64,000 nt of DNA, taken from contig NZ_FQUS01000008.1 in the NCBI RefSeq assembly GCF_900129315.1, positions 1 through 64,000 on the forward strand, in the 5' to 3' direction. The position numbers were made by a program, and so were the translations under genes. A model generated the notes under the pieces. That model worked only from the letters and a program-made list of their open reading frames with translations, ran no database searches and was not told the origin of the DNA. This document shows, in pieces, positions 1-64,000 of the stretch (position 1 is the stretch's first letter; the number at the start of each line of letters is the position of its first letter). This DNA comes from Fodinibius roseus. GTDB taxonomy: Bacteria; Bacteroidota; Rhodothermia; Balneolales; Balneolaceae.

Positions 1-67
1 GTTGTCGTTGAACAAGTCAGCGGGCAACGAACAGAGCAAATTCAAAAAATTAAATCAAAGAACGTAA
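1..67 (+). CDS. 3' end of an upstream gene (partial)
   Basis: The frame starting at base 2 stays open and ends at a TAA at 65-67, giving a 21-residue basic, polar tail (LSLNKSAGNEQSKFKKLNQRT). It could be the cytoplasmic C-terminus of a membrane protein such as an RND/MMPL exporter, which often sits next to porins like the one downstream; that is inference only. Another frame is also open across the left edge into the porin gene, so this assignment is weak. Confidence 0.3.
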   Translation, partial: LSLNKSAGNEQSKFKKLNQRT

Positions 68-168
68 TTTATCCTCATAACTCACGGATTCAGGTATTAA
101 CCATGGAGACCATCAAATATACCAAACCCATCATGAGGTTATCTGGCAAACTATCAATACCTATTTTT

Positions 169-1443
169 ATGACTAATATAAAAAAGGTACTATTGGCGGT
201 TCTATTTTTGATTCCTGTTTCCACCATCGCCCAACCCGACTTTAGCGGGTTTCTGCAGCTTGACAAACGGTTCGTAGCTGGAGGAGACAGCACCTATATC
301 GATAATTTCTATAATCAATTCCGGCTGGAAATGAGTGCCCCGGTAGGGTCCCAGTTGTATATATTCACCAGTATGGATCTTCGGTTTTACGATTTCCCTG
401 ATCCACAGTCATTGAGTGACTTGGAACGCTTGGAATCCGAATTTCCCCATGAGCTTTCGGTGTGGGAGGCCTTTATCGATGTATATGGATTCCTGTTTGA
501 TGATCTGGATATCCGCGTGGGAAAACAGCGCATTGCCTGGGGACGGGCCGACAAGCTGAATCCCACCGACAACCTGAACCCCAATGATTTTTCCGATTTT
601 GTTAACTTTACTGAGATGGCTCCTTCTTGGGCGTTCAAGGGGACCTGGTATTTTGATGACAGCCGTTTAACGGCAGTATGGCTGCCGGGCATTACCCCGG
701 TTCTGCTTCCCCGGAATGGGTCTGCCTTATTTCTGGGTGATTTGGGTGCATTCAATGACGAATTGAACCTTCCCGACCGGACGCCTGCAAACAGCATGTT
801 TGCCTTTCGCTGGGATGGCAGCATCGATAAATGGGATTATTCCATTAGTTACTTTAATGGCTATGATGATATCCCTATAGCAACAAGCTTGACTATCTCT
901 CCGCCACTACAGCCCCAAATAGAGATGGAATTTCCCAGGATGCAGGTTATTGGAGCTGATGTTGTGACTGAGCTTTCGGGAATAGGAATATGGGGAGAGG
1001 CTGGTCTGTTCTTACCTGAAAAGGTGGAGTTGATTTCAGATGTAAATGGTTTTTCAAGCCGGGAAATCCAATTGGAAGATGAACCCTATCTGAAATTTAC
1101 GATTGGTGGTGATTATACTTTCACAAATGGTATCTACCTGAATACCCAGTGGATGCATGGATTTTACACCGAGCGGGGGACAGAAAATTTGAACGACTAT
1201 TTTGTAATACGACTTGAGCAGGACTTTTTTAATGAAGATGTGTTAGTTGCTTTGAATAATACCCTGGAAGTCAACGATTGGGAACAACTGGGATACGGGC
1301 TATCGCCTGAGCTTACCTACCAGGCCATCGACAATTTAGAAGCCGGATTAGGGGCATTTTTGATTTGGGGAGAAGAAGGAACGCTATTTAACAGTTGGGA
1401 AGAGCTGGATCAAGTTTTTGTAAGATTTCGAGTAGACTTTTAA
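169..1443 (+). CDS. outer-membrane beta-barrel porin-like protein
   Basis: Secreted protein of about 424 residues. The start is placed at the ATG at 169 rather than 103 because it gives a clean signal peptide (MTNIKKVLLAVLF... ending near STIAQ). The rest alternates aromatic and polar residues as in beta-barrels and ends with an aromatic C-terminal strand (VFVRFRVDF), typical of outer-membrane barrels. A conserved-looking patch, RVGKQRIAWGRADKLNPTDN near residue 115, resembles DUF1302/alginate-export-like porins. Family assignment is by resemblance only and the substrate is unknown. It lies 118 bp upstream of the mercury operon and is probably a separate transcription unit. Confidence 0.65.
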   Translation: MTNIKKVLLAVLFLIPVSTIAQPDFSGFLQLDKRFVAGGDSTYIDNFYNQFRLEMSAPVGSQLYIFTSMDLRFYDFPDPQSLSDLERLESEFPHELSVWEAFIDVYGFLFDDLDIRVGKQRIAWGRADKLNPTDNLNPNDFSDFVNFTEMAPSWAFKGTWYFDDSRLTAVWLPGITPVLLPRNGSALFLGDLGAFNDELNLPDRTPANSMFAFRWDGSIDKWDYSISYFNGYDDIPIATSLTISPPLQPQIEMEFPRMQVIGADVVTELSGIGIWGEAGLFLPEKVELISDVNGFSSREIQLEDEPYLKFTIGGDYTFTNGIYLNTQWMHGFYTERGTENLNDYFVIRLEQDFFNEDVLVALNNTLEVNDWEQLGYGLSPELTYQAIDNLEAGLGAFLIWGEEGTLFNSWEELDQVFVRFRVDF

Positions 1444-1492
1444 GAAGATTATTCAACTCCGAAACAGAATCATTCCCAAGTCTTATTTAAGT

Positions 1493-1521
1493 ATTTAATT
1501 AAATAATATATTTATTATATT
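1493..1521. promoter_or_regulatory. candidate ArsR-type operator for the mer operon
   Basis: AT-rich segment 41-69 bp before the regulator start with two inverted repeats: ATTTAATTAAAT at 1493-1504 and AATATA-TTTAT-TATATT at 1505-1521. ArsR/SmtB repressors bind AT-rich interrupted palindromes at the promoter of their own operon, so this is the likely autoregulatory site. No binding data are available. Confidence 0.4.
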
Positions 1522-1561
1522 TCTATTGTATTAATGAAAACGCAACCAACAGCCAATAACC

Positions 1562-1942
1562 ATGAGCAAGCAAGAATGTATTCGCGAGGTCGCCGACCTT
1601 AACCAAATTAACCGGTGTATTGACTCCCTGGAAAAGGTTGAAGGATCTATTGACCGGTTAACTGATATTTTGAAACTGGCCGCTAACGACGTACGCCTGA
1701 AAATACTCTATCTGCTCAGCCGGGAAGAGCACCTTTGTCCCTGCGACCTGAGTGACATCCTGGACATGAGCGTGCCGGCTGTTTCTCAGCACCTTCGTAA
1801 ACTCAAAGACGGCGGGCTGGTAAAAACAGAGCGGGACGGACAGGTAATTTTTTATTCCCTGAACCCCCTGTTCAAGGACATTCTTTCTCCCAACTTCGAT
1901 CAAATTAACAACAATAATATTTTGGAGGTGTTAGCCGCATGA
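1562..1942 (+). CDS. ArsR/SmtB-family metal-responsive repressor of the mer operon
   Basis: 126-residue winged-helix repressor. The DNA-recognition helix region reads SVPAVSQHLRKLKDGGLV and the upstream helix carries HLCPCDL, which matches the alpha-3 Cys-x-Cys metal site of ArsR and CadC. Additional cysteines at residues 5 and 19 could complete an alpha-3N (CadC-like) thiolate site. It is the first gene of the operon and overlaps merTP by 4 bp (ATGA), so translation is coupled. Because merTP and merA follow, it most likely senses Hg(II), replacing the MerR found in Proteobacteria. The repressor family is clear; the exact metal is inferred. Confidence 0.88.
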   Translation: MSKQECIREVADLNQINRCIDSLEKVEGSIDRLTDILKLAANDVRLKILYLLSREEHLCPCDLSDILDMSVPAVSQHLRKLKDGGLVKTERDGQVIFYSLNPLFKDILSPNFDQINNNNILEVLAA

Positions 1943-2550
1943 ACGATCAACCAAACAATTCCGACACCAAATGGATGGGTGCAGGCCTGTTCGCAGCCTT
2001 CGCCGCATCCCTGTGCTGTATTACCCCGGTTATTGTATTTGCGGCGGGCATCAGTGGCGCGGCTTCTGCCTTTTCGTGGTTAGAACCCTTCCGGCCCTAT
2101 CTGATTGGGCTTACCGTCCTGTTGCTCGGTTTCGCCTGGTATCAAAAACTTAAGCCGCAGTGGAATCCCGAATGTGCCTGTGAGGAAAATCTTTCGTTCT
2201 GGAACACCAAGGGATTTTTAGGTATCGTAACCATACTGGTCGCACTACTGCTGGCTTTTCCGTACTATTCAGATGCCTTTTTCCCAAAGCAGAATAACCA
2301 AAAAGTGGTGTATGTGCAGGAAAGCCAAATTCAAACCATCACCTTGGATATTGAGGGGATGACCTGCACCGGCTGCGAAGCCAGTGTAGAAAATGCCGCT
2401 GTTGGTGTGGATGGAGTTCTCGAAGCTGAGGCCTCCTATGATACCGGCAAGGCCACCATTAAATACGACCGGAGCAAGACCGACCGGGAAACGATTGTGG
2501 CCGCTATCAACAAAACGGGATTTACCGTAGCCGATAACCAAGTCAATTAA
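1939..2550 (+). CDS. merTP: mercuric ion transporter, MerT-MerP fusion
   Basis: 203 residues. The N-terminal half is MerT-like: a first membrane helix with the vicinal pair SLCCITP, two further helices, and a cytoplasmic CAC pair near residue 76. The C-terminal ~70 residues form a heavy-metal-associated domain with GMTCTGCEAS. In classical systems MerP is a separate periplasmic protein that hands Hg(II) to MerT; here both are one chain. The protein imports Hg(II) and passes it to MerA. It is coupled to the upstream repressor and lies 93 bp before merA. Confidence 0.9.
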   Translation: MNDQPNNSDTKWMGAGLFAAFAASLCCITPVIVFAAGISGAASAFSWLEPFRPYLIGLTVLLLGFAWYQKLKPQWNPECACEENLSFWNTKGFLGIVTILVALLLAFPYYSDAFFPKQNNQKVVYVQESQIQTITLDIEGMTCTGCEASVENAAVGVDGVLEAEASYDTGKATIKYDRSKTDRETIVAAINKTGFTVADNQVN

Positions 2551-2643
2551 CGACAGGCGGATTTCCTTCTGTCATCAACCATCAAATAGCAACCCGTTTT
2601 AATTATACTCTTAATTTTAGAATTTGCTTAAATACTAAATACT

Positions 2644-4287
2644 ATGACTGAACAAACCCTTCAACTTTCGATCAGCGGCATGACCTGCGAGGGCTGTGCC
2701 GAAACCATAGCCAGCCAATTCAAGGGCAAAGAGGGGGTGTTGGATAAAACCGTCAGCTACCCCGGCGAAAAAGCCAAGATCACCTACGATCCGGAAAAGG
2801 TTACCAAAAAGGAGATCATCGATACCATAAATGCTACCGGGCACTATCAAGTAACCGGCGAAACTGGTGCTTATGAAGGTGGTAAAAACCAGTATTCGCT
2901 GGTCATCATCGGCGGGGGATCGACTGCTTTTGCCGCAGCCATCAAGGCCAGCGAGCTGGGCGGCACCGCCCTCATCATCAACAAAGGGCTGCCCACGGGG
3001 GGCACCTGCGTAAACGTGGGCTGCGTGCCCTCCAAGACCCTGATCCGCACTGCCGAAGCTCATTACCGTGCAAAAAATCCCGGTTTTGAAGGCATCGAAA
3101 CCCAAAGCCGAATTACTGATTTCAAGAAGATCATAGATCAGAAACGCAGCCTAGTGGCCGATCTCCGCCAGCAAAAGTATATCGACGTGATCAAGGACGA
3201 TCCTAACATCACCCTGCTGGAAGGCCGCGGTAAGATAATAGGTGAACATACCGTGGAGGTGGATGGGGAAACCTGCCATGCCGACAATATCCTCATTGCC
3301 ACGGGTGCCACTACCTTTGTGCCGGATGTTCCGGGACTGAAAGAGGCGGGATACCTCACCAATGAAAGTGCCTACGAACTGGAAGAACTCCCTGAAACTC
3401 TAATCGTCTTTGGCGGCGGCTATATAGCCCTGGAAAATGCCCAGATGTTTGCCCGGCTGGGATCGAAGGTGACCATCGTGCAGCGCTCGGCGCATGTGCT
3501 CAGCGATCAGCCCGAAGAGCTGGCACAGGGCCTGGTCGGATACCTGGAAGACGAGGGCATCACCGTGCTGACCAATACCGATATTCAACAGGTGTTTCCC
3601 GCCGGTGATGAAAAAATTGTAAAACTGACCGTGGACGGCGAAGAAACCACGCTCAGGGCCACGCACCTGCTGGTTACCACCGGTCGGCAGGGCAATACCA
3701 AAAACCTCGGACTGGAACAGGTCGGCATTGACACGGCCGGTCGCGGCTACCTGCCGGTTGACGAAACCATGCGTACCTCCGTTCCCAACATCTTTGCCGC
3801 CGGTGATGTGACCGGCAAATATCAGTTTGTTTATACGGCCGCCTACGAAGGTAACCTGGCTGCCGAAAACGCCCTGCGCGGTTCTTCCCGGAAGGCCGAC
3901 TATTCAGTACTGCCCTGGGTAATCTTCACCGATCCACAGGTAGCCGGCATCGGCATGGACGAAAAACAGGCAGAAGAAGCCGGTATTGAGTACGACACGG
4001 CTAAACTTTCGCTTGACAACGTGCCCCGCTCCATTGCCGCCCGCGACACCCGCGGTTTCATTAAACTGATTCGCAGCCGGGAAACCGATCAATTAATAGG
4101 CGCCCGTATCCTGGCCCCGGAAGGCTCGGAGCTGCTGATGGAGCTGGCCCTGGCTATGCGGCATGGGGTTACAGTCAAATCTCTGATTTCGGAATTCCAT
4201 CCGTACCTGACGTTGTCGGAAGGCATCAAACTGGCGGCGCTCACCTTCGACAAAGACGTTAAGAAACTGAGCTGCTGCGCCGTGTAA
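2644..4287 (+). CDS. merA: mercury(II) reductase MerA
   Basis: 547-residue cytoplasmic flavoprotein that reduces Hg(II) to volatile Hg(0) with NADPH. It has one N-terminal HMA domain (GMTCEGCAET, residues ~12-21), an FAD-binding IIGGGSTAFAA segment, the redox-active GGTCVNVGCVPSK motif, an NAD(P)-binding FGGGYIAL segment and the C-terminal vicinal cysteines (LSCCAV) that deliver Hg(II) to the active site. Length and motif order are those of full MerA. It follows merTP in the same operon. Confidence 0.97.
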   Translation: MTEQTLQLSISGMTCEGCAETIASQFKGKEGVLDKTVSYPGEKAKITYDPEKVTKKEIIDTINATGHYQVTGETGAYEGGKNQYSLVIIGGGSTAFAAAIKASELGGTALIINKGLPTGGTCVNVGCVPSKTLIRTAEAHYRAKNPGFEGIETQSRITDFKKIIDQKRSLVADLRQQKYIDVIKDDPNITLLEGRGKIIGEHTVEVDGETCHADNILIATGATTFVPDVPGLKEAGYLTNESAYELEELPETLIVFGGGYIALENAQMFARLGSKVTIVQRSAHVLSDQPEELAQGLVGYLEDEGITVLTNTDIQQVFPAGDEKIVKLTVDGEETTLRATHLLVTTGRQGNTKNLGLEQVGIDTAGRGYLPVDETMRTSVPNIFAAGDVTGKYQFVYTAAYEGNLAAENALRGSSRKADYSVLPWVIFTDPQVAGIGMDEKQAEEAGIEYDTAKLSLDNVPRSIAARDTRGFIKLIRSRETDQLIGARILAPEGSELLMELALAMRHGVTVKSLISEFHPYLTLSEGIKLAALTFDKDVKKLSCCAV

Positions 4288-4316
4288 GTAACTATCCCTT
4301 ATACTTTTAAGAAAAA

Positions 4317-4598
4317 ATGAATAACTCTGGACGTAGTAATAATTCGCAAAATACCTGGCCTGCACTGGCGTTTCTCTTGCTGCACACGGTCTGCTGTATC
4401 GGGATAATCCTGTTTTTGCTGCTCGGAGGAGCAGGGCTGTCGGCACTGCTTGCATCGAAGGGATTTTGGGCTATTGCCATTGGAGTACTTATTGGTTCCA
4501 TAGCAGGGTACTGGTACTACCAGCAAAATCAATACAGGTCGTGCAAATCTTCTAATACGAACAAACGCGATCAATCGGCCAAAATTCATACTAATTAA
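4317..4598 (+). CDS. small MerF/MerC-like membrane protein
   Basis: 93 residues with two predicted membrane helices and a vicinal cysteine pair in the first (LHTVCCIGIILFLL), the layout of small mercury uptake proteins such as MerF. The tail is hydrophilic. It starts 29 bp after merA and 15 bp before the next gene, inside the operon. Position and the CC pair support a second Hg(II) or thiophilic-metal uptake route, but the match to MerF is by pattern only. Confidence 0.6.
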   Translation: MNNSGRSNNSQNTWPALAFLLLHTVCCIGIILFLLLGGAGLSALLASKGFWAIAIGVLIGSIAGYWYYQQNQYRSCKSSNTNKRDQSAKIHTN

Positions 4599-4613
4599 GA
4601 CATGGATTAAACT

Positions 4614-5363
4614 ATGAATACAACACAAACGAAAGACACCAAACGCACGCTTCTCATCCTGCTGGCTCTGTTCTTCGGCGGGGCTGTACCTATTCAATTG
4701 ATAACGCTCTCAACGGGATATGCCCAGCTTGTGATGGAGAAAATTAAAGGACCTGAAATGATCATGGCCGCCCACCAGTTTGCCGGCGGATATATTCCAT
4801 TTGTCTATATTCCGGCTATTCTGGGACTAATTGTTATAGCGTGGTACTGCAAAAAACACTACCCGGATATCTATCGGCGCATCGTGGTCGGTTTCGGCAT
4901 CGGAGCGCTGGCTACAGTGGGGCTGGACTTTTTCCGTCAAATGGGCGTAATCTACCAGTGGCTTCCGGGCGACACGCCTGAAATGTTTGGCATGATCGCT
5001 ACCGGCAGCAAGAATTTCGCCTGGTACTACTCGGTCGGCTTCCTCATCCACTTGCTGAATGGTGCCAACTTCGGTCTGTTTTACGCCTTCGTCTGGGGCA
5101 AGCGACCCAGCTACAAAAGCGCCATCGGTTGGGCCGTGGCCTGGCTTACCGTTGTTGAGATCGGCATGATGACCCTGCCACCCATGGAGCCGATGGTCAG
5201 ACCGTTCGGCATTAACTATGCCTGGCCCCAACTCTTCCTGATTACCCTGGCCGCGCATATTGCCTTCGGTATCATACTGGGCATTGGCGTGCAATATTTT
5301 CCGAAAGAAAAAGATCGCAGCTGGTTTGGGCCGTTTCTGCTGGGTAAATCGAAGCAGGTATAA
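4614..5363 (+). CDS. multi-pass membrane protein of unknown function in the mer operon
   Basis: 249 residues with about seven hydrophobic segments. I do not recognise the family. Visible features are an H-rich/aromatic helix (IMAAHQFAGGYIPF), a Met/Pro loop (MMTLPPMEPMVRP) and a histidine in the last helix region (LAAHIAFGIILG). There is no CC motif. The tight spacing (15 bp after the preceding gene, 25 bp before the next) ties it to mercury or general metal stress, but no substrate can be named. Confidence 0.6.
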   Translation: MNTTQTKDTKRTLLILLALFFGGAVPIQLITLSTGYAQLVMEKIKGPEMIMAAHQFAGGYIPFVYIPAILGLIVIAWYCKKHYPDIYRRIVVGFGIGALATVGLDFFRQMGVIYQWLPGDTPEMFGMIATGSKNFAWYYSVGFLIHLLNGANFGLFYAFVWGKRPSYKSAIGWAVAWLTVVEIGMMTLPPMEPMVRPFGINYAWPQLFLITLAAHIAFGIILGIGVQYFPKEKDRSWFGPFLLGKSKQV

Positions 5364-5388
5364 CCTAAGACAAACTCCGGAAAACCCC

Positions 5389-5958
5389 ATGCAAAGCATT
5401 ACAAGAACCTTTAAAACCGTATTTTCCGATCGGAGCTATCAAATTATCGGAGGCGTCAGCTTTGGGTTTTTCCTGTTGCTGTATGCCGTGACCCTTCCGG
5501 CCAAATATACGGCTGGGAGAATCGGCCTCGTTTCCCTGCAGCACCTGAGCTGGTCGATGGGCCTGTTTGCCCTGGCTTTTGCGCTGCTGCTTGGGGCCGT
5601 CATCCCCTTTACCGTATTTGCTTTCCGGCAGGGCGTAAAATCCCAAAAATCGTCAACGGCAGGCGGGCTGTTCGTCAGTATTCTCACGCCCCTGCTCTGC
5701 TGCTCGCCGTTACTGCCCGCATTGATGGGGTTTCTGGGAGGCCTCATCCCGCTGCTGCCGGCCGGAAGCTCCCTGGCCGTACAGAAGTTTGTGGTTACCT
5801 GGGAAACCGAAATCTATCTCGGCTCCTTGGCGCTGTTGGCGCTGGCGCTCTACCAAAATGCCAACTATATCGCAAGATCCGCGGCGTGCCGGATGCCTGT
5901 TCAGACTGTCAAAAAATCGAACGAACCCGACAGAGAGCAAGTTGTTAGAAACGAATAA
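5389..5958 (+). CDS. membrane protein with CCSPLLP motif, unknown function
   Basis: 189 residues from the ATG at 5389; an upstream in-frame start would overlap the preceding gene by about 100 bp and is unlikely. Four hydrophobic segments are visible. The third begins with TPLLCCSPLLPALMGFLGG, a vicinal cysteine pair at a membrane boundary like those of MerT, MerC and MerF. A metal-handling role fits the motif and the operon, but I do not recognise the family. Confidence 0.6.
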   Translation: MQSITRTFKTVFSDRSYQIIGGVSFGFFLLLYAVTLPAKYTAGRIGLVSLQHLSWSMGLFALAFALLLGAVIPFTVFAFRQGVKSQKSSTAGGLFVSILTPLLCCSPLLPALMGFLGGLIPLLPAGSSLAVQKFVVTWETEIYLGSLALLALALYQNANYIARSAACRMPVQTVKKSNEPDREQVVRNE

Positions 5959-5982
5959 TCATATCATTTTAATCAAGTTAGC

Positions 5983-7632
5983 ATGAAAGTCTCCGACCTG
6001 TTTGTGAAAGCCCTGGAAAATGAAGGCGTCCAATATGTGTTCGGCGTGCCGGGCGAAGAAAATGAGGATCTCCTTTTTTCGCTCGAACAATCCTCCATTC
6101 AATTTGTTCCGACGCGGCACGAGCAGGGCGCCGCCTTCATGGCGGACGTATGGGGACGCATCACAGGAAAAGCGGGCGTCTGCCTGGCTACGCTGGGCCC
6201 GGGCGCCACCAATCTGCTGACCGGCATCGCCGATGCCAACCTCGATAAAAGTCCGGTCGTGGCCATCACGGGCCAGGGCGATCTGGACCGGCTGCACAAC
6301 ACCAGCCATCAGAACCTGGATGTGGTGAGCATGTTTCGTCCGGTTACCAAATGGAATACAGCCATCAGCACCCCGAATATCGTACCGGAGGTCGTTCGCA
6401 AAGCCTTTAAGCTGGCCGAGATGGAAAAACCGGGTGCCACCCACATCGAACTCTCCGAGGATGTGGCTAAAGCCGACACGCAAACGGTGGATCTTATTCA
6501 ACCGGAATCTCTGCGGAGAGCCGCCCCCGACTACAAGGCCCTGGACAAAACCATCGAATTGCTGAAAAAGGCCCGGCGCCCGCTGATTATCGCCGGAAAC
6601 GGCGCTATCCGGAAACGGGCTTCCAAACACCTGACGGAGCTGGTGAATGCATTTGGCATTCCGGTGGCCCACACTTTTATGGGAAAGGGAGCGATAACCG
6701 ACACCAACGACCTCTCACTGTATGCCATTGGTTTAGGGTTCAGAGATTATGTGATGGAGGCCGTGGAACGGGCCGACCTGATCCTGGCCGTGGGCTACGA
6801 TATCGCCGAGTACGCTCCGGAAGCCTGGAATCCGGACAACAGCAACACCATCGTCCATATCGACTTTGAAGCGGCTGAGGTCTATACCCACTACCGCCCC
6901 GAAGTGGAACTGATTTGTGATATTTCGGCGGCCCTTTGGAAACTGAACCGAGAAATGAAGGAACAGAAATTTTCCTTTGAGACCGGCTGGCACAGCGGTA
7001 TCCGAAATCGCATTCTGGAGGATATCCAAAGCTATAACTTGGCAGAAGGCGACGACTTCACCATTCCGGGCGCGCTGAATATTATTCGGAAAGCGCTCCC
7101 GGAAAGCGGACTGCTGATCAGCGATGTGGGCAGCCACAAAATGTGGATCGCCCGCAATTTTCTGACTTGCTGCCCCAACGGCTGCATCATCTCTAACGGG
7201 CTGGCCACCATGGGCATCGCCCTGCCCGGCGGTATTGCCGCGTCTCTGGCCGATCCGGACCGGCATATCGTAGCCGCCATGGGCGACGGCGGCTTTATGA
7301 TGAACGTGCAGGAACTGGAAACAGCCAAACGGCTCGGGGTCGGATGTACGGTGATCGTTTTTAACGACAACGATTACGGACTCATCAGCTGGAAGCAGCG
7401 CATGCACACCGGCCGCTCGACCGGAACCCGGATTTCCAATCCCGATTTTGTAAAGCTGGCTGAGAGCTTTGGCATTCCGGGATACCGGCCCGAAACCGTC
7501 CGGGAACTCAATGATGTGCTCACTGAATCCATACAATCCCGGGAATTGCGCCTGGTGGAAATCCCCATCAACCCGGCGGTCAATTCAGAGCTGACGGACA
7601 AATTATCTGATTACTGGAAAAACAACTCTTAA
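5983..7632 (+). CDS. thiamine-diphosphate enzyme, acetolactate-synthase-like (AlsS type)
   Basis: 549 residues with the three-domain ThDP fold. The N-terminal domain has the cofactor-activating glutamate in TRHEQGAAFMADV. The central domain is FAD/regulatory-like. The C-terminal ThDP/Mg domain contains GDGGFMMNVQELETA followed by FNDNDYGLISWKQ. This matches catabolic acetolactate synthases, which join two pyruvates to acetolactate. No small regulatory subunit is adjacent, as expected for AlsS. The tight operon position after mercury genes is unusual. Related ThDP carboligases or decarboxylases cannot be excluded. Confidence 0.82.
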   Translation: MKVSDLFVKALENEGVQYVFGVPGEENEDLLFSLEQSSIQFVPTRHEQGAAFMADVWGRITGKAGVCLATLGPGATNLLTGIADANLDKSPVVAITGQGDLDRLHNTSHQNLDVVSMFRPVTKWNTAISTPNIVPEVVRKAFKLAEMEKPGATHIELSEDVAKADTQTVDLIQPESLRRAAPDYKALDKTIELLKKARRPLIIAGNGAIRKRASKHLTELVNAFGIPVAHTFMGKGAITDTNDLSLYAIGLGFRDYVMEAVERADLILAVGYDIAEYAPEAWNPDNSNTIVHIDFEAAEVYTHYRPEVELICDISAALWKLNREMKEQKFSFETGWHSGIRNRILEDIQSYNLAEGDDFTIPGALNIIRKALPESGLLISDVGSHKMWIARNFLTCCPNGCIISNGLATMGIALPGGIAASLADPDRHIVAAMGDGGFMMNVQELETAKRLGVGCTVIVFNDNDYGLISWKQRMHTGRSTGTRISNPDFVKLAESFGIPGYRPETVRELNDVLTESIQSRELRLVEIPINPAVNSELTDKLSDYWKNNS

Positions 7633-7645
7633 AAAAACAGAACCT

Positions 7646-9010
7646 ATGTTACAATCCATCAACCCCACAAATGACGAAGTGATCCGGGAATATGAAGAGC
7701 TGACGGAGCAGGAAATCGCATCCGTTTTGCAAAAAAGTCAAACCGCCTTTGAACAGTGGCGGGAAACGGATTTTTCTCACAGGGCACCGCTGATGAAAAA
7801 AGCGGCAGAGGTTCTGCGCGATCACCGGCAGGAGTATGCGGAACTGATGGCGCGGGAAATGGGAAAGCCGGTATTGGGCGGCCGGTCGGAAGTTGAAAAG
7901 TGCGCCTGGGTGTGCGAATATTACGCAGAACATGCGGAATCGTTTTTGGCGGACCAGCCCATTGAGACCGATGCTTCCAACAGTTTTGTGGCCTTTCAGC
8001 CGCTGGGGGTGGTTCTGGCCGTGATGCCGTGGAATTTCCCGTTCTGGCAGGTCTTTCGGTTTGCTGCTCCCGGCCTGATGGCCGGAAATGCCGGCGTGCT
8101 TAAACACGCCTCCAACGTAACCGGCTGCGCGCTGGCTATCGAAGAGGTCTTCCGGGAGGCCGGTTTTCCCGAACATTTGTTCCGAACGCTGAAAATAAGC
8201 AGCAGCAAGGTCGGCCGGGTTATCGAACACCCGATCGTAAAGGCCGTTACGCTGACCGGAAGCGTGCCGGCAGGGAAGGCCGTGGCTCAAAAAGCGGGTT
8301 CCGTATTGAAAAAAACGGTGCTGGAGCTGGGCGGCAGTGATCCGTATGTGATTCTGGAGGATGCCGATCTGGATCTGGCCGTTCCCACCTGCGTGAACAG
8401 CAGGCTGATCAACAGCGGGCAAAGCTGCATCGCCGCCAAACGGTTTATTGTGGTGGACAAGGTGCGGGAGGAGTTTGAACAGCGTTTTGTGGATATAATG
8501 GAGCAAAAGACCATGGGAGACCCTATGGACGAAGGCAGCGATATCGGCCCACAGGCCCGGACCGACCTGCGCGACGAACTGCACGGGCAGGTGGAACAAA
8601 GTATTAAGCAAGGGGCCCAATGCCTGCTTGGAGGGAAGATTCCGGGCCAGAAAGGCGCCTGGTATCCGCCAACGGTTTTGGCCAATGTTAAACCCGGCAT
8701 GCCGGCCTACGGGGAAGAGCTATTCGGACCCGTTGCTTCCATCATCACGGCAAAAGACGAAGATGATGCCATTCGAATAGCCAACGACAGCCGGTTTGGC
8801 CTGGGAGCGGCTGTGTTTACCCGGGATGCAGAGAAGGGTACACACATCGCTGCCGAAAAACTCCAGGCCGGGTGTTGTTTCGTAAACTCGCTGGTTAAAT
8901 CCGATCCCCGGCTGCCCTTCGGCGGTATCAGGGAGAGCGGATACGGGCGGGAACTGTCCCATTTCGGCATCAAAGAGTTTGTAAATATTAAAACGGTGTA
9001 TGTGAAGTGA
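7646..9010 (+). CDS. NAD(P)-dependent succinate-semialdehyde dehydrogenase-like enzyme
   Basis: 454 residues of the aldehyde dehydrogenase superfamily. Visible are the substrate/cofactor motif MPWNFPFWQVFR, the glycine loop LTGSVPAGKAV, the catalytic glutamate in LELGGSDPYVI and the catalytic cysteine in NSGQSCIAAKRF. The PWNFPFWQ motif and length are typical of bacterial succinate-semialdehyde dehydrogenases of the short class. It follows the acetolactate-synthase-like gene by 13 bp, so the two probably act together, perhaps on an aldehyde formed by the ThDP enzyme. The true substrate is uncertain. Confidence 0.85.
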   Translation: MLQSINPTNDEVIREYEELTEQEIASVLQKSQTAFEQWRETDFSHRAPLMKKAAEVLRDHRQEYAELMAREMGKPVLGGRSEVEKCAWVCEYYAEHAESFLADQPIETDASNSFVAFQPLGVVLAVMPWNFPFWQVFRFAAPGLMAGNAGVLKHASNVTGCALAIEEVFREAGFPEHLFRTLKISSSKVGRVIEHPIVKAVTLTGSVPAGKAVAQKAGSVLKKTVLELGGSDPYVILEDADLDLAVPTCVNSRLINSGQSCIAAKRFIVVDKVREEFEQRFVDIMEQKTMGDPMDEGSDIGPQARTDLRDELHGQVEQSIKQGAQCLLGGKIPGQKGAWYPPTVLANVKPGMPAYGEELFGPVASIITAKDEDDAIRIANDSRFGLGAAVFTRDAEKGTHIAAEKLQAGCCFVNSLVKSDPRLPFGGIRESGYGRELSHFGIKEFVNIKTVYVK

Positions 9011-9065
9011 CTGAACAGGATTACACTGTAACTTTACCCGGCATAACAGACTATATATAACTACC

Positions 9066-9728
9066 ATGTACGGTTGCTGTAATTTCGATACCGACAAGCT
9101 CTATGACCTGCTCATCGTAGGTTCGGAACCCCAGGCGTGGGGCGCCGCGGCGGTCGCACATATGTTTAAGCAGAAGATATTAGTGGTGGGGCCCGGCCTG
9201 CCCACTTCTGAAGTGTTGGAAGAAGCGGAACCGGGAGGAAGAATTCCGCAAACGGATGTAAGGGAAAAGTTGCAATGGCTCAGCCGGCAGTCCGCCGGCC
9301 AGGCCATAAATACCCCCTCTTTTGCCGATAAACTTGCCACATGGTATTCCGATCCGGGCTGGGAGCTGTTCCGGGAATCGGGCCGGGTATCTGTTCTAAA
9401 CGGTGTCCCCGAGGTAGCCTTCCGGTACACCCTTCGAATACATAATGAGCGCTGCCACGGCCTGAACCTGCTGATTACCGGCAGGGAATCCCCGGGTGAT
9501 ATCGCTCCGCCTGCATTCGTCCCGCTCGAAGGCCTTGACGTCATGGAAATTCCAACAGACTCCAGGGGTAACATCCGGGTCAATGACCGGTTTGAAACAG
9601 GCGTCTTGGATGTTTATGCGGCCGGAAGCGCTATTGGCAAGCCTGCCTCCCCGGAGAAGGGGATCATGCAGGGTATCGCCATCGCACAACGAATTGTAAC
9701 CAATCATTTATCACTGCGCCATAAATGA
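9066..9728 (+). CDS. degenerate FAD-dependent oxidoreductase-like protein
   Basis: 220 residues, shorter than thioredoxin-reductase-like flavoproteins (~300). The N-terminus resembles a Rossmann beta-alpha-beta (DLLIVGSEPQAWGAA) but lacks the usual GxGxxG. The C-terminus (LDVYAAGSAIGKPASPEKG) resembles the FAD-binding YAAGD segment with Asp replaced by Ser. The NAD(P) domain is missing. It starts with MYGCC, a thiol pair at the extreme N-terminus. Last gene of the mercury operon, 55 bp after the dehydrogenase. It may be a non-catalytic thiol or metal-binding derivative; function unknown. Confidence 0.6.
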   Translation: MYGCCNFDTDKLYDLLIVGSEPQAWGAAAVAHMFKQKILVVGPGLPTSEVLEEAEPGGRIPQTDVREKLQWLSRQSAGQAINTPSFADKLATWYSDPGWELFRESGRVSVLNGVPEVAFRYTLRIHNERCHGLNLLITGRESPGDIAPPAFVPLEGLDVMEIPTDSRGNIRVNDRFETGVLDVYAAGSAIGKPASPEKGIMQGIAIAQRIVTNHLSLRHK

Positions 9729-9741
9729 TTGGGATTACAAG

Positions 9742-10150
9742 CTATTTTTTAAAACTGATGACAGCTTCCATCATTACGCCGTTAAATTCAGCACCGTCAT
9801 AAGGCGAACCGGCATAACCTTCTCCGTCATAGTTCTGAGTTACGTATTCCAGTTTGGCCAGTACATTTTTGGTGAGGAACCAACCCCCACCAATATTTAA
9901 GCGATTGATTTCAATGTCGCCGTTGGCTGTTTCACCGTCTACCAAGTTATATCGCCCGCCAATTTAGAGGTCTTCGTCGGCGCCATACTGGTTAAAAGTG
10001 CGTCGGTCATCAGCCGCTTTCAACTTGCCGGACGTATTTTCAAACACGTCGTAGAATTCCACCCACTGGTGCCAGAGCCCGATATGGTCGAACACGACAT
10101 GTAACAACTGGCTCTGGTATTAACCCGTTAGCTCTCCTTTGGGCATCAAA
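9742..10150 (-). pseudogene. remnant of an outer-membrane porin gene
   Basis: The intact-looking 67-residue end (VISFKK terminus, repeated aromatic-polar strands) continues upstream in the same frame as barrel-like sequence (FDHIGLWHQWVEFYDVFENT) but is broken by in-frame TAA codons at 9964-9966 and 10120-10122. Upstream of about 10150 the homology-like signal ends and the patatin gene begins at 10180. The pattern fits the C-terminal third of a phosphate-selective-porin-like protein that has decayed. Confidence 0.7.
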
Positions 10151-10179
10151 GATCTGAAAGTTTCCAAAACCAAACGGGC

Positions 10180-11046
10180 CTAATGCGTTCCGGAGGGCTC
10201 AACCGGCAGGGGTTGGCAGCCATATCCCTGTTCAAGGGCTCTTTTTGAAAACCGGTATGCTTCTTCAATGATCATTTCAGTCTTGCTGAAATCCAGCACG
10301 CTCGTAAGACGGGTATTAATACAGAGATCCAAGAGGTACAGCTCTGTATTTGCAGCAATTTTTTGAATATCAGTTCTCAATTTTTCGTGTTGGCTGACTT
10401 GGGCAGTACGAATGATCATATTAAACAATCCATTTACCGTGTTTTTAAACTGGTGCCTGCAATCGCTCAACATGCAATAAATGGCATCTGCTCCCATCTC
10501 GTAAGCTTTGTCTATAGGAATATTGTTGGTAATACCTCCGTCCACCAATTGTCTCCCGTTCATTAGCTGGGGAGGAAAATAGACCGGAATAGCGCAGCTG
10601 GCCATCAGAGCGGATAATAGCGATCCATTGTCCAGATATACCGATCCTGCTTTTTGAAGATCGGTTGCGACCACTGTTAGCGGGATATTGAGCTCTTTAA
10701 AAGTATCAACTGGGAGATTCCTTTTTAGGAACCGTTTTATACCTGATGGTTTAAACAAACTGGAAGCATTGCCCCATCTCCATAGAAGCTCAGAGTTGAA
10801 TCGATAAAGTTTTTGTTCTGAAATTTCTTTCCAAAGCTCTTTTAAATGACTTATATCCAACCCAGATGCAATGAAAGCCCCGTTAATTGCCCCAATTGAA
10901 GTACCGATAATAAAATCCGGTTTTGCTCCATGTTCCACCATCGCTTGATAAAATCCGATTTCGGCCGCGCCCTGAGCCCCGCCTCCGCAGAGAACGAGGG
11001 CCGTTTTTTTAGATTCGGCGGGCATACTATTGATTGTCCCCATCAT
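10180..11046 (-). CDS. patatin-like phospholipase / lipid acyl hydrolase
   Basis: 288 residues. The oxyanion loop LCGGGAQGAAEIG, the nucleophile elbow GTSIGAING (GxSxG) and the aspartate motif DGGITNNIP give the complete Ser-Asp dyad of bacterial patatins. No signal peptide is visible, so it probably works in the cytoplasm or at the inner membrane. The start at 11046 overlaps the upstream cytochrome gene by 20 bp; an internal Met at 11025 would abut it instead. Probably co-transcribed with the cytochrome gene. Confidence 0.85.
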   Translation of the reverse strand: MMGTINSMPAESKKTALVLCGGGAQGAAEIGFYQAMVEHGAKPDFIIGTSIGAINGAFIASGLDISHLKELWKEISEQKLYRFNSELLWRWGNASSLFKPSGIKRFLKRNLPVDTFKELNIPLTVVATDLQKAGSVYLDNGSLLSALMASCAIPVYFPPQLMNGRQLVDGGITNNIPIDKAYEMGADAIYCMLSDCRHQFKNTVNGLFNMIIRTAQVSQHEKLRTDIQKIAANTELYLLDLCINTRLTSVLDFSKTEMIIEEAYRFSKRALEQGYGCQPLPVEPSGTH

Positions 11047-11950
11047 TTATCTTCAATTCTCCGGTATTCCACGGACGAGTTCGTTGGTTGTATCTTTTTG
11101 CAACCTGTATAACATCTTCCTGCGAAATTCTAGTTTGACTGCCTTCACTCTCGCCACGTAGATAATTTAGTATGGCAGCTATTTCTGCCGCACTTAATCG
11201 TGCCTTAAATGAGGGCATGCTGCCTTGATATTGTTGTTCTTGTACTTCAATCTCACCTTGTAGACCATGAAGTAAAATTCGGATGGGAACGGATTTATTG
11301 CCGGTGACCCACTCAGAATCGACCAGTGGTGGGAAAGCGCCCGATACCCCTTCTGCATTAGCTCCATGGCAGGAGGAACAGTTTTGAGAATATAGGTTTT
11401 CACCATTTAATAAGGCCGGATCCCCTTCCTCATTGAAAGGTGTCTCGCTAGGCTCATCCAGTCCGGGAATCATCCTTCTCATATTGCCATACTCTTCGGA
11501 GAGACGACGGTTCATCCGGGCCATATTTTGCTGGCCCATCCGCTGGTGCATTCGGGCCATCTGATCGTGCATGCCCATCATCTGGCTATACCACTCACCG
11601 GTCATATGACTCTGCATGTGCATGCCCATACCTTCAGCCATCATCTTATCGCCCTGCATATGACGCCCCATGTTGCCAGTCATCATTTGGCGGTGGCTGA
11701 CATCCATATCATCGTGCATTTTCTGCATCTGGTTGTAGAGCGATTGTAAGTCAGACGGCAGAGTGTCCATTGCGCCTTCATAGTTTGTCAACAGCTTTTT
11801 GTAATTAGATTGCAGAGAATCATAGGCGGTTTCTAATTCCTCCCGTTGTTCCTCACTCATATAGCCAGAGCCTCCCATTTGACATGAGGATAGAAAAACG
11901 AGGAGTCCTACTATTACCAGATAAAATCCAATGTCTTTTTTATTCATCAT
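11027..11950 (-). CDS. Met-rich lipoprotein with a C-terminal cytochrome c domain
   Basis: 307 residues with a lipoprotein signal (LVFLSSC, Cys ~23). Residues ~30-90 look helical/coiled. Residues ~90-160 are very rich in Met and His (repeats such as GNMGRHMQGDKMMAEGMGMH), as in periplasmic copper- or silver-binding proteins. A class I cytochrome c domain follows with the haem motif CSSCH near residue 190 and a probable Met axial ligand in GSMPSFKARLS. The combination suggests a surface metal sponge able to take part in redox of bound Cu. Follows the ATP-cone/glycoamylase gene by 52 bp and overlaps the patatin. Confidence 0.8.
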   Translation of the reverse strand: MMNKKDIGFYLVIVGLLVFLSSCQMGGSGYMSEEQREELETAYDSLQSNYKKLLTNYEGAMDTLPSDLQSLYNQMQKMHDDMDVSHRQMMTGNMGRHMQGDKMMAEGMGMHMQSHMTGEWYSQMMGMHDQMARMHQRMGQQNMARMNRRLSEEYGNMRRMIPGLDEPSETPFNEEGDPALLNGENLYSQNCSSCHGANAEGVSGAFPPLVDSEWVTGNKSVPIRILLHGLQGEIEVQEQQYQGSMPSFKARLSAAEIAAILNYLRGESEGSQTRISQEDVIQVAKRYNQRTRPWNTGELKINDGDNQ

Positions 11951-12002
11951 AACTCTCTTCTCAAGTTAAAGTTAATTCATGATAAACTTCTTTTAATAGG
12001 AT

Positions 12003-13532
12003 TCATAACCATCCGTTTCTAAATCCTGCTTTTTTTAATCCATTCACAAGATACCTGGATCCACGCATAAGCTTCCAGATCAATCCGGTCCTATAATTTT
12101 CGATCATCAAGACAACAGGCCCAAGATTGATACCATAATGATAAGAAGACGTCCACCCATCCCGGGTTTTTTGGTTATTGGGATAACTAAGATTGAAACT
12201 ACATCTCAGGCAATATTTCCCCGTAATCTGGGGATACACATCTTGGAAATTTTGGATGGTTGGCAATACAATTTCAGGGGCGAAGGGTAGTGAAGCGACT
12301 ACAGCCCACGGGGCAACCGTGCCATCATCGGGGCCGTAGGGTGCGCCACGGGCGATATAGCCAAAGAAGGAGCGTTCAATGCCGTTGACTTTTTTTGTGC
12401 TCCAACCCGGGCCGTCGCTGGCTGTTATTCCCCAGAAATTTTCTCCATAGCCTTGAAAATCCAATGGATTCCGTATGGCGTATTCGCGCTGGATATAGGT
12501 AGCCCGACGGCTGTTTTCAAAATAATCGAATCCCTTTTCTCGGGTAAACGCATCCTGGATACCACGAAAATCCACCCAGATGGGCGAATATTGGTGGATA
12601 AACAGGGGGCCGCCGTAGATGAATTCATAACCAAATATCTTTTTCCATTCATAGGAAGAAGTCCAGGCTTTGTAGCTTTCCTTCGGCAACGGTTGGGACG
12701 GAGAGCCAAGAGCAAGGAAGTACAGGAGTCCAGCCTCGTCATATCCTTCCCAACGATATGGCAGAAAGCCGTCCTCTGGTGTCCACCCGTGGGTGATTGT
12801 GGCCTTACCGTTGCAGGCCCATTTCCAATCGACACGGCGATAAATATCATCGGCCAGGGTACGTATTTCCTGTTCCTGTTTGGTATCGCGGTCAAAAAAA
12901 GCGGCAGCCAGAAGCATGCCAGCCAGCAGAATACCGGTATCGATCGTCGACAATTCGCACTTTCCAGCACGTTTCCCAGTCTTCATATCCAGAAAATGAT
13001 AATAGAAGCCTTTGTGTCCGGTAGCATTTGGAGCGGGACTTTGCTCGCTGGTCCAAAAAAAGCGCAGGGTGGATAAGGTACGTTGAATTGCTTCCCTTCG
13101 TGATATCCAGTCGCGTTCGACTCCTACCACATAGGCTCCTAGTGCAAAACCGACCGATGCTATACTGGCAGGCGAACCCAACTGTGAATTGTCTGCTACC
13201 AGCCCGTTATTCGGATTGGTTTCATGCAAGAAATAATCGAAAGCGTGGCGTTGCAACCTATCCAGTCTTTCACTATCAAAGTCGAGAGGTGGTTCGTGTT
13301 CTGTTGGTATTTTTTCGAATCGAATATTTTCTGATTTTTTGGGAAGCTGGCGAAATGCTTCTTCTGTTATCCTTTGGGTAGAAATACCATCATAGAGTTT
13401 ATCCTCTATAGCCTTAATTACCTGGTCAATCACTTTGGAATCAGCACCGGTAGCAACCAGCATACGGCGGAGCTTGGCCTTATTGAAAGGTTCTCTGTCT
13501 CCGGAGGCTTTGGTAACGTTGATAGTTTTCAT
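12003..13532 (-). CDS. ATP-cone domain fused to a glycoamylase (PF10091/GH144-like) domain
   Basis: 509 residues from the Met at 13532. Residues ~1-75 form an ATP-cone: INVTKASGDREPFNKAKLRR...LYDGISTQRITEEAF, close to the N-terminus of the protein at 17692-18543. Residues ~90-500 resemble bacterial glycoamylase proteins: RLQRHAFDYFLHETNPNNGL, GITASDGPGW and PEDGFLPYRWEGYDEA are recognisable segments. No signal peptide is visible, so unlike most family members it should be cytoplasmic. The fusion of a nucleotide-sensing domain with a glucan-hydrolase-like domain is unusual. Last gene of the AMP-phosphorylase operon proper. Confidence 0.75.
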   Translation of the reverse strand: MKTINVTKASGDREPFNKAKLRRMLVATGADSKVIDQVIKAIEDKLYDGISTQRITEEAFRQLPKKSENIRFEKIPTEHEPPLDFDSERLDRLQRHAFDYFLHETNPNNGLVADNSQLGSPASIASVGFALGAYVVGVERDWISRREAIQRTLSTLRFFWTSEQSPAPNATGHKGFYYHFLDMKTGKRAGKCELSTIDTGILLAGMLLAAAFFDRDTKQEQEIRTLADDIYRRVDWKWACNGKATITHGWTPEDGFLPYRWEGYDEAGLLYFLALGSPSQPLPKESYKAWTSSYEWKKIFGYEFIYGGPLFIHQYSPIWVDFRGIQDAFTREKGFDYFENSRRATYIQREYAIRNPLDFQGYGENFWGITASDGPGWSTKKVNGIERSFFGYIARGAPYGPDDGTVAPWAVVASLPFAPEIVLPTIQNFQDVYPQITGKYCLRCSFNLSYPNNQKTRDGWTSSYHYGINLGPVVLMIENYRTGLIWKLMRGSRYLVNGLKKAGFRNGWL

Positions 13533-13564
13533 AACGCTAATAGATGTTATCATGCTTCAGTCGT

Positions 13565-13870
13565 TTAGGTACCACAGAACTTCTTGTCAAATTGCTGTTT
13601 CCATCCATTCAAGTCTAGTATGTCTGCAACAGTTGAAATAGGCGGTTTTTCATAATAGGTGTCATCAATTGCAAGTACCGGCAAAATTAGCGGATTACCC
13701 AATACCGATACCAGCTGCTTAGCTTTTTCCGTATCGAACCGCAGGTCAATGAAGGTAAATGACCTCTGCTTCTCCCGCAGTAGATGAACCAGCTCGCGTA
13801 GGTAGTCGCACCACTCCTTGCAGTAAATGATTATCGTTGAATTTTCTTCGGGTTCCTTGCTAATCTCCAT
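13565..13870 (-). CDS. glutaredoxin-like thiol protein
   Basis: 101 residues. The start at 13870 is chosen because GAGGA lies 7 bases upstream; a longer frame begins at 13903. The fold pattern is thioredoxin/glutaredoxin: a beta strand STIIIYCKEWCDYLREL with a C-x3-C instead of the usual C-x2-C, then FTFIDLRFDTEKAKQL, then NPLILPVLAID (cis-Pro region). A second Cys is near the C-terminus. The altered spacing may change redox activity or create a metal site. Lies between prs and the ATP-cone/glycoamylase gene. Confidence 0.65.
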   Translation of the reverse strand: MEISKEPEENSTIIIYCKEWCDYLRELVHLLREKQRSFTFIDLRFDTEKAKQLVSVLGNPLILPVLAIDDTYYEKPPISTVADILDLNGWKQQFDKKFCGT

Positions 13871-13909
13871 AGTTTTTTCCTCGTTGTTCAGTTTCATATT
13901 CATCTTTTT

Positions 13910-14800
13910 TTAGTAAAAATTCGTGTTTTGAATAAAATCCACATAGAGCTTCTCAAGCCCTATTTGGTTAGAGGGATGAGGAATGGTATTGCAGGTTACA
14001 ATTTGTTTAGTCCCTGCATCCTGTAGTTCGTTGTAAGCATCACCGGCAAATACCGCATGAACACCGATACAAACGGGAGCCTTCATCCCGGCCCGTTCCA
14101 GATGGCCAACCGTCTCAATCATGGTACGGGCAGTGGAAATAATGTCATCCACCAAAACGGGCGTATGATCCTTGTATGTTTCAACCTGTGGTACCGAGAC
14201 TTCCACATCGCGGTCGCCGCGGCGGGTTTTCTCCAGGATAATGAACGGGGCGCCTGCATCTCGGGCTACCTCTGCCACCCACTGCTCGCTTTCACTGTCC
14301 GGACCGATTAGCACCGGTTGATCGATGTTGCTTTTTATCCAGTTGGATATATGGGCTGCGGCATGGACAATTTCCGTGGGTACGGAATAAATTTCAGCCA
14401 GTGAAGGGTGGCGGTGCAAATGTGGATCTACTGTAATCAGGGAGCGGGCAAACTGCGAAACCAGGGCCGCAAAATATTTCGAGGTGACGCCTTCCCCGGG
14501 CTTGAACTGCTTGTCCTGACGCATGTACGCCAGGTATGGGGCCACCAGACAAGTACACCGTCCGCCCAGGTTTTTGATGGTTTGAGACAAGAAATACAGG
14601 GGGAGCAGTTTACTGTCGGGACGATCCAGGCTGCAGACCAGGATGCACCTCCTGTTTTTCACATCCGATGCGACCCGGATATAGGTTTCACCGTCGGGAA
14701 AAGAACGGATCTCAGCCTGTCCGATTTCGGCATCAACCGATTGCGCAAGCGAGTCTGTCAGGGTTTCATTTCCGGGCAAAGCAAAAATAATCGGTTTCAT
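13910..14800 (-). CDS. prs: ribose-phosphate pyrophosphokinase
   Basis: 296 residues. Makes PRPP from ribose 5-phosphate and ATP. It has the N-terminal SFPDGETYIR segment, the catalytic-loop region VDPHLHRHPSL, and the PRPP-binding loop VLVDDIISTARTM. It is somewhat shorter than classical housekeeping enzymes (~310-320), as in archaeal-like or salvage-associated copies. It overlaps the upstream phosphorylase gene by 4 bp, so both are made together. Probably an operon-dedicated isozyme rather than the only PRPP synthetase of the cell. Confidence 0.9.
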   Translation of the reverse strand: MKPIIFALPGNETLTDSLAQSVDAEIGQAEIRSFPDGETYIRVASDVKNRRCILVCSLDRPDSKLLPLYFLSQTIKNLGGRCTCLVAPYLAYMRQDKQFKPGEGVTSKYFAALVSQFARSLITVDPHLHRHPSLAEIYSVPTEIVHAAAHISNWIKSNIDQPVLIGPDSESEQWVAEVARDAGAPFIILEKTRRGDRDVEVSVPQVETYKDHTPVLVDDIISTARTMIETVGHLERAGMKAPVCIGVHAVFAGDAYNELQDAGTKQIVTCNTIPHPSNQIGLEKLYVDFIQNTNFY

Positions 14801-16305
14801 GAGGTGATCTCCAGGATATTTGATTGCGATTGAACATACTCCAGGGCATATTTGAGGGTGCCGCGGGCTTCTGCGTGGATGGTTATCAGTGGCTGGCCTG
14901 TTTCGATCCTGGTATCGAGGGGCGTATGAAGCGTCAGCCCGGCCGTGGCATCATGCGGAGCGCCGGCCAGCTTGGCTATTTTTGCCAGCCGGCGATTATC
15001 AATGACTGAAACCGTTCCAGGGTGTTCTGCTGTAATTTCATGTGTGAATGGTGCGGTTCCGGGTTCACTGAACCCGCCTTGGGCTTCACAGATGGCATGA
15101 AACTTTTCCCACGCTGTTCCGTTTTTCAGGATGGATTCAGCTCTGCTTTCGCCTTCGCCGTGTGTAGCAAGCCCGGCAATTTCCAGCAGGCTTCCCGCCA
15201 GCAACAGGGCTCGCTGCTTTAAATCTTCGGGTGCATTCTGGCTGTTCTGCAATACCGCCAGAACATCCCGTGCCTCCAGCGCCGGACCGATACCGCGGCC
15301 CACAGGCTGGGTACCTTCGGTTTGGATAACTTCAACGGTCAGGCCGATGGCTGATCCTACCGAAGAGAAGTACCGGCTTAGTTGTTGTGCCGCTTCAGGA
15401 GTTCTCACCTTAGCGGTAGGTCCAACCGGGATGTCGATGATCACATGGGTGGAACCTGCTGCCGCTTTTTTGGACAGTACGGAGGCAATCATCTGTCCTT
15501 CGCTGTCAATATCCAGCGCCCGTTCCACCCCGATCAGAATGTCATCAGCCGGACTCAGCCTAACAGCCCCGCCCCAAACCACACAGCCGCCTTCCTGTTC
15601 CACCACTTTTCTTATATGGCCGATGGAAAGATCTACGGGAGCCATAGTTTCCATAGTGTCTGCCGTCCCGGCCGGGGAGGTGATAGCCCTGGAGGAAGTT
15701 TTTGGTATGGTAAGGCCAGCCGCAGCCGCAATGGCTACCACGATAGGCGTTGTCCGGTTACCGGGCAGTCCGCCCACGCAGTGCTTGTCGGCAATGATGT
15801 CGCGGGTCCAAGTAAGCTGTGATCCGGCCTTGATCATGGCCCGGGAAAGAGAAATGATTTCATTCAATTTTAGCCGGTCTCCGGCGCAGGCGGTAACGAA
15901 CGCGGAAAGTTCGGCCGTCGAATATTTGTGGTTGGCAATATCTGAGATGATATGCTCATAGGCTTCCGGCCCGAGTGTTTGCCCATATATTTTGGCCCGT
16001 ACCTTACTCATGGACCCGGCGGGCTGCAGGTGAGCAAACCTGATCGTATCGCCTTCCTGTGCATTCAGTTTGTTCCACGCACTTGTTGAGAGACTGGCCT
16101 CGTCATGGGCAAGAAGATCGGAATGAATTACATTCAGGGTGGCAATAATGGTTTTGTCCCCGACGGTTACCATCAGCCGGGTCAGGGCCGAAAATCCTTC
16201 GGAGATGCACACGGGACAGTCGGAACGCATATATACCACAAACTCTTTCCGAGTATCAATGCCAAGCCATTTTAACCTGAGGTTTGTAGTTTCTCCAGTA
16301 TCCAT
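14797..16305 (-). CDS. thymidine-phosphorylase family protein, AMP-phosphorylase-like
   Basis: 502 residues, with an N-terminal ~90-residue extension typical of archaeal AMP phosphorylases and related bacterial proteins, then the nucleoside phosphorylase II fold: VGGLPGNRTTPIVVAIAAA near the phosphate site, TSSRAITSPAGTADTMETM, and GGAVRLSPADDILI. AMP phosphorylases split NMPs with phosphate into base and ribose 1,5-bisphosphate. The adjacent prs gene and 4-bp overlap support a role in NMP ribose metabolism. Whether the substrate is AMP or a deoxynucleoside is not settled by sequence. Confidence 0.8.
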   Translation of the reverse strand: MDTGETTNLRLKWLGIDTRKEFVVYMRSDCPVCISEGFSALTRLMVTVGDKTIIATLNVIHSDLLAHDEASLSTSAWNKLNAQEGDTIRFAHLQPAGSMSKVRAKIYGQTLGPEAYEHIISDIANHKYSTAELSAFVTACAGDRLKLNEIISLSRAMIKAGSQLTWTRDIIADKHCVGGLPGNRTTPIVVAIAAAAGLTIPKTSSRAITSPAGTADTMETMAPVDLSIGHIRKVVEQEGGCVVWGGAVRLSPADDILIGVERALDIDSEGQMIASVLSKKAAAGSTHVIIDIPVGPTAKVRTPEAAQQLSRYFSSVGSAIGLTVEVIQTEGTQPVGRGIGPALEARDVLAVLQNSQNAPEDLKQRALLLAGSLLEIAGLATHGEGESRAESILKNGTAWEKFHAICEAQGGFSEPGTAPFTHEITAEHPGTVSVIDNRRLAKIAKLAGAPHDATAGLTLHTPLDTRIETGQPLITIHAEARGTLKYALEYVQSQSNILEITS

Positions 16306-16318
16306 TTTGTAGTATGTG

Positions 16319-17695
16319 CTAAAGGTTAAATTTTCTGATTTCGTACAGATCCGGTATCCGAACCTGCCATCCGAATACGTCTTTTAATTTTACCCGCAGG
16401 ATATCCGAAGCCTGGGGTTCGCCGTGAACGATGTACACCTTTTCCGGGGCTTCGGTGATATCGCCGGCCCAGTCCAGCAGTTCACGCTGGTCGGCATGAC
16501 CAGACAACCCCTGCAGGTACTCGACGCGTGCCCGTACCGGATAATATTTTCCGTAAAATTTTATTTCACCTGTTCCATCCAACAGTTGTCGTCCGCGGGT
16601 GCCTTCGGCCTGGTAACCCGCCAGCATCACGGTGGTTTCGGGCCGGCCTATATATTGCTGCAGGTAGGTGAGCACCCGTCCGCCGGTGACCATGCCGCTG
16701 CCGGCAATCACTATTTTGGGTTGGGGATCGTCGATAATATCCCACGTTTCTTTGAATGACTGAACCAGGCGGATTCTGCGGCACATCTCCGTACACTCTT
16801 GCGGGCTCAGGGTATGCCATTGGGCATGCTTGTGGAACAGTTCCAGCACACTGGCGCCCATCGGGCTGTCCATAATGACTGGCAGCGACGGAGGGATCTT
16901 GTTCTGGCGGTCCAGCTGCCAAAGCAGATACATCAGCAGTTGCGTGCGCTCCACGGCAAAGCTGGGGATGATCAGGGTACCGCCCTTTTCTGCCGTCTGT
17001 TGAACGATGCGCTGAAGCTTGACTTCTACATCTTCAACCGGATGGAAGCGATCACCATAGGTGCTTTCGATCAGCAGCACATCTGCTTTTTGGGGTTTTT
17101 GGGGTGCTTTCAACAGTGGATCAAGTATCCGACCTACGTCCCCGGAAAAAACGAAGCGCTTGCCATGGGCTTCGATTTCTATGAACGTTGCCCCAAGAAT
17201 GTGGCCGTTGTATTGGAATCGGACACTAATATCGTTATCAACAGTAATCCATTCGCCCTCCTGTTGATCTTCAAACAGGGGGAGCGTGCGTTCTACCTCG
17301 TCGGTATTGTAAAGCGGTACGGCAGGATCATGTTTAGTAAAACCTTTTTCATTAGCCCTTCGGGCATCTTCCTCCTGGATTTTCGCGCTGTCGCGGAGGA
17401 TGATTTCGGCGATGTCCAGCGTGGGAGCCGTGCCCCGGATCGGGGCGTTGTATCCCATCTTTACCAGGCGCGGCAAAAAGCCGGTATGGTCCATGTGCCC
17501 GTGGGTCAGCAATACGAAATCAATCCGGGAGACATCGAACGGGAGCTGTTGCCAGTTAAGCTGACGCAGTTTTTTGACGCCCTGGAACATGCCGCAATCC
17601 ACCAGTATGGTTTTACCCGGAAGCTCTACCAGGTATTTGGAGCCGGTTACGGTTCCGGCCGCTCCGAGGAAGTGTATGTTTGCTGAGCGTCTCAT
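16319..17695 (-). CDS. beta-CASP metallo-beta-lactamase, RNA-processing-exonuclease-like
   Basis: 458 residues. The metal-binding motif HGHMDH near residue 65, a second His region (YNGHILGATF), the aspartate in FSGDVGR, and C-terminal motifs GSGMVTGGRV and HGEPQASD are those of bacterial Ysh1/CPSF73-like beta-CASP nucleases. These enzymes cut or digest RNA. It overlaps the ATP-cone/nuclease gene upstream by 4 bp and precedes the AMP-phosphorylase by 13 bp, so an RNA-to-NMP role feeding the phosphorylase is a reasonable inference. Confidence 0.85.
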   Translation of the reverse strand: MRRSANIHFLGAAGTVTGSKYLVELPGKTILVDCGMFQGVKKLRQLNWQQLPFDVSRIDFVLLTHGHMDHTGFLPRLVKMGYNAPIRGTAPTLDIAEIILRDSAKIQEEDARRANEKGFTKHDPAVPLYNTDEVERTLPLFEDQQEGEWITVDNDISVRFQYNGHILGATFIEIEAHGKRFVFSGDVGRILDPLLKAPQKPQKADVLLIESTYGDRFHPVEDVEVKLQRIVQQTAEKGGTLIIPSFAVERTQLLMYLLWQLDRQNKIPPSLPVIMDSPMGASVLELFHKHAQWHTLSPQECTEMCRRIRLVQSFKETWDIIDDPQPKIVIAGSGMVTGGRVLTYLQQYIGRPETTVMLAGYQAEGTRGRQLLDGTGEIKFYGKYYPVRARVEYLQGLSGHADQRELLDWAGDITEAPEKVYIVHGEPQASDILRVKLKDVFGWQVRIPDLYEIRKFNL

Positions 17696-18543
17696 TGTTC
17701 AATGGTATTATAATTGCAGATAGCCCGTGCCTCTTTCAGGACCTTATTTTGCTGCCTGTTGTCCAGTCCCAACGGGTCAAGTATTTTATGGTCCTCACAT
17801 AACTGCATGCAGAAAACAACATTCTGTTCAAGCAGGAACTGTTTCTCTTCCTTGTGCAGGGTGGATAGGCACGTTATAGGATGTAAATTTACTTCGCTTA
17901 TGAGGTCCTTCAGTCCTTCGTGTTTGGGATAATCCCAGCTCAGCAGCTTCAGCCCGGCGCAGGTTCCGTATTGCAGGGCGTCTTCGGTAAAGCGGGTGTT
18001 GGTGACCACCCATCCACGGTGGCGTTTATTCCGATGGCCGGGTTGGGTGCTCCAGTTCTTCTCCACATCCTTGAAGCGGGACTGGATGTAAAGCGGGATC
18101 TTGACATTGCATTTGTGCCCTTTCCGGTTGTGAAATTTGCATTCTATCATGAAATGCTTGTTATCCTTCTCAGCAATCACATCAATTTCATGAGAAACAC
18201 AATTGCCTTCGACAATCACACCGGTTTGAGTTGTATATCCCAACCTGTTGAGCAGCTCTCCCACAAACTTTTCGAAGGGATAGCCGGTGGGACCCAGCTC
18301 CAGGATGGCTTCCTTTAACTTATACCGGCCGGCGGAACGGTCGGAAAGTTGACGAAGCAACCGGAACGCCTCTTTGTAAATTTTCTGCGTGGAGATGCCA
18401 TCATAAAGCATATCACTGACTGCCCCGGCAATTTTATCAATTAGTTGCTTTTCGGCTCCGGCGCTGGCCAAAGAGCGGCGCAGCTTGGACTCATCATAGG
18501 GTTCTTGCTCCCCGGAGGCCTTGGTGACGTTGATGGCTGCCAT
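17692..18543 (-). CDS. ATP-cone plus PD-(D/E)XK restriction-endonuclease-like protein
   Basis: 283 residues from the Met at 18543; a longer frame starts at 18579. Residues ~1-75 are an ATP-cone (INVTKASGEQEPYDESKLRR, LYDGISTQKIYKEAF). A helical linker follows, then a nuclease fold near residues 110-190 with EIDVIAEKDNKHFMIECK, the D...E-x-K triad of Mrr-like nucleases. The cone suggests control by ATP or dATP levels. First gene of the operon; its promoter lies about 100-140 bp upstream. The N-terminus is clearly related to that of the ATP-cone/glycoamylase protein. Confidence 0.8.
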   Translation of the reverse strand: MAAINVTKASGEQEPYDESKLRRSLASAGAEKQLIDKIAGAVSDMLYDGISTQKIYKEAFRLLRQLSDRSAGRYKLKEAILELGPTGYPFEKFVGELLNRLGYTTQTGVIVEGNCVSHEIDVIAEKDNKHFMIECKFHNRKGHKCNVKIPLYIQSRFKDVEKNWSTQPGHRNKRHRGWVVTNTRFTEDALQYGTCAGLKLLSWDYPKHEGLKDLISEVNLHPITCLSTLHKEEKQFLLEQNVVFCMQLCEDHKILDPLGLDNRQQNKVLKEARAICNYNTIEQ

Positions 18544-18649
18544 ATTTTTATCCAGTATCAGGGTTAAAAAAGTGTCCATTGATTACCGGCGACTGCCCTG
18601 ACATCTTTTTTTTATACCAACAGGTATCATGCCAAAGCATTACAGGGGT

Positions 18650-18683
18650 AATGTAATAGCGGCTTGCTTAAGAGAAGCTTAAA
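18650..18683 (-). promoter_or_regulatory. regulon promoter 1: direct repeat plus -10 (ATP-cone/AMP-phosphorylase operon)
   Basis: On the - strand: TTTAAG (18683-18678), 5 bases, CTTAAG (18672-18667), 11 bases, then TACATT (18655-18650) as a -10 box. The 11-bp repeat period is typical of OmpR/PhoB-type activators that bind in place of a -35 element. The architecture is shared with five other promoters in this window. Confidence 0.65.
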
Positions 18684-18717
18684 TTTCTTCGGAATCTTAG
18701 AATCTGACCGAACTCAA

Positions 18718-19389
18718 TTAGTCCGGCTTATCTGGAGCATTACCGGACCGTTGCAGAAACTGCTTCCATTGGCCTTTTGCCGGAAGGAAGGCCGGGACGT
18801 TCCGTTTGTACTGGAGATACTCTTCTCCAAACTCCTCGATCACTTTCTTTTCTTCCCTTTTGGCAAGCAAGACATAAGCGATAACGATAACGGGAAACAG
18901 GCCAACCGAGAATATGGTGGGCCAGTGAATGACGCCTTCTCCAAAAAGCCCGATAAAAAGGCCTGTGTATTGGGGGTGCCGCACCAGTCCGTACAATCCA
19001 TCCGTGGCCAGCCGGTCTTCCTCTTTTGCACGATAGAGTTGGCGCCAGCCCTGAATAAAAATGCCAAATCCACCAAAAAGAAGGATATAACCCACGATCA
19101 TTGAGATCATCATACCCGTTTCGCCAACCCCCACCAAGGTGGACCAAAGGTTGGCGTTTAGATCACCACTACCACTATCCAACCCCAGGAACCGGACCAT
19201 TAAGTATATTGTAAGCGGAAAGCCGTACATTTCTGCATATAAGGCAATAATAAAAGCTTGTATTAGTCCGGCACCGGCCCACTCGCGCCAGGTTTTTGGA
19301 GCCATGTATTTGTATAAAAGCCAGGAGGCGATAACGATCACAAAAAGCGCGATAATCCAGGCACCGGAGTGTTCAAATCCTCTTTCCAT
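18718..19389 (-). CDS. isoprenylcysteine carboxyl methyltransferase-like membrane protein
   Basis: 223 residues with about five membrane helices. The C-terminal half has the family signature: DGLYGLVRHPQYTGLF, then REEKKVIEEFGEEYLQYKRNVPAFLP, the SAM-binding pattern of ICMT/PEMT-like bacterial methyltransferases. Bacterial members modify small molecules or lipids and most are uncharacterised. It is downstream of the type II GAPDH gene (38 bp) and probably in the same operon. Confidence 0.8.
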   Translation of the reverse strand: MERGFEHSGAWIIALFVIVIASWLLYKYMAPKTWREWAGAGLIQAFIIALYAEMYGFPLTIYLMVRFLGLDSGSGDLNANLWSTLVGVGETGMMISMIVGYILLFGGFGIFIQGWRQLYRAKEEDRLATDGLYGLVRHPQYTGLFIGLFGEGVIHWPTIFSVGLFPVIVIAYVLLAKREEKKVIEEFGEEYLQYKRNVPAFLPAKGQWKQFLQRSGNAPDKPD

Positions 19390-19427
19390 TTTGCAATTCC
19401 TCTTTTTTTGATATTTATGTGCGTTAA

Positions 19428-20459
19428 TTAAATAAACCGTTGTGTAACACCCAGCGAACGGTTCGTTTTGCCAATCGATTTTTTGGGATTGGATTCTATG
19501 CCGGTTAGCGCCCGGATGGCATCGATGGTTTCGGGAATGACGATCGCCTGGTTATCGACCAGGTAGGCGTAGTAAAGCTCGTCTCCCTCCACTTTGAGCA
19601 TATCTTCCCAGATGGCCACCTCGTACATATCGCCATGCGGGCGTCCCAGGTCCAGCATCAGCTCCTTGACGGCATTGTTGGCCGAAAGGTCGTCGCTCAT
19701 GTTGATAAAAGCAGTTCGCGTTGAGGTGCCGAAAGCATCCAGTATTTCCTCCTTGCTGGCATCACGCGTGAGTTGAACCGTCCAGTAGTGCAGGTGCGAG
19801 AGCGTCTCCGGCACCTTCACCGCTGCGGTTACCACATCCAGTTCAGGGTCTACGCTCTGGGCATCCGGACCTTGGTGGCTGGGTATCTCCGGCTCGGGCA
19901 CCAGCGTATTCATGATGCCGTTTTTGTGGCTCTCCCACGGATCAGTAGCACGTCGCAGCAGTGTGCCACGTGCTTTGTTAAGCAGTCCCGCCCGTTTTAA
20001 TGCGCTCAGGGTCCTTACGATGGATGTGGTGTTGCAGGAGACTACGCGGGTCGCTTCTTTTCCCAGCGCTGATGCATAATTGTTTTCCGCGCTGAAGGAA
20101 TGCCCGGTCGTCTCATGTTTCTCCCCGCCCTGCACAATATACTTCACACCCGCTGCTTTATACCGTTCGGCATTTTGAGCACCGAATTTTTTTGGGGCAC
20201 AATCCACCACCAGGTCAGCGAGATCAAGCAGGTCGTCAAGATCGCCGGCTACCGGAATGTTCTCCTTCTTCATCGCCTCCCGGCCTTCTTCGGTATTGGC
20301 AAACACGGCATATCCTTTGGCAGCAGCCGACTTTATTCTCCAGTCGGCGGCTACATCGCCGATGCCGACCAGTTCCATATCTTCTTGCAGCGTTACTGCT
20401 TCCGCCACCCGTTTCCCGATGACGCCATATCCATTTACGGCTACATTAATTTTTTCCAT
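19428..20459 (-). CDS. type II (archaeal-type) glyceraldehyde-3-phosphate dehydrogenase
   Basis: 343 residues. The nucleotide-binding start VAVNGYGVIGKRVAEAV and the catalytic Cys142 in VVSCNTTSIVRT are those of archaeal type II GAPDH rather than the bacterial GapA (SCTTNC). Archaeal enzymes accept NADP as well as NAD and work in glycolysis or gluconeogenesis at the triose-phosphate step. It follows a SHOCT protein by 22 bp and precedes a methyltransferase-like gene. The archaeal-type family is consistent with horizontal acquisition; this is inference. Confidence 0.9.
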   Translation of the reverse strand: MEKINVAVNGYGVIGKRVAEAVTLQEDMELVGIGDVAADWRIKSAAAKGYAVFANTEEGREAMKKENIPVAGDLDDLLDLADLVVDCAPKKFGAQNAERYKAAGVKYIVQGGEKHETTGHSFSAENNYASALGKEATRVVSCNTTSIVRTLSALKRAGLLNKARGTLLRRATDPWESHKNGIMNTLVPEPEIPSHQGPDAQSVDPELDVVTAAVKVPETLSHLHYWTVQLTRDASKEEILDAFGTSTRTAFINMSDDLSANNAVKELMLDLGRPHGDMYEVAIWEDMLKVEGDELYYAYLVDNQAIVIPETIDAIRALTGIESNPKKSIGKTNRSLGVTQRFI

Positions 20460-20481
20460 AATATCAGTGAGTTGTAGTGAG

Positions 20482-20697
20482 TTATTTATTCTGTTTTAAA
20501 ATCTTTTTTCGTTCCTCAAATTCTTCGCGTTCAATTTCGCCACGGGCAAACCGCTTTTTTAAAATATCCAGGGCATCTTCGGTGGCGTCTGTCTTCGGCC
20601 GGTAGGGAATGACATTAAAAGCCGCCAGCAATATGATGGCTACGATGATAATCCACCAGATCCAGTGCATGCCTATAAAGTGATGATCGTAAAACAT
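20482..20697 (-). CDS. small SHOCT-domain membrane protein
   Basis: About 71 residues from the Met at 20697; the frame extends further upstream but would begin almost at the predicted promoter. One membrane helix (IWWIIIVAIILLAAF) is followed by a C-terminal SHOCT motif (ALDILKKRFARGEIEREEFEERKKIL). SHOCT proteins are short C-terminal helical hairpins of unknown function, common near metal genes. First gene of the GAPDH operon. A second SHOCT protein lies at 37379-37594. Confidence 0.75.
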   Translation of the reverse strand: MFYDHHFIGMHWIWWIIIVAIILLAAFNVIPYRPKTDATEDALDILKKRFARGEIEREEFEERKKILKQNK

Positions 20698-20770
20698 GGT
20701 GCTAAGGTGTTTTGTTATTATTGATGTATGCTGTGTCATTATCCGTCGGCTACAGCAAGGTGCTGTCAGT

Positions 20771-20803
20771 AAGATAAACAATGAGCCTTAAAACAAACTT
20801 AAA
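20771..20803 (-). promoter_or_regulatory. regulon promoter 2 (SHOCT/GAPDH operon)
   Basis: On the - strand: TTTAAG (20803-20798), 5 bases, TTTAAG (20792-20787), 10 bases, TATCTT (20776-20771). It lies 74 bp before the SHOCT start. The rest of the 320-bp gap to pfkA (20804-21017) shows no gene or clear signal. Confidence 0.6.
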
Positions 20804-21017
20804 TTAAAGTAGAAATTTTATAGTTTGGAGCCGTGTCAGCCACATTCTGTTTCAACAGGCATGATTTTAGTGTTTTTTTTAATCTTGTAATGCAGTGCCT
20901 TGGGCAGAACTCAGGTTCAAATAAGATGAGCATCATTCGGCACCTTGCGGTTGAGAGCTATTATCAGGGGCCGCTTTATCGAATTTTCAAATGTTTCAGA
21001 GGGTTGTTTCATGCCAA

Positions 21018-21992
21018 TTATTTTAAATAGAACAACGTCAAAAGCTCTTGCAATTCAGCATCCACCTGGTGTTGTTTCACCACCTTTTCAAAAGGCGTCA
21101 GGGTCAGGGAATTATTTACAATTCCGGCCATTACGTTTTTTTGTCCCTCCAGAAGCGCCTTTACCGAAGCTACTCCCAGCCTGATGCCCAGCATTCGGTC
21201 GAAGGCTGAGGGATGGCCTCCCCGCTGCACGTGCCCCAGGATGCTTATGCGCAAGTCCACTGAAGGATTTACTTCCCTGATTTTTGAAGCGACCGGACCC
21301 ACCCCCAGTTCATCCCCTTCGGACACAATCACAATCAATTCTTCCTGGCTGTGATAGTGGCGGATCTTTTCCAACAACCGGTTAAAATCCTCACTACTCT
21401 CGGGGATCAAAATGCCATCAGCTCCCGTTCCCAGGCCGGAATGAATGGCAATGTAACCAGAGTCCCGCCCCATTACTTCTACCAGAAATACACGGTTATG
21501 CGATTCTGCCGTATCCCTTATTTTATCAATATTCTCGATAGCCGTGTTTACCGCTGTGTCGAATCCGAGGGTGTAATCCGTGCCGGCCAGGTCATTGTCA
21601 ATGGTGCCGGGTATCCCGATAAAGGGCAGTGTGCATAGCTCCGAAAAAGCCAGCATGCCGCGAAAGGTGCCATCGCCCCCAATGGCAATGAGGGCATCTA
21701 TCCCTTTTTTCTCCAGGTTTTTCAGGGCGGCTTTTCTTCCTTCCTCTTTGCGGAAGCGGTCGCTGCGGGCTGTCTTAAGGATGGTGCCCCCTTTGTGCAC
21801 GGTTCTTTGCAGGTCTTTTTCATTCAGGCTTATAAAATCACCGTCTATCATTCCTTCATAGCCCCTGGATACACCGCTTATCCTCATCCCATTTGCCAGG
21901 GCGGCTTTGGCGGCTCCATGCAGGGCTGCATTCATTCCGGGGGAATCGCCCCCGGAAGTGAAAATGCCGATATGTTTGATACGTTCACTCAT
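21018..21992 (-). CDS. pfkA: 6-phosphofructokinase
   Basis: 324 residues, the length of bacterial PfkA. It has GGDSPGMNA (ATP site), GGDGTF, the catalytic PGTIDNDL...GTDYTLGFDTA and EVMGRDSGYIA substrate segments. The glycine-rich GGDGTF fits the ATP-dependent rather than PPi-dependent type. It phosphorylates fructose 6-phosphate in glycolysis. It starts 39 bp downstream of the copB gene on the same strand and has no visible promoter of its own, so it is probably transcribed with the copper ATPase. Confidence 0.93.
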   Translation of the reverse strand: MSERIKHIGIFTSGGDSPGMNAALHGAAKAALANGMRISGVSRGYEGMIDGDFISLNEKDLQRTVHKGGTILKTARSDRFRKEEGRKAALKNLEKKGIDALIAIGGDGTFRGMLAFSELCTLPFIGIPGTIDNDLAGTDYTLGFDTAVNTAIENIDKIRDTAESHNRVFLVEVMGRDSGYIAIHSGLGTGADGILIPESSEDFNRLLEKIRHYHSQEELIVIVSEGDELGVGPVASKIREVNPSVDLRISILGHVQRGGHPSAFDRMLGIRLGVASVKALLEGQKNVMAGIVNNSLTLTPFEKVVKQHQVDAELQELLTLFYLK

Positions 21993-22031
21993 AATTTACA
22001 GTGCTTTCTTTGTACTTCGGTACGTTGGCTA

Positions 22032-24095
22032 CTAAGCATCTTGTTGCTGCTCACTTTTTCTCATTTTCCCTTTAAGCAACTGTGCATTGATGGCTACGAT
22101 GATGGTACTGAGGCTCATAAACACAGCCGCCACAGCGGGACCCAGTACAAAACCGGTGGAATACAGCACCCCGGCCGCCAGCGGTATGGCAACAATATTA
22201 TAACCGGTGGCCCAGATCAGGTTTTGGATCATTTTTTTGAACGTTGCCTTGCCAAATAAAATGAGGCTGGCAATGTCCTGCGGGTTGCTGTTCACCAAAA
22301 TTATATCGGCTGTTTCTGCGGCAACATCGGTACCGGAACCTACGGCAATGCCAACATCAGCCTGTGCCAGTGCAGGAGCGTCGTTTACGCCATCTCCGGT
22401 CATGGCAACAAACTCTTTCTTGCCTTGCAGCTCTGTTACAATTTCCACCTTTTGATGGGGCAATACTTCTGAATAGTAACCGTCCAGGCCAAGTTTATCG
22501 CTTACTGCTTTAGCGGTTTTTTCATTATCTCCCGTTGCCATCAACACTTTTATTTTGTTCTTTTTGAATACCTGAATGGCCTCGAATGATTCTGGACGAA
22601 TCTCATCAGCAAGGGCGATATAACCTGACAATGTACCATCTATTAAAACGAAAACCACCGTTTCTGCGGCATCGCTGTAGGCGTCTTCGGGAATGGAAAT
22701 TTTTTCATCCCTCAAATATCCGGGGCTTACCACTTTTACTTTTTTACCCTCTACATCGGCTTCAACTCCTTTACCGGTAATGGCATTGAAATTTTCCGGT
22801 TTTGGTACGGTAACATTTTCTTCTTTTACTTTTTTGATAATACCAACAGCTATGGGGTGTTCCGAGCTTTGCTCTAAAGCGCTTGACAGGCGAAGGATTT
22901 CGTCTTTGGAATAAGCATTATCCACAGATTCAATCCGTGTCACCCCAAAGTCGCCTTTGGTCAACGTGCCGGTTTTATCAAATAACAATGCCGAGATTTT
23001 TCTGGATTCTTCAAATGCGGTTCTGTTACGTATAAGTAGTCCGTTTTGTGCAGAAATAGCTGTGGATATGGCCACTACCAGTGGAATGGCTAATCCCAGG
23101 GCGTGTGGACAGGCAATGATCATGACTGTTACCATTCTCTCCAGGGCAAATACAAAGGGATAACCCAGCATCAGCCATACTGCCAGGGTACCAAAACCAA
23201 TGGCCAAGGCGATATAGGTAAGCCATTTAGCCGCCCGGTCGGAAAAGTTTTGCATTTTGGATTTGGTTTTCTGCGCATCTTCCACCAGCTTGATTACCTT
23301 GTTGAGGTAGCTGTCTTTGCCGGTATGTTCTACTTTAACTTTTAGGGTGCTATTGCCATTTATGGAACCCCCTATCACTTTTTCGTTCAATTCTTTTTTA
23401 ACAGGTTTTGATTCCCCGGTAAGCATCGATTCGTTCAAATAACTGGAGCCCTCTGTGATTATACCATCGGCCGGTACTTTTTCGCCGGGCTTTATCAGTA
23501 TTACATCACCCTTTAACAGGTCCTCAAGTTTCACGTCTTCAATGGTGTCGCCCTTCACTCTGTGTGCTTCAGCCGGCAACATACTCACCAATAATTGCAG
23601 GGCTTTGGATGCGCCGAGTACCGATTTCATTTCCAACCAATGACCCAGCAGCATAATGTCTATCAAGGTGACCAATTCCCAGAAAAAATCTTCTCCTCTT
23701 AACCCAAAAACCGTAGCCGAACTATAAAAATAAGCCACACTTATAGCCATCGATATCAGAGTCATCATTCCGGGCCCTTTGGCTTTCATTTCGCCCCAAA
23801 AACCCTTCAAAAAAGGCCACGCGCCCCAGAAATAAACAAAGGAGGAGAGTGCAAAAAGGATATAGGAATTGCCGGGGAGCAGGTACTCATACCCAAAGAA
23901 TTCCTGGATCATCGGGGAAAAGAAAAGGATGGGAATGGTTATAATTGTTGATATCCAGAACCGTTTCCTGAAATCGGCAACCATCATTTTATGGTGGTCG
24001 TGGCCGGCCATTCCCATCGGTATTTCTCCGGACCCGGAATGATCCATTTTGGAATGGTCCGTTTTTTCATGGTTGTGCTGCTCGTGATTTTCCAT
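22032..24095 (-). CDS. copB: CopB-type copper-exporting P-type ATPase (copy 1)
   Basis: 687 residues. A His/Met-rich N-terminus (first ~40 residues) replaces the HMA domains of CopA. The membrane metal motif is CPHALGLA (CPH, diagnostic of the CopB/P1B-3 class). The A domain has TGES, the P domain DKTGTLTKGD and the hinge GDGVNDAPAL, and the N domain SSEHPIAV, so the enzyme is complete. CopB pumps copper (or silver) out of the cytoplasm. Preceded by regulon promoter 3 and followed by pfkA. A paralogue lies at 38977-41043. Confidence 0.93.
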   Translation of the reverse strand: MENHEQHNHEKTDHSKMDHSGSGEIPMGMAGHDHHKMMVADFRKRFWISTIITIPILFFSPMIQEFFGYEYLLPGNSYILFALSSFVYFWGAWPFLKGFWGEMKAKGPGMMTLISMAISVAYFYSSATVFGLRGEDFFWELVTLIDIMLLGHWLEMKSVLGASKALQLLVSMLPAEAHRVKGDTIEDVKLEDLLKGDVILIKPGEKVPADGIITEGSSYLNESMLTGESKPVKKELNEKVIGGSINGNSTLKVKVEHTGKDSYLNKVIKLVEDAQKTKSKMQNFSDRAAKWLTYIALAIGFGTLAVWLMLGYPFVFALERMVTVMIIACPHALGLAIPLVVAISTAISAQNGLLIRNRTAFEESRKISALLFDKTGTLTKGDFGVTRIESVDNAYSKDEILRLSSALEQSSEHPIAVGIIKKVKEENVTVPKPENFNAITGKGVEADVEGKKVKVVSPGYLRDEKISIPEDAYSDAAETVVFVLIDGTLSGYIALADEIRPESFEAIQVFKKNKIKVLMATGDNEKTAKAVSDKLGLDGYYSEVLPHQKVEIVTELQGKKEFVAMTGDGVNDAPALAQADVGIAVGSGTDVAAETADIILVNSNPQDIASLILFGKATFKKMIQNLIWATGYNIVAIPLAAGVLYSTGFVLGPAVAAVFMSLSTIIVAINAQLLKGKMRKSEQQQDA

Positions 24096-24192
24096 AGTGT
24101 TTGGCTATTTTATATTAGGTGGCGGGATATTTCAAATTGTGTTTTTCAAGATGTTCTGCGAGTATATTGGCAACTTAATAATTGCGAAACCA

Positions 24193-24267
24193 GCTCTCCT
24201 ACGCCAAGGCTTTGGAGAGCAAGCTTGTTTATTCTCCCTGCCCTACGAAGCCTTGGCGTAGGAGAGC
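24193..24267. repeat. REP-like inverted repeat upstream of copB
   Basis: Perfect 19-bp inverted repeat: 24193-24211 and 24249-24267, arms GCTCTCCTACGCCAAGGCT, separated by 37 bases. It lies in the 277-bp gap between copB and the S2P gene, downstream of promoter 3 and therefore in the copB 5' leader. It could fold in the leader mRNA or be a dispersed palindromic repeat. No second copy was noticed in this window. Confidence 0.7.
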
Positions 24268-24317
24268 CATTGCCAAACCTTAAATATGCTGCATATGACC
24301 CGGGCGGGAATTATTGT

Positions 24318-24351
24318 ATAATAAGAGATAGAAGCTTAAAACAAGCTTAAA
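24318..24351 (-). promoter_or_regulatory. regulon promoter 3 (copB-pfkA)
   Basis: On the - strand: TTTAAG (24351-24346), 5 bases, TTTAAG (24340-24335), 11 bases, TATTAT (24323-24318). Perfect copy of the shared architecture. It leaves a leader of over 200 bases before copB, which includes the 19-bp inverted repeat. Confidence 0.7.
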
Positions 24352-24372
24352 TATTGAAAGTTTAACTGAAAT

Positions 24373-25467
24373 TTAATGCCTGTGTCCGGAAGCAGAAACT
24401 GCCTGGTTCTGTTCTAGCAGGCGAATCAGGTCCGTGTGGGATATGACTCCTGCCAAACGATCATCATCCAGCACCGGAAAAATACGTTGACCGGATTGCT
24501 GAATCTGCGGTAATAACTCATAAATGAGGGCATCCGGGGTCAGGGTCTGTACCTCTTCTTTAACCAGGTTTACCACCGGATTATTAAAATGCCCCTTTTG
24601 CATTTCTTCGATGATTCGCTCGTAGGATAAGAGCCCCACAAAGCGTTCTTCATCATCTGTTATAACCAGCTCGGGTTCCCGGCTTTCCATAAAGGCGGTT
24701 GCCGCCTTTGATACGGAGGCTGTTTGGGGAAGGGCCGGATAACCGGTCGTTATCAGATCTTTGGCCTTTACTTCCCGTAAGGATTCCTGCATGGTTACCT
24801 GTTGTGACTCCGCACCGGCGCCAATAAAGACAAAAATCCCTATAAACAGCAGCCAGGGATTATAAAACAGGCCGAAAAGGACAAAACCTATAGCCAGTAG
24901 TTGCCCGACCGAAGCGGCCACCCGGGTGGCCTTGCTTCTTTTCATTTTGAAGGCCAGCAATGCCCGGAGCACCCGTCCGCCGTCCATCGGGAAGGCGGGA
25001 ATCAGGTTAAACAGTACCAAAATAATATTGATCAGCAGCAGGTCGGCCAGGAAATTGCCCCCAGCCACGTGGTGGCTCAGTTCCGTATTGCTTTGCCCCA
25101 ATACCAGCATGATGAGGTACAACCCGATCGCAATCACTACATTAACCGCCGGCCCGGCAATGGCTACCACCAGTTCCTCTTTGGGATCTTCGGGCATGCG
25201 TTCCAGCCGGGCAACGCCCCCGATGGGAAGCAGGTTGATATCCCGGGTTCCGATGCCATACCTTCGGGCGGCCAGGGCGTGGCCGAATTCGTGGAGGGTG
25301 ATGCACCCGAAAAGGGCAGCCAGAAATATTAATCCCAATATTATTTCAAAAAGCCCGTGCCCCTGTTGCAGGTGCATCCAGGAGAGCCAGATGACCAGCA
25401 GGATGAAGGTCCAGTGAATAAAGACCTTGATGCCCGCCGGTTTCCCGATGTATAGTGACCATTTCAT
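24373..25467 (-). CDS. site-2-protease family (M50) membrane metalloprotease with CBS pair
   Basis: 364 residues. Membrane helices 1-2, then the zinc motif HEFGH (residues 59-63), further helices, and the second metal motif NLIPAFPMDGGRVLRALL. The C-terminal ~130 residues contain two CBS domains (KDLITTGYPALPQT..., and ...VLDDDRLAGVISHTDLIRLL). Family members cut membrane-embedded substrates such as anti-sigma factors; CBS pairs bind adenine nucleotides and may gate activity by energy state. Lies 61 bp downstream of a small ORF served by regulon promoter 4. Confidence 0.9.
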   Translation of the reverse strand: MKWSLYIGKPAGIKVFIHWTFILLVIWLSWMHLQQGHGLFEIILGLIFLAALFGCITLHEFGHALAARRYGIGTRDINLLPIGGVARLERMPEDPKEELVVAIAGPAVNVVIAIGLYLIMLVLGQSNTELSHHVAGGNFLADLLLINIILVLFNLIPAFPMDGGRVLRALLAFKMKRSKATRVAASVGQLLAIGFVLFGLFYNPWLLFIGIFVFIGAGAESQQVTMQESLREVKAKDLITTGYPALPQTASVSKAATAFMESREPELVITDDEERFVGLLSYERIIEEMQKGHFNNPVVNLVKEEVQTLTPDALIYELLPQIQQSGQRIFPVLDDDRLAGVISHTDLIRLLEQNQAVSASGHRH

Positions 25468-25528
25468 GGCAGTGTTCTTTCGATTGGTGGTTATTTATTG
25501 AACAAAAATAAATATTTGTTTCAAAGTG

Positions 25529-25681
25529 CTACTCGCTTATATGATTGTGCCTATTCATCTTATATGCATTCGGGTGATTTTTGGTATCTACTCTTACCGG
25601 AACTTCCTGCAGCTGAGTCTTACCCAATATCTGGTCGAGTTTATCCGCAAGATTGCGAAGCAGGCTTTTTAGTATTTCCAT
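25529..25681 (-). CDS. small 50-residue protein upstream of the S2P protease
   Basis: ATG at 25681 to TAG at 25529-25531. It begins MEILKSLLRNLADKLDQILG, a likely amphipathic helix, and ends in a His/Asn-rich tail. No family is recognised. Support comes from position: it is the first ORF after regulon promoter 4 (about 40-45 bp downstream of the -10 box) and lies 61 bp before the S2P gene on the same strand. It could be a real small protein or a translated leader. Confidence 0.45.
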   Translation of the reverse strand: MEILKSLLRNLADKLDQILGKTQLQEVPVRVDTKNHPNAYKMNRHNHISE

Positions 25682-25713
25682 AACAATAATTGTTGATTGA
25701 ATTAACGGATGTC

Positions 25714-25761
25714 ATGTTCTTTTGTAGAACATACGAAGGTATTGCTGAAATAAAGCTTAAA
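25714..25761 (-). promoter_or_regulatory. regulon promoter 4 (small ORF and S2P protease) with overlapping palindrome
   Basis: On the - strand: TTTAAG (25761-25756), 5 bases, TTTCAG (25750-25745, one mismatch), 11 bases, TATGTT (25733-25728). The -10 box overlaps an inverted repeat ATGTTCT-TTTGT-AGAACAT (25714-25732), which could be a repressor site. Confidence 0.6.
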
Positions 25762-26082
25762 CCGGAAAACGTTCTTCCAATTATTTTGGAAGCACACAGA
25801 ATAGGTTTTGCTTCATCAGGTAGGTTGTAGTCTATGCCAAGTGAGGTGTTCGTACAGGCTGGACCAGTACATGCCAAAAGTAAAGGCAAAAAGATACTCC
25901 TCCAGCGGGATACCGGTGATCACCACACCGGACAGCTTCTCAAGCGTCCAGACATGTTCAGCAAATGAAAACGGTTGTGCTTATACCCGCGATCAATGGA
26001 AACACCGTAAAGTATGTTTATTTTTAGATCTGTTATACTCACATATTCTATAATTCGAACTTTTTGATTCAAGAATAGTACA
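25762..26082. other. intergenic region, no gene seen
   Basis: 321 bp between regulon promoter 4 and the + strand LytTR gene. Short open frames here lack family resemblance and starts. It must contain the promoter of the LytTR gene, but no clear -10/-33 element was recognised. Confidence 0.5.
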
Positions 26083-26937
26083 GTGACGACAATATTTCGT
26101 TCTCCATATCCCTTTTTTGAAGACCCCCGGCAAGGACTTTGGATTACGGCTGGCGTAAGTTTATTTGTGGTCCTTTTCCTGTGGGTATTTAAACCGTTCG
26201 GCATTGCCGGTTTTAGCGGGCAATCGCAAAGGGTTCTTATCATCGGTTCCGGGTTGGTCTGCTTTGTAGTACTTGGGATTAATCACTTTTTGTTGCCAGC
26301 CATATTTCGGGATACGTTTACAAACGAAGGCTGGACCGTAGGCAAGCACATAGTATGGCTCTGGTGGCAGCTGATCAGCGTGGGGCTGGGAAACTATCTG
26401 TTTGCAATAGTTACGGGGTTTTTAGAAACAGGTCTCGTCTCTTTTCTGTTTATTATGTTGATCACCTTTGTCATCGGTTTCTTTCCCATTGCCGTTATCG
26501 TGTTAATATCGCATCTGGTTTTATATAAAAGACGATTAAATGTAGCTAACCGGAGTAACCAACGGCTCAAAAACAGAGATGCAAATATTAAAGAGACTCT
26601 TTGCTTTAGCTCTGAAACAGGAAATGAAAAAGTAGAATGTGAGGCGGATCATTTTCTCTATGCCGAATCCAGAGATAATTATGCTTATATCTGCTATCTG
26701 GAGAACGGAGAAAAGAAGGGAACGATGTTGAGATCTACATTGAAAAAACTGGAAGATCAAATATCTCCATCATGGATTCTTCGCTGCCATCGATCATACA
26801 TCGTAAACCTGAATAGTATAAAAGCAATCGAGGGAAATGCTCAGGGGTATAAATTAGTACTTAACCACGTGGATGTCATCATTCCTGTATCGCGGTCTCG
26901 TCATAAAGAAGTGTTGAAGAAACTGGAAAGTATTTAG
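26083..26937 (+). CDS. membrane-anchored LytTR transcriptional regulator (copy 1)
   Basis: 284 residues, GTG start. The N-terminal ~150 residues contain four predicted membrane helices (for example ITAGVSLFVVLFLWVF, MLITFVIGFFPIAVIVLI). A linker follows, then a LytTR DNA-binding domain at ~190-284 with FLYAESRDNYAYI, LEDQISPSWILRCHRSYIVN and the end VIIPVSRSR. There is no receiver domain, so it probably senses a membrane or external signal directly. It is a clear paralogue of the protein at 28509-29387. Confidence 0.85.
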   Translation: MTTIFRSPYPFFEDPRQGLWITAGVSLFVVLFLWVFKPFGIAGFSGQSQRVLIIGSGLVCFVVLGINHFLLPAIFRDTFTNEGWTVGKHIVWLWWQLISVGLGNYLFAIVTGFLETGLVSFLFIMLITFVIGFFPIAVIVLISHLVLYKRRLNVANRSNQRLKNRDANIKETLCFSSETGNEKVECEADHFLYAESRDNYAYICYLENGEKKGTMLRSTLKKLEDQISPSWILRCHRSYIVNLNSIKAIEGNAQGYKLVLNHVDVIIPVSRSRHKEVLKKLESI

Positions 26938-27078
26938 GATCTCGAGTCTTTCTTTCTCAGGATAGGTGTTTGTCATTCATCCCAAACCCTTGCCAAACAT
27001 CCCAATCCACTCCAAATAAGCTGCCTTTCTGTTAGATTAGACTTTGAAACGTTTATTAACCGGCAGTAATCAATATTT

Positions 27079-27915
27079 ATGAAAATTCGAAGAAAACTTG
27101 TGGTGATAACCGGTGCTTCCCGAGGAATCGGAAAAGCCGTGGCCTTAAACCTGGCAAAAAAAGGAGCTCGCGTTATTCTTGTTGCCAGAGACAGAGATAA
27201 GCTCCGGGAGGCAGCGAATGAAATAATGAATCGCAACGGGGAAGCCCATGCGCTTATTTGTGATGTAGCCGATGGTGAAATGGTCCGTCGAATTTGCCGG
27301 GAAATTGTTAAGCTGTATGGTAATCCTGATATACTCATCAACAGTGCCGGTTTTGGCGTTTGGAAACCGTTCATGGATATCACCGAAGAGGAACACCGGC
27401 AGATGATGGACGTGAATTACTGGGGAACGTATTACTTCATTAGAGAGCTATTGCCGTCGATGATTGAAAAAAAGAGCGGGAAAATTGTGAATATTTCTTC
27501 CGGGTCCGGCAAGTTTGCTTTGCCGGTAACCAGCGGATACAGCGCCTCGAAATTTGCAGTGGTCGGGCTATCTGAGGCACTGCATCGGGAACTATTGGGG
27601 ACAGGTGTGGGTGTATCATGTCTCAATCCCGGTTCGGTAAAGACCGATTTTTGGAATGAGGAGCGAATCCCCCGGAAATCAATTCCGCCTCTGGTCAAGT
27701 ATTCGCCTAAACTTTCTCCTAAAGCCGTTACACGCTGGGTCAGTCTGTGTATTTGGCTGCCCATCCCCAGCCTGACCTTTCCGTTCTTCGTAGGCATTCT
27801 GGCAAAACTGAATGCTGTCTGGATCAGGCTTGGCGATCTGTTGCTCTGGAAATGGTTCTTCCCGGTTTTGGGAATGTTGCTTCTGATACGTCTATTAACA
27901 AAATATATTCTTTAA
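27079..27915 (+). CDS. short-chain dehydrogenase/reductase with C-terminal membrane segment
   Basis: 278 residues. Classical SDR: cofactor loop TGASRGIGKAV, NSAGFG, catalytic SSGSGKF...YSASKFAVVGLSE (Ser-Tyr-Lys). After the catalytic core the last ~45 residues include hydrophobic segments (LPIPSLTFPFFVGIL, VLGMLLLIRLL), so it may be membrane attached. Substrate unknown. It is followed by a DUF2269 protein 15 bp downstream and lies between the two LytTR regulators. Confidence 0.88.
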   Translation: MKIRRKLVVITGASRGIGKAVALNLAKKGARVILVARDRDKLREAANEIMNRNGEAHALICDVADGEMVRRICREIVKLYGNPDILINSAGFGVWKPFMDITEEEHRQMMDVNYWGTYYFIRELLPSMIEKKSGKIVNISSGSGKFALPVTSGYSASKFAVVGLSEALHRELLGTGVGVSCLNPGSVKTDFWNEERIPRKSIPPLVKYSPKLSPKAVTRWVSLCIWLPIPSLTFPFFVGILAKLNAVWIRLGDLLLWKWFFPVLGMLLLIRLLTKYIL

Positions 27916-27930
27916 GGGAGAAACTGATCT

Positions 27931-28404
27931 ATGCTTTATAAATTGATGATTTTCTTGCATATCCTGGGCGTAATTCTGTTTTTTGGCAACCTGATGATTG
28001 CGTTCTTTTTGATGATGAGGATACACAAACAAACATCTATCCAAGTTGTAATTCACAATCTAAAACTGGTGAACACAGCCGATAAATGGCTAACAACCAT
28101 ATCCGTTATTCTAATTCTGCTCAGCGGAGTGGCTGCCTCTCTGATGGCCAATATTCCAATATTCGGCACGGGGTGGATTTTGTGGTCGCTGATAGCATTT
28201 GGTGTGTCAGGGCTCCTTTTCGTTGTCAGAGTTCTGCCACTGCAGGTACGCATGGAAAAAAAAGCCGAAGAAATTCTAAGCCAGGAATCTATTCCCGATG
28301 ACCAGCTTTATCGGGATTTAAAAAGTTGGAAAGTATGGGCCGGTCTGGCATCCATAACTGCTTTTTTGGCCATCATTTTAATGGTTTTTAAACCGCCGAT
28401 CTAA
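27931..28404 (+). CDS. DUF2269-like integral membrane protein
   Basis: 157 residues with four predicted helices; MLYKLMIFLHILGVILFFGN at the N-terminus, with a His in the first helix, is the typical DUF2269 opening. Function of the family is unknown. It follows the SDR gene by 15 bp, so the pair probably acts together at the membrane. The second LytTR gene follows after 104 bp. Confidence 0.75.
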   Translation: MLYKLMIFLHILGVILFFGNLMIAFFLMMRIHKQTSIQVVIHNLKLVNTADKWLTTISVILILLSGVAASLMANIPIFGTGWILWSLIAFGVSGLLFVVRVLPLQVRMEKKAEEILSQESIPDDQLYRDLKSWKVWAGLASITAFLAIILMVFKPPI

Positions 28405-28508
28405 GATAGTTTCTATTCGGCTATAAGTTAATAAACTTTTTCCATTTTGAAGATTTCAGATGGAGAATTTACATTGCAGGAAGTCTGGTCCTAAAAATGA
28501 GCTTATAA

Positions 28509-29387
28509 GTGAATACTCAAACCTTCAGAAATCTATTGCAGCAGCCTTACCCTTGCAAACGCTGTATTCGAAAGAAGTTGATCCTTTGCGTCTCTTTTTC
28601 GGCCTTTATCTGGGTGTTTATCTACTATTTTCAGCCTTTTGGCCTGTCTATGATCCCGGATCCAAGGCTGATTCGCATTGCGCTGCTGATGTCGGGTCTA
28701 TCGTTGTTGGTTTTCGGCGCTAATCTATTTCTTCTGGAACCACGGTTGCCCTCTCTTTTTCAGTTTTCGGAATGGACGGTTGGTGCCCACATGCTCTGGA
28801 TTTTATGGAATATTGTTTCGGTTTGTGCCGTGTATGTGATAAGCCTTGCTGAACTTGGGATTACCAATTTCAACATGGAGCGAATATTCCTGTTCACGGG
28901 CTGGATGTTTTCCATAGCAGCGATTCCGGTCAGCCTGATGGTACTTGCGGACTACCTGATTTTTTATAAAGGGAATTTTTTGGAGCTTACATCACAAGCG
29001 CAAGAGTTAGATGCTGTGAATATTAAAGAACATCAAATTCTCATCTCTTCTGAAAATGGGAAAGAAAAGCTGCGGCTTCGGCTCAATGAGCTGCTGTATA
29101 TAACCGGGGCGGGAAATTATATTGAGGTCTATTACCTGTCTAACGAGGAAGTAAAGAAGACGCTTCTCCGGAGCTCGTTGCAAAAAATTGAGTCTCAATT
29201 AAATGCATACCCGGTGGAACGATGCCACCGATCGTTTATCGTGAATTTGATTCAGGTAGTAAAAGTACAAACAGGCAATCAAGGATTTGAGCTACATATA
29301 AGAAATATAAAAGAACCTATCCCGGTTTCTCGTAGCTACCGGAGATCTATTCTGGAGGTTGTCGAATACCTGAATCAGGATTATTAA
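28509..29387 (+). CDS. membrane-anchored LytTR transcriptional regulator (copy 2)
   Basis: 292 residues, GTG start. The layout equals that of the 26083-26937 protein: about four N-terminal helices, then a LytTR domain with LLYITGAGNYIEVYYL, KTLLRSSLQKIE, ERCHRSFIVNLIQV and the end EPIPVSRSYRRS. Shared marks between the copies include the EWTVGAHMLWI / GWTVGKHIVWL helix. It likely arose by tandem duplication and may control the SDR-DUF2269 pair between the two. Confidence 0.85.
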   Translation: MNTQTFRNLLQQPYPCKRCIRKKLILCVSFSAFIWVFIYYFQPFGLSMIPDPRLIRIALLMSGLSLLVFGANLFLLEPRLPSLFQFSEWTVGAHMLWILWNIVSVCAVYVISLAELGITNFNMERIFLFTGWMFSIAAIPVSLMVLADYLIFYKGNFLELTSQAQELDAVNIKEHQILISSENGKEKLRLRLNELLYITGAGNYIEVYYLSNEEVKKTLLRSSLQKIESQLNAYPVERCHRSFIVNLIQVVKVQTGNQGFELHIRNIKEPIPVSRSYRRSILEVVEYLNQDY

Positions 29388-29769
29388 TTGCTACTCTTGC
29401 ATCATTATAAATTTGCAGTCTTTCCTTTCAATAATTCATGCCTCAACAGGTTTTTTTTTAAATATCATTATTGAAACAGATTTTCGAATTCGCATATCAA
29501 TCTTCAATTCATCCCTTATATCCTGTATTCATACTAAATATTAAATCAAGAGCTGGTCGTTACATATATTTTCTACAGTCTATGAATAATAAGGTATTCT
29601 TTTTAAACACTTTTATTCAGTTAAAAATAAGTCACAAGTTTTGGGGAAATACCTTTTCGCGTGTAGTATCTAATAAAGATGGGCATCTATCATATGCGAA
29701 AATTTCTTTCTGAATCTTTAGACAAGAACTCGAATCTATTATTCAACGAAAGCAGAAGTGAGTTGCCAT
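29388..29769. other. AT-rich intergenic region, no gene seen
   Basis: 382 bp between the second LytTR gene and a broken lipoprotein gene. Several short + strand frames exist but have AT-biased, non-protein-like composition. No hairpin terminator or promoter was recognised. Confidence 0.5.
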
Positions 29770-30428
29770 ATGAATTACAGTATTCATCATTATTTGATTG
29801 GATTTTTACTTCTGTTTTTTTCTTTTCAATGCAAAAAGAACGCGACTGGTTCAGGGGAGCAACCAGGGAACGAAATTTATTACGGCGTTCATTTTGAACG
29901 AGGCACCGGTGTGGGAGATGATGAAAATTATATCGAGGCAGGATTCCCCAAGCCTGCTTTTTGGTCCAATGGAATGAACAAACCATTCCAAACCTTGATG
30001 ACAAAAACATTGAGGTATATCCCGGAATCTCCATCTACATGCCAAGTTGGCCGCACAGAGATCCACCAGACGGAGGAGATATGCACCTGGCCTCTGAGGG
30101 GCTCGATTTTGCTTCTCGTGCCCGGGAGGCTATAGGTAAGCGAACCTGGATTGCCGAATTTAGTATTTTTGCCGACAACCGTACTGATCCCGATACCGGA
30201 TGGAAGGCTACGGCCCTAAGAGAGCCGTCCGTGATACCGGAGTTTTTTGAGCATTACCGTACGATGCGGAAGAGTGGTAATATTGCGGGAGTAACCTGGT
30301 ACAACGCTACCTTTTCTTTTGCCGGTGGGCCTATTGATGGCCGTTGGGATGCTTCGCAGACCCACCCCGAGGTACGGCAATGGTGGATTTCTGAGACCAC
30401 CGAAGAAAATGGGTATATCCTTAGATAG
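29770..30428 (+). pseudogene. frameshifted (and probably internally deleted) lipoprotein gene, glycosidase-like tail
   Basis: The first part (ATG 29770) has a lipoprotein signal, LLLFFSFQCKKN, and continues as GNEIYYGVHFERGTGVGDDE. Near 29945-29965 the protein-like sequence moves to another frame: NIEVYPGISIYMPSWPHRDP...KRTWIAEFSIFADNR...GVTWYNATFSF, ending at 30428. Both halves look like one secreted TIM-barrel-type protein, but the total (~220 codons) is too short for that fold. A middle deletion plus frameshift is the simplest reading. Followed closely by the M23 gene. Confidence 0.6.
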
Positions 30429-30440
30429 GAGCTAAATACA

Positions 30441-31598
30441 ATGACAAATAAATCAATTATATATTCTTCTATCACTTTGATGATAGTAGCATCTTGTAGT
30501 GGTAGCGGTCCCGGAGAAATTCCGCTTAGCTGCCCGGATGCAAATTATCCTGCTTGGGAAAATTCTAAGTTTGTACTTCCCTATCCTGTGGGCGAAGGTT
30601 ACTCTGTTCTGCGTGGCAACTGTGCCGGCAGTGAGCACGAAGGAGATATTCGATTTAGTTACGATTTCGACATGCCGGTCGGTTCCTCGGTGACGGCGGC
30701 ACGTTTGGGAGTTGTAAAGGAAGTGGTAGAAGACTTTGAAAATTTTAACGGTGAAGGTAACGGAGTTAACAAAATTGAGATTCAGCACTCAGATAACTCT
30801 CGTTCCTCGTACGAAAATTTGGATAAAAGTAGCGCTCTGGTACGCGTCGGCCAGTTTGTAAGAGAGGGAGAGATCATAGCAAAGAGTGGTGCAAGCGGTC
30901 TGAACCATGGGGAAACACCTCATCTTCATTTTCATGTCTTGGATGGTATCACCAGAGAAACCCGGCCCGTAACATTTCGCAATACCGAACCTAATCCGGA
31001 TGGGCTGCTCACCGGTTCTGCATACTTTGCAGAACCGTTCGTACCCGAAGAAGACCCAAGGGAAAATTGTGCGGGAGTGAACTATCCGACCTGGGAAAGC
31101 TCACTGTATGTGCTTCCTTATCGGGTCGGAGAAGCCTATTTGATTTTGCAAGGAAATTGTACAGACAGTTCGCATCAGAATGACATTCGATTTGGCTATG
31201 ACTTTAGAATGCCTATAGGAACGACCATTATCGCTGCAAGATCGGGAAAGGTGGAAGAGGCCGTCGAGGAATTTGAAAACTATAACGGCGGCGGGAATGG
31301 GGCTAATATCGTAATTGTCCGGCATGCCGACGGTACACGGGCTCGTTATGGTCATCTGGACCAAAATGGAGTGTTTGTCGAGGTCGGTCAGATCGTTCAT
31401 CAGGGTGATGTAATTGCGAGAAGCGGAGCCAGCAATCTTACCGAAGGTTTCCAAGAGGCACATTTACACTTTCATGTTCAAAAGGAGACAGGCACAGAAA
31501 CACTGCCATCTACCTTCCGAAATACAAGCCCAAACCCGAATGGTTTATTGATCGGGGGGCTGTATGAAGCCAAACCGTTCACGCCGGAGGATAAATAG
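30441..31598 (+). CDS. lipoprotein with two tandem M23 (LytM) peptidase domains
   Basis: 385 residues with a lipoprotein signal (MIVASC). Two similar ~180-residue modules: both begin CP/CA-x-NYP-W-x-S, carry a GNC-x-S-H-x-x-DIRF-YDF metal segment and end in HLHFHV. The second keeps the catalytic RYGHLD; in the first the same place reads SYENLD, so the histidine is lost and that domain may be inactive or regulatory. M23 enzymes cut peptidoglycan cross-links outside the inner membrane. Begins 12 bp after the broken gene. Confidence 0.85.
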   Translation: MTNKSIIYSSITLMIVASCSGSGPGEIPLSCPDANYPAWENSKFVLPYPVGEGYSVLRGNCAGSEHEGDIRFSYDFDMPVGSSVTAARLGVVKEVVEDFENFNGEGNGVNKIEIQHSDNSRSSYENLDKSSALVRVGQFVREGEIIAKSGASGLNHGETPHLHFHVLDGITRETRPVTFRNTEPNPDGLLTGSAYFAEPFVPEEDPRENCAGVNYPTWESSLYVLPYRVGEAYLILQGNCTDSSHQNDIRFGYDFRMPIGTTIIAARSGKVEEAVEEFENYNGGGNGANIVIVRHADGTRARYGHLDQNGVFVEVGQIVHQGDVIARSGASNLTEGFQEAHLHFHVQKETGTETLPSTFRNTSPNPNGLLIGGLYEAKPFTPEDK

Positions 31599-31600
31599 AG

Positions 31601-32023
31601 ATGATATTATTAAGATGGTGCTGTATTCTTTTTGTTTTTTTGGTTTGTTGTGAGCTAAATGAACAACAAGACAAAAATAATCTTTTAAATGCCACCGTAG
31701 AAGTTGGATTTGGAGAGTCTGTTTCCCTCAACAGGGATGAGATGAATGTTACTTTTCTGGATGTTATGAGCGACTCCCGTTGTCCGATAGATGTAACCTG
31801 CATACATGCCGGGGAAGCTACGATTCTGGTTCAGGTTTTAAAAAAGGATGGAACCCACGGAAAATTTGAACTCGATGTCTTAACTCAAAATACTGCAAAT
31901 GTCGATTTTGAAGAATACGGATTACATCTTGAAAAACTAATGCCCTGGTCGGTCAGTACCAAGACTATAGAACTCGAAGAATATATTGCTGTCTTCAAAA
32001 TCAAGAAAACAGCAGATAACTAA
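31601..32023 (+). CDS. small lipoprotein of the DSRCP...C family, unknown function
   Basis: 140 residues with an N-terminal hydrophobic segment ending in FLVCC, so probably a lipoprotein. The core motif MSDSRCPIDVTCIHAGEA, with two cysteines likely bridged, recurs in Bacteroidota secreted proteins of unknown function. Starts 2 bp after the M23 gene stop, so likely co-translated. Confidence 0.7.
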   Translation: MILLRWCCILFVFLVCCELNEQQDKNNLLNATVEVGFGESVSLNRDEMNVTFLDVMSDSRCPIDVTCIHAGEATILVQVLKKDGTHGKFELDVLTQNTANVDFEEYGLHLEKLMPWSVSTKTIELEEYIAVFKIKKTADN

Positions 32024-32054
32024 TCACCAATAATTATAAACGAGGAAAATTCCT

Positions 32055-32546
32055 ATGAAAAACAAAATCATGTTATGTCTGAGCTACTTCTTGCTATCAA
32101 TTGCAATTGCCTTATTGCCAACTCTAAGTTACTCACAATCAACGAATCACCTCCAGTCCTTTGATCAATTCATAGGAGAGTGGGAACTGGATAACTCACT
32201 CCAGGTTTTCGAATGGGGGCCGGGCAAAACATCAGTTATGGCAAAGAGCTATCAAACAGGCAGTGATGGATCCCGAACACTAGTTTCGGAGGGAATGTGG
32301 TTTTGGCATCCGGGCAAGCAAGAGATCAAAGGATATGTAACGGCGACCAACATACCGGTGGTTTTCTTTGACTATACCACAACGTTTGAAAATGGTGGTA
32401 TGGCAAGTGATCTGACAGCCTACGATAAAAATGGAATTAAAAGTGCCTATAGGGAAGTAATGGAAATGCAATCGGACAGCACCTATAAATGGATCCTGAT
32501 GCAACAAGGCAAAGCTGTCATGGAGGGCGTTTTTATGCGTGAGTAG
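32055..32546 (+). CDS. secreted DUF1579-like protein
   Basis: 163 residues with a signal peptide (MLCLSYFLLSIAIALLP...SYS). The mature part resembles lipocalin-like DUF1579 domains: FDQFIGEWELDN at the start and SAYREVMEMQSDSTYKWILM near the end. Function unknown. Last gene of the + strand group, 31 bp after the DSRCP lipoprotein gene and convergent with the truncated ATPase gene. Confidence 0.6.
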   Translation: MKNKIMLCLSYFLLSIAIALLPTLSYSQSTNHLQSFDQFIGEWELDNSLQVFEWGPGKTSVMAKSYQTGSDGSRTLVSEGMWFWHPGKQEIKGYVTATNIPVVFFDYTTTFENGGMASDLTAYDKNGIKSAYREVMEMQSDSTYKWILMQQGKAVMEGVFMRE

Positions 32547-32563
32547 ACTACGCGTTACTATAA

Positions 32564-33535
32564 TTAAACCCATCGCAGCCGCATACCGTTTAGAATTACG
32601 GCCATCACCGACAGCTCATGAATCAACATACCGCCCGCCATATGCACCGATCCTGCAAATACACCGGCAAGTAATGCAGCTACCGTTATTAGGGCAATAG
32701 CTACATTTTGGTGAATATTCCGCAACGTCAATTTCGATATCTTCAAGGCCTCTGGAATATTCATCAGTTCGTTCGACATTAGTGCAATATCAGCCGTTTC
32801 GATGGCCACGTCGGTTCCGGCTGCACCCATGGCCATACCTATATCGGCTGAGGCAAGGGCCGGCGCATCGTTGATGCCGTCCCCGATCATTGCCACTGTA
32901 TGACCTTTCTCCTGCATTTCAAGGATGATATCGTTTTTGTCTTCCGGCAAGAGGCCCGCATACACTTCCGATCCGGTCTGCTTTTCGGCCGGGATCGGCT
33001 CTCCGGTAATCGCACTTTCGTCTATCGACGTAGTACCGGATTCCACCATGCCGTCAACCGGTATTTTTGATCCCGGCTTAACCAGCACCTTCATCCCTTC
33101 CTGAACCTGCCGGGCCGGAATTTCCTTTCGTTCTCCACCATCTATAACTATTGCAGTTTCCGGGGCCATATTAATCAGTTCTTTCAGGGTATTGCGGGTC
33201 TTGCTCATCGTCCGGGCTTCCAGCCAGCCGCCCAGCAGAAACAGAAAAGTAACGGCCGCGGCCTCCCAGAATACGCCGATGAAGATCCCGCCCGTGGCAG
33301 CGATGGTCACCAGCAGTTCTATATTAGTATGCCGGTTCCGCAGCCCCTGCCAGGCCCTGCGGGCAATTTCAAATCCGGCCGTCAGTGTTGCCAGCAGCAT
33401 CAGGACGTTATACAGCCGGGGCAAAGCCCCAAAGAAATTTGCGGCCCACCCGGCTGTGATGAGCAGGCCGCTGACGATCAGTAGTGCTTTCTTCCGTTTT
33501 GTTGCATTACGCACTAGTTTTTGAAGTAATTTCAT
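32564..33535 (-). pseudogene. P1B-type metal ATPase with its catalytic core deleted
   Basis: 323 residues against ~620-700 for a full enzyme. N-terminal membrane helices and the A domain are intact ([13 protein letters not shown]). The chain then jumps from GSEVYAG straight to [14 protein letters not shown] and [13 protein letters not shown], then the last two helices. The CPx metal helix, the DKTG phosphorylation site and the N domain (~300 residues) are missing without breaking the frame. It cannot be an active pump; either a pseudogene from an in-frame deletion or a residual membrane protein. A copper/zinc-type HMA protein precedes it. Confidence 0.85.
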
Positions 33536-33547
33536 AGTTTTGTGGAT

Positions 33548-33772
33548 TTAAAATGGAGAGATTCGAGCTTCGTATCCTGATTGTCGGACGACCTCGATCA
33601 GTTTCTCTTCGGAGGCCCTATCGGGATCGTGTTCTACTTCGATGCGTCCGGTATTAAAATGGACCCTGGCATTGGATACGCCTTCTGTCTGATTCAGGTT
33701 CGATTCGATGTTGTTTACGCATGAAGGGCAACTCAGCTCATCGCTTCGCAATATTGTTTTTGTCGTTATCAT
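33548..33772 (-). CDS. heavy-metal-associated (HMA) domain protein, CopZ-like
   Basis: 74 residues forming one HMA domain with LSCPSCVNNIES as the metal-binding Cys-x-x-Cys and GVSNARVHFNTGRIEVEHD as the following strands. Such proteins carry Cu(I) or Zn(II) to a P-type ATPase. It lies 12 bp before the deleted ATPase, its likely former partner. It may still serve another pump, such as the CopB enzymes. Confidence 0.85.
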   Translation of the reverse strand: MITTKTILRSDELSCPSCVNNIESNLNQTEGVSNARVHFNTGRIEVEHDPDRASEEKLIEVVRQSGYEARISPF

Positions 33773-33869
33773 AATAATTACCTCTTTAAGTTTTAGATGA
33801 TTAGTTTGCTTATTGCTATTACAGACCTGTCAGGTTTTGAAAGCCCGACAAGTCTGGCGTTATAAAAAA

Positions 33870-34472
33870 CTACTCTCCCACACCGTGGGCCGGCCCCTCC
33901 TGTATGTTTTGATACAGGCTGTGCACGTACACGATGTACTTTACATAGGCATCGACCCATGCGCGGCCGGCTTCAACACTGTTATCCTTTTTGCTTTTGG
34001 CTTCCGTAGCCTTGGTATAAAGTTCGGAGGTTTTCTGCTTGATTTCATTGGCCAGCATTTCGTTAACAGGGGTCAGTTCACCCGAGATAAGTGCTTTTTC
34101 GGCTATCTGAATATCTTTCGAGCTTGGTTGAGCGGGTTTTAGACCGGTGAAGGGCATGCCTTCTGCCTCTCGGTGTAGTCGTACCGTCTCACTCATAAAA
34201 TAGCGTTCGGCAAGCTCTTGTGATTCATCACCCTTGGTATAAACTTTCAGACTCCGCTCAAATTTAGATTTGAGCTCTTCGGCTTGCTGATCTGTTACCC
34301 ATATAAGCGCATGGGAGATATCGCCGGTTTCAAGGGCCTTTCGGGCATCTGTTGCGACCGGACCGTTAACCCGATCGCAGTGGGCCTGACTGGTTGACGC
34401 AAAGCCAAGCATAAAAACCAACGTGAAAATTGATGTTAATATGGTTTTTATATGTGATTCTAAGTATTTCAT
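33870..34472 (-). CDS. secreted DUF6448-like protein
   Basis: About 200 residues from the Met at 34472 (MKYLESHIKTILTSIFTLVF), which gives a signal peptide ending near TSQA. The mature protein starts HCDRVNGPVATDARKALETG, characteristic of the DUF6448 family; it is mostly helical and has HVHSLY-like His at the C-terminus. Function unknown; members often sit near regulators and metal genes. A possible Fnr-type site lies 71-84 bp upstream of this start. Confidence 0.75.
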   Translation of the reverse strand: MKYLESHIKTILTSIFTLVFMLGFASTSQAHCDRVNGPVATDARKALETGDISHALIWVTDQQAEELKSKFERSLKVYTKGDESQELAERYFMSETVRLHREAEGMPFTGLKPAQPSSKDIQIAEKALISGELTPVNEMLANEIKQKTSELYTKATEAKSKKDNSVEAGRAWVDAYVKYIVYVHSLYQNIQEGPAHGVGE

Positions 34473-34542
34473 AATGAGTACCTTTTGTGTGGTTTGTCTT
34501 TTAGATTCAATCAAAAGGTAACAGGCGGGTAACAGCACTAAA

Positions 34543-34556
34543 ATGAGCTGGATCAA
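34543..34556 (-). promoter_or_regulatory. possible Crp/Fnr-family binding site
   Basis: TTGATCCAGCTCAT on the - strand matches 8 of 10 fixed positions of TTGAT-N4-ATCAA. It is framed by a wider inverted repeat GCACTAA (34535-34541) / TTAGTGC (34558-34564). It lies between the broken crp/fnr gene and DUF6448, so DUF6448 may be a target of that regulator. Confidence 0.35.
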
Positions 34557-34637
34557 GTTAGTGCAAATAAATTTTGTAGAAAGGGAAGGGGACTAAATGA
34601 AAGGCAGCTTACGGAAGCAATAAATACACAGGGGAGA

Positions 34638-35386
34638 TCAATCTTCAGCCGAAATACGCAGCAGTTCCGGCTTGTCATTGATCGCAACCCACTGGCGACC
34701 GGAAGTAATGAGATCATCCTCTTGGAATTGACTCATAACCCGGCTGGTGGTTTCCGCAGATGTACCGACCATGTCAGCCAGATCTTTGCGTGAAAGCGGG
34801 AGCTGAATCAGCAGTCCGCGCTGATGTTTTTCGCCGAACTTGTTGCATAAAGTAACAAGAATATGCGCTATGCGTTTCGTTACCGGCAACGTAGAAAGAT
34901 GCTGGATTCGTTGTCGTGATTCATTGAGCCGATCGGTCGTAATATCCAATACCGACATAGCAACCGAGGGATACCGGTTCATGACTTCGTTAAATCACTA
35001 ATCCTGATCGAAAGGATACAAGCCGATGTTTGAGTTTCTGCTGTTTCATTATAGACATCCTTGCTGCCGGCCGTGGGATTTCCGAAAAAAACGCCCGGCT
35101 GCAGCATATCCAGCAGCACACCTTCTCCCTCCAGGGTGTGAGCCACCAATTTTACGTTTCCCACGACGACCACCCGAAGCATGGTTGCAGAGTCGCCCTG
35201 CCGGTAAATCGTTTCTCCTTTGGAATAGTGATTAGCCGTAAATTTTTTATTTACTTCGCGGAGCTGTTCTTCAGATAAATCTTGAAAAAACGGAACCATC
35301 CCCAGCTTCTCCAGGCGCAGATCAATGGTGCAGTGATGCCCTTCCAAGGACGGACTGTGAAGCGGGGTTTCCCTTTTTTTTGACAT
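34638..35386 (-). pseudogene. Crp/Fnr-family regulator split by a one-base frameshift
   Basis: The upstream frame (35386-34979, 135 aa) is a cyclic-nucleotide-binding-type domain (FTANHYSKGETIYRQGD, FFGNPTAG). The downstream frame (34982-34638, 114 aa) supplies the dimerisation helix and HTH (LSRKDLADMVGTSAETTSRVMS). The frames overlap at ATGA. Adding one T to the run of three near 34990 would read SDFNEVMNRYPSVAM without a break, as in intact regulators. A genuine frameshift, a sequencing indel, or translational coupling of two half-proteins are all possible. Operon order: cytochrome b, LuxR-type protein, this gene. Confidence 0.8.
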
Positions 35387-35413
35387 ACGTTAAAAGTGTT
35401 TTAATCCGAAATA

Positions 35414-35935
35414 TTAACTTGTTTCCTGCTTTTGAGGCAGCAGCAGATCCTCAAGAAAAAAGGCGGATAGTTCGGATCGTCCCGACAGCCCCGACTTGGG
35501 ATAGATCGCATTGGTTTGTGCCCGAACAGTTGGGACACTGGTATCTCTGACTTCGGCAATTTCTTTGTTGCTTAATCCTTTCAGCAGCAGAAAGGAAACC
35601 TCTTTCTCGGCCTCCGTCAAGCCCCATCGATCCAGCTGGTTTTCGATCTCGATGCTCAGACCCTTTACGTATTTTTCAGACACCTGCTTCCATTTCTGGG
35701 CCTCAGCTTGCAAGTCCTTCGAAAACTGTTGCTCTCTGGCCAATGAGTGCTGCAATTTGAAGCGACCTCGAACCAAATAAGAAACGCCTCCCAACGCCAT
35801 AAATCCCACGGCCGCTTCAATCGAAATATGCCACAGTGCTACTCCTTCAAAATAGTCATTGTAGATATCTATGGATGCCAGCACTGCTATTACAAAAAGG
35901 ATCACGGCAATGATCCATCGTTCATTGCTATTCAT
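35414..35935 (-). CDS. membrane-anchored LuxR-type HTH regulator
   Basis: 173 residues. Two membrane helices at ~8-25 and ~40-57, a coiled region (HSLAREQQFSKDLQAEAQKW), then a LuxR/GerE HTH (LTEAEKEVSFLLLKGLSNKEIAEV...SVPTVRAQTNAIYPKSGLSGRSEL). No receiver domain is present. It follows the cytochrome b gene by 11 bp and precedes the split crp/fnr gene by 27 bp, which suggests redox- or membrane-linked control. Confidence 0.82.
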   Translation of the reverse strand: MNSNERWIIAVILFVIAVLASIDIYNDYFEGVALWHISIEAAVGFMALGGVSYLVRGRFKLQHSLAREQQFSKDLQAEAQKWKQVSEKYVKGLSIEIENQLDRWGLTEAEKEVSFLLLKGLSNKEIAEVRDTSVPTVRAQTNAIYPKSGLSGRSELSAFFLEDLLLPQKQETS

Positions 35936-35946
35936 TTTATGATCGC

Positions 35947-36693
35947 TTAATCGTCATTATTTTCTTCTTCATGGGTTTCTCCTTCATAAGCAGACTCATG
36001 TTCATCTTCACCCAGGACCAGCTCTTGTCCAAAGAAATTTAAACTTTGGTTCGTGCTATCGTAGTTGGAATACAAGTAACCCGTCCACATTAATGTAAGG
36101 ATTAAAAATAGCATTTCGGCCAACCTTTTGCTATTGGTAATACCGGGTTTTTCTGATAGCGGTTTCTTTTTACCATCGAACATGCTCGACCACAGCGAAT
36201 CCTTGTGTTTAAAATGATGGAATATAATGCCACCGACATGGGCCACTACGGTAATCAGAAATATATTGGCCAACAGTTCGTGAGACTCTTCATAGAAATC
36301 GCTCTCTCCACCACTCGTCATCATTACTCCGGTGAAAGCTAATCCCGCAGCGCAAATAAACATGATAACTGCCGCATAGCTGGAGGCCGGATTGTGTCCC
36401 AGGTATCTTTTGGTTTTTGCGACGACTGCATCTTTTAAATATCTGATGAGTTCACCCGGGTTCAGCTTAAATGATGAAAAACGGGCATAGGTCGTCCCAA
36501 TAAATCCCCAAACAATTCTCAGAACCAGCATAAATCCGATTGTCAGTCCCGCCATCATGTGAAGGGTAAAGAGCGGATTTTCGTCGTCTACTGTTTCGAC
36601 AATGATATAAGCACCCAAAAAGAGGAAGGCGAAAAGCCAGTGGAAAATTCGCGTCGGCCAATCATAAACGGTTGTCTTATTATGCTCTTTCAT
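35947..36693 (-). CDS. cytochrome b561-type membrane protein
   Basis: About 248 residues from the Met at 36693 (MKEHNKTTVYDWPTRIFHWLF). The opening VYDWPTRIFHW is typical of di-haem cytochrome b561/hydrogenase cytochrome b proteins. Haem-ligand histidines are visible in RIFHWL, FTLHMMAG, ESHELLANIF and VAHVGGIIFHH. Five helices are predicted, the last outside the core. The acidic C-terminus (GEDEHESAYEGETHEEENNDD region) is cytoplasmic or periplasmic. It shuttles electrons between quinone and a c-type cytochrome. Heads the operon with the LuxR-type gene. Confidence 0.85.
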   Translation of the reverse strand: MKEHNKTTVYDWPTRIFHWLFAFLFLGAYIIVETVDDENPLFTLHMMAGLTIGFMLVLRIVWGFIGTTYARFSSFKLNPGELIRYLKDAVVAKTKRYLGHNPASSYAAVIMFICAAGLAFTGVMMTSGGESDFYEESHELLANIFLITVVAHVGGIIFHHFKHKDSLWSSMFDGKKKPLSEKPGITNSKRLAEMLFLILTLMWTGYLYSNYDSTNQSLNFFGQELVLGEDEHESAYEGETHEEENNDD

Positions 36694-36872
36694 AGCTGCG
36701 GTCCATAAGGTGATGGTTGATTTCTGCCTCAATATTCTGAATTCACCTTACTTGCGCATCAAACAAATGATGTATAAAACCGCTCTTAATCACCATTTTT
36801 AATCTTAGATCGAATATGCTTGAGCATAAAGACCAATTTTCAGCAGGTTTAATTTATTAATTTATTTTCAGT

Positions 36873-37160
36873 CTATTCCGGCCGATCTTTTTTGCTTATG
36901 CCAACATTATATATTGCCGCTATTAATGCTCCCACCAGCCAACCGAGAATAAATGTTTGTATGATGCCAAACAGTACATCCAATGGCGGGACACTCATAC
37001 GAATTATGGGTTCTACATCCAGTCCGTGCAAAAGGCTGTTAAAGAAGAAAATAGTCCCTTCTCTTCCCACCGAAACCATCAGGATAATACAACCGATATA
37101 TAGAACAGCGCCGGTAGCGCCAACAGCCAGTCCCATTTTTTTGATGTTTAGCGTTCTCAT
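36873..37160 (-). CDS. DUF5676-like small membrane protein
   Basis: 95 residues, two or three helices. It opens with LNIKKMGLAVGATGAVLYIGC and ends with FILGWLVGALIAAIYN, which matches the DUF5676 family often found in metal-resistance islands. Function unknown. Last gene of the four-gene Met-rich/SHOCT cluster (15 bp after the preceding gene). Confidence 0.7.
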   Translation of the reverse strand: MRTLNIKKMGLAVGATGAVLYIGCIILMVSVGREGTIFFFNSLLHGLDVEPIIRMSVPPLDVLFGIIQTFILGWLVGALIAAIYNVGISKKDRPE

Positions 37161-37175
37161 GAGTACCTCCGAATT

Positions 37176-37364
37176 TTAATGTTGGTGATCTTGATGTTTG
37201 GATCCTTTTCGGTGGTGACCAATCATCAGGATATGGCAGGCAAACATCGCTGCGATAAACAGAAAGATGGATACGTTACTGCTCAGCCCCAGCATTGGGG
37301 CGAAAAACAGAAGCAGAAGTGGAACACCACATCCAATAATCATCCAAAGGGTATGCTTACTCAT
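37176..37364 (-). CDS. small DUF2933-like membrane protein
   Basis: 62 residues: two membrane helices (LWMIIGCGVPLLLLFFAPML; VSIFLFIAAMFACHILMI) and a His-rich tail (GHHRKGSKHQDHQH). The layout resembles DUF2933 proteins found beside copper-resistance genes. The His tail could bind metal at the membrane surface. Lies 14 bp after the SHOCT gene. Confidence 0.6.
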   Translation of the reverse strand: MSKHTLWMIIGCGVPLLLLFFAPMLGLSSNVSIFLFIAAMFACHILMIGHHRKGSKHQDHQH

Positions 37365-37378
37365 TTTATGTGATATGG

Positions 37379-37594
37379 TTAGTTGTCGGTAAGTGAGCTT
37401 TTGAGCCTGTTGAACTCTTCTTTTGATATTTCACCGGTTTGAAATCGTCTACGGTGAACTTCGACAACTGCATTTCTGATTTCAAGCCGGTGCTTGCCGC
37501 GCATGGCAAGATACCAGATCAGAAGAAAGACCCCGGCTAATAAAATCCATAATACCGGGGCCCAATGCGTATTTAGAGCGTTTAGCCAGTCCAT
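37379..37594 (-). CDS. small SHOCT-domain membrane protein (copy 2)
   Basis: 71 residues with one membrane helix (WAPVLWILLAGVFLLIWYL) and a SHOCT-like C-terminus (VHRRRFQTGEISKEEFNRLKSSL). Same layout as the protein at 20482-20697. It begins 2 bp after the Met-rich gene stop. Confidence 0.75.
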   Translation of the reverse strand: MDWLNALNTHWAPVLWILLAGVFLLIWYLAMRGKHRLEIRNAVVEVHRRRFQTGEISKEEFNRLKSSLTDN

Positions 37595-37596
37595 GA

Positions 37597-38082
37597 TCAG
37601 TTGTGATGTTGCTCGTGGCTGTTGCCTTTCATGCCGTCTTTTTTGTTCATCATTCCCTGGCCATCCATCATGTTACCCTGCATCATCTGCATGCACATCA
37701 TATGCATTTTCATCATGGAGGAGTCACCCATCATCTCCATCATGTTGGAGTGATCCATTTTATTGCCGTCCATCATGGACTGCATCATCTTCATGTGGGC
37801 TTGCATGCGTTCTTTCATTTCAGGGTTATCCATCATTTTCTGCATATTACCCATCATCATGGTACTGTCCATGTTCATGTTTTGCATCATGGACTGCATC
37901 ATCTGCTTGCGCAATTCGGGATTCTGTGCCATATGCTCCATCATCATAGACTGCATGGTCGAATCCTGCATCATTTCCATCATTTGTTGTTTCTTCTTGG
38001 TCATATCTCCTTGCTTTTGCTGGGCAAGGCCCATACCTGCTAAGAGAAGAACAAGTGATAGTGTGAGGGTTAAGCGTTTCAT
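37597..38082 (-). CDS. exported Met-rich metal-binding protein
   Basis: 161 residues from the ATG at 38082, preceded by AAGG; a GTG nine bases upstream is less likely. Signal peptide MKRLTLTLSLVLLLAGMGLA. The mature chain has about 49 Met of 161 total residues, arranged as MM and MMxMM clusters (QMMQSMMQNMNMDSTMMM), plus a His-rich end (SHEQHHN). Such composition binds Cu(I) or Ag(I) through thioethers. It is probably a periplasmic copper buffer. No known fold is recognised. Upstream DUF302 may be co-transcribed (gap 60 bp). Confidence 0.8.
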   Translation of the reverse strand: MKRLTLTLSLVLLLAGMGLAQQKQGDMTKKKQQMMEMMQDSTMQSMMMEHMAQNPELRKQMMQSMMQNMNMDSTMMMGNMQKMMDNPEMKERMQAHMKMMQSMMDGNKMDHSNMMEMMGDSSMMKMHMMCMQMMQGNMMDGQGMMNKKDGMKGNSHEQHHN

Positions 38083-38118
38083 AGTTGTCACCTTGGTTTT
38101 ATAATTGTTTTAGTAATT

Positions 38119-38138
38119 GGATTCCACGTATGGAATCC
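38119..38138. repeat. short perfect palindrome between DUF302 and the Met-rich gene
   Basis: GGATTCCA-CGTA-TGGAATCC, 8-bp arms, 4-base loop. It lies 4 bp after the DUF302 stop and 37 bp before the Met-rich start. There is no U-run on the - strand, so it may be an operator, an mRNA processing hairpin or an attenuator rather than a strong terminator. Confidence 0.5.
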
Positions 38139-38142
38139 TTTA

Positions 38143-38529
38143 TTACAGATTGTTGATTACTTTTTTAAGATTGGTTCGCACCTGTTCGGCAATGGGCTGC
38201 AGTTTGTCATTAGAAACCGCCTGCATAGACGCTACCGGATTTACGGCAGAGACTTCTGCCGTGCCATCCTCATTTTCTTCCACAATGACATTGCAGGGCA
38301 GCATCACGCCGATTTTATCTTCGGCCTGCAGAGCCTGGTGAGCGAAGTTGGGATTACAAGCTCCGAGGATTTTGTACTTTTTAAAATCCACATCCAGTTT
38401 CTTTTTTAACGTGTCTTTAACGTCGATTTCCGTTAGCACGCCAAATCCCTCTTCTTTAAGAAGTTCGGTAACTTTTTCGATGGCCTGATCATAGGAGAGA
38501 TCGACTTTCTGTGAAGTGAAATATTCCAT
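38143..38529 (-). CDS. DUF302-domain protein
   Basis: 128 residues, cytoplasmic. It matches the DUF302 pattern: EKVTELLKEEGFGVLTEIDVKDTLKKK, KILGACNPNFAHQAL and GVMLPCNVIVEE. The two cysteines (ACNP, PCNV) may bind metal or haem. DUF302 proteins recur in copper and sulfur-oxidation gene sets but lack a defined reaction. It has its own copy of the regulon promoter 46-79 bp upstream and may lead the Met-rich cluster. Confidence 0.85.
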   Translation of the reverse strand: MEYFTSQKVDLSYDQAIEKVTELLKEEGFGVLTEIDVKDTLKKKLDVDFKKYKILGACNPNFAHQALQAEDKIGVMLPCNVIVEENEDGTAEVSAVNPVASMQAVSNDKLQPIAEQVRTNLKKVINNL

Positions 38530-38574
38530 AGTGTTTTGATTTTAAAGATTCAATTGGTTTGTGTGTTCTATTGT

Positions 38575-38608
38575 AACATACAACAACCTCCCTTAAAGCA
38601 ACCTTAAA
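38575..38608 (-). promoter_or_regulatory. regulon promoter 5 (DUF302)
   Basis: On the - strand: TTTAAG (38608-38603), 5 bases, TTTAAG (38597-38592), 11 bases, TATGTT (38580-38575). Perfect copy of the architecture, placed just after the PII-like gene stop. Confidence 0.7.
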
Positions 38609-38621
38609 GTGTAGAGCTTAA

Positions 38622-38963
38622 TTAATTGAGTATATCAGCCCCCTGTTTCCCATCTCGTATCCGTATGGGTTGCTCAATGGGTGATACAAATACAATTCCG
38701 TCACCAGATCGACCGGTGCGGCCATGTTTTTTAATGATCTCAACTATTGAACTTACATCCTCCTCCTTAGCTGCAATTTCAATCTTTACGATGTGGGTAT
38801 GCATAGCCGGAAAATTTAAGGATCCGTGTTGATCATCAGGATCACTGTACCGGCCGGTACCTTCGCCCTCGAAGACGGTCATGCAGCAATGCCCTTCTTT
38901 GCGTAGCGTACTATAAATATCTTCAAGGAGCATGGGTCGGATATAAGCTTTAACAAGTTTCAT
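38622..38963 (-). CDS. PII-like nitrogen-regulatory-fold protein
   Basis: 113 residues from the Met at 38963 (MKLVKAYIRPMLLEDIYSTL). GlnB fold: N-terminal KAYIRP strand, a T-loop-like region that is His/Asp-rich and non-canonical (GEGTGRYSDPDDQHGS), and the C-terminal HGRTGRSGDGIVFVSPIEQPIRIRDG. It lacks the Tyr51 uridylylation context of GlnB. PII-like proteins bind nucleotides or metals and gate membrane transporters. It follows copB2 by 13 bp, so it probably senses the state of that pump. Ligand unknown. Confidence 0.8.
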   Translation of the reverse strand: MKLVKAYIRPMLLEDIYSTLRKEGHCCMTVFEGEGTGRYSDPDDQHGSLNFPAMHTHIVKIEIAAKEEDVSSIVEIIKKHGRTGRSGDGIVFVSPIEQPIRIRDGKQGADILN

Positions 38964-38976
38964 AACAACCTCGCTT

Positions 38977-41043
38977 TTAACGTTCAATTTTTAAGAACCG
39001 GGCATTGATGGCCACGATCACCGTACTGAGCGACATTAGCACAGCGCCAAGGGCGGGGCTCAGAATAATGCCATACGTGTATAAAACCCCTGCGGCCAAT
39101 GGTATCGCAAAGGCGTTGTATCCCGTAGCCCACCACAAGTTCTGCACCATTTTTTTGTAGGTCGCTTTCGCAAGCGCAATTAGTGAAGCTACATCCTTGG
39201 GATTACTTTGGGTGAGGATGATATCGCCGGTTTCCACGGCCACATCCGAGCCGGCCCCGATGGCGATACCCACATCGGCCTGCGCAAGGGCAGGAGCATC
39301 GTTTACCCCGTCGCCGGTCATGGCTACTTTCAGTCCGCGTGCTTGTACTTCCTTGACTTTTGCCGCTTTTTCTTCGGGCAGCACTTCGGCAAAAAAGTCG
39401 TCCAGCCCGAGTTCTTTGGCTACGTAGGCGGCTGTTTGCCGGTTGTCGCCGGTCAGCATGATGCACTGAATACCCATGTCATGCAGGCTTTGAATGGCCT
39501 TCTTTGAATCTTCCCTAATGCTGTCACCCAGGGCAATGGCGCCCTGCAGCTGATCATCAACCAGAACAAACACCACGGTTTTGCCCTGACCGGAAAGCTG
39601 TTCGTATTGGTCGCCAGGCAAATCGATATTGTTTTCACGCAGATAGCCCGGACTCACTACTTTAACCTGCTTGCCACCTACTTTCCCTTCGATGCCCTTA
39701 CCGGTAATGGAGTTGAACTCCTCTACTTTCATCAACCCGTCAGTGGCTTTTACGATGCCCCGGGCAATCGGATGTTCAGAGTTTTGTTCCAGCGAACCGG
39801 CCAGTTTCAGGAGTTGCTCTTTATCGTTGAAACCGTTGAACGTAAGAACATCAGTTACTCCAAACTCACCATGGGTAAGTGTTCCCGTTTTATCGAAGAT
39901 TATGGCTCCGAGATTGCGGGCTTCTTCGAAGGCGGTGCGGTTACGGATAAGGAATCCATTTTGGGCGGCCAGGCTGGTGGAAACAGCCACGACCAGCGGG
40001 ACAGCCAGTCCCAGCGCATGCGGACAGGCAATGACCATCACCGTAACGGTTCGCTCCAGGGCAAATACAAAATCTTCGGTGGTAAAGAAGGTCCACGCAA
40101 AAAAGGTAAGCGCACCGGCACCTAAAGCAATGATTGTCAGCCAAAATGCTGCGCGATTGGCCAGGTCCTGAGTACGTGATTTACTTTCTTGTGCCTGCCG
40201 TACAAGATCAATGACCTGGGAGAGAAAGGAGTCTTCACCCGTCCGATTTACTTCTATAGTAAGAGATCCTTCTCCATTTATGGATCCCCCGATCACTTCA
40301 TCGCCCTGCTTTTTAGACACCGGCTTGGATTCGCCGGTCATTAAGGATTCGTTGACCGAACTCTTTCCATCAACTACTAAACCATCTGCTGGAATTTTTT
40401 CACCGGGTTTTACCAATACTTTAAATCCCTTTTGAAGTTCTTCAAGGGGAACATCTCGCGTGGATCCGTCATCTTGTACGACATGCGCTTCCGACGGCAT
40501 CAGTTTGGCCAGCTCTTCGAGTGCCCGGGAGGCGCTCATCACGGATTTCATCTCGATATAATGGCCGATCAGCATAATATCAACCAGGGTAGCCAGCTCC
40601 CAGAAGAAAACCTGTCCTTCTACCGCAAATACTACCAGGGTACTATACACGTAAGCCGCGGTGATAGCGATGCCGATCAAAGTCATCATCCCGGGCTGGC
40701 GATCTTTCAGCTCATCATAGAGCCCCTTTAGAAAAGGCCAACCACCGTAAAAGAAGACGATGCTGGAGAGTACAAAAGAGATATAAATATCGCCAGTAAA
40801 CCGAAGGGCGTCTGCCAGCCCAAGGAACTCCTGAATCATGGGAGACAGTACCAGGATGGGCACCGTCAGTGCAATAGAAATCCAAAATCGCTTCAGGAAA
40901 TCTTCGGCCATGTGGGCATGGTGCTTGGCATGCCCGCCGGAATGCTTGTGTTCTTCGTGGTCGTTATCTTTGTGATTGTGATGATGTTGGTGCTCGTTTT
41001 GATGACTGTGTGTGTGTTCAGAGTGTTTGTGGGAATGTTCCAT
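38977..41043 (-). CDS. copB: CopB-type copper-exporting P-type ATPase (copy 2)
   Basis: 688 residues. The first ~45 residues are extremely His-rich (HSHQNEHQHHHNHKDNDHEE). Metal motif CPHALGLA, TGES, DKTGTLTHGE, NSEHPIAR and GDGVNDAPAL are all present, so the pump is complete. It aligns along its length with the 22032-24095 protein and differs mainly in the N-terminal metal-binding region. Preceded by regulon promoter 6 and followed by the PII-like gene. Confidence 0.93.
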   Translation of the reverse strand: MEHSHKHSEHTHSHQNEHQHHHNHKDNDHEEHKHSGGHAKHHAHMAEDFLKRFWISIALTVPILVLSPMIQEFLGLADALRFTGDIYISFVLSSIVFFYGGWPFLKGLYDELKDRQPGMMTLIGIAITAAYVYSTLVVFAVEGQVFFWELATLVDIMLIGHYIEMKSVMSASRALEELAKLMPSEAHVVQDDGSTRDVPLEELQKGFKVLVKPGEKIPADGLVVDGKSSVNESLMTGESKPVSKKQGDEVIGGSINGEGSLTIEVNRTGEDSFLSQVIDLVRQAQESKSRTQDLANRAAFWLTIIALGAGALTFFAWTFFTTEDFVFALERTVTVMVIACPHALGLAVPLVVAVSTSLAAQNGFLIRNRTAFEEARNLGAIIFDKTGTLTHGEFGVTDVLTFNGFNDKEQLLKLAGSLEQNSEHPIARGIVKATDGLMKVEEFNSITGKGIEGKVGGKQVKVVSPGYLRENNIDLPGDQYEQLSGQGKTVVFVLVDDQLQGAIALGDSIREDSKKAIQSLHDMGIQCIMLTGDNRQTAAYVAKELGLDDFFAEVLPEEKAAKVKEVQARGLKVAMTGDGVNDAPALAQADVGIAIGAGSDVAVETGDIILTQSNPKDVASLIALAKATYKKMVQNLWWATGYNAFAIPLAAGVLYTYGIILSPALGAVLMSLSTVIVAINARFLKIER

Positions 41044-41104
41044 AATACCATCATTAAACTATTTTTTCTGGTTACCAAAATAACCGCAGCTTTGGCTTTC
41101 AGGT

Positions 41105-41138
41105 ATTATAGGGAATTGAGGCTTAAATTAAGCTTAAA
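41105..41138 (-). promoter_or_regulatory. regulon promoter 6 (copB2-PII)
   Basis: On the - strand: TTTAAG (41138-41133), 5 bases, TTTAAG (41127-41122), 11 bases, TATAAT (41110-41105). This is the cleanest copy, with a consensus -10 box, about 60 bp before copB2. The remaining sequence up to the tRNA terminator (41139-41370) shows no gene. Confidence 0.72.
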
Positions 41139-41370
41139 AATGGGAAGGCATTAGGAGATAGGATATAATTCTATTGCAGATGTTAAAAATCTATACACTA
41201 CATTTAAGTGGGGGAGCCCTTACACATTGCAAAACATATTCTGGATGAACTTTGTTATATTCTCGCACAATTTTTCTGGTTTAGGTAGTATTTTATGTAC
41301 GAAAAGAGCTCATTCGAATTTATGTTTTAAAGGTAATAAAACGAGAAAAAAATGTTACCCATTTCTTATC

Positions 41371-41411
41371 AGAATAAATAAGCCCTTGCAAGTCAATGAC
41401 TTACAAGGGCT
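41371..41411 (-). terminator. Rho-independent terminator of the tRNA operon
   Basis: Inverted repeat with 14-bp arms, AGCCCTTGCAAGTC (41381-41394) and GACTTACAAGGGCT (41398-41411), one G-U type mismatch, 3-base loop. On the - strand it is followed by a T-rich stretch (TTATTTATTCT). It lies 5 bp after the last tRNA. Confidence 0.8.
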
Positions 41412-41415
41412 CGTG

Positions 41416-41488
41416 TACCGCGTACGGGATTCGAACCCGTGTTACCGCCGTGAAAGGGCGGCGTCCTAAACCCCTAGACGAACGCGGC
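41416..41488 (-). tRNA. tRNA-Glu (anticodon TTC), copy 1
   Basis: 73 nt. The anticodon loop CTTTCAC is closed by CCGCC/GGCGG; acceptor GCCGCGT pairs with ACGCGGT (G1-U72), discriminator A. T-loop TTCGAAT. CCA is not encoded. Identical to the copy at 41760-41832. Confidence 0.93.
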
Positions 41489-41597
41489 AAAAATCCGGTT
41501 ATTTGTTGTTATTGTACCTGCAGGGAGCGCCGGTAGATTAAGAAAGTAACGGTCTCGCTAAGCTAATAACCAATAACTGTAACGAACAACTAAAAAG

Positions 41598-41675
41598 TGG
41601 GGAGCCTGATGGGATTTGAACCCACGGCCTCCAGGGCCACAACCTGGCGCTCTAACCAACTGAGCTACAGGCTCC
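41598..41675 (-). tRNA. tRNA-His (anticodon GTG)
   Basis: Extra G-1 is encoded and pairs with C73, the identity mark of tRNA-His. The acceptor GAGCCTG pairs with CAGGCTC. The anticodon is in CAGGTTGTGGCCCTG. The 3' CCA is encoded (41600-41598), unlike the other tRNAs here. Confidence 0.93.
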
Positions 41676-41759
41676 GTATTGAAATATGAATAAAATAAGC
41701 ACTGTATTGTTGTGGTGGGTAACTTGAAATTCAACAGCCACCATTCAACATGTATGTAG

Positions 41760-41832
41760 TACCGCGTACGGGATTCGAACCCGTGTTACCGCCGTGAAAG
41801 GGCGGCGTCCTAAACCCCTAGACGAACGCGGC
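41760..41832 (-). tRNA. tRNA-Glu (anticodon TTC), copy 2
   Basis: Identical in sequence to the copy at 41416-41488. The two copies flank the tRNA-His gene. No encoded CCA. Confidence 0.93.
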
Positions 41833-41957
41833 AGTTGGTTTCAGTTATTTGTTGACCCGGTTATGGGTACAACATTGAAAATCCAGCACGATTATTTTGG
41901 CTGTGTTTCCCGATACCGGTACCAATAATTTTTCCCCGGCAACAATAAATAAAACTG

Positions 41958-42028
41958 AGGCGACAGGCGGATTCGAACCGCCGTAGGAGGTTTTGCAGAC
42001 CTCTGCCTAACCACTCGGCCATGTCGCC
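41958..42028 (-). tRNA. tRNA-Cys (anticodon GCA)
   Basis: 71 nt. The anticodon loop CTGCAAA is closed by AGGT/ACCT. The acceptor starts GGCGAC and pairs with GTCGCC; discriminator U, as required for Cys. No encoded CCA. Confidence 0.92.
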
Positions 42029-42120
42029 TTTGAATATGTAATTATAAACTTTGAGTTGAATTATGATTTGTGAATCAACTCAAATCAAAATTTATAGTCT
42101 GAGATCCTGACATTCAAAAG

Positions 42121-42194
42121 TACGCCCGACAGGAGTCGAACCTGTAACCTACGGCTTAGAAGGCCGTTGCTCTATCCAGTTGAGCTACGGGCGC
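42121..42194 (-). tRNA. tRNA-Arg (anticodon TCT)
   Basis: 74 nt. The anticodon loop CTTCTAA is closed by ACGGC/GCCGT. The acceptor GCGCCCG pairs with CGGGCGT; discriminator A. Decodes AGA. Confidence 0.92.
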
Positions 42195-42302
42195 TCAAAA
42201 CAATCCTAAATTTTAAATTCTGAATTTTGAATTGTTTTGCTCCGCATTTGGCGCCCGATTTTTAAATCAATATTCAAAATTAAGAATTCAAAATTTGTTG
42301 TG

Positions 42303-42376
42303 TCGGGGAGACAGGATTTGAACCTGCGACCCTTCGCTCCCAAAGCGAATGCGCTACCGGACTGCGCTACTCCCCG
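42303..42376 (-). tRNA. tRNA-Pro (anticodon TGG)
   Basis: 74 nt. The anticodon loop TTTGGGA is closed by TTCGC/GCGAA. The acceptor CGGGGAG pairs with CTCCCCG; discriminator A. First tRNA of the six-gene - strand cluster. Confidence 0.92.
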
Positions 42377-42446
42377 ATTCCTTCTCAGAAAGATGTCAAA
42401 TATAAGAGTCTTCGCATCTCAAATCAATTTCAAAACAAAATGAATT

Positions 42447-43406
42447 TTACTCCCGCAACTTCACCCACCATTCTGTTAAAAATCCGATTCCATAGGCTGT
42501 GAGCTGGATAAATGTAGTTGCTATACTGAGGACGCCGATATAGATACTTTTATTCTTGTAGGCAGCGTGGACAAATAACAGTGCGAGGAATAAGAAAAAA
42601 GGTGTACACAACAGGGAAAAGAGCTCGGCATTCCACAACGGAAGTGATACAAAGGACAACAGTCCGATGGTAAAAAGTGCCGGCAGCGTATGTACAGCTT
42701 TAATTTCAGACGGATAAAACCGGCTGATGTTAATGCGGGCGCGACCAAAAAAGTGGAGCTGCTTAAAAAATTGGGACAGGCTTGTTCGTCGTTTGTGATA
42801 GACAAAGGCATCCTCGATAAGAGCCGTGGTAAAGCCGGCCTTGATAATACGGATACTAAACTCGATATCTTCCCCCATACGCGTGATGCGATAGCCGCCG
42901 GTTTCTTTGTAGACCTCCCGGGAGATCCCCATGTTAAAACTCCGGGGGTGAAACGTGCCGGCGTGACGTTTGTTCCCGCGGATACCCCCGGTGGTAAGGG
43001 GAGAGGTCATTGCATAGCTGATCGCTTTCTGAACAGGCGTAAAATTCTCATGAGCCCGATCAGGTCCGCCGTATGCATCGACCGGATGGTGCTGCAGGTA
43101 CTGGTTCACTGTTTCAAAATAATGGGACGGAATAATACAATCCGAGTCGAAAACAACCAGGTAATCGCCGCTCGCTCGCTCGAATCCAAAGTTGCGGCTA
43201 AAACCCTGACCTGAATTTTCTTTGTAGAAATAATGGAGATCAAGCTGGTTGCTGTACCGGTCTGCCACTTTTTTACAACGTTCTTCGGAACCATCTTCGA
43301 TAATCAGCGTTTCAAAGTTTTGATAGGTCTGCCTGTTAAGGCTTTCCAACAGTTCGTCGACTTCCCGGGGACGATTATAAACCGGAATAATGACCGAAAA
43401 AAACAT
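42447..43406 (-). CDS. family 2 glycosyltransferase with C-terminal membrane helices
   Basis: About 319 residues from the Met at 43406 (MFFSVIIPVYNRPREVDELL), which begins exactly at the GT-A fold; the longer frame adds 14 unlikely residues. It has the nucleotide-sugar motif YLVVFDSDC (DxD), a GGPDRAHE acceptor region and GEDIEFSIRI. Two or three C-terminal helices anchor it at the inner membrane. It adds a sugar to a lipid-linked or surface glycan; the exact acceptor is unknown. No other glycan genes are adjacent. Confidence 0.88.
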   Translation of the reverse strand: MFFSVIIPVYNRPREVDELLESLNRQTYQNFETLIIEDGSEERCKKVADRYSNQLDLHYFYKENSGQGFSRNFGFERASGDYLVVFDSDCIIPSHYFETVNQYLQHHPVDAYGGPDRAHENFTPVQKAISYAMTSPLTTGGIRGNKRHAGTFHPRSFNMGISREVYKETGGYRITRMGEDIEFSIRIIKAGFTTALIEDAFVYHKRRTSLSQFFKQLHFFGRARINISRFYPSEIKAVHTLPALFTIGLLSFVSLPLWNAELFSLLCTPFFLFLALLFVHAAYKNKSIYIGVLSIATTFIQLTAYGIGFLTEWWVKLRE

Positions 43407-43580
43407 GCTTGACTGTCTAAATAAAGTTAAAAGTTGCCCGGATTTCACCTGGAAATACCGGAAAAGCCAAATCTACAAATAATATTTTATAATTATGGAT
43501 TGTTATTAATCTGCATATCTGTTAAAAAATCCCGTTCTTAAAGTCTTTTAATTTTAATACTTGAGTATTTTTTTTCATTT

Positions 43581-44717
43581 ATGATTCGCAATCTCCTTCC
43601 CCTGTTCTATATCCTTTTTTCATATGTTATTCTTCCTGTCCCAGCTTCGGCACAGTCCATTAACGTTTCGGTGACACCGGCGACGTCCGGGAATGGTCCC
43701 TCGGTCTTTTCACTGGCCAACGGAACTTCCGTTGAGCTCGAATCCCGGAAAATTCGCTTCCCAGGTTCCGGATTCAGCTCTGATTTTGCCGCCGTGGGTA
43801 TTTCGCCCGATCGAACTGTCGTCAGCCTGCTGGATAATGTAAAGGGCAGGGCAGGGGTCACCTTGCTGAGCGCCGGGGGCGATACGCTGAATAAATACAC
43901 CTCTATCGCTTTAGGTTCCAATGACCCGTCATTGTCTGCATATCCCACAAATGCGGGACACCTGCTGCTTCGCAACAATATTATGAATTTTACTTTCCAC
44001 GACGAACTGGGAGAGGTCGGGACTAATATATCAAACGGAAGCAGTACCCGGCAGGGAGAGACGATCTCCGAGCTGGTGACGAATCCAGACCACGAGACAT
44101 TCATTATTTATACCTCTAAAATAAAGTCGGGTAATTCGGTCGGCTCAAAAGTTCAGTTGATTGATGCCGATAAACAGCTCCGGCGAATCTTTCGGAGCGA
44201 TGACCGGTATATCAAAGATCTAAAGCTTTCGGATGAGGGAAGCATGCTCACGATCGTTACGGCAGCTGACGGAACGAACGACCGGGTGATCGTTATGGAT
44301 AAATACGGGAATGAGATCAATACGATTGTTTCGGAAGAGGAACTGGCTGGAGCAAGTTTGGCGGATGACGGGAAACATCTGACCCTGTTTTCAGAGAACA
44401 GGATCCGGGTTTACGATCTGTTGAATGCCAAGAATATAGGCAGCACCAGCTTGCGGCAACCGGTTTTTATGGCTGATTATTTTTCGGAGGATGATATGTT
44501 ACTTATTATCAGCGGTTATTATTCATCCTCTTCGGCGAATCTTAACAATATTGAAGTTAAGGCGGTTGACCTGGTCAGGCGGGATATTGTAAGCGAAAAT
44601 TTTTCGGAAGAGCTACATTTTCATGAGGCCTTTACGACGGATATAAAAAGAACGTCATCCAACAAGTATCAATTAGAGGGTGCCAATAAAGAGCTGAGTA
44701 TAGAGGTCGCTTTTTAA
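43581..44717 (+). CDS. secreted beta-propeller-like protein, unknown function
   Basis: 378 residues with a signal peptide (LLPLFYILFSYVILPVPASAQ). The mature part shows repeating blades of the pattern 'hydrophobic strand - D/G turn - strand' (AAVGISPDRTVVSLLD, KDLKLSDEGSMLTIVTAADG, AGASLADDGKHLTLFSENR), as in WD40/PQQ-like propellers. No catalytic motif is seen. Probably a scaffold or sensor outside the cytoplasmic membrane. Confidence 0.6.
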   Translation: MIRNLLPLFYILFSYVILPVPASAQSINVSVTPATSGNGPSVFSLANGTSVELESRKIRFPGSGFSSDFAAVGISPDRTVVSLLDNVKGRAGVTLLSAGGDTLNKYTSIALGSNDPSLSAYPTNAGHLLLRNNIMNFTFHDELGEVGTNISNGSSTRQGETISELVTNPDHETFIIYTSKIKSGNSVGSKVQLIDADKQLRRIFRSDDRYIKDLKLSDEGSMLTIVTAADGTNDRVIVMDKYGNEINTIVSEEELAGASLADDGKHLTLFSENRIRVYDLLNAKNIGSTSLRQPVFMADYFSEDDMLLIISGYYSSSSANLNNIEVKAVDLVRRDIVSENFSEELHFHEAFTTDIKRTSSNKYQLEGANKELSIEVAF

Positions 44718-44777
44718 CGCACCCCGGTCCCCCCACCCCCGGATTAGACAAAAAGCTCGTATAGCTTACTTATAGAG

Positions 44778-44917
44778 TATAAGAAGCCTTTGCAAAAACC
44801 GTTCTTTTGGCAATATCTGCATTTTAGCACCTTCAAAATTCTCACCCATGATTTATTTGCTGTAATTTTGAAGGTACTCAGGCTTTTAAAATTCCTGGTT
44901 TTTCAAAGGCTTCTATA
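44778..44917. mobile_element. MITE-like element with nested inverted repeats
   Basis: About 140 bp. Imperfect terminal inverted repeats: TATAAGAAGCCTTTGCAAAA (from 44778) at the left against TTTTTCAAAGGCTTCTATA at the right end. A perfect 12-bp inner repeat, ACCTTCAAAATT (44829-44840) / AATTTTGAAGGT (44864-44875), lies inside. There is no open frame. Ends in AGAAGCCTTTG suggest the residue of an insertion sequence or a non-autonomous element. It sits between a + gene and clpC. Confidence 0.5.
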
Positions 44918-44922
44918 AATAA

Positions 44923-44948
44923 AAAAGGCCTCCGTGGGGAGGCCTTTT
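44923..44948 (-). terminator. Rho-independent terminator after clpC
   Basis: AAAAGGCCTCC-GTGG-GGAGGCCTTTT: an 11-bp stem with a 4-base loop and U-run on both strands (TTTTTTATTT on the - strand). It lies 46 bp after the clpC stop and could also end transcription from the + side. Confidence 0.85.
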
Positions 44949-44994
44949 AATTTGATTACTTTTTAATTTTAACCGATTGTTATGGATTGGTGAA

Positions 44995-47637
44995 CTATGC
45001 TTTGGCTTCGGATGGTGATTCCTTGTTCTCAGAACTGTTCTTATCACCACCATCGCTGTCGTCACTATTGTCACTATCCTCCGTTTCCGTTTTACCGCCT
45101 TCGATAGCGGCCGTGGTATCATTTCCATTCCCCTTAATCCAGTCGAAGGTTAATCCGTCTCTGGCCTTGTTCATTTTGATCTTGATTTTCGATCCCTCGG
45201 GATGTTCGGACTCGAGCAATTCTTCCGCCAGCGGTTCCTCTACATACTTTTGTATAGCTCGTTTCAGGGGACGCGCACCATATTTCTGGTCGAATCCTTT
45301 GTCGCTGATGAAATCCTTGGCGCCCTTGGTGACCTCAACCTCATAGCCGAGTTCACGAATGCGTTTAAAGAGATCATCCGAGAGCAGGTCGATAATTTGG
45401 AAAATATCCTCCTTCTCGAGTGCACGGAAAGTGATCACATCATCAATACGGTTGAGAAATTCCGGATTGAAGACTTTCTTCAGGGCATCCTGTATGGTTG
45501 ATTTCATCTTCTCATAGTCGAGGCTGCTGTCACCGGATGAAAAACCGATACCCTGACCGAGGTTACGGATATCCCGGGCTCCGATGTTGGAAGTCATAAT
45601 AATAATGGTATTGCGAAAGTCGACCTTGCGTCCCAGGCTGTCGGTAAGGATACCGTCATCGAGTACCTGCAGTAATATATTGAACACATCGGGATGCGCT
45701 TTTTCTATCTCATCCAGGAGTACCACACTGTAGGGCTTGCGACGTACTTTTTCGGTAAGCATGCCGCCCTCTTCGTATCCCACATAGCCCGGGGGAGCCC
45801 CGACCAGGCGTGACACGGAAAACTTCTCCATATACTCACTCATGTCGATACGAATCAGCGCATCCTCCTTATCGAAAAGATAGCGTGCCAGCACTTTGGC
45901 CATTTCCGTCTTACCGACGCCCGTCGGTCCCAGGAAAATAAATGATCCGATGGGGCGCGTCGGGTCCTTGAGTCCCGCCCGGGTGCGTTTGATAGCCTTG
46001 GTAAGTTTGACAATCGCTTCGTTCTGGCCAATAATTTGCTTGGAAAGTTCTTCCTTCATTTTGACCAGCTTCTTGCTTTCACTCTGGCTGATTTTACTGA
46101 CCGGAATACCGCTCATCATGCCGACAACTTTGGCTACGTCATCTTCTTCAACATCATAGATAATTTCCTCCGACTCTTTCTCCCATTCATTTTGGGCCTG
46201 TTCAAGTTCATCCGTCAGTCGCTTTTCCTTATCACGGAGGCGGGCCGCTTCTTCAAAGCGCTGCTTCTTGACCATGCCGTTTTTCTCCTTGCTGGTCTCT
46301 TCGATCTCTTCTTCGAGGTCGATGATATGTTGGGGCACATGGATGTTTGAGAGGTGTACCCGTGCGCCGGCCTCGTCTAACGCATCGATAGCTTTGTCAG
46401 GCAGAAAATGATCGGTCACATACCGATCGGTCAGTTTCACGCAGGCTTCAATAGCTTCCTTCGAATAAGCAACACTGTGATGTTGTTCGTACTTGTCCTT
46501 GATTTGACTAAGGATTTCAATGGTTTCTTCCGGTGTTGTGGGGTCCACCATGATTTTCTGGAACCGTCGCTCGAGGGCCCCGTCTTTTTCAATATGCTGG
46601 CGATATTCATTGAGCGTCGTCGCTCCGATAGCCTGTACCTCTCCACGGGCCAGCGCCGGCTTCAGCATATTAGAGGCATCCAGTGAGCCACTGGCTCCGC
46701 CGGCTCCCACGATGGTATGAAGCTCATCGATGAACAGGATGACATTCTCTGTTTTCTCCAGCTCACCCATGACGGCTTTCATGCGTTCTTCAAACTGTCC
46801 GCGATATTTCGTGCCGGCAACAAGTGCGGCGAGGTCCAGGGCGATAACGCGCTTGTCGTACAAAACACGGGATACTTTGCGTTCCATGATGCGGGTGGCC
46901 AGTCCTTCGGCAATAGCGGTTTTACCAACTCCCGGCTCTCCAATCAGTACCGGGTTATTCTTCTTGCGCCGGCTCAGCACCTGGGCCACGCGTTCAATTT
47001 CTTCTTCCCGACCGATAATCGGATCGAGTTTATCATCTTCAGCCATCTGGGTCAAATCGCGGCCGAAGTTGTCGAGTACGGGTGTTTTTGATTTTTCCAT
47101 CTTTTTTTCTCGTGAGCTTCCGGACGATTGCGAACCTTTTGATGAAGAAGACAGGCTCGCCGAGACAGATCGAGAATCCTGACGGTCATCATCCGGTGAT
47201 TTTCCTGAAATAATAAGATCCAGTTCTTCTCGAACTGCATCGTACGACACATTAAACTGCTGCAGTATCTGGGCCGCGATATTTTCATCATCGCGCAAAA
47301 GTGAAAGCAGCAGATGTTCCGTGCCTATGGTATCACTTTTGTAGAGCTTAGCTTCCAGGTAGGTTATCCGCAGTACCTTCTCAGCCTGTTTGGTGAGCGG
47401 AATGTTACCCACTTTTACAGATCCACCGGTACCACGCACCGTATCTTCAACGGTTTTCTTTAGCTTGAAAAGATCACAGTTCAGATTTTTCAAGATTTTA
47501 ACAGCTACACCTTCGCCAAGACGTACAATTCCTAAAATTAAATGCTCTGTGCCGATATAATCATGACCCAATCGCAGCGCTTCTTCGCGGCTGAATTGGA
47601 TGACATCTCGAACTTTGCTTGAGAAATTACCCTCCAT
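44995..47637 (-). CDS. clpC: ATP-dependent Clp protease ATP-binding subunit ClpC
   Basis: 880 residues. The N-terminal double Clp-N repeat ([20 protein letters not shown]), AAA-1 ([24 protein letters not shown]), a middle/UVR-like region ([20 protein letters not shown]), and AAA-2 ([26 protein letters not shown]) are all present. The acidic Ser/Asp/Glu-rich C-terminus ([13 protein letters not shown]) is longer than usual. It unfolds substrates for ClpP, which is not in the window. Monocistronic with its own terminator. Confidence 0.95.
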
Positions 47638-47874
47638 AAAACAAATCTTCTTAAACTTTTTGGGTTACCTGTCAATCGGTAAAACGAGTGAATCGAATAT
47701 TTAGTTCATATTCTTTAACGAAAGTAGTACTGGGATCGTGCAAAAGCAAACAAAAAGAGTGGATTTACCTGTTGATGAACAGAAATTTTAAAATAATCGG
47801 GCTTGTGCCGGGTTATAATCCCGAAATACTTTTTATAAGCGTTTAAACGAACAGAATCATTTGATTTTAGCGAC

Positions 47875-49395
47875 TTAGAATAGGGGGGTGCCCGTCATTT
47901 CTTCCGGCTGAGGCAGTCCCATTAGCTTCAGCAGGGTTGGAGCTACGTCTGCAAGAATGCCGTCATGCATGTTCTTGGCCTCCGGTTCGTTCAAAATAAG
48001 CGCGGGAACCGGTGCCGCTGTGTGCGCGGTATGCGGGTTTCCATTTTCGTCAATCATGCGATCTGCATTCCCGTGATCCGCCATAATGAGTATTTTGTAG
48101 CCGTGTTCGGTAGCGGTTTCCACTACTTTTTGAAGCTGGGTATCAATGGTTTCCACGGCGCGAATGGCGGCTTCCATATCGCCGGTATGTCCCACCATAT
48201 CGGGATTGGCAAAATTTAATATAGCTAAATGGTGCTTCCCGGTCTTGAGCTGTGTACAGAGTTTCTCAGCTACTTCAGGCGCACTCATTTCGGGCTGGAG
48301 ATCGTAAGTTGCTACCTTGGGACTCGGGATAAGGACGCGCTGCTCTCCCTTGAACGGTTCTTCCTCCCCGCCATTAAAAAAATAGGTGACATGCGGATAC
48401 TTTTCCGTTTCAGCAATGCGAAGCTGATTCAGGTTGTGACGACTGACGACTTCTCCCAGCGTATTGTTAAGCGCCAGGGGAGGGTAGGCCACTTCCACAT
48501 CAAAGGTATCATCGTATGCGGTGAACGTAGCGTAATGCAAATCAAGATTCTGATCGACCTCAAACTTATCGAATCCGGGCTCGGTGAGGGCACGGGTAAT
48601 CTGACGCGCCCGGTCCCCCCTGATGTTATAGAAAATAATAACATCATTTTTCTGTATTCGGGAATCCGGGGATTGGTCGATCAGCTTGGGTTTGACGAAC
48701 TCATCGGTAACGTCATTATCATACGATGCCTGAAGGGCCTCTTCCGGGGTATCGAACGCTTCACCCTGCCCATTTACCAGCAGGTCGTATGCCAGTTTGG
48801 TGCGTTCCCACCGGTTATCGCGATCCATGGCATAATATCTTCCCACGATAGATGCGATTGTTCCCGTTCCGATCTCGCCGGCTTGTTTCTCGAATTCTCT
48901 CACATAGTGCAGTCCCCCGTGAGGATCGGTATCCCGCCCGTCGGTAAAAGCGTGTACATAAGTATTGGGGACACCGGCTTTTTTGGCCAGCCGGAGCAAG
49001 GCGAAAAGATGGTTGTTGTGGCTGTGAACACCGCCATCGGAAAAAAGGCCCATCAGGTGGATGCGGCCGTTTTCTCTTGCCTTTTCAGCGGCGGTAGTGA
49101 GAACCTCATTCTCAAAAAAAGAGCCATCCTCGATGGATATGTTTACCCGGGTGAGCTCCTGGGGCACAATGCGTCCAGCCCCGATATTAAGATGCCCGAC
49201 TTCAGAATTGCCAAACTGTCCCTCGGGCAGCCCGACCTTTTCGCCGCTGGCAATCAGTGTGCTGTGCGGGTGGTTTCGAAACAGACTGTCAATATACGGA
49301 GTATCAGCCCGCTCAATGGCGCTAACATCAGGGTCTTCAGCTATTCCGTAGCCGTCAAGTATAATCAGAAGCGCTTTCGATGTTGGATCAGCCAA
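47875..49395 (-). CDS. gpmI: 2,3-bisphosphoglycerate-independent phosphoglycerate mutase
   Basis: 506 residues. The alkaline-phosphatase-like metal motifs ILDGYGIAED and the catalytic serine in GQFGNSEVGHLNIG are present, followed by DGRDTDPHGG, RGDRARQITRA and the late metal motif MADHGNADRM. It converts 3- and 2-phosphoglycerate using two Mn ions. It ends 237 bp before clpC starts and follows rpsT by 16 bp. Confidence 0.96.
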   Translation of the reverse strand: MADPTSKALLIILDGYGIAEDPDVSAIERADTPYIDSLFRNHPHSTLIASGEKVGLPEGQFGNSEVGHLNIGAGRIVPQELTRVNISIEDGSFFENEVLTTAAEKARENGRIHLMGLFSDGGVHSHNNHLFALLRLAKKAGVPNTYVHAFTDGRDTDPHGGLHYVREFEKQAGEIGTGTIASIVGRYYAMDRDNRWERTKLAYDLLVNGQGEAFDTPEEALQASYDNDVTDEFVKPKLIDQSPDSRIQKNDVIIFYNIRGDRARQITRALTEPGFDKFEVDQNLDLHYATFTAYDDTFDVEVAYPPLALNNTLGEVVSRHNLNQLRIAETEKYPHVTYFFNGGEEEPFKGEQRVLIPSPKVATYDLQPEMSAPEVAEKLCTQLKTGKHHLAILNFANPDMVGHTGDMEAAIRAVETIDTQLQKVVETATEHGYKILIMADHGNADRMIDENGNPHTAHTAAPVPALILNEPEAKNMHDGILADVAPTLLKLMGLPQPEEMTGTPLF

Positions 49396-49411
49396 AGCAG
49401 GGGGAATCTGT

Positions 49412-49663
49412 TTACAGGTTGTTCAGGTGTTGGGCCAGTTTCGACTTTCGCCGGGCTGCAAAGTTTTCGTGTACCAGTCCCTTGGCCGCCATTTTATCCA
49501 GATAAGAGGTCGCTTCCCTGACGGCTTCCTGCGCTTGCTCTTGGTCGGTTGTTTCAAGAGCGTTCTTAACCAGCGTTTTCATTTTTGAACGCTGCGGCTG
49601 ATTATGCTTGCGACGTTTTTCGTTTTGTCGAACGCGTTTAATTGCTGACTTATGTTGTGGCAT
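49412..49663 (-). CDS. rpsT: 30S ribosomal protein S20
   Basis: 83 residues, basic, opening MPQHKSAIKRVRQNEKRRKHN, the S20 signature, and ending with the ARRKSKLAQHLNNL helix. It binds 16S rRNA early in 30S assembly. It is divergent from cmk across a 154-bp gap that must hold both promoters. Confidence 0.96.
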   Translation of the reverse strand: MPQHKSAIKRVRQNEKRRKHNQPQRSKMKTLVKNALETTDQEQAQEAVREATSYLDKMAAKGLVHENFAARRKSKLAQHLNNL

Positions 49664-49817
49664 ATATTTTTAAGAGTTTCTTATCAGTTCTTTAAATTTA
49701 TTCGTATCATCTCCTTCGCCATTTCAGAAAGAACCCAAAGTTAAAATTTCTGGAATCATTAAACAAGAAATCATTGAAAAATTAACAAAAGAAGGGTAAT
49801 TTAGGAGACTTTCCATA

Positions 49818-50474
49818 ATGATCACAGTGATCGATGGACCGGCCGGTTCGGGTAAAAGTTCAACTGCGCGGGCCGTAGCCGATAGATTAGAGATTGAATA
49901 TCTGGATTCCGGAGCGCTATATCGAGCCATAACCCTGCTCTATTTGCAGGCACACCGGAATGAAACAGCGTTCTTTCAATTGTTGCACCAAAAAGAGATC
50001 TCGTTCTGTTACCGCGACCAGCAGTTTCATATTGAAATTGACGGGACACCGGTAACCGACCATATTCGAACGCCAAGGGTGGCCGAATACGTCAGCAAGG
50101 TCGCTTCCATGCCGAATGTTCGGGCCTTTGTGAACAGGCTTATGCGTAAGGCGGTAGATGACGGGGTATATATTGCAGAAGGACGTGATCTGGGGACAGC
50201 CGTTTTTCCCGATGCCGAGCTGAAATTTTATATGTCAGCCGATATTGAGGAACGGGCCCGCCGGCGATACGAGGAGCGGAAGCCGGATAATCCCGGTCTC
50301 ACGCTGGAAGAAGTGAAGCAGAATATCGAACAGCGGGATCACAGTGATGCGAGCAGAAAGGCAGATCCGCTTAAGAAAGCAGAGGACGCCATCCCCATTG
50401 ATACGACAAATTTGAGTTTCGAACAACAGGTTGATCAAATTTGTTTACATATAACCAACCTGATGGAACGATAA
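49818..50474 (+). CDS. cmk: cytidylate kinase
   Basis: 218 residues. P-loop IDGPAGSGKSSTARAVA, the CMP-binding YLDSGALYRAIT, and EGRDLGTAVFPDAELKFYM are all standard. It phosphorylates CMP and dCMP. It is followed by rpsA 69 bp downstream, the common cmk-rpsA pairing of bacteria. Confidence 0.96.
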   Translation: MITVIDGPAGSGKSSTARAVADRLEIEYLDSGALYRAITLLYLQAHRNETAFFQLLHQKEISFCYRDQQFHIEIDGTPVTDHIRTPRVAEYVSKVASMPNVRAFVNRLMRKAVDDGVYIAEGRDLGTAVFPDAELKFYMSADIEERARRRYEERKPDNPGLTLEEVKQNIEQRDHSDASRKADPLKKAEDAIPIDTTNLSFEQQVDQICLHITNLMER

Positions 50475-50543
50475 GAACTATAATACTAACGCTAATCCCA
50501 TTCCAAATCATTTGGAGTGCGGTAATTTTAATTAAAGCATATA

Positions 50544-52619
50544 ATGACAGACGAACTAAAACAAGAACAAAACCAGGAAGAACCAGAAGAACAGACAGCA
50601 GTTACGGAGGAAGTCGCCGAAGAAGAATCGGAGAAGGCCAGGGAAGAATCTATTTCTGAAGAATCTGCCAGCGAAGAGGAATCTGCGGCTGATGCTGCTG
50701 ATGAAACTGAAGAAGAGGAAGGGGGACAGCAAGAGCCTGAAGAAGTTTCGGTACCCTCCTTTTCCGGCGATATAGATGAAGCCGACACCTATACCTATGA
50801 TCAGCTGCAAGCTGCCTCGGAAGATTATTCCGATGAAGAGTTTCATCAGCTTGCGGATATGTATGAAAATACGCTCAATGAGATTGAGGAGAAGGAGATT
50901 GTCACCGGGCGTGTTGTCTCCGTTGATGAAGATTATGTAATTGTTGATATCGGGTTTAAGTCTGAGGGTATTGTACAGACGAATGAATTTCCCGATGAAG
51001 TGGTTGAAAACCTCGCACCCGGCGATGAAGTGGATGTATTTCTGGATAAGGTGGAAGATCAGGAAGGCCAGCTCATCCTTTCCCGGCGCAAGGCTGACAT
51101 TCTGCATGCCTGGGAGACCATTGAACGCGCTGCTGAAACCGGTGAAATTGTTGAAGGATATATCAAACGCCGTATCAAGGGGGGTATGGTGGCGGATATT
51201 ATGGGGATCGACGCTTTCCTGCCGGGCTCACAAATCGATGTGCGTCCCGTCCGTGATTTTGATGCCTATGTAGGCAAGACCATGGAATTTCAGGTGGTCA
51301 AGCTGAATATGCACGCAGAGAACGTTGTGGTATCGCACCGAGCGCTTATCGAGTCTGACCTTGAAGAACAGCGCGAAGAAATTCTCTCTACGATTGAAGA
51401 GGGACAGGTACTTGAAGGAATTGTTAAAAATATTACCGATTTCGGTGTATTTATCGACCTCGGCGGGGTCGACGGACTGTTGCATATTACGGATCTTTCC
51501 TGGGGACGAGTGGAGCATCCCAAGGAAATTGTTTCGCTGGACCAGCGCATGAACGTGGCGGTTATTGATTTCGACGATGAATCCAAACGGGTTTCGCTCG
51601 GACTCAAACAGCTGCAGCCGCATCCGTGGGATGAAATCGATCTTAAGTATCCCGAAAACATTCAGGTGCAGGGTCGCGTGGTATCCATTGCTGATTACGG
51701 AGCCTTTATCGAGCTCGAAAAAGGCGTCGAGGGACTGATTCACATTAGCGAAATGTCATGGACACAGCATATCAAGCACCCGTCGCAGCTGGTCAGCAAA
51801 GACGATATTATCGACTGCGTGGTGTTGAATGTAAATGAGCCGGAAAAGAAAATTTCCCTGGGCGTCAAGCAGCTTGAGAAAGATCCCTGGGAGGAAATTG
51901 ACAAGCGCTATCCCGTGGGTTCCAAGCACAAGGGAACCGTTCGCAATCTTACCAACTTCGGTGTGTTTGTTGAGCTCGAACCCGGCATTGACGGACTCAT
52001 CCACATCTCTGACCTGAGCTGGACCGAGAAGGTCAATCATCCGAATGAGATTATCGACAAGGATGAGGAGATCGAAGTTGTTATTTTGGCCATTGATTTC
52101 GAGAACCGTCGAATTACACTGGGTCACAAGCAGATTGAAGATAATCCCTGGGAGCAGTTTGCCGAAGAGTACGGCGGCACGAACAAGGTAGAAGGCGAAG
52201 TGGCCGATATTACCGACAAAGGAGTGTTCGTAACGTTGCCTCACGGACTTAAAGGTTTTATTCCCGCCAGCAAGACCGAAGCGGATGGCGAGCCCTCCGA
52301 AAACTTTGCTGAAGGGGATTCTGTAGAAGCGTTTGTAATTGAGCTTGATGAAACAAACAAGAATATTACACTGAGTCAGCGCGAGCAGGATGTGAAGAAA
52401 GCCAAGTCCACATCTTCATCAACCCAGAAGAAAAGCCGGTCCAAGAAGAAAAAATCCTCACCGCAAACGGGTACTCCTACGTTGGGTGAGATGTCGGGTC
52501 TGGCCGATCTTAAGGAGCAGATGGCTGCCAAAGAAAAGGCCGAAGCCGCAGAAAGACTTCAGGCTGCCGCTAAAGAGGCTGACAAGGAGGAGGAAAAAGA
52601 TGATGAAGAGCAGGAGTAA
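50544..52619 (+). CDS. rpsA: 30S ribosomal protein S1
   Basis: 691 residues, longer than E. coli S1 (~557). Residues 1-~80 are a strongly acidic Glu-rich extension. Six S1 (OB-fold) repeats follow, recognisable by VxNxTDFGVFIDLGGVDGLLH and related lines such as VRNLTNFGVFVELEPGIDGL. The C-terminus is a Ser/Lys stretch and then an acidic tail (EADKEEEKDDEEQE). It brings mRNA to the 30S subunit, which matters in a lineage with weak Shine-Dalgarno use. A terminator follows. Confidence 0.95.
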   Translation: MTDELKQEQNQEEPEEQTAVTEEVAEEESEKAREESISEESASEEESAADAADETEEEEGGQQEPEEVSVPSFSGDIDEADTYTYDQLQAASEDYSDEEFHQLADMYENTLNEIEEKEIVTGRVVSVDEDYVIVDIGFKSEGIVQTNEFPDEVVENLAPGDEVDVFLDKVEDQEGQLILSRRKADILHAWETIERAAETGEIVEGYIKRRIKGGMVADIMGIDAFLPGSQIDVRPVRDFDAYVGKTMEFQVVKLNMHAENVVVSHRALIESDLEEQREEILSTIEEGQVLEGIVKNITDFGVFIDLGGVDGLLHITDLSWGRVEHPKEIVSLDQRMNVAVIDFDDESKRVSLGLKQLQPHPWDEIDLKYPENIQVQGRVVSIADYGAFIELEKGVEGLIHISEMSWTQHIKHPSQLVSKDDIIDCVVLNVNEPEKKISLGVKQLEKDPWEEIDKRYPVGSKHKGTVRNLTNFGVFVELEPGIDGLIHISDLSWTEKVNHPNEIIDKDEEIEVVILAIDFENRRITLGHKQIEDNPWEQFAEEYGGTNKVEGEVADITDKGVFVTLPHGLKGFIPASKTEADGEPSENFAEGDSVEAFVIELDETNKNITLSQREQDVKKAKSTSSSTQKKSRSKKKKSSPQTGTPTLGEMSGLADLKEQMAAKEKAEAAERLQAAAKEADKEEEKDDEEQE

Positions 52620-52663
52620 CTCCTGAATAGCTTTGCTAACATCTGTTTGTTTTGTAGCATGTT

Positions 52664-52699
52664 AAAAAGGCTCAGTGTTTAACGACACTGGGCCTTTTT
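52664..52699 (+). terminator. Rho-independent terminator of rpsA
   Basis: AAAAAGGCTCAGTGT-TTAACG-ACACTGGGCCTTTTT: a 15-bp stem with one mismatch, then TTTTTCTTTTT. Located 45 bp after the rpsA stop. Confidence 0.9.
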
Positions 52700-52780
52700 C
52701 TTTTTGAAGCCTTAAGGAAGATGATTATTATTTTTATGGTCATCATGGCGTCCCCTATGCCTATGCTAAAAAAATGCTTT

Positions 52781-52808
52781 GCACCTTTTGTCTTGATACA
52801 AAAGGTGC
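52781..52808 (-). terminator. hairpin after moxR, possible terminator
   Basis: GCACCTTTTGT-CTTGAT-ACAAAAGGTGC, perfect 11-bp arms. On the - strand a run of seven T follows after a few bases, 28 bp past the moxR stop. The sequence also resembles a widespread short palindromic repeat of Bacteroidota, so its role is uncertain. Confidence 0.5.
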
Positions 52809-52835
52809 GTAAAAGAAAAATTTTAGCCGCTACGA

Positions 52836-53843
52836 TTACGGCACCTGCACGGACGACATCACCCGGTCTATCAGATCCTCGGAGGTGACCTCCTCGGCCT
52901 CCGCTTCGAAGGTCGGAATAATACGATGACGGAGGACATCCATGGCAATGGTGCGTACGTCTTCCGGCGTGACATATGCCCGGTGTTCCATAAAGGCGTG
53001 GGCTCGCGCAGCCAGATTCAGATTAATGGACGCCCGGGGTGAAGCTCCGAAGTTAATCAGCTCCGACAGATCATCGAGACCATATTTTTCCGGATTACGG
53101 GTAGCGAATACCAGGTCAATAATATATTGTTCTACCTTCTCGTCAATGTATATCTGGTCCACTACCTTACGGGCCTTTAATACTTTCTCGGTCGTGATAA
53201 CCGGTTTCAGCTCCTCTTTTTTTCCCGTTTTGGCCATGCGGCGCATAATCTCAAGCTCTTCACTCTCCGTGGGATAGTCAATATTGATTTTCATCATAAA
53301 CCGGTCAACCTGTGCTTCGGGCAGGGGATAGGTCCCTTCCTGCTCCACCGGGTTCTGTGTCGCCAGTACCAGGAACGGTTCATCCAGCGGGTAAGTGGTT
53401 TCGCCGATTGTAACCTGCAGTTCCTGCATGGCTTCCAAAAGGGCGCTTTGTACTTTGGCCGGCGAACGGTTAATCTCGTCAGCCAAAATGATGTTCGAGA
53501 AAATGGGCCCTTTTTTGACTGTAAATTCCGCTTCTTTCTGGTTATAGATCAAGGTACCGATCAGGTCGGCGGGCAGCAGGTCCGGGGTAAACTGCAGTCG
53601 CTGGAACTTCGTGTTTATTACCGTGGCGAGGGATGAGACGGTCAGTGTTTTTGCAAGCCCCGGCACTCCCTCCAGCAGTACGTGCCCGTCGGCCAGCAGT
53701 CCGACCAGCAACCGGTCGATCATATATCGCTGCCCCACAATCACCTTATTCAGTTCAGTATAAATATCTTCAATAAAGGCACTGGACTGTTGAATTTTTT
53801 CTCCCAGTTCCTGCATATCTACGGGTGTTGATGTATAGGACAT
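52836..53843 (-). CDS. MoxR-family AAA ATPase
   Basis: 335 residues. The Walker A is the MoxR form GVPGLAKTLT, Walker B LADEINRSPAKVQSALLEAMQE, and sensor ATQNPVEQEGTYPLPEAQ. MoxR ATPases act as chaperones with VWA and DUF58 proteins for enzyme or envelope assembly. Those partners are not next to it here, which is unusual; the gene stands alone between rpsA and uppP. Confidence 0.93.
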   Translation of the reverse strand: MSYTSTPVDMQELGEKIQQSSAFIEDIYTELNKVIVGQRYMIDRLLVGLLADGHVLLEGVPGLAKTLTVSSLATVINTKFQRLQFTPDLLPADLIGTLIYNQKEAEFTVKKGPIFSNIILADEINRSPAKVQSALLEAMQELQVTIGETTYPLDEPFLVLATQNPVEQEGTYPLPEAQVDRFMMKINIDYPTESEELEIMRRMAKTGKKEELKPVITTEKVLKARKVVDQIYIDEKVEQYIIDLVFATRNPEKYGLDDLSELINFGASPRASINLNLAARAHAFMEHRAYVTPEDVRTIAMDVLRHRIIPTFEAEAEEVTSEDLIDRVMSSVQVP

Positions 53844-53927
53844 GACAAATGTAATAGTTTGATTTAGAATTTGATTATGTAATAGCTATTTTCCGGCGCA
53901 GAAAAACTAACCGGCTTAAGTTAACAA

Positions 53928-54743
53928 ATGGAAATCATAGATTCTTTTTTATTAGGATTAATTCAGGGGCTGACGGAATTTCTGCCGATCAGCAGTTCCG
54001 GCCATCTTGTTCTGGGCAAGGAATTGCTCGGTGGAGATTTTGAAAAGAATATCACGTTCGAAGTTATTGTACATTTTGGCACTTTGTGCAGTATTCTGCT
54101 TTATTATAAAAAGGAAATTGGTGCGATCCTATCTTCACTTTGGAAACTGCTTAGCAAGCCCACAGAGATACGACAACGATACAAAACGGATAATAATATT
54201 AAACTTTCATGGTTTATCCTGATCAGCATGATTCCCGCTGCCCTGGTGGGACTCACGATGGAGGAGACGATTGAAAGTGTTTTTCTCAGCCCCTTTCCGG
54301 TTTCCGTTATGTTGCTGGTTACTGGTATTATTCTGTTTAGTACCCGTTTCCGGAGAAAACACCCCAACAATCTGACCTCCGGCAGCGCTTTCGGTATCGG
54401 ACTGGCCCAGGCCTTTGCTATTCTTCCGGGCATAAGCCGGTCGGGTTCGACGATATCGCTCGGGTTGTACCTGGGAATAAAAAGGGAGGAGGTGGCTAAT
54501 TTTTCTTTTCTGATGGTCATCCCGGTTATCGGGGGTGCCATGCTGCTCAAGACGGTGGAAATGGTGGAGGCCGGGGTTCCCTTTGATACGCTGCTGGGAC
54601 TCATCATCGGCTTTGTGGCCTCATTTGTTTCGGGCTATTTTGCGCTTAAATATTTGATTATTCTGCTCCGCAGCAAGGGTATCCACCCGTTTGCCTGGTA
54701 TTGCTGGATATTAGGTGGCATCGGAGTCCTGTACTATTGGTAA
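53928..54743 (+). CDS. uppP: undecaprenyl-diphosphatase
   Basis: 271 residues, about eight membrane helices. The catalytic segments LGLIQGLTEFLPISSSGHLVL and AFAILPGISRSGSTI are the BacA/UppP signatures. It recycles the C55 lipid carrier for cell-wall synthesis. It lies 84 bp from moxR, divergent, and upstream of nuoJ. Confidence 0.95.
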   Translation: MEIIDSFLLGLIQGLTEFLPISSSGHLVLGKELLGGDFEKNITFEVIVHFGTLCSILLYYKKEIGAILSSLWKLLSKPTEIRQRYKTDNNIKLSWFILISMIPAALVGLTMEETIESVFLSPFPVSVMLLVTGIILFSTRFRRKHPNNLTSGSAFGIGLAQAFAILPGISRSGSTISLGLYLGIKREEVANFSFLMVIPVIGGAMLLKTVEMVEAGVPFDTLLGLIIGFVASFVSGYFALKYLIILLRSKGIHPFAWYCWILGGIGVLYYW

Positions 54744-54814
54744 ATTTCATATTTACAGTTGATGCCGTTTTTAAATTTATCTACCTTTGAAGCCACTAAA
54801 ACAAATTGGATGAT

Positions 54815-55333
54815 ATGATTACTTATTTATTTATCTTTTTAGCGGTACTGGCCGTTGCTTCCGCACTGGCCATGGTCATAAACAAGAATACCGTCAACAG
54901 TGCGCTTTTCTTGGTGTTGAACATGGTATCGCTCGCGGGTATGTACCTGCTGCTGGAGGCACAGTTTTTGGCTGTTATCCAGATTTTGGTGTATGCGGGA
55001 GCCATTATGGTACTCTTTTTATTTGTCATTATGCTGCTTAATGTGGATGAGGAACAGAGTCTGTTCAACAAATTTCGCATCAAATATTTTGTGGCCTTTC
55101 TGCTGGGTGTCGGCGTATTTTCTCAGATTCTATACAGCATCGGCAGTTTTTCAGACACCCTTCCGGTCGTCTCCGAAAAGATGGCTGAGATGGGCACGGT
55201 GGAGGCCGTGGGGGATGTGCTTTACACGGATTACCTGTTGCCCTTTGAAATAACCGCTATCCTGTTGACTGCGGCCGTCGTGGGTGCCCTCATTGTTGCA
55301 CAACTTAAAATTAAACCTGCTACAGAAGAATAA
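54815..55333 (+). CDS. nuoJ: NADH-quinone oxidoreductase subunit J
   Basis: 172 residues from the ATG at 54815; the extra upstream codons begin with TTG. Five helices; the characteristic [37 protein letters not shown] of NuoJ is present. Membrane-arm subunit of complex I. One base separates it from nuoK. No other nuo peripheral-arm genes precede it, so the complex I genes are dispersed. Confidence 0.94.
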
Positions 55334-55334
55334 G

Positions 55335-55637
55335 ATGATTAGTATAGATTGGTATTTGGCCCTTAGTGCTATCCTTTTTACGATCGGAATTATAGGTGTA
55401 CTCATCCGTAAGAATGCGATCGTCATTTTTATGTGTGTAGAGCTGATGCTGAATGCCGTAAACCTGACACTTATATCCTTCAGCAGTCACTATGGTAATG
55501 TTGACGGGCAGATTTTGGTTTTCTTTTCACTGGCGGTCGCCGCGGCTGAAGCGGTTGTGGGCCTGGCGATTATTATTGCGATTTTTCGTAATAATCTGTC
55601 TGTTGATATCAGCCGCGTTAATTTATTGCGGTGGTAA
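55335..55637 (+). CDS. nuoK: NADH-quinone oxidoreductase subunit K
   Basis: 100 residues from the ATG at 55335, which is one base after the nuoJ stop. Three helices with the conserved glutamates of Nuo[14 protein letters not shown] and [14 protein letters not shown]. It conducts protons in the membrane arm. nuoL, the usual next gene, appears only at 63605. Confidence 0.95.
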
Positions 55638-55649
55638 ATAAACCTACCT

Positions 55650-57380
55650 TCATACCAAAACAAACAAGGCCATTAAAATAAATCCCAGCAGGATAAAAGC
55701 CATGGCGGCATGGATAGGCGCGGTAAAATCATCCGTCTTTACAGGCCGGCCGGAGGCATCGGTATCCCCGGAATAGAAATACTTGCGGGGATTCCTGGAA
55801 ATACGGCTGATTCCCTGAGCAGCCTTCAGCACGATGTCTTCTGCTGCGGCAAAAACACGATCGGGAAACCGGACAAAAACTGTTCGGACCAGACGAGCCG
55901 GCCGGCGATAAAACCAATCCAGATCAAGTGAGATATTGGGAGCCGTGTTGAGTTTGTCTTTTAAAAACCAAAAGCCGATAAAGCCGAATATCAGAATTTG
56001 AGTCATCTCCACAAGGTGATAAGCGGTATAGGGATGGTATTCCACAGGGTAGGGGAGATACGTATACAGCAGTGAAGGAAAGACGCCGAATAAGACACAG
56101 AAAAAGGCGGCGATTCCCATAGCAATTTTCATATTGACGGGTACCTGGTCGACTGTAAACTCGCTTTTAGCCGGTCCGAACCAGGTGAAGTAGGGCAGCT
56201 TCAGCCCCGTATGCAAGAACGTGCCTATGGAGGCTAAAAGCAGTATTATGGTAGCCGTTTCCATATGCGCATCACCGACAGCGCTGATAATCATCGACTT
56301 GCTTATAAAACCGTTAAATAGCGGAGCTCCGGAAATAGCCAATCCCCCGATAATATAAAGAATCACAACCAGGGGCATTTTTTTGGCAAAGCCCCCGAGT
56401 TCCGAAAGCTTGTTTTTGCCTGTGGCATACATGACGGCGCCGGCGCCCATAAAGAGCAGCGATTTATACAGGATGTGACTGAATGCATGGGCCGCTGCCC
56501 CGTTAAGAGCCATCTCGGTGCCGATGCCGATACCCGTAACCATGTACCCGATCTGACTAATGATACTGTAGGCGAGAATTTCACGTATGTCATTGGCAAG
56601 CAGCGCATAGATAGTCCCCCAGACAGCCATAGTCAGTCCGGCCCAGATCAGGATATCCCAACCGGGGAACAGGCGAATCAACACATAGACTGCAGATTTT
56701 GTTGTCAGGGCGCACATGAAAACCGCTCCGGTAATGGTCGCTTTGGGATACGCATCCGCCAGCCACGCATGCAGCGGGGGGATGGCAGAGTTTATGGCCA
56801 CGCCGGTCAGCATCAGTGTGCTTGAGAGCGTATGCTCCGGAGCGAGGGGGCCCAGCAAAAGAGAGCCCCCCTCCGAGAGGTGCAGCAGTACACCACTGAG
56901 CAGGAGTCCCCCGCCCAGGGCATGGACCAGTATATATCGCATCCCTGCCTTGTCGGACCGTTCCGTCCGCCGGGCCCAAATCAGGTAGGAGGAAGTCACG
57001 GCCATAATTTCCCAGTAGACAATAAGGGTAAAAAAGTCCCCCGCAAAAGTAACCCCGAGCGCACCGCCGGCATAGGCAAGGGCAGAGGCCTGCTGTCCCA
57101 GCTCTTTCATGTGCAGGGCATAGATTCCGCCTACAATTGTGATAAGGGCGAAGATGGTACCAAAGATACGGCTCAGGGCATCAACGGTGAGCAGGTGAAG
57201 CTCATAATTCGCCAGTGTGGCCTGCAACAGACTTCCCTCGGGAAGCATCCACAGAACGCCCAGAGCTATGGTCGGAAACAGGATAAATGCCGTCCCGCGC
57301 GCTTGCCGGGGAAGCAGCGGCAGCATAAATGCTCCGGCAATTAAAATGACAGCCGGTATCGTAAATAGTTCAACGATCAT
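55650..57380 (-). CDS. Mrp/Mnh antiporter D-type subunit (third copy)
   Basis: 576 residues, ~14 helices plus a long C-terminal extension with soluble and membrane parts. NuoL/M/N family marks: TLIVYWEIMAVTSS with the key Glu, ALTTKSAVYVLIR with a Lys, and HAFSHILYKSLLFMGAG with His/Lys. It converges with nuoK (12 bp apart) and overlaps the preceding 71-residue ORF by 11 bp. Last gene of the operon. Proton or Na+ translocating subunit. Confidence 0.88.
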   Translation of the reverse strand: MIVELFTIPAVILIAGAFMLPLLPRQARGTAFILFPTIALGVLWMLPEGSLLQATLANYELHLLTVDALSRIFGTIFALITIVGGIYALHMKELGQQASALAYAGGALGVTFAGDFFTLIVYWEIMAVTSSYLIWARRTERSDKAGMRYILVHALGGGLLLSGVLLHLSEGGSLLLGPLAPEHTLSSTLMLTGVAINSAIPPLHAWLADAYPKATITGAVFMCALTTKSAVYVLIRLFPGWDILIWAGLTMAVWGTIYALLANDIREILAYSIISQIGYMVTGIGIGTEMALNGAAAHAFSHILYKSLLFMGAGAVMYATGKNKLSELGGFAKKMPLVVILYIIGGLAISGAPLFNGFISKSMIISAVGDAHMETATIILLLASIGTFLHTGLKLPYFTWFGPAKSEFTVDQVPVNMKIAMGIAAFFCVLFGVFPSLLYTYLPYPVEYHPYTAYHLVEMTQILIFGFIGFWFLKDKLNTAPNISLDLDWFYRRPARLVRTVFVRFPDRVFAAAEDIVLKAAQGISRISRNPRKYFYSGDTDASGRPVKTDDFTAPIHAAMAFILLGFILMALFVLV

Positions 57381-57585
57381 AATAATCTTCGTCTCTTAAG
57401 AGGATTAATTTTCCCAACCACAGGGAGAGAAATATAAGAACGGCAGAACCAACAAGTCCCAGGATGATATAAAATGCCGGAATATGGCTCCACCAGTGAT
57501 CTCCGTGGTGTTCTACCATAGTGAATTCAACAATGAGACTTATCACTGTCAGAATTCCAAGTAATATCCAATGCCATTTCTTCAT
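57370..57585 (-). CDS. small two-helix membrane protein in the Mrp operon
   Basis: 71 residues. Helix 1 WILLGILTVISLIVEF, helix 2 YIILGLVGSAVLIFLSLWLG, with MVEHHGDHWW between them and an acidic end RDEDYYDR. I do not recognise a family, but position is fixed: 4 bp after the second D-type gene and overlapping the third by 11 bp. Probably an accessory subunit of the antiporter. Confidence 0.75.
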   Translation of the reverse strand: MKKWHWILLGILTVISLIVEFTMVEHHGDHWWSHIPAFYIILGLVGSAVLIFLSLWLGKLILLRDEDYYDR

Positions 57586-57589
57586 AGCG

Positions 57590-59074
57590 TTACAGAGTAT
57601 TAAAAACAGTTTCAGCTATACCGGATGCCAGCTCGAAAAAGTGAAAAAAGAGATCCGGGAAGAGGCCGAAAATAACGGATGCTGTTGCTGTTATTACGAT
57701 GGGGACGACCATGAAGGGGGAGGCCTCTGTATGTCCCTCCAGTTCCTTCCCGCCTTTCTTGAAATATGCGCGGTGTATGATGGGAAAAAAATACCCCACA
57801 TTAAGCAACCCGCTTATGATAAGAATGATCAGCGGAAGCATCATATCCCCTTCCAGTACGCCGGCCCCTAAAAACCATTTACTTACAAAACCATTTATGG
57901 GAGGGAGTCCCGCAAGACCCATCGAACCAATGACAAATGCCCCCATGGTCCAGGGCATAACCGTGGCAATTCCATTCAGATCGCTGATGTTCTTTTTATG
58001 AAGGTTTACCATAATTGCTCCCGCACAGAAGAAAAGGGTAATCTTCATCGTGGCATGGGCTGAAATGTGCATGATACTGCCCGTAAGTCCCAATGGAGTG
58101 ACCATGGCCGCACCCAGTACGATATAGGAAAGGTGTCCCACGGTCGAATAAGCCAGCCGCCGTTTTAGGTTATCCTGGGCAAAGGCCAGCAGGGATGCCA
58201 CAATAATGGTAACCCCCGCTATGACCATGAGGATGTCGTTTAACCCGAAATTGCCCATCACTTCCGGACCGAATACATAGTGAACGACGCGAATAATGCC
58301 GAAAACGCCCGATTTTACGACCGCCACCGCGTGTAAAAGGGCGCTGACCGGGGTGGGGGCCGCCATTGCAGACGGCAGCCAGCTGTGAATAGGCATAATT
58401 CCGGCTTTAACACCCACGCCTCCCAGGTAGAGTAGAAACAGCGAAACCGCCATGGTATTGCTGAGCTCCACATCTCCAAAAATACCGCCCGGCTGAAATG
58501 AAAGTGTGCCGGTAAGGGAATAGGTAATACCTACCGCTGCAATAAGCAACAGGCCCGCTGTTAGCGTATAGGCTAAATATTTGCGACCGGCGCGGATAGC
58601 CTCTTTGTTTTCGCTGTGTATCACCAGCGGGTAGGTCGCAATGGTCAGCATTTCGTAAAAAATAAGGAAAGTGAGGAGGTTTCCCGAAAAAGCAATACCG
58701 ATCGTTGACGAGAGACATATGGCAAAACTGGCAAAATAGCGGGTCTGTTTCTTCTCCTTGTGTCCCCGCATATAGCCGATGGAATAGAAGGAAGTGAAAA
58801 TCCACAGGCCGGATGCAACGATAGCAAAATACACCCCGAACGGATCGGCGCGCAGCTCAATGGGCAAATTCGGGGCAATTTCAAAAAGAGTCAGTTCGAT
58901 AGTACGTCCCTCTAAAGCGGCGGGGATGAGCGTAAGGACCAGCAGAAACTTAACAACGCCGGCCAGGATGGTCCAGAACTCACGAAGGTTGGGTTTGCCG
59001 GAACTCAGCAGGATAAACGGTACCGCGGCCAGCGATACGAGTACAGCATATAAGGGGACAAAAGTAAGCTCCAT
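57590..59074 (-). CDS. mnhD: Mrp/Mnh antiporter D-type subunit (second copy)
   Basis: 494 residues, ~14 helices. It carries LTFLIFYEMLTIATYPLVI (key Glu), HAVAVVKSGVFGIIRVV (key Lys) and SAHATMKITLFFCAGAI (Lys), the pattern of MrpD. Ion-translocating subunit of the Na+/H+ antiporter. It lies 21 bp after the first D-type gene. Confidence 0.9.
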   Translation of the reverse strand: MELTFVPLYAVLVSLAAVPFILLSSGKPNLREFWTILAGVVKFLLVLTLIPAALEGRTIELTLFEIAPNLPIELRADPFGVYFAIVASGLWIFTSFYSIGYMRGHKEKKQTRYFASFAICLSSTIGIAFSGNLLTFLIFYEMLTIATYPLVIHSENKEAIRAGRKYLAYTLTAGLLLIAAVGITYSLTGTLSFQPGGIFGDVELSNTMAVSLFLLYLGGVGVKAGIMPIHSWLPSAMAAPTPVSALLHAVAVVKSGVFGIIRVVHYVFGPEVMGNFGLNDILMVIAGVTIIVASLLAFAQDNLKRRLAYSTVGHLSYIVLGAAMVTPLGLTGSIMHISAHATMKITLFFCAGAIMVNLHKKNISDLNGIATVMPWTMGAFVIGSMGLAGLPPINGFVSKWFLGAGVLEGDMMLPLIILIISGLLNVGYFFPIIHRAYFKKGGKELEGHTEASPFMVVPIVITATASVIFGLFPDLFFHFFELASGIAETVFNTL

Positions 59075-59095
59075 TACAAAGGTTAATTTCTTGGT

Positions 59096-60595
59096 TTATA
59101 ATCCAGCGGGAAACATTGTTACAATAGCCGAAACGATAAATGCATTGAGCAGTCCGACAGCCAGAATACCGAAGGCAATGATGGAGGTGGTCCAGAGCAT
59201 AGACGGTTTAACTTCATTGGTAGTCAGGGATGAAATAATACCGGTTTTCTCATCCGTCGACTCGGGATCACGCAGGTACACTTTCTCGAGAATGCGGAAA
59301 AAGTACACTGCATTGAGCAATGAACTTATCAGAATAACTGATAATAGCAGCCAGTTGCTGTTTTCAATGGTTCCAAGCGCGAGATACCACTTGCTGAAAA
59401 ATCCCGCCAGCGGCGGCAGGCCTACCATGGAGAGGGCGGCTGTTGTAAAGGCTACCATTGTCCACGGGTATTTTTTCCGGTAACTGTCGTCGAATTTCGT
59501 AATATCCGTATGTCCCTCTTTCAGGCGGAGGTTGCCCGAGACCAAAAAGAGACAGGCTTTCATCAAGGCGTGATTGAGCACATGCAGCACGGCACCGATA
59601 AAACCGAAGGGATTTGCGAGGCTGATCCCCATAATAATGTATCCGATTTGAGAGACACTGCTGTAGGCAAGCATCCTTTTGAGGTCACTCTGGGCAATGG
59701 CCATTACCGATCCATATAAAATACCGATTCCGGCCAGTATGCCGATAATATCAGTAATAGGGATCGCCGAATCTATAATATCAACACCGAACAGATAGAG
59801 AACGACCCGAAGAAGAACATAAGCCGCCACCTTTGTACCGATGGGAGCTATAAGAGCTGAAGAGGTAGAAGAGGCATAGCTGTAGGAGTCGGGCAACCAG
59901 CCGTGCAGGGGAAAGAGCGCTGCCTTGATCCCGATACCGGCGACCATTAATGCCAGAGCCGTAATAATCGCAGAATTGCCAATGACCTCCGGTAGCATGG
60001 CCGCCATATCGATGATGTTGAGCGTACCCGTCACGGTATACAGAAAGCCGACACCCAACAAGTAAAGCGATCCGCCCACCGTACCGATAATCAGGTAGCG
60101 AAAGGCCGCATAGGGCGCTCTCTTCTCACCGATGCCGATAAGGGCGTAGCTGGCGAGCGAAGAAATTTCAAGAAAGACGTAAAGGTTAAAGAGATCGCCC
60201 GTCAGAACCATGCCGTTGAAGCCAAGCATAAGCAGCATGGCAACCGAATAATATCCGGTTACTTTGCCCGGAAACTCTCTTTTGCCGATCAGGCGGGAAT
60301 GGATCAGCACAAAAAGAGCAATAGTATTGATAACCAGCACGATAAACCCGGACAGTCCGTCGTAGACAAATTCAATCCCTACGGGCGGCTCCCAGCCCCC
60401 GAAAAAGTAGCGGATGGTTTCGCTGCCGCTGATGTAGTTATAAAAGCCGAGAGCAGAAAACCCCGTAGCTATGGTTGCCCCCAATACGGCCCAGTAATAC
60501 GACAGGTGCCTTTTCCACAGCCCCAAAAGCGGAATAAGAACAGCAAAAGCCAGAAATGTAATAGGAATTAAAGCCGGTATATCTGATCCGATCAT
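59096..60595 (-). CDS. mnhD: Mrp/Mnh antiporter D-type subunit (first copy)
   Basis: 499 residues, ~14 helices: NLYVFLEISSLASYALIGIG (Glu), ALIAPIGTKVAAYVLLRVV (Lys) and HVLNHALMKACLFLVSG (His/Lys). It overlaps mnhC by 4 bp (ATGA). Its sequence groups by motif with the second copy; the operon thus encodes three NuoL/M/N-like channels in total. Confidence 0.9.
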   Translation of the reverse strand: MIGSDIPALIPITFLAFAVLIPLLGLWKRHLSYYWAVLGATIATGFSALGFYNYISGSETIRYFFGGWEPPVGIEFVYDGLSGFIVLVINTIALFVLIHSRLIGKREFPGKVTGYYSVAMLLMLGFNGMVLTGDLFNLYVFLEISSLASYALIGIGEKRAPYAAFRYLIIGTVGGSLYLLGVGFLYTVTGTLNIIDMAAMLPEVIGNSAIITALALMVAGIGIKAALFPLHGWLPDSYSYASSTSSALIAPIGTKVAAYVLLRVVLYLFGVDIIDSAIPITDIIGILAGIGILYGSVMAIAQSDLKRMLAYSSVSQIGYIIMGISLANPFGFIGAVLHVLNHALMKACLFLVSGNLRLKEGHTDITKFDDSYRKKYPWTMVAFTTAALSMVGLPPLAGFFSKWYLALGTIENSNWLLLSVILISSLLNAVYFFRILEKVYLRDPESTDEKTGIISSLTTNEVKPSMLWTTSIIAFGILAVGLLNAFIVSAIVTMFPAGL

Positions 60596-60960
60596 TGAAT
60601 CTTTTCTAACAGTTCTTGTTCGTTCAGGGTCTCGTAGCGATTGTAGATGGTAATAAGCAGGGCAAAAGCGACGCCCAGGGTTGCGACTCCCACTACAATA
60701 GCCGTAAGCATGAGGGTATGGGGGAGGGGATTCATATAATTTGCGACCTCTGTGACAGGAAATTCATCGCTTTTAACGGGGACGGTAGCTCCCCACTTAG
60801 AGGCAATTGAGACAAAAAACAGGATGACCCCCGTTTGGAAGATCGAGAGCCCGATCGTCTTTTTGACAAGATTATCTTTAATGAGCATCCCGTAAAGCCC
60901 GATAGCCAGCAAGATAATGGTGAACCAATACGCATAATGTCCCAATACAAAATCAACCAT
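60592..60960 (-). CDS. mnhC: Mrp/Mnh antiporter subunit C
   Basis: 122 residues, three helices, NuoK-like: IKDNLVKKTIGLSIFQTGVILFF and LPHTLMLTAIVVGVATLGVAFALLI. MrpC is the NuoK counterpart in the antiporter. It overlaps mnhB by one base and the first mnhD by four. Confidence 0.92.
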   Translation of the reverse strand: MVDFVLGHYAYWFTIILLAIGLYGMLIKDNLVKKTIGLSIFQTGVILFFVSIASKWGATVPVKSDEFPVTEVANYMNPLPHTLMLTAIVVGVATLGVAFALLITIYNRYETLNEQELLEKIQ

Positions 60961-61394
60961 CAGTCTTCCCCCCTGATCATATCGTCAAAAATTGATACCA
61001 GTACCGCCATGACGGTCAGGCCGATACCCAGTTCAATAATTAAAATTCCCCAGTAACGCAGATCCGGGGCATCAAGTCCCGGAATGGGAAGCTGTCCATA
61101 ATCAAGAAAATAGCCTCCCGCAAGGAGAGCCGTCAGTCCCGTACCAAAATAGATCAGCACCCCGATGACCGCCAGGGGCGTGGTGAGATAGTCGCTGAAC
61201 TGAATACGTGAAATACGGCGTCCGCTGGAAATGCGGATCAGGAGCAGCGAGGCCGCCAGAAGAGTGCCGCCCTGGAATCCTCCGCCCGGGCTGTAGTGGC
61301 CGTGAAAAATAACATACAGCCCAAACAGCATGATATAGGGACTCAACAGGCGAGAGCCCAGTAAAACAATAGGACTTGCAACGCGCTTTTTCAT
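60960..61394 (-). CDS. mnhB: Mrp/Mnh antiporter subunit B
   Basis: 144 residues, four helices. YIMLFGLYVIFHGHYSPGGGFQGGTLLAASLLL is the MrpB signature. It overlaps the MbhE-like gene by 4 bp and mnhC by one. Core subunit of the Na+/H+ antiporter. Confidence 0.93.
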   Translation of the reverse strand: MKKRVASPIVLLGSRLLSPYIMLFGLYVIFHGHYSPGGGFQGGTLLAASLLLIRISSGRRISRIQFSDYLTTPLAVIGVLIYFGTGLTALLAGGYFLDYGQLPIPGLDAPDLRYWGILIIELGIGLTVMAVLVSIFDDMIRGED

Positions 61395-61699
61395 TCTTCC
61401 TCCTCCTCGTGTTTTCTTAACAGCAGAAAGCAGATCATCCCAGCGGTGAATATGACTATTTGTTCCCCAAGTGTATCAACACTACGGTAATCGCCCAATA
61501 CCACCGTGACCATATTATTGGTATGGGCATCGTTATAAGCCTCCTGCACATAATAGTTGCCGGGCACTTCCGTACCCGTAATACTCGTTTCCCGGTTCAT
61601 TTGATTGCCTGCCTCTCCGCGATACGGCAAATCCATGGCCGCAAAAAGCAGCAGGCCCGTAAAGCAAATTATTAGAAAAAACTGGATAAAATTTTTCAA
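61391..61699 (-). CDS. MbhE-like / split C-terminal MrpA subunit
   Basis: 102 residues, two helices around an outward loop. The segment MVTVVLGDYRSVDTLGEQIVIFTA is the mark of the MrpA C-terminal (MbhE) region. In Gram-positive Mrp this part is the end of MrpA; here it is a separate gene, as in archaeal Mbh/Mrp modules. Overlaps neighbours by 4 bp on both sides. Confidence 0.85.
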   Translation of the reverse strand: MKNFIQFFLIICFTGLLLFAAMDLPYRGEAGNQMNRETSITGTEVPGNYYVQEAYNDAHTNNMVTVVLGDYRSVDTLGEQIVIFTAGMICFLLLRKHEEEEE

Positions 61700-61941
61700 T
61701 CGACTGTCTTATATGTGGTTTGATAGATAGCAACGACAAGCAGAATACCGGTGACACCGGCCCCGACAACAGCCTCCGTAAAGCCGACATCCACAGCTCC
61801 CATGGTGGTAAACAACAGGGCATTCAGGAAGCTGAAGATCGTAAGCATGACGACTGCCACCAGCAGGTCATCCGATTCGAGGGCAATAATGGCCGTCGTG
61901 AGCAAAAAGAAAAATAATATGAGTTCAAATTCCCAGTACAT
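61696..61941 (-). CDS. DUF4040 (MbhD-like) antiporter subunit
   Basis: 81 residues, three helices. AVDVGFTEAVVGAGVTGILLVVAI is characteristic of the DUF4040 part of MrpA (MbhD). It is separated from the large MrpA N-terminal channel, which in this operon may be replaced by the D-type copies. Overlaps mnhG by one base. Confidence 0.87.
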   Translation of the reverse strand: MYWEFELILFFFLLTTAIIALESDDLLVAVVMLTIFSFLNALLFTTMGAVDVGFTEAVVGAGVTGILLVVAIYQTTYKTVD

Positions 61942-62276
61942 CAGGCTTGGTTCCCTTTTTCTTTATCGGTTCCTTTGAATAACGGCTTGAGATTCGCTTC
62001 ATATGCGGCGCGGGCCAAAGCATGTGAACCTATTGGGTTTGACAGTGCAATAAATAACAGGATTAAAAGCAGTTTGAGACTATTGACATGGAATCCTTCA
62101 TAGATAATAAGTCCCGCAATAATCAGCAAAAGTCCCAGCGTGTCGCTTTTACTGGTGGCATGAGTACGAGAGTAAAAATCGGGCAGGCGTATGGTGCCTA
62201 TACTGCCCACCAACAGGAAAAAAATGCCCGCAATAACGAAGAGGACCGTAAAGATAATTTGAATATCAGTCATCAT
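61941..62276 (-). CDS. mnhG: Mrp/Mnh antiporter subunit G
   Basis: About 111 residues from the Met at 62276, preceded at 5 bases by a clear GGAGGT; a second Met follows immediately. Three helices; the signature is GSIGTIRLPDFYSRTHATSKSDTLG. The start lies inside the end of mnhF (11-bp overlap). Confidence 0.92.
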   Translation of the reverse strand: MMTDIQIIFTVLFVIAGIFFLLVGSIGTIRLPDFYSRTHATSKSDTLGLLLIIAGLIIYEGFHVNSLKLLLILLFIALSNPIGSHALARAAYEANLKPLFKGTDKEKGNQA

Positions 62277-62541
62277 ATCGCACCTCCACTGCAGTAAAGT
62301 ATTTGGCAATGGTCAGTGAGCCTATAAATCCCAGAATGGCGTAAGCAAGTGTTATATCAATAAACATGTCGATCCGGCCGAAGAGGTATCCGATCAGGCA
62401 AATCAGAGCGATGGTTTTGGTAGCTATGGCATTCGTACCGATCAGGCGATCGAATACCGTAGGCCCTTTGATGACACGGTAGGCCGGTATGGCAATAATT
62501 GCCGTAAGTATGACGGCACTGTATAAAAAGAAAGTGTGCAT
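62266..62541 (-). CDS. mnhF: Mrp/Mnh antiporter subunit F
   Basis: 91 residues, three helices, with AYRVIKGPTVFDRLIGTNAIATK, the MrpF/PhaF motif. It shares one base with mnhE and overlaps mnhG. Standard second gene of an E-F-G order. Confidence 0.92.
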   Translation of the reverse strand: MHTFFLYSAVILTAIIAIPAYRVIKGPTVFDRLIGTNAIATKTIALICLIGYLFGRIDMFIDITLAYAILGFIGSLTIAKYFTAVEVRYDD

Positions 62542-63098
62542 TACAGATTTTCGTTATCTGATATAATTTCGACATCCGAGACGACCGGGTGCATCTCGCT
62601 CGTAAAAAGCTTCAGCACTTCCCTGGGCATTTTGTCATTGACGATGCCCTCATAGGCCTTGGGATCAATGGAATGGACGAGAAATTCGTCTTCATGTATG
62701 TCCACCGTAAGCGTGCCGGGCGTAAGAGTAATGGAATTTCCCAAAATCATTTTGGCATGGGCGCTGGGCAGATCCACCTTGAAGCGCACCATCCTTTGTC
62801 TGACCGGCAGAGAAGGCGTAATAATTAAAATGGCCACCTGAATACCCGATAGAACAATTTGCATTACCATCCACAGCAAATAAAACATCAGTCGGCCGTA
62901 CCGCAACTCATCCAGTACATCCACCTCGTCTTCAAAATATTTATGCTTGCGCAGCTGGTAGTTGAGAGCCATGACTCCGGCAACGCTGGCAACGCCCATA
63001 AGGCTGTGTATGGGATCAAAAAAACCGCTCATAATGTACCAGAAGGTCATCAGCGTGATGAATGACACAACAAAATTTCGCAGGGACAGAGTCTTCAC
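62541..63098 (-). CDS. mnhE: Mrp/Mnh antiporter subunit E
   Basis: 185 residues: three N-terminal helices and a cytoplasmic domain with KMILGNSITLTPGTLTVDIHEDEFLVH, the MrpE signature. First gene of the antiporter operon; its promoter must lie within 63099-63604. Confidence 0.93.
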   Translation of the reverse strand: MKTLSLRNFVVSFITLMTFWYIMSGFFDPIHSLMGVASVAGVMALNYQLRKHKYFEDEVDVLDELRYGRLMFYLLWMVMQIVLSGIQVAILIITPSLPVRQRMVRFKVDLPSAHAKMILGNSITLTPGTLTVDIHEDEFLVHSIDPKAYEGIVNDKMPREVLKLFTSEMHPVVSDVEIISDNENL

Positions 63099-63451
63099 AA
63101 TTCCGTGGTCAATATGTTATCAATGATCAAAATAGTCGCTAAACATACAAAATCTAACTTAGACCTGAAATAGAAATAACAGCTTAGGAATGAATTTAAC
63201 AAAACTTAAATAATTAATTGATCCGCAGACTCAATCTGCGAGGGAAAGTAAGAAAAGTCGGTTAAAATTTGAAAATGAGACTGCATTTTCTTTTTAGGGA
63301 AGACACTGACAGGCGTCAATTCCAATGGTCTTTTCGTCAATACCGACAAAGGCACAACGGGATAGTGCGTAATACGTGTATCGTATGGGGTCATCAAAAA
63401 GGTTCGATAGTTAAATACATGAAACTGCTAATTTAGAAAGCAACTAAATAC

Positions 63452-63474
63452 GTGCAATTATCAAATAATTGCAC
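63452..63474. promoter_or_regulatory. perfect palindrome in the mnhE-nuoL divergent region
   Basis: GTGCAATTA-TCAAA-TAATTGCAC, 9-bp arms, about 32 bp upstream of a TAnnTTTG box for nuoL. It is a plausible dimeric-regulator site for nuoL, mnhE or both. The rest of the 506-bp gap (63099-63604) is AT-rich and shows no gene. Confidence 0.5.
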
Positions 63475-63505
63475 ATCCTGTCCTTTACCTTCACTTACTT
63501 TTTTG

Positions 63506-63513
63506 TATCTTTG
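63506..63513 (+). promoter_or_regulatory. candidate Bacteroidota-type -7 element for nuoL
   Basis: TATCTTTG fits the TAnnTTTG -7 consensus of Bacteroidota primary sigma promoters. A clear -33 TTTG partner is not seen. It leaves a leader of about 85 bases before the nuoL ATG. Confidence 0.4.
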
Positions 63514-63604
63514 CCCTCTGATAATTTCCCTTGGGAAAATGAGGGGTATTGGCTACTTTTGGGCCTGAAATTTTGTAAGGATACAATACTGAAATATCGT
63601 TTAA

Positions 63605-64000
63605 ATGGATTCTGCTACTACGCTTACAAGTCTGATAATTATCCTTCCGCTGGTGGGCTTTCTGATCAATGGGTTAATAGGGTTGAGTTCCGATTCGTTC
63701 CGCCGGCGAAAAAGCCTGATCGGAGCGATTGCCAACCTTTCGGTATTTATTCCATTTGCTATAGCTGTCTATTTCTTTTTGAATATGGGGCAGGAATCAG
63801 CACCCATCTTCGCCGAACTTTTCACCTGGATTGAAGTCGGTTCGCTCAGCGTGGATATTGCCTACCAGATCGACCAGCTTTCCCTGGTCATGATCCTGGT
63901 GGTAACCGGGGTCGGATTTCTGATCCACCTCTATTCCATTGGGTATATGTGGGAGGATGAGGGCTACTGGAAGTTTTTTGCCTACCTGAACCTTTTTATT
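63605..64000 (+). CDS. nuoL: NADH-quinone oxidoreductase subunit L (partial, N-terminus)
   Basis: The ATG at 63605 opens MDSATTLTSLIILPLVGFLI and the frame runs past the window end (132 residues seen). VAYQIDQLS-type sequence and GVGFLIHLYSIGYMWEDEGY are the conserved NuoL N-terminal region (usually F-x-x-H-x-YS-x-GYM-x-x-D). Main proton-pumping subunit of complex I. It is separated from nuoK by the inverted Mrp operon. Confidence 0.93.
   Translation, partial: MDSATTLTSLIIILPLVGFLINGLIGLSSDSFRRRKSLIGAIANLSVFIPFAIAVYFFLNMGQESAPIFAELFTWIEVGSLSVDIAYQIDQLSLVMILVVTGVGFLIHLYSIGYMWEDEGYWKFFAYLNLFI

What the first reader, a model, noticed from the sequence alone, without database searches (positions are those of the whole stretch)
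12003..18543. Operon for RNA/nucleotide ribose salvage: ATP-cone nuclease, beta-CASP nuclease, AMP-phosphorylase-like, PRPP synthetase
Four genes overlap or nearly touch (4-bp overlaps at 17692-17695 and 14797-14800, 13-bp gap at 16306-16318). Known functions of the families line up as RNA to NMP (beta-CASP), NMP plus phosphate to base plus ribose 1,5-bisphosphate (AMP phosphorylase), and PRPP/ribose 5-phosphate exchange (Prs). No ribose-1,5-bisphosphate isomerase or RuBisCO is adjacent, so the archaeal NMP pathway as known is incomplete here and a variant route is implied. A redox protein and an ATP-cone glycosidase complete the operon. Its expression appears tied to copper genes through the shared promoter.
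Basis: partly seen in the sequence, partly recalled or inferred. Interest (0 to 1): 0.78.

Follow-up and report, generated by a model that had tools for sequence, protein, structure and literature searches.

The report
Mobile nucleotide-ribose salvage operon, stress-linked
A four-gene cassette that moves between bacteria, often beside metal-resistance genes, looks built to break nucleotides (probably from RNA) into bases and ribose phosphate for fuel under stress, although none of the known enzymes that should take up its ribose product was found in this genome.

Summary
In detail: ATP-cone/Mrr nuclease, beta-CASP, phosphorylase and Prs genes lie where stated, with the stated overlaps and gap, and the same four recur alone in one other genome of the genus. 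The phosphorylase sides with archaeal AMP (NMP) phosphorylase, not thymidine phosphorylase: 37 of 54 diagnostic columns against 3 (32 of 40 against 2 without gap columns); best fold match 4ga5, N-domain included. The host also has an ordinary thymidine phosphorylase and Prs, but no R15P isomerase, true RuBisCO or PhnN over cut-off; of 34 other carrier genomes 0 has the isomerase and 5 have PhnN. In 88 phosphorylase loci Prs is the next matched gene within 200 nt in 71, beta-CASP occurs in 53, a P-type ATPase in 44. In 7 the phosphorylase is in one run with acetate kinase and phosphoketolase. In Bradyrhizobium the matching operon and phosphoketolase-acetate kinase are both lower without FixK2 (PMC9104804, table). 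Here a direct-repeat box is shared with copper ATPases. I read it as a mobile stress module turning NMP ribose into fuel; what the divergent Prs does with R15P is open.

The parts
17692..18579 (-). ATP-cone plus Mrr-type (PD-(D/E)xK-like) nuclease, first gene of the cassette; likely start 18543
   Evidence: ATP-cone 3.1e-6, Mrr_cat 1.3e-8, AF1548-like_C 3.6e-7; the same gene leads the cassette in G001; 26 of 88 loci
16319..17695 (-). beta-CASP metallo-nuclease with RMMBL domain
   Evidence: Beta-Casp 4.1e-31, RMMBL 6.2e-19; HGHMDH motif seen; best NCBIfam models are type VII Cas14 and aCPSF1, both under cut-off; 53 of 88 loci
14797..16305 (-). nucleotide phosphorylase of the AMP-phosphorylase type (annotated thymidine phosphorylase family)
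13910..14800 (-). divergent ribose-phosphate pyrophosphokinase (PRK07199 type)
   Evidence: NF005537 400 bits over cut-off 322; the host's other Prs on C44 scores 162 on that model and 386 on TIGR01251
13565..13903 (-). small glutaredoxin-like protein
   Evidence: under cut-offs
12003..13553 (-). partial ATP-cone joined to a PF10091 glucoamylase-family domain
   Evidence: ATP-cone residues 11-64, glucoamylase 265-498; 68 residues of its N-terminal part 54% identical to the nuclease's ATP-cone; glucoamylase relatives lie on similar plasmid islands
11027..11950 (-). cytochrome c protein, 52 bp after the glucoamylase gene
10180..11046 (-). patatin-like phospholipase overlapping the cytochrome gene
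18666..18683 (-). direct-repeat box TTTAAGC-N4-YTTAAGC upstream of the cassette (one of two sites from which the pattern was made)
20786..20803 (-). same box (2 mismatches) upstream of the SHOCT/GAPDH-II/methyltransferase genes
24334..24351 (-). same box upstream of copper-type P-type ATPase 22032-24095 (the other site from which the pattern was made)
41121..41138 (-). same box upstream of the second copper-type P-type ATPase 38977-41043
19428..20459 (-). type II glyceraldehyde-3-phosphate dehydrogenase, recurrent neighbour
   Evidence: NF003251 456 bits; 11 of 88 loci
21018..21992 (-). 6-phosphofructokinase, recurrent neighbour
   Evidence: 5 of 88 loci
22032..24095 (-). copper-type P-type ATPase
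   Evidence: TIGR01511 612 bits over 397

Best explanation
The cassette is a laterally moving, stress-induced module for burning the ribose of nucleotides. Steps: (1) the beta-CASP enzyme breaks RNA to 5'-NMPs (inferred from family); (2) the phosphorylase, a bacterial clade beside archaeal NMP phosphorylase, turns NMP plus phosphate into base plus ribose 1,5-bisphosphate (inferred from residues, tree and fold; not assayed); (3) the divergent Prs paralogue connects that product with ribose 5-phosphate (inferred from linkage and from the lack of known R15P-using enzymes in most carriers searched; chemistry open); (4) pentose phosphate goes to phosphoketolase and acetate kinase where these are encoded alongside, or in this host, where no phosphoketolase was found, to the ordinary pentose-phosphate and glycolytic route with the neighbouring PFK and type II GAPDH, yielding ATP when respiration is hampered by metal or low oxygen. 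The ATP-cone nuclease would be an ATP/dATP-responsive nuclease of the same unit.
For: AMP-phosphorylase type: 37 of 54 diagnostic columns shared with 5 archaeal AMP phosphorylases, 3 with 28 canonical enzymes; without columns where a group's majority is a gap, 32 of 40 against 2; K202, S205, S210, K299, W244, N183, P341 in 88 of 88 and 5 of 5, absent from 28; on an unrooted quick tree (42 of the 88 operon rows, 5 and 28) a 100% branch parts canonical rows from the rest; model pLDDT 92.3, best fold 4ga5 TM 0.90 including the N-domain. Host has a canonical TP (C23) and Prs (C44) and phosphopentomutase. R15P users; 0 of 34 and 5 of 34 carriers over cut-off. Linkage: next matched gene downstream within 200 nt is Prs in 71 of 88, AckA in 5; in 7 loci (L069, L070, L076, L081, L091, L112, L116) TP is in one run with AckA and XFP. 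Published tables: bll3117, bll3115, bll2518, bll2517 lower in the fixK2 mutant at 0.5% O2 (PMC9104804); bll3115-3117 and bll2518 up in microoxia (PMC6515984). Shared box with copper ATPases.
Against: No activity was tested. TIGR03327 (AMP phosphorylase) scores 482.7, under its cut-off of 535, while two 'thymidine phosphorylase' models pass; those two are also passed by haloarchaeal AMP phosphorylases (2 of 2 scanned), so the name decides little. The host has no phosphoketolase match. Prs is not always there: no hit in 11 of 88 loci, only a fragment in L043, and in L076 a Prs-like N-terminal stretch on the acetate kinase instead. Beta-CASP is not seen in the held DNA of 35 of 88 loci. In Bradyrhizobium the signal is low oxygen, not metal; PMC6515984 marks bll3115-3117 and bll2518 as not in the earlier direct FixK2 list and not induced in bacteroids.
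Confidence: 0.5

Rival explanations
1. Ordinary nucleoside salvage: the phosphorylase acts on (deoxy)nucleosides as its database name says, phosphopentomutase makes R5P, and Prs makes PRPP for base salvage.
For: NCBIfam names; the host has phosphopentomutase, so R1P would have an outlet.
Against: The host already has a canonical thymidine phosphorylase and Prs; residues and fold side with AMP phosphorylase; the company of RNase, phosphoketolase and acetate kinase is unexplained.
Confidence: 0.15
2. AMP removal and base exchange: Prs runs forward (R5P + ATP to PRPP + AMP) and the phosphorylase destroys the AMP made, or both run towards nucleotide synthesis, to rebalance nucleotide pools under stress.
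For: Prs keeps the residues of an active synthetase.
Against: It still leaves R15P without a known use in most of the carriers searched and does not explain the tie to phosphoketolase-acetate kinase (PMC9104804).
Confidence: 0.12
3. The phosphorylase uses pyrophosphate, as its relative TrpD does in reverse, giving PRPP directly, which Prs turns with AMP into R5P plus ATP.
For: It would explain the Prs pairing without an R15P enzyme; TrpD is the next fold family in the list.
Against: Its closest characterised relative is described as an NMP phosphorylase giving R15P (PMC9700705, passages seen); no residue evidence for a PPi site.
Confidence: 0.07
4. A defence island: nuclease and nucleotide-destroying enzymes that kill infected cells.
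For: ATP-cone/Mrr nuclease and beta-CASP genes; weak PADLOC matches of the nuclease to CARF-PDDEXK and ZorD models.
Against: No PADLOC hit at E 0.01 for the phosphorylase or Prs and one weak hit for beta-CASP; metabolic neighbours and published low-oxygen induction.
Confidence: 0.06

Closest known systems
Archaeal NMP (AMP) phosphorylase of the pentose bisphosphate pathway (Thermococcus TK0352; I take 4ga5 to be this enzyme, recalled)
   Same: Fold over nearly the full length with the N-terminal domain, and most diagnostic residues.
   Different: Operon rows form their own branch; under the TIGR03327 cut-off; Cys in place of Ser at 176 in 83 of 88 and a DCxxC stretch in the N-domain, a stretch partly selected by the search pattern; no R15P isomerase or RuBisCO partner in this host.
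Non-carboxylating pentose bisphosphate pathway of halophilic archaea (PMC9700705; abstract and passages seen)
   Same: Also uses R15P without RuBisCO.
   Different: Needs an R15P isomerase, for which nothing passes the cut-off in the host or in 34 of 34 carrier genomes searched.
Bradyrhizobium diazoefficiens bll3117-bll3116-bll3115 operon (PMC9104804, PMC6515984; passages and table rows seen)
   Same: Same three gene kinds in one predicted operon, lower without FixK2 like phosphoketolase-acetate kinase.
   Different: No ATP-cone gene in the listed operon; low-oxygen control instead of the direct-repeat box found here. I did not align its proteins; a related Bradyrhizobium septentrionale plasmid with the same order was seen.
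Canonical Prs (1u9y; own C44 copy)
   Same: FPDxE, RQD, H127, D168, K191, R193, D218, D219, T226 kept (the N-terminal part was compared with 1u9y only).
   Different: Nearly invariant LHR 128-130, G166, E170, Q173, W174, D196 and mostly R or H at 225 (69 of 77) in the operon copies.

Membership tests
AMP/NMP phosphorylase (TIGR03327) | score over the curated cut-off of 535 bits | tested here: not met
   482.7 bits; two haloarchaeal AMP phosphorylases score 619 and 610
AMP/NMP phosphorylase (TIGR03327) | N-terminal domain plus phosphorylase fold as in 4ga5 | tested here: met
   TM 0.90 over 501 columns; Z 47.0, rmsd 2.5, 488 aligned, model 7-501
AMP/NMP phosphorylase (TIGR03327) | residues that set it apart from thymidine phosphorylase | tested here: met
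   37 of 54 diagnostic columns agree with AMP phosphorylase, 3 with TP, 10 differ from both, 4 have AMP=TP; 32, 2, 2, 4 of 40 without gap columns
AMP/NMP phosphorylase (TIGR03327) | phosphorolysis of AMP, CMP, UMP | not testable with these tools
   needs an enzyme assay
Archaeal NMP (pentose bisphosphate) pathway | R15P isomerase in the genome | tested here: not met
   best hit 218.9 bits under 314.1; the same protein passes MtnA, 444.7 over 279
Archaeal NMP (pentose bisphosphate) pathway | true RuBisCO in the genome | tested here: not met
   one PF00016 hit over that family's cut-off, a 369-aa RuBisCO-like protein; type III model 131 under 497
Thymidine/pyrimidine-nucleoside phosphorylase | scores on TIGR02643, TIGR02644, PRK05820, PRK06078 | tested here: not met
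   141.8, 185.7, 193.4, 138 bits, all under cut-off; the host's C23 gene passes TIGR02644 and PRK05820
Thymidine/pyrimidine-nucleoside phosphorylase | letters of the canonical group at positions 202 (M, 26 of 28), 205 (G), 210 (H), 299 (F) | tested here: not met
   K, S, S, K in 88 of 88
Ribose-phosphate pyrophosphokinase | catalytic and substrate-loop residues | tested here: met
   (76 or 77 of 77; one row is a fragment); which residues are catalytic is recalled
Ribose-phosphate pyrophosphokinase | PRPP synthesis activity | not testable with these tools
   needs an enzyme assay
Metal-responsive OmpR/PhoB-type regulon | 11-nt direct-repeat box before metal genes | tested here: met
   7 in window (two of them used to make the pattern) against 0.20 expected; 8 genome-wide at up to 1 mismatch, 0 for the reversed control
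Metal-responsive OmpR/PhoB-type regulon | cognate response regulator binds the box | not tested
   the regulator was not looked for

The most novel reading that the evidence does not exclude
The operon's Prs paralogue is not a PRPP synthetase in vivo but takes the C1 phosphate off R15P, handing it to AMP or ADP (R15P + AMP to R5P + ADP), so that NMP phosphorylase plus this enzyme form a third pentose-bisphosphate pathway that needs neither isomerase nor RuBisCO and feeds RNA ribose into phosphoketolase-acetate kinase ATP synthesis; it spreads on metal-resistance elements as an emergency energy kit.
Probability: 0.22. Interest if true: 0.87.

Novelty: new variant of a known kind. Interest (0 to 1): 0.68.

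Why it matters
A gene set that databases call thymidine phosphorylase and PRPP synthetase would be an archaeal-type nucleotide-ribose pathway carried across bacterial phyla by plasmids and islands. It would explain why metal-resistance islands also carry sugar-phosphate enzymes, offer a function for an induced Bradyrhizobium microoxia operon that the passages I saw list only in tables, and pose a clear biochemical question: how bacteria dispose of ribose 1,5-bisphosphate without an isomerase or RuBisCO.

Tried and rejected
Type VII CRISPR: the beta-CASP protein scores 356 bits on the Cas14 model but the cut-off is 800; rejected. R15P isomerase, RuBisCO and PhnN candidates in the host proved to be MtnA, a RuBisCO-like protein and guanylate kinase. 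Defence: only weak PADLOC matches. The changed Prs PRPP loop (STARTM) was first taken as disabling; dropped because related folds tolerate Arg or Lys there (recalled) and the residue varies among operon copies. FNR-type boxes: 36 in 80 loci against 9.6 expected from 5 shuffles each, in 16 loci, none in the window. Few lie before cassette genes: one 204 nt before beta-CASP in L097; one 76 nt before the phosphoketolase ORF of L091, but that one lies inside the acetate kinase ORF; most are elsewhere, so low-oxygen control of these loci is a hint, not a result. The window's box was not found in the other loci of at least 5 kb (0 against 0.67 expected), so it is host-specific. The host organism was not identified. 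The model's coordinates were not in the Python box, so distances between C30, C33 and C176 were not measured. VIA-align was a second look at Foldseek's own list.

Six of the 88 loci are plasmid regions that I chose from 40 rows listed of 154 records; later plasmid regions (L137-L146) are outside the 88. Distances run from stop-to-stop frames among profile-matched genes only, so an unmatched small gene between two would be missed; several loci are cut by contig ends. The 77 loci with Prs include the L043 fragment. The 28 canonical rows were picked by a motif; 5 of 5 scanned pass the thymidine/pyrimidine models TIGR02644 and PRK05820, and 2 of 2 scanned of the 4 haloarchaeal rows pass TIGR03327. 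The P-type ATPase background (88 PF00122 matches in 13 genomes) is from the host and its relatives and another profile, not from the carriers. The Mantel test of paired distances (TP-Prs r 0.70, TP-bCASP 0.80) does not separate co-transfer from shared descent. Sub-cut-off R15P-isomerase matches in 11 of 34 carriers were not typed.

Papers: PMC12628685, PMC9700705, PMC9104804, PMC6515984 and PMC5017801: passages or table rows only; PMC6115938 only in a listing with abstract start. That I met no paper on the function rests on full-text searches (20 of 51 listed), 80, 81, 85, 86 and 95 of one held library; Aono 2012 was not held.


Full report
OBSERVATION. Same-strand genes run on both sides: cytochrome c and patatin after; methyltransferase-like, type II GAPDH, SHOCT, PFK and a copper-type P-type ATPase before. 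At the left end of the window are an ArsR-type regulator, MerT and mercuric reductase genes.

THE CASSETTE IS A UNIT AND MOVES. Of 97 genomes (host included) 2, the host and G001 of its genus, carry the phosphorylase over the family cut-off. In G001 ATPcone-bCASP-phosphorylase-Prs stand together (72, 75, 76 and 62% identity to the window), and no other ORF of the 40 kb read matches a window ORF at E 1e-5. 154 plasmid records hold a relative, 113 with at least 80% of the query in one place. The 80 genome loci kept fall in Pseudomonadota 52, Bacteroidota 24 and one each in four other phyla. Porticoccus and two Alcanivorax loci share an identical phosphorylase over the columns kept for the tree, and a Verrucomicrobia MAG lies among Flavobacteriaceae, as lateral transfer would give. 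With my own profiles, 88 loci (window, G001, 6 plasmid regions, 80 genome loci) show: phosphorylase 88, Prs 77 (one a fragment), beta-CASP 53, P-type ATPase 44, ATP-cone 26, CusA 18, phosphoketolase 14, acetate kinase 12, type II GAPDH 11, PFK 5. The next matched gene downstream within 200 nt is Prs in 71 and acetate kinase in 5; beta-CASP is next upstream in 39. Order changes while partners stay: Bradyrhizobium and Methylophaga plasmids have phosphorylase-Prs-MBL. Of 10 bacterial plasmid regions opened for the phosphorylase, Prs is annotated next to it in 9 (not in the Shinella one), and copper or heavy-metal transport or oxidase genes are annotated in 9, with only a 'heavy metal-binding domain' gene in the Paracoccus one.

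WHAT THE PHOSPHORYLASE IS. P0001 passes PRK04350 and TIGR02645 (named thymidine phosphorylase and putative thymidine phosphorylase) and is under cut-off on TIGR02643, TIGR02644, PRK05820 and PRK06078 and on TIGR03327, AMP phosphorylase. Two haloarchaeal AMP phosphorylases pass PRK04350 and TIGR02645 as well as TIGR03327, so the first two names do not decide. By sequence 4ga5/4ga6 and 4ga4 are the closest PDB entries (4ga5 and 4ga4 titled AMP phosphorylase). Against 5 archaeal AMP phosphorylases (one PDB chain, four annotated so on haloarchaeal plasmids) and 28 canonical enzymes from the host's kin, 54 columns are diagnostic: 37 agree with AMP phosphorylase, 3 with canonical TP, 4 have AMP=TP against the operon, 10 differ in all; leaving out columns where a group's majority is a gap, 32, 2, 4 and 2 of 40. 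K202 and K299 stand where canonical rows have Met (26 of 28) and Phe (28 of 28) and are invariant in 88 of 88 and 5 of 5; I take them as candidates for 5'-phosphate contact (inference). The unrooted quick tree (75 rows, 42 of the 88 operon sequences) has a 100% branch between canonical and AMP-type-plus-operon rows, and operon rows form one side of a branch (100%); the AMP rows do not form one group. The model (pLDDT 92.3) matches 4ga5 at TM 0.90 with the N-domain, and thymidine/pyrimidine phosphorylases at 0.67-0.73, which align from about residue 93 on. PMC9700705 (passages) states that the Thermococcus enzyme acts on AMP, CMP and UMP.

THE MISSING STEP. In the 5.08-Mb, 99% complete genome the best R15P-isomerase, RuBisCO and PhnN hits are MtnA, a 369-aa RuBisCO-like protein and guanylate kinase. 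Of 34 further carrier genomes, chosen by me from the 80 loci among records not titled MAG, 0 has an R15P isomerase over cut-off (11 have untyped lower matches) and 5 have PhnN over cut-off (completeness not given). So R15P, if made, has no known outlet in most of these carriers, while the usual neighbour is a Prs paralogue. That paralogue keeps the synthetase residues but has its own near-invariant set, and the host has a canonical Prs besides it (386 against 189.5 bits on TIGR01251). The host also has a canonical thymidine/pyrimidine phosphorylase (C23; 560 bits on TIGR02644) and phosphopentomutase, so the operon copies are not the cell's only ones. I infer that the Prs paralogue handles the phosphorylase product; whether as PRPP synthetase on R5P or by moving the C1 phosphate of R15P is not decided. 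Against an obligate role: 11 of 88 loci have no Prs hit in the DNA held; L043 has only a 97-residue piece on the other strand; in L076 the acetate kinase starts with a stretch that matches the Prs N-terminus (15 of 28 identical).

WHERE THE RIBOSE GOES. In 7 of 88 loci the phosphorylase is in one run of same-strand genes with both acetate kinase and phosphoketolase; in L069 and L081 the order is phosphorylase-AckA-XFP-Prs with 4-bp overlaps, in L091 and L116 AckA-XFP-phosphorylase-Prs, in L070, L076 and L112 phosphorylase-AckA-XFP without Prs. Four more loci (L031, L032, L074, L084) have both enzymes further off. A Polaromonas plasmid has phosphoketolase, acetate kinase and transketolase in a row, then 6-phosphogluconate dehydrogenase on the other strand, and beyond two more genes a glucoamylase like the window's. 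Published tables (rows seen) give expression: in Bradyrhizobium diazoefficiens at 0.5% O2, bll3117 and bll3115 are 6.6- and 30.6-fold lower without FixK2 and bll2518-bll2517 (phosphoketolase, acetate kinase) 10.0- and 10.2-fold (PMC9104804). bll3115, bll3116, bll3117 and bll2518 are up as transcripts (15.4, 7.7, 5.1, 8.2-fold) and as proteins (log2 2.9, 4.4, 2.1, 4.3) in the lenient list of PMC6515984, which marks them as not in the earlier direct FixK2 list and not changed in bacteroids. In the passages found by locus tag they appear only as table rows. The window's host has no phosphoketolase match, so there the ribose would go by the ordinary pentose-phosphate route; PFK and type II GAPDH precede the cassette.

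REGULATION. A box TTTAAGC-N4-YTTAAGC (11-nt period), first seen by eye at 18666 and 24334, lies upstream of the cassette (18666), the SHOCT/GAPDH genes (20786) and both full copper-type ATPases (24334, 41121): 7 hits in the window at up to 3 mismatches against 0.20 expected; the other three are 25744, 38591 and 42193, the last at a tRNA gene. Genome-wide at up to 1 mismatch it occurs 8 times, 3 here and 5 on contig C47, with 0 for the reversed control. On C47 four of the five stand within about 220 nt before a complex-I-like cluster, a run with an NhaA antiporter, a cyclopropane-synthase gene and an MMPL-type transporter; the fifth (49134) is over 600 nt from the next gene on its strand. Weaker sites precede a GlgC-like gene, a heavy-metal ATPase and an MFS-like gene. 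This turns 'shared promoter' into a shared operator-like box; that metal is the signal is inference. P-type ATPases occur in 44 of 88 loci, while 13 genomes of the host and its kin carry 88 PF00122 matches in about 50 Mb, roughly 0.04 per 20 kb.

VERDICT. A real, mobile, conserved module; the nucleotide-ribose reading is well supported for the phosphorylase (about 0.8) and the energy-stress setting (about 0.7), and open for Prs (0.22 for direct R15P use). It is a new variant of a known kind: archaeal-type NMP phosphorolysis without its known downstream enzymes, in bacteria.

Noticed in passing
window 12003-13553: Glucoamylase-family protein carrying a partial ATP-cone that is 54% identical over 68 residues to the ATP-cone of the nuclease gene five genes upstream; looks like a domain copied within the operon.
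   Followed up: partly
window 1562-4287: Mercury resistance genes (ArsR-type regulator, MerT, mercuric reductase with HMA domain) near the left end of the contig.
   Followed up: no
L076:5244-6470: Acetate kinase with a Prs-like N-terminal remnant, pointing to loss of Prs from a phosphorylase-Prs operon.
   Followed up: partly
window 14797-16305, residues C30, C33, C176: Cysteines typical of the operon clade (75, 87 and 83 of 88), in the N-domain (DCxxC) and at the phosphate loop; possible redox or metal switch.
   Followed up: no
G000 contig C47:28634-53806: Second cluster under the same box, with GlgC-like, isoamylase-like, NhaA, cyclopropane synthase and metal ATPase genes.
   Followed up: partly
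window 32564-33535: P-type ATPase piece (323 aa) with two partial domains, a likely gene remnant.
   Followed up: no
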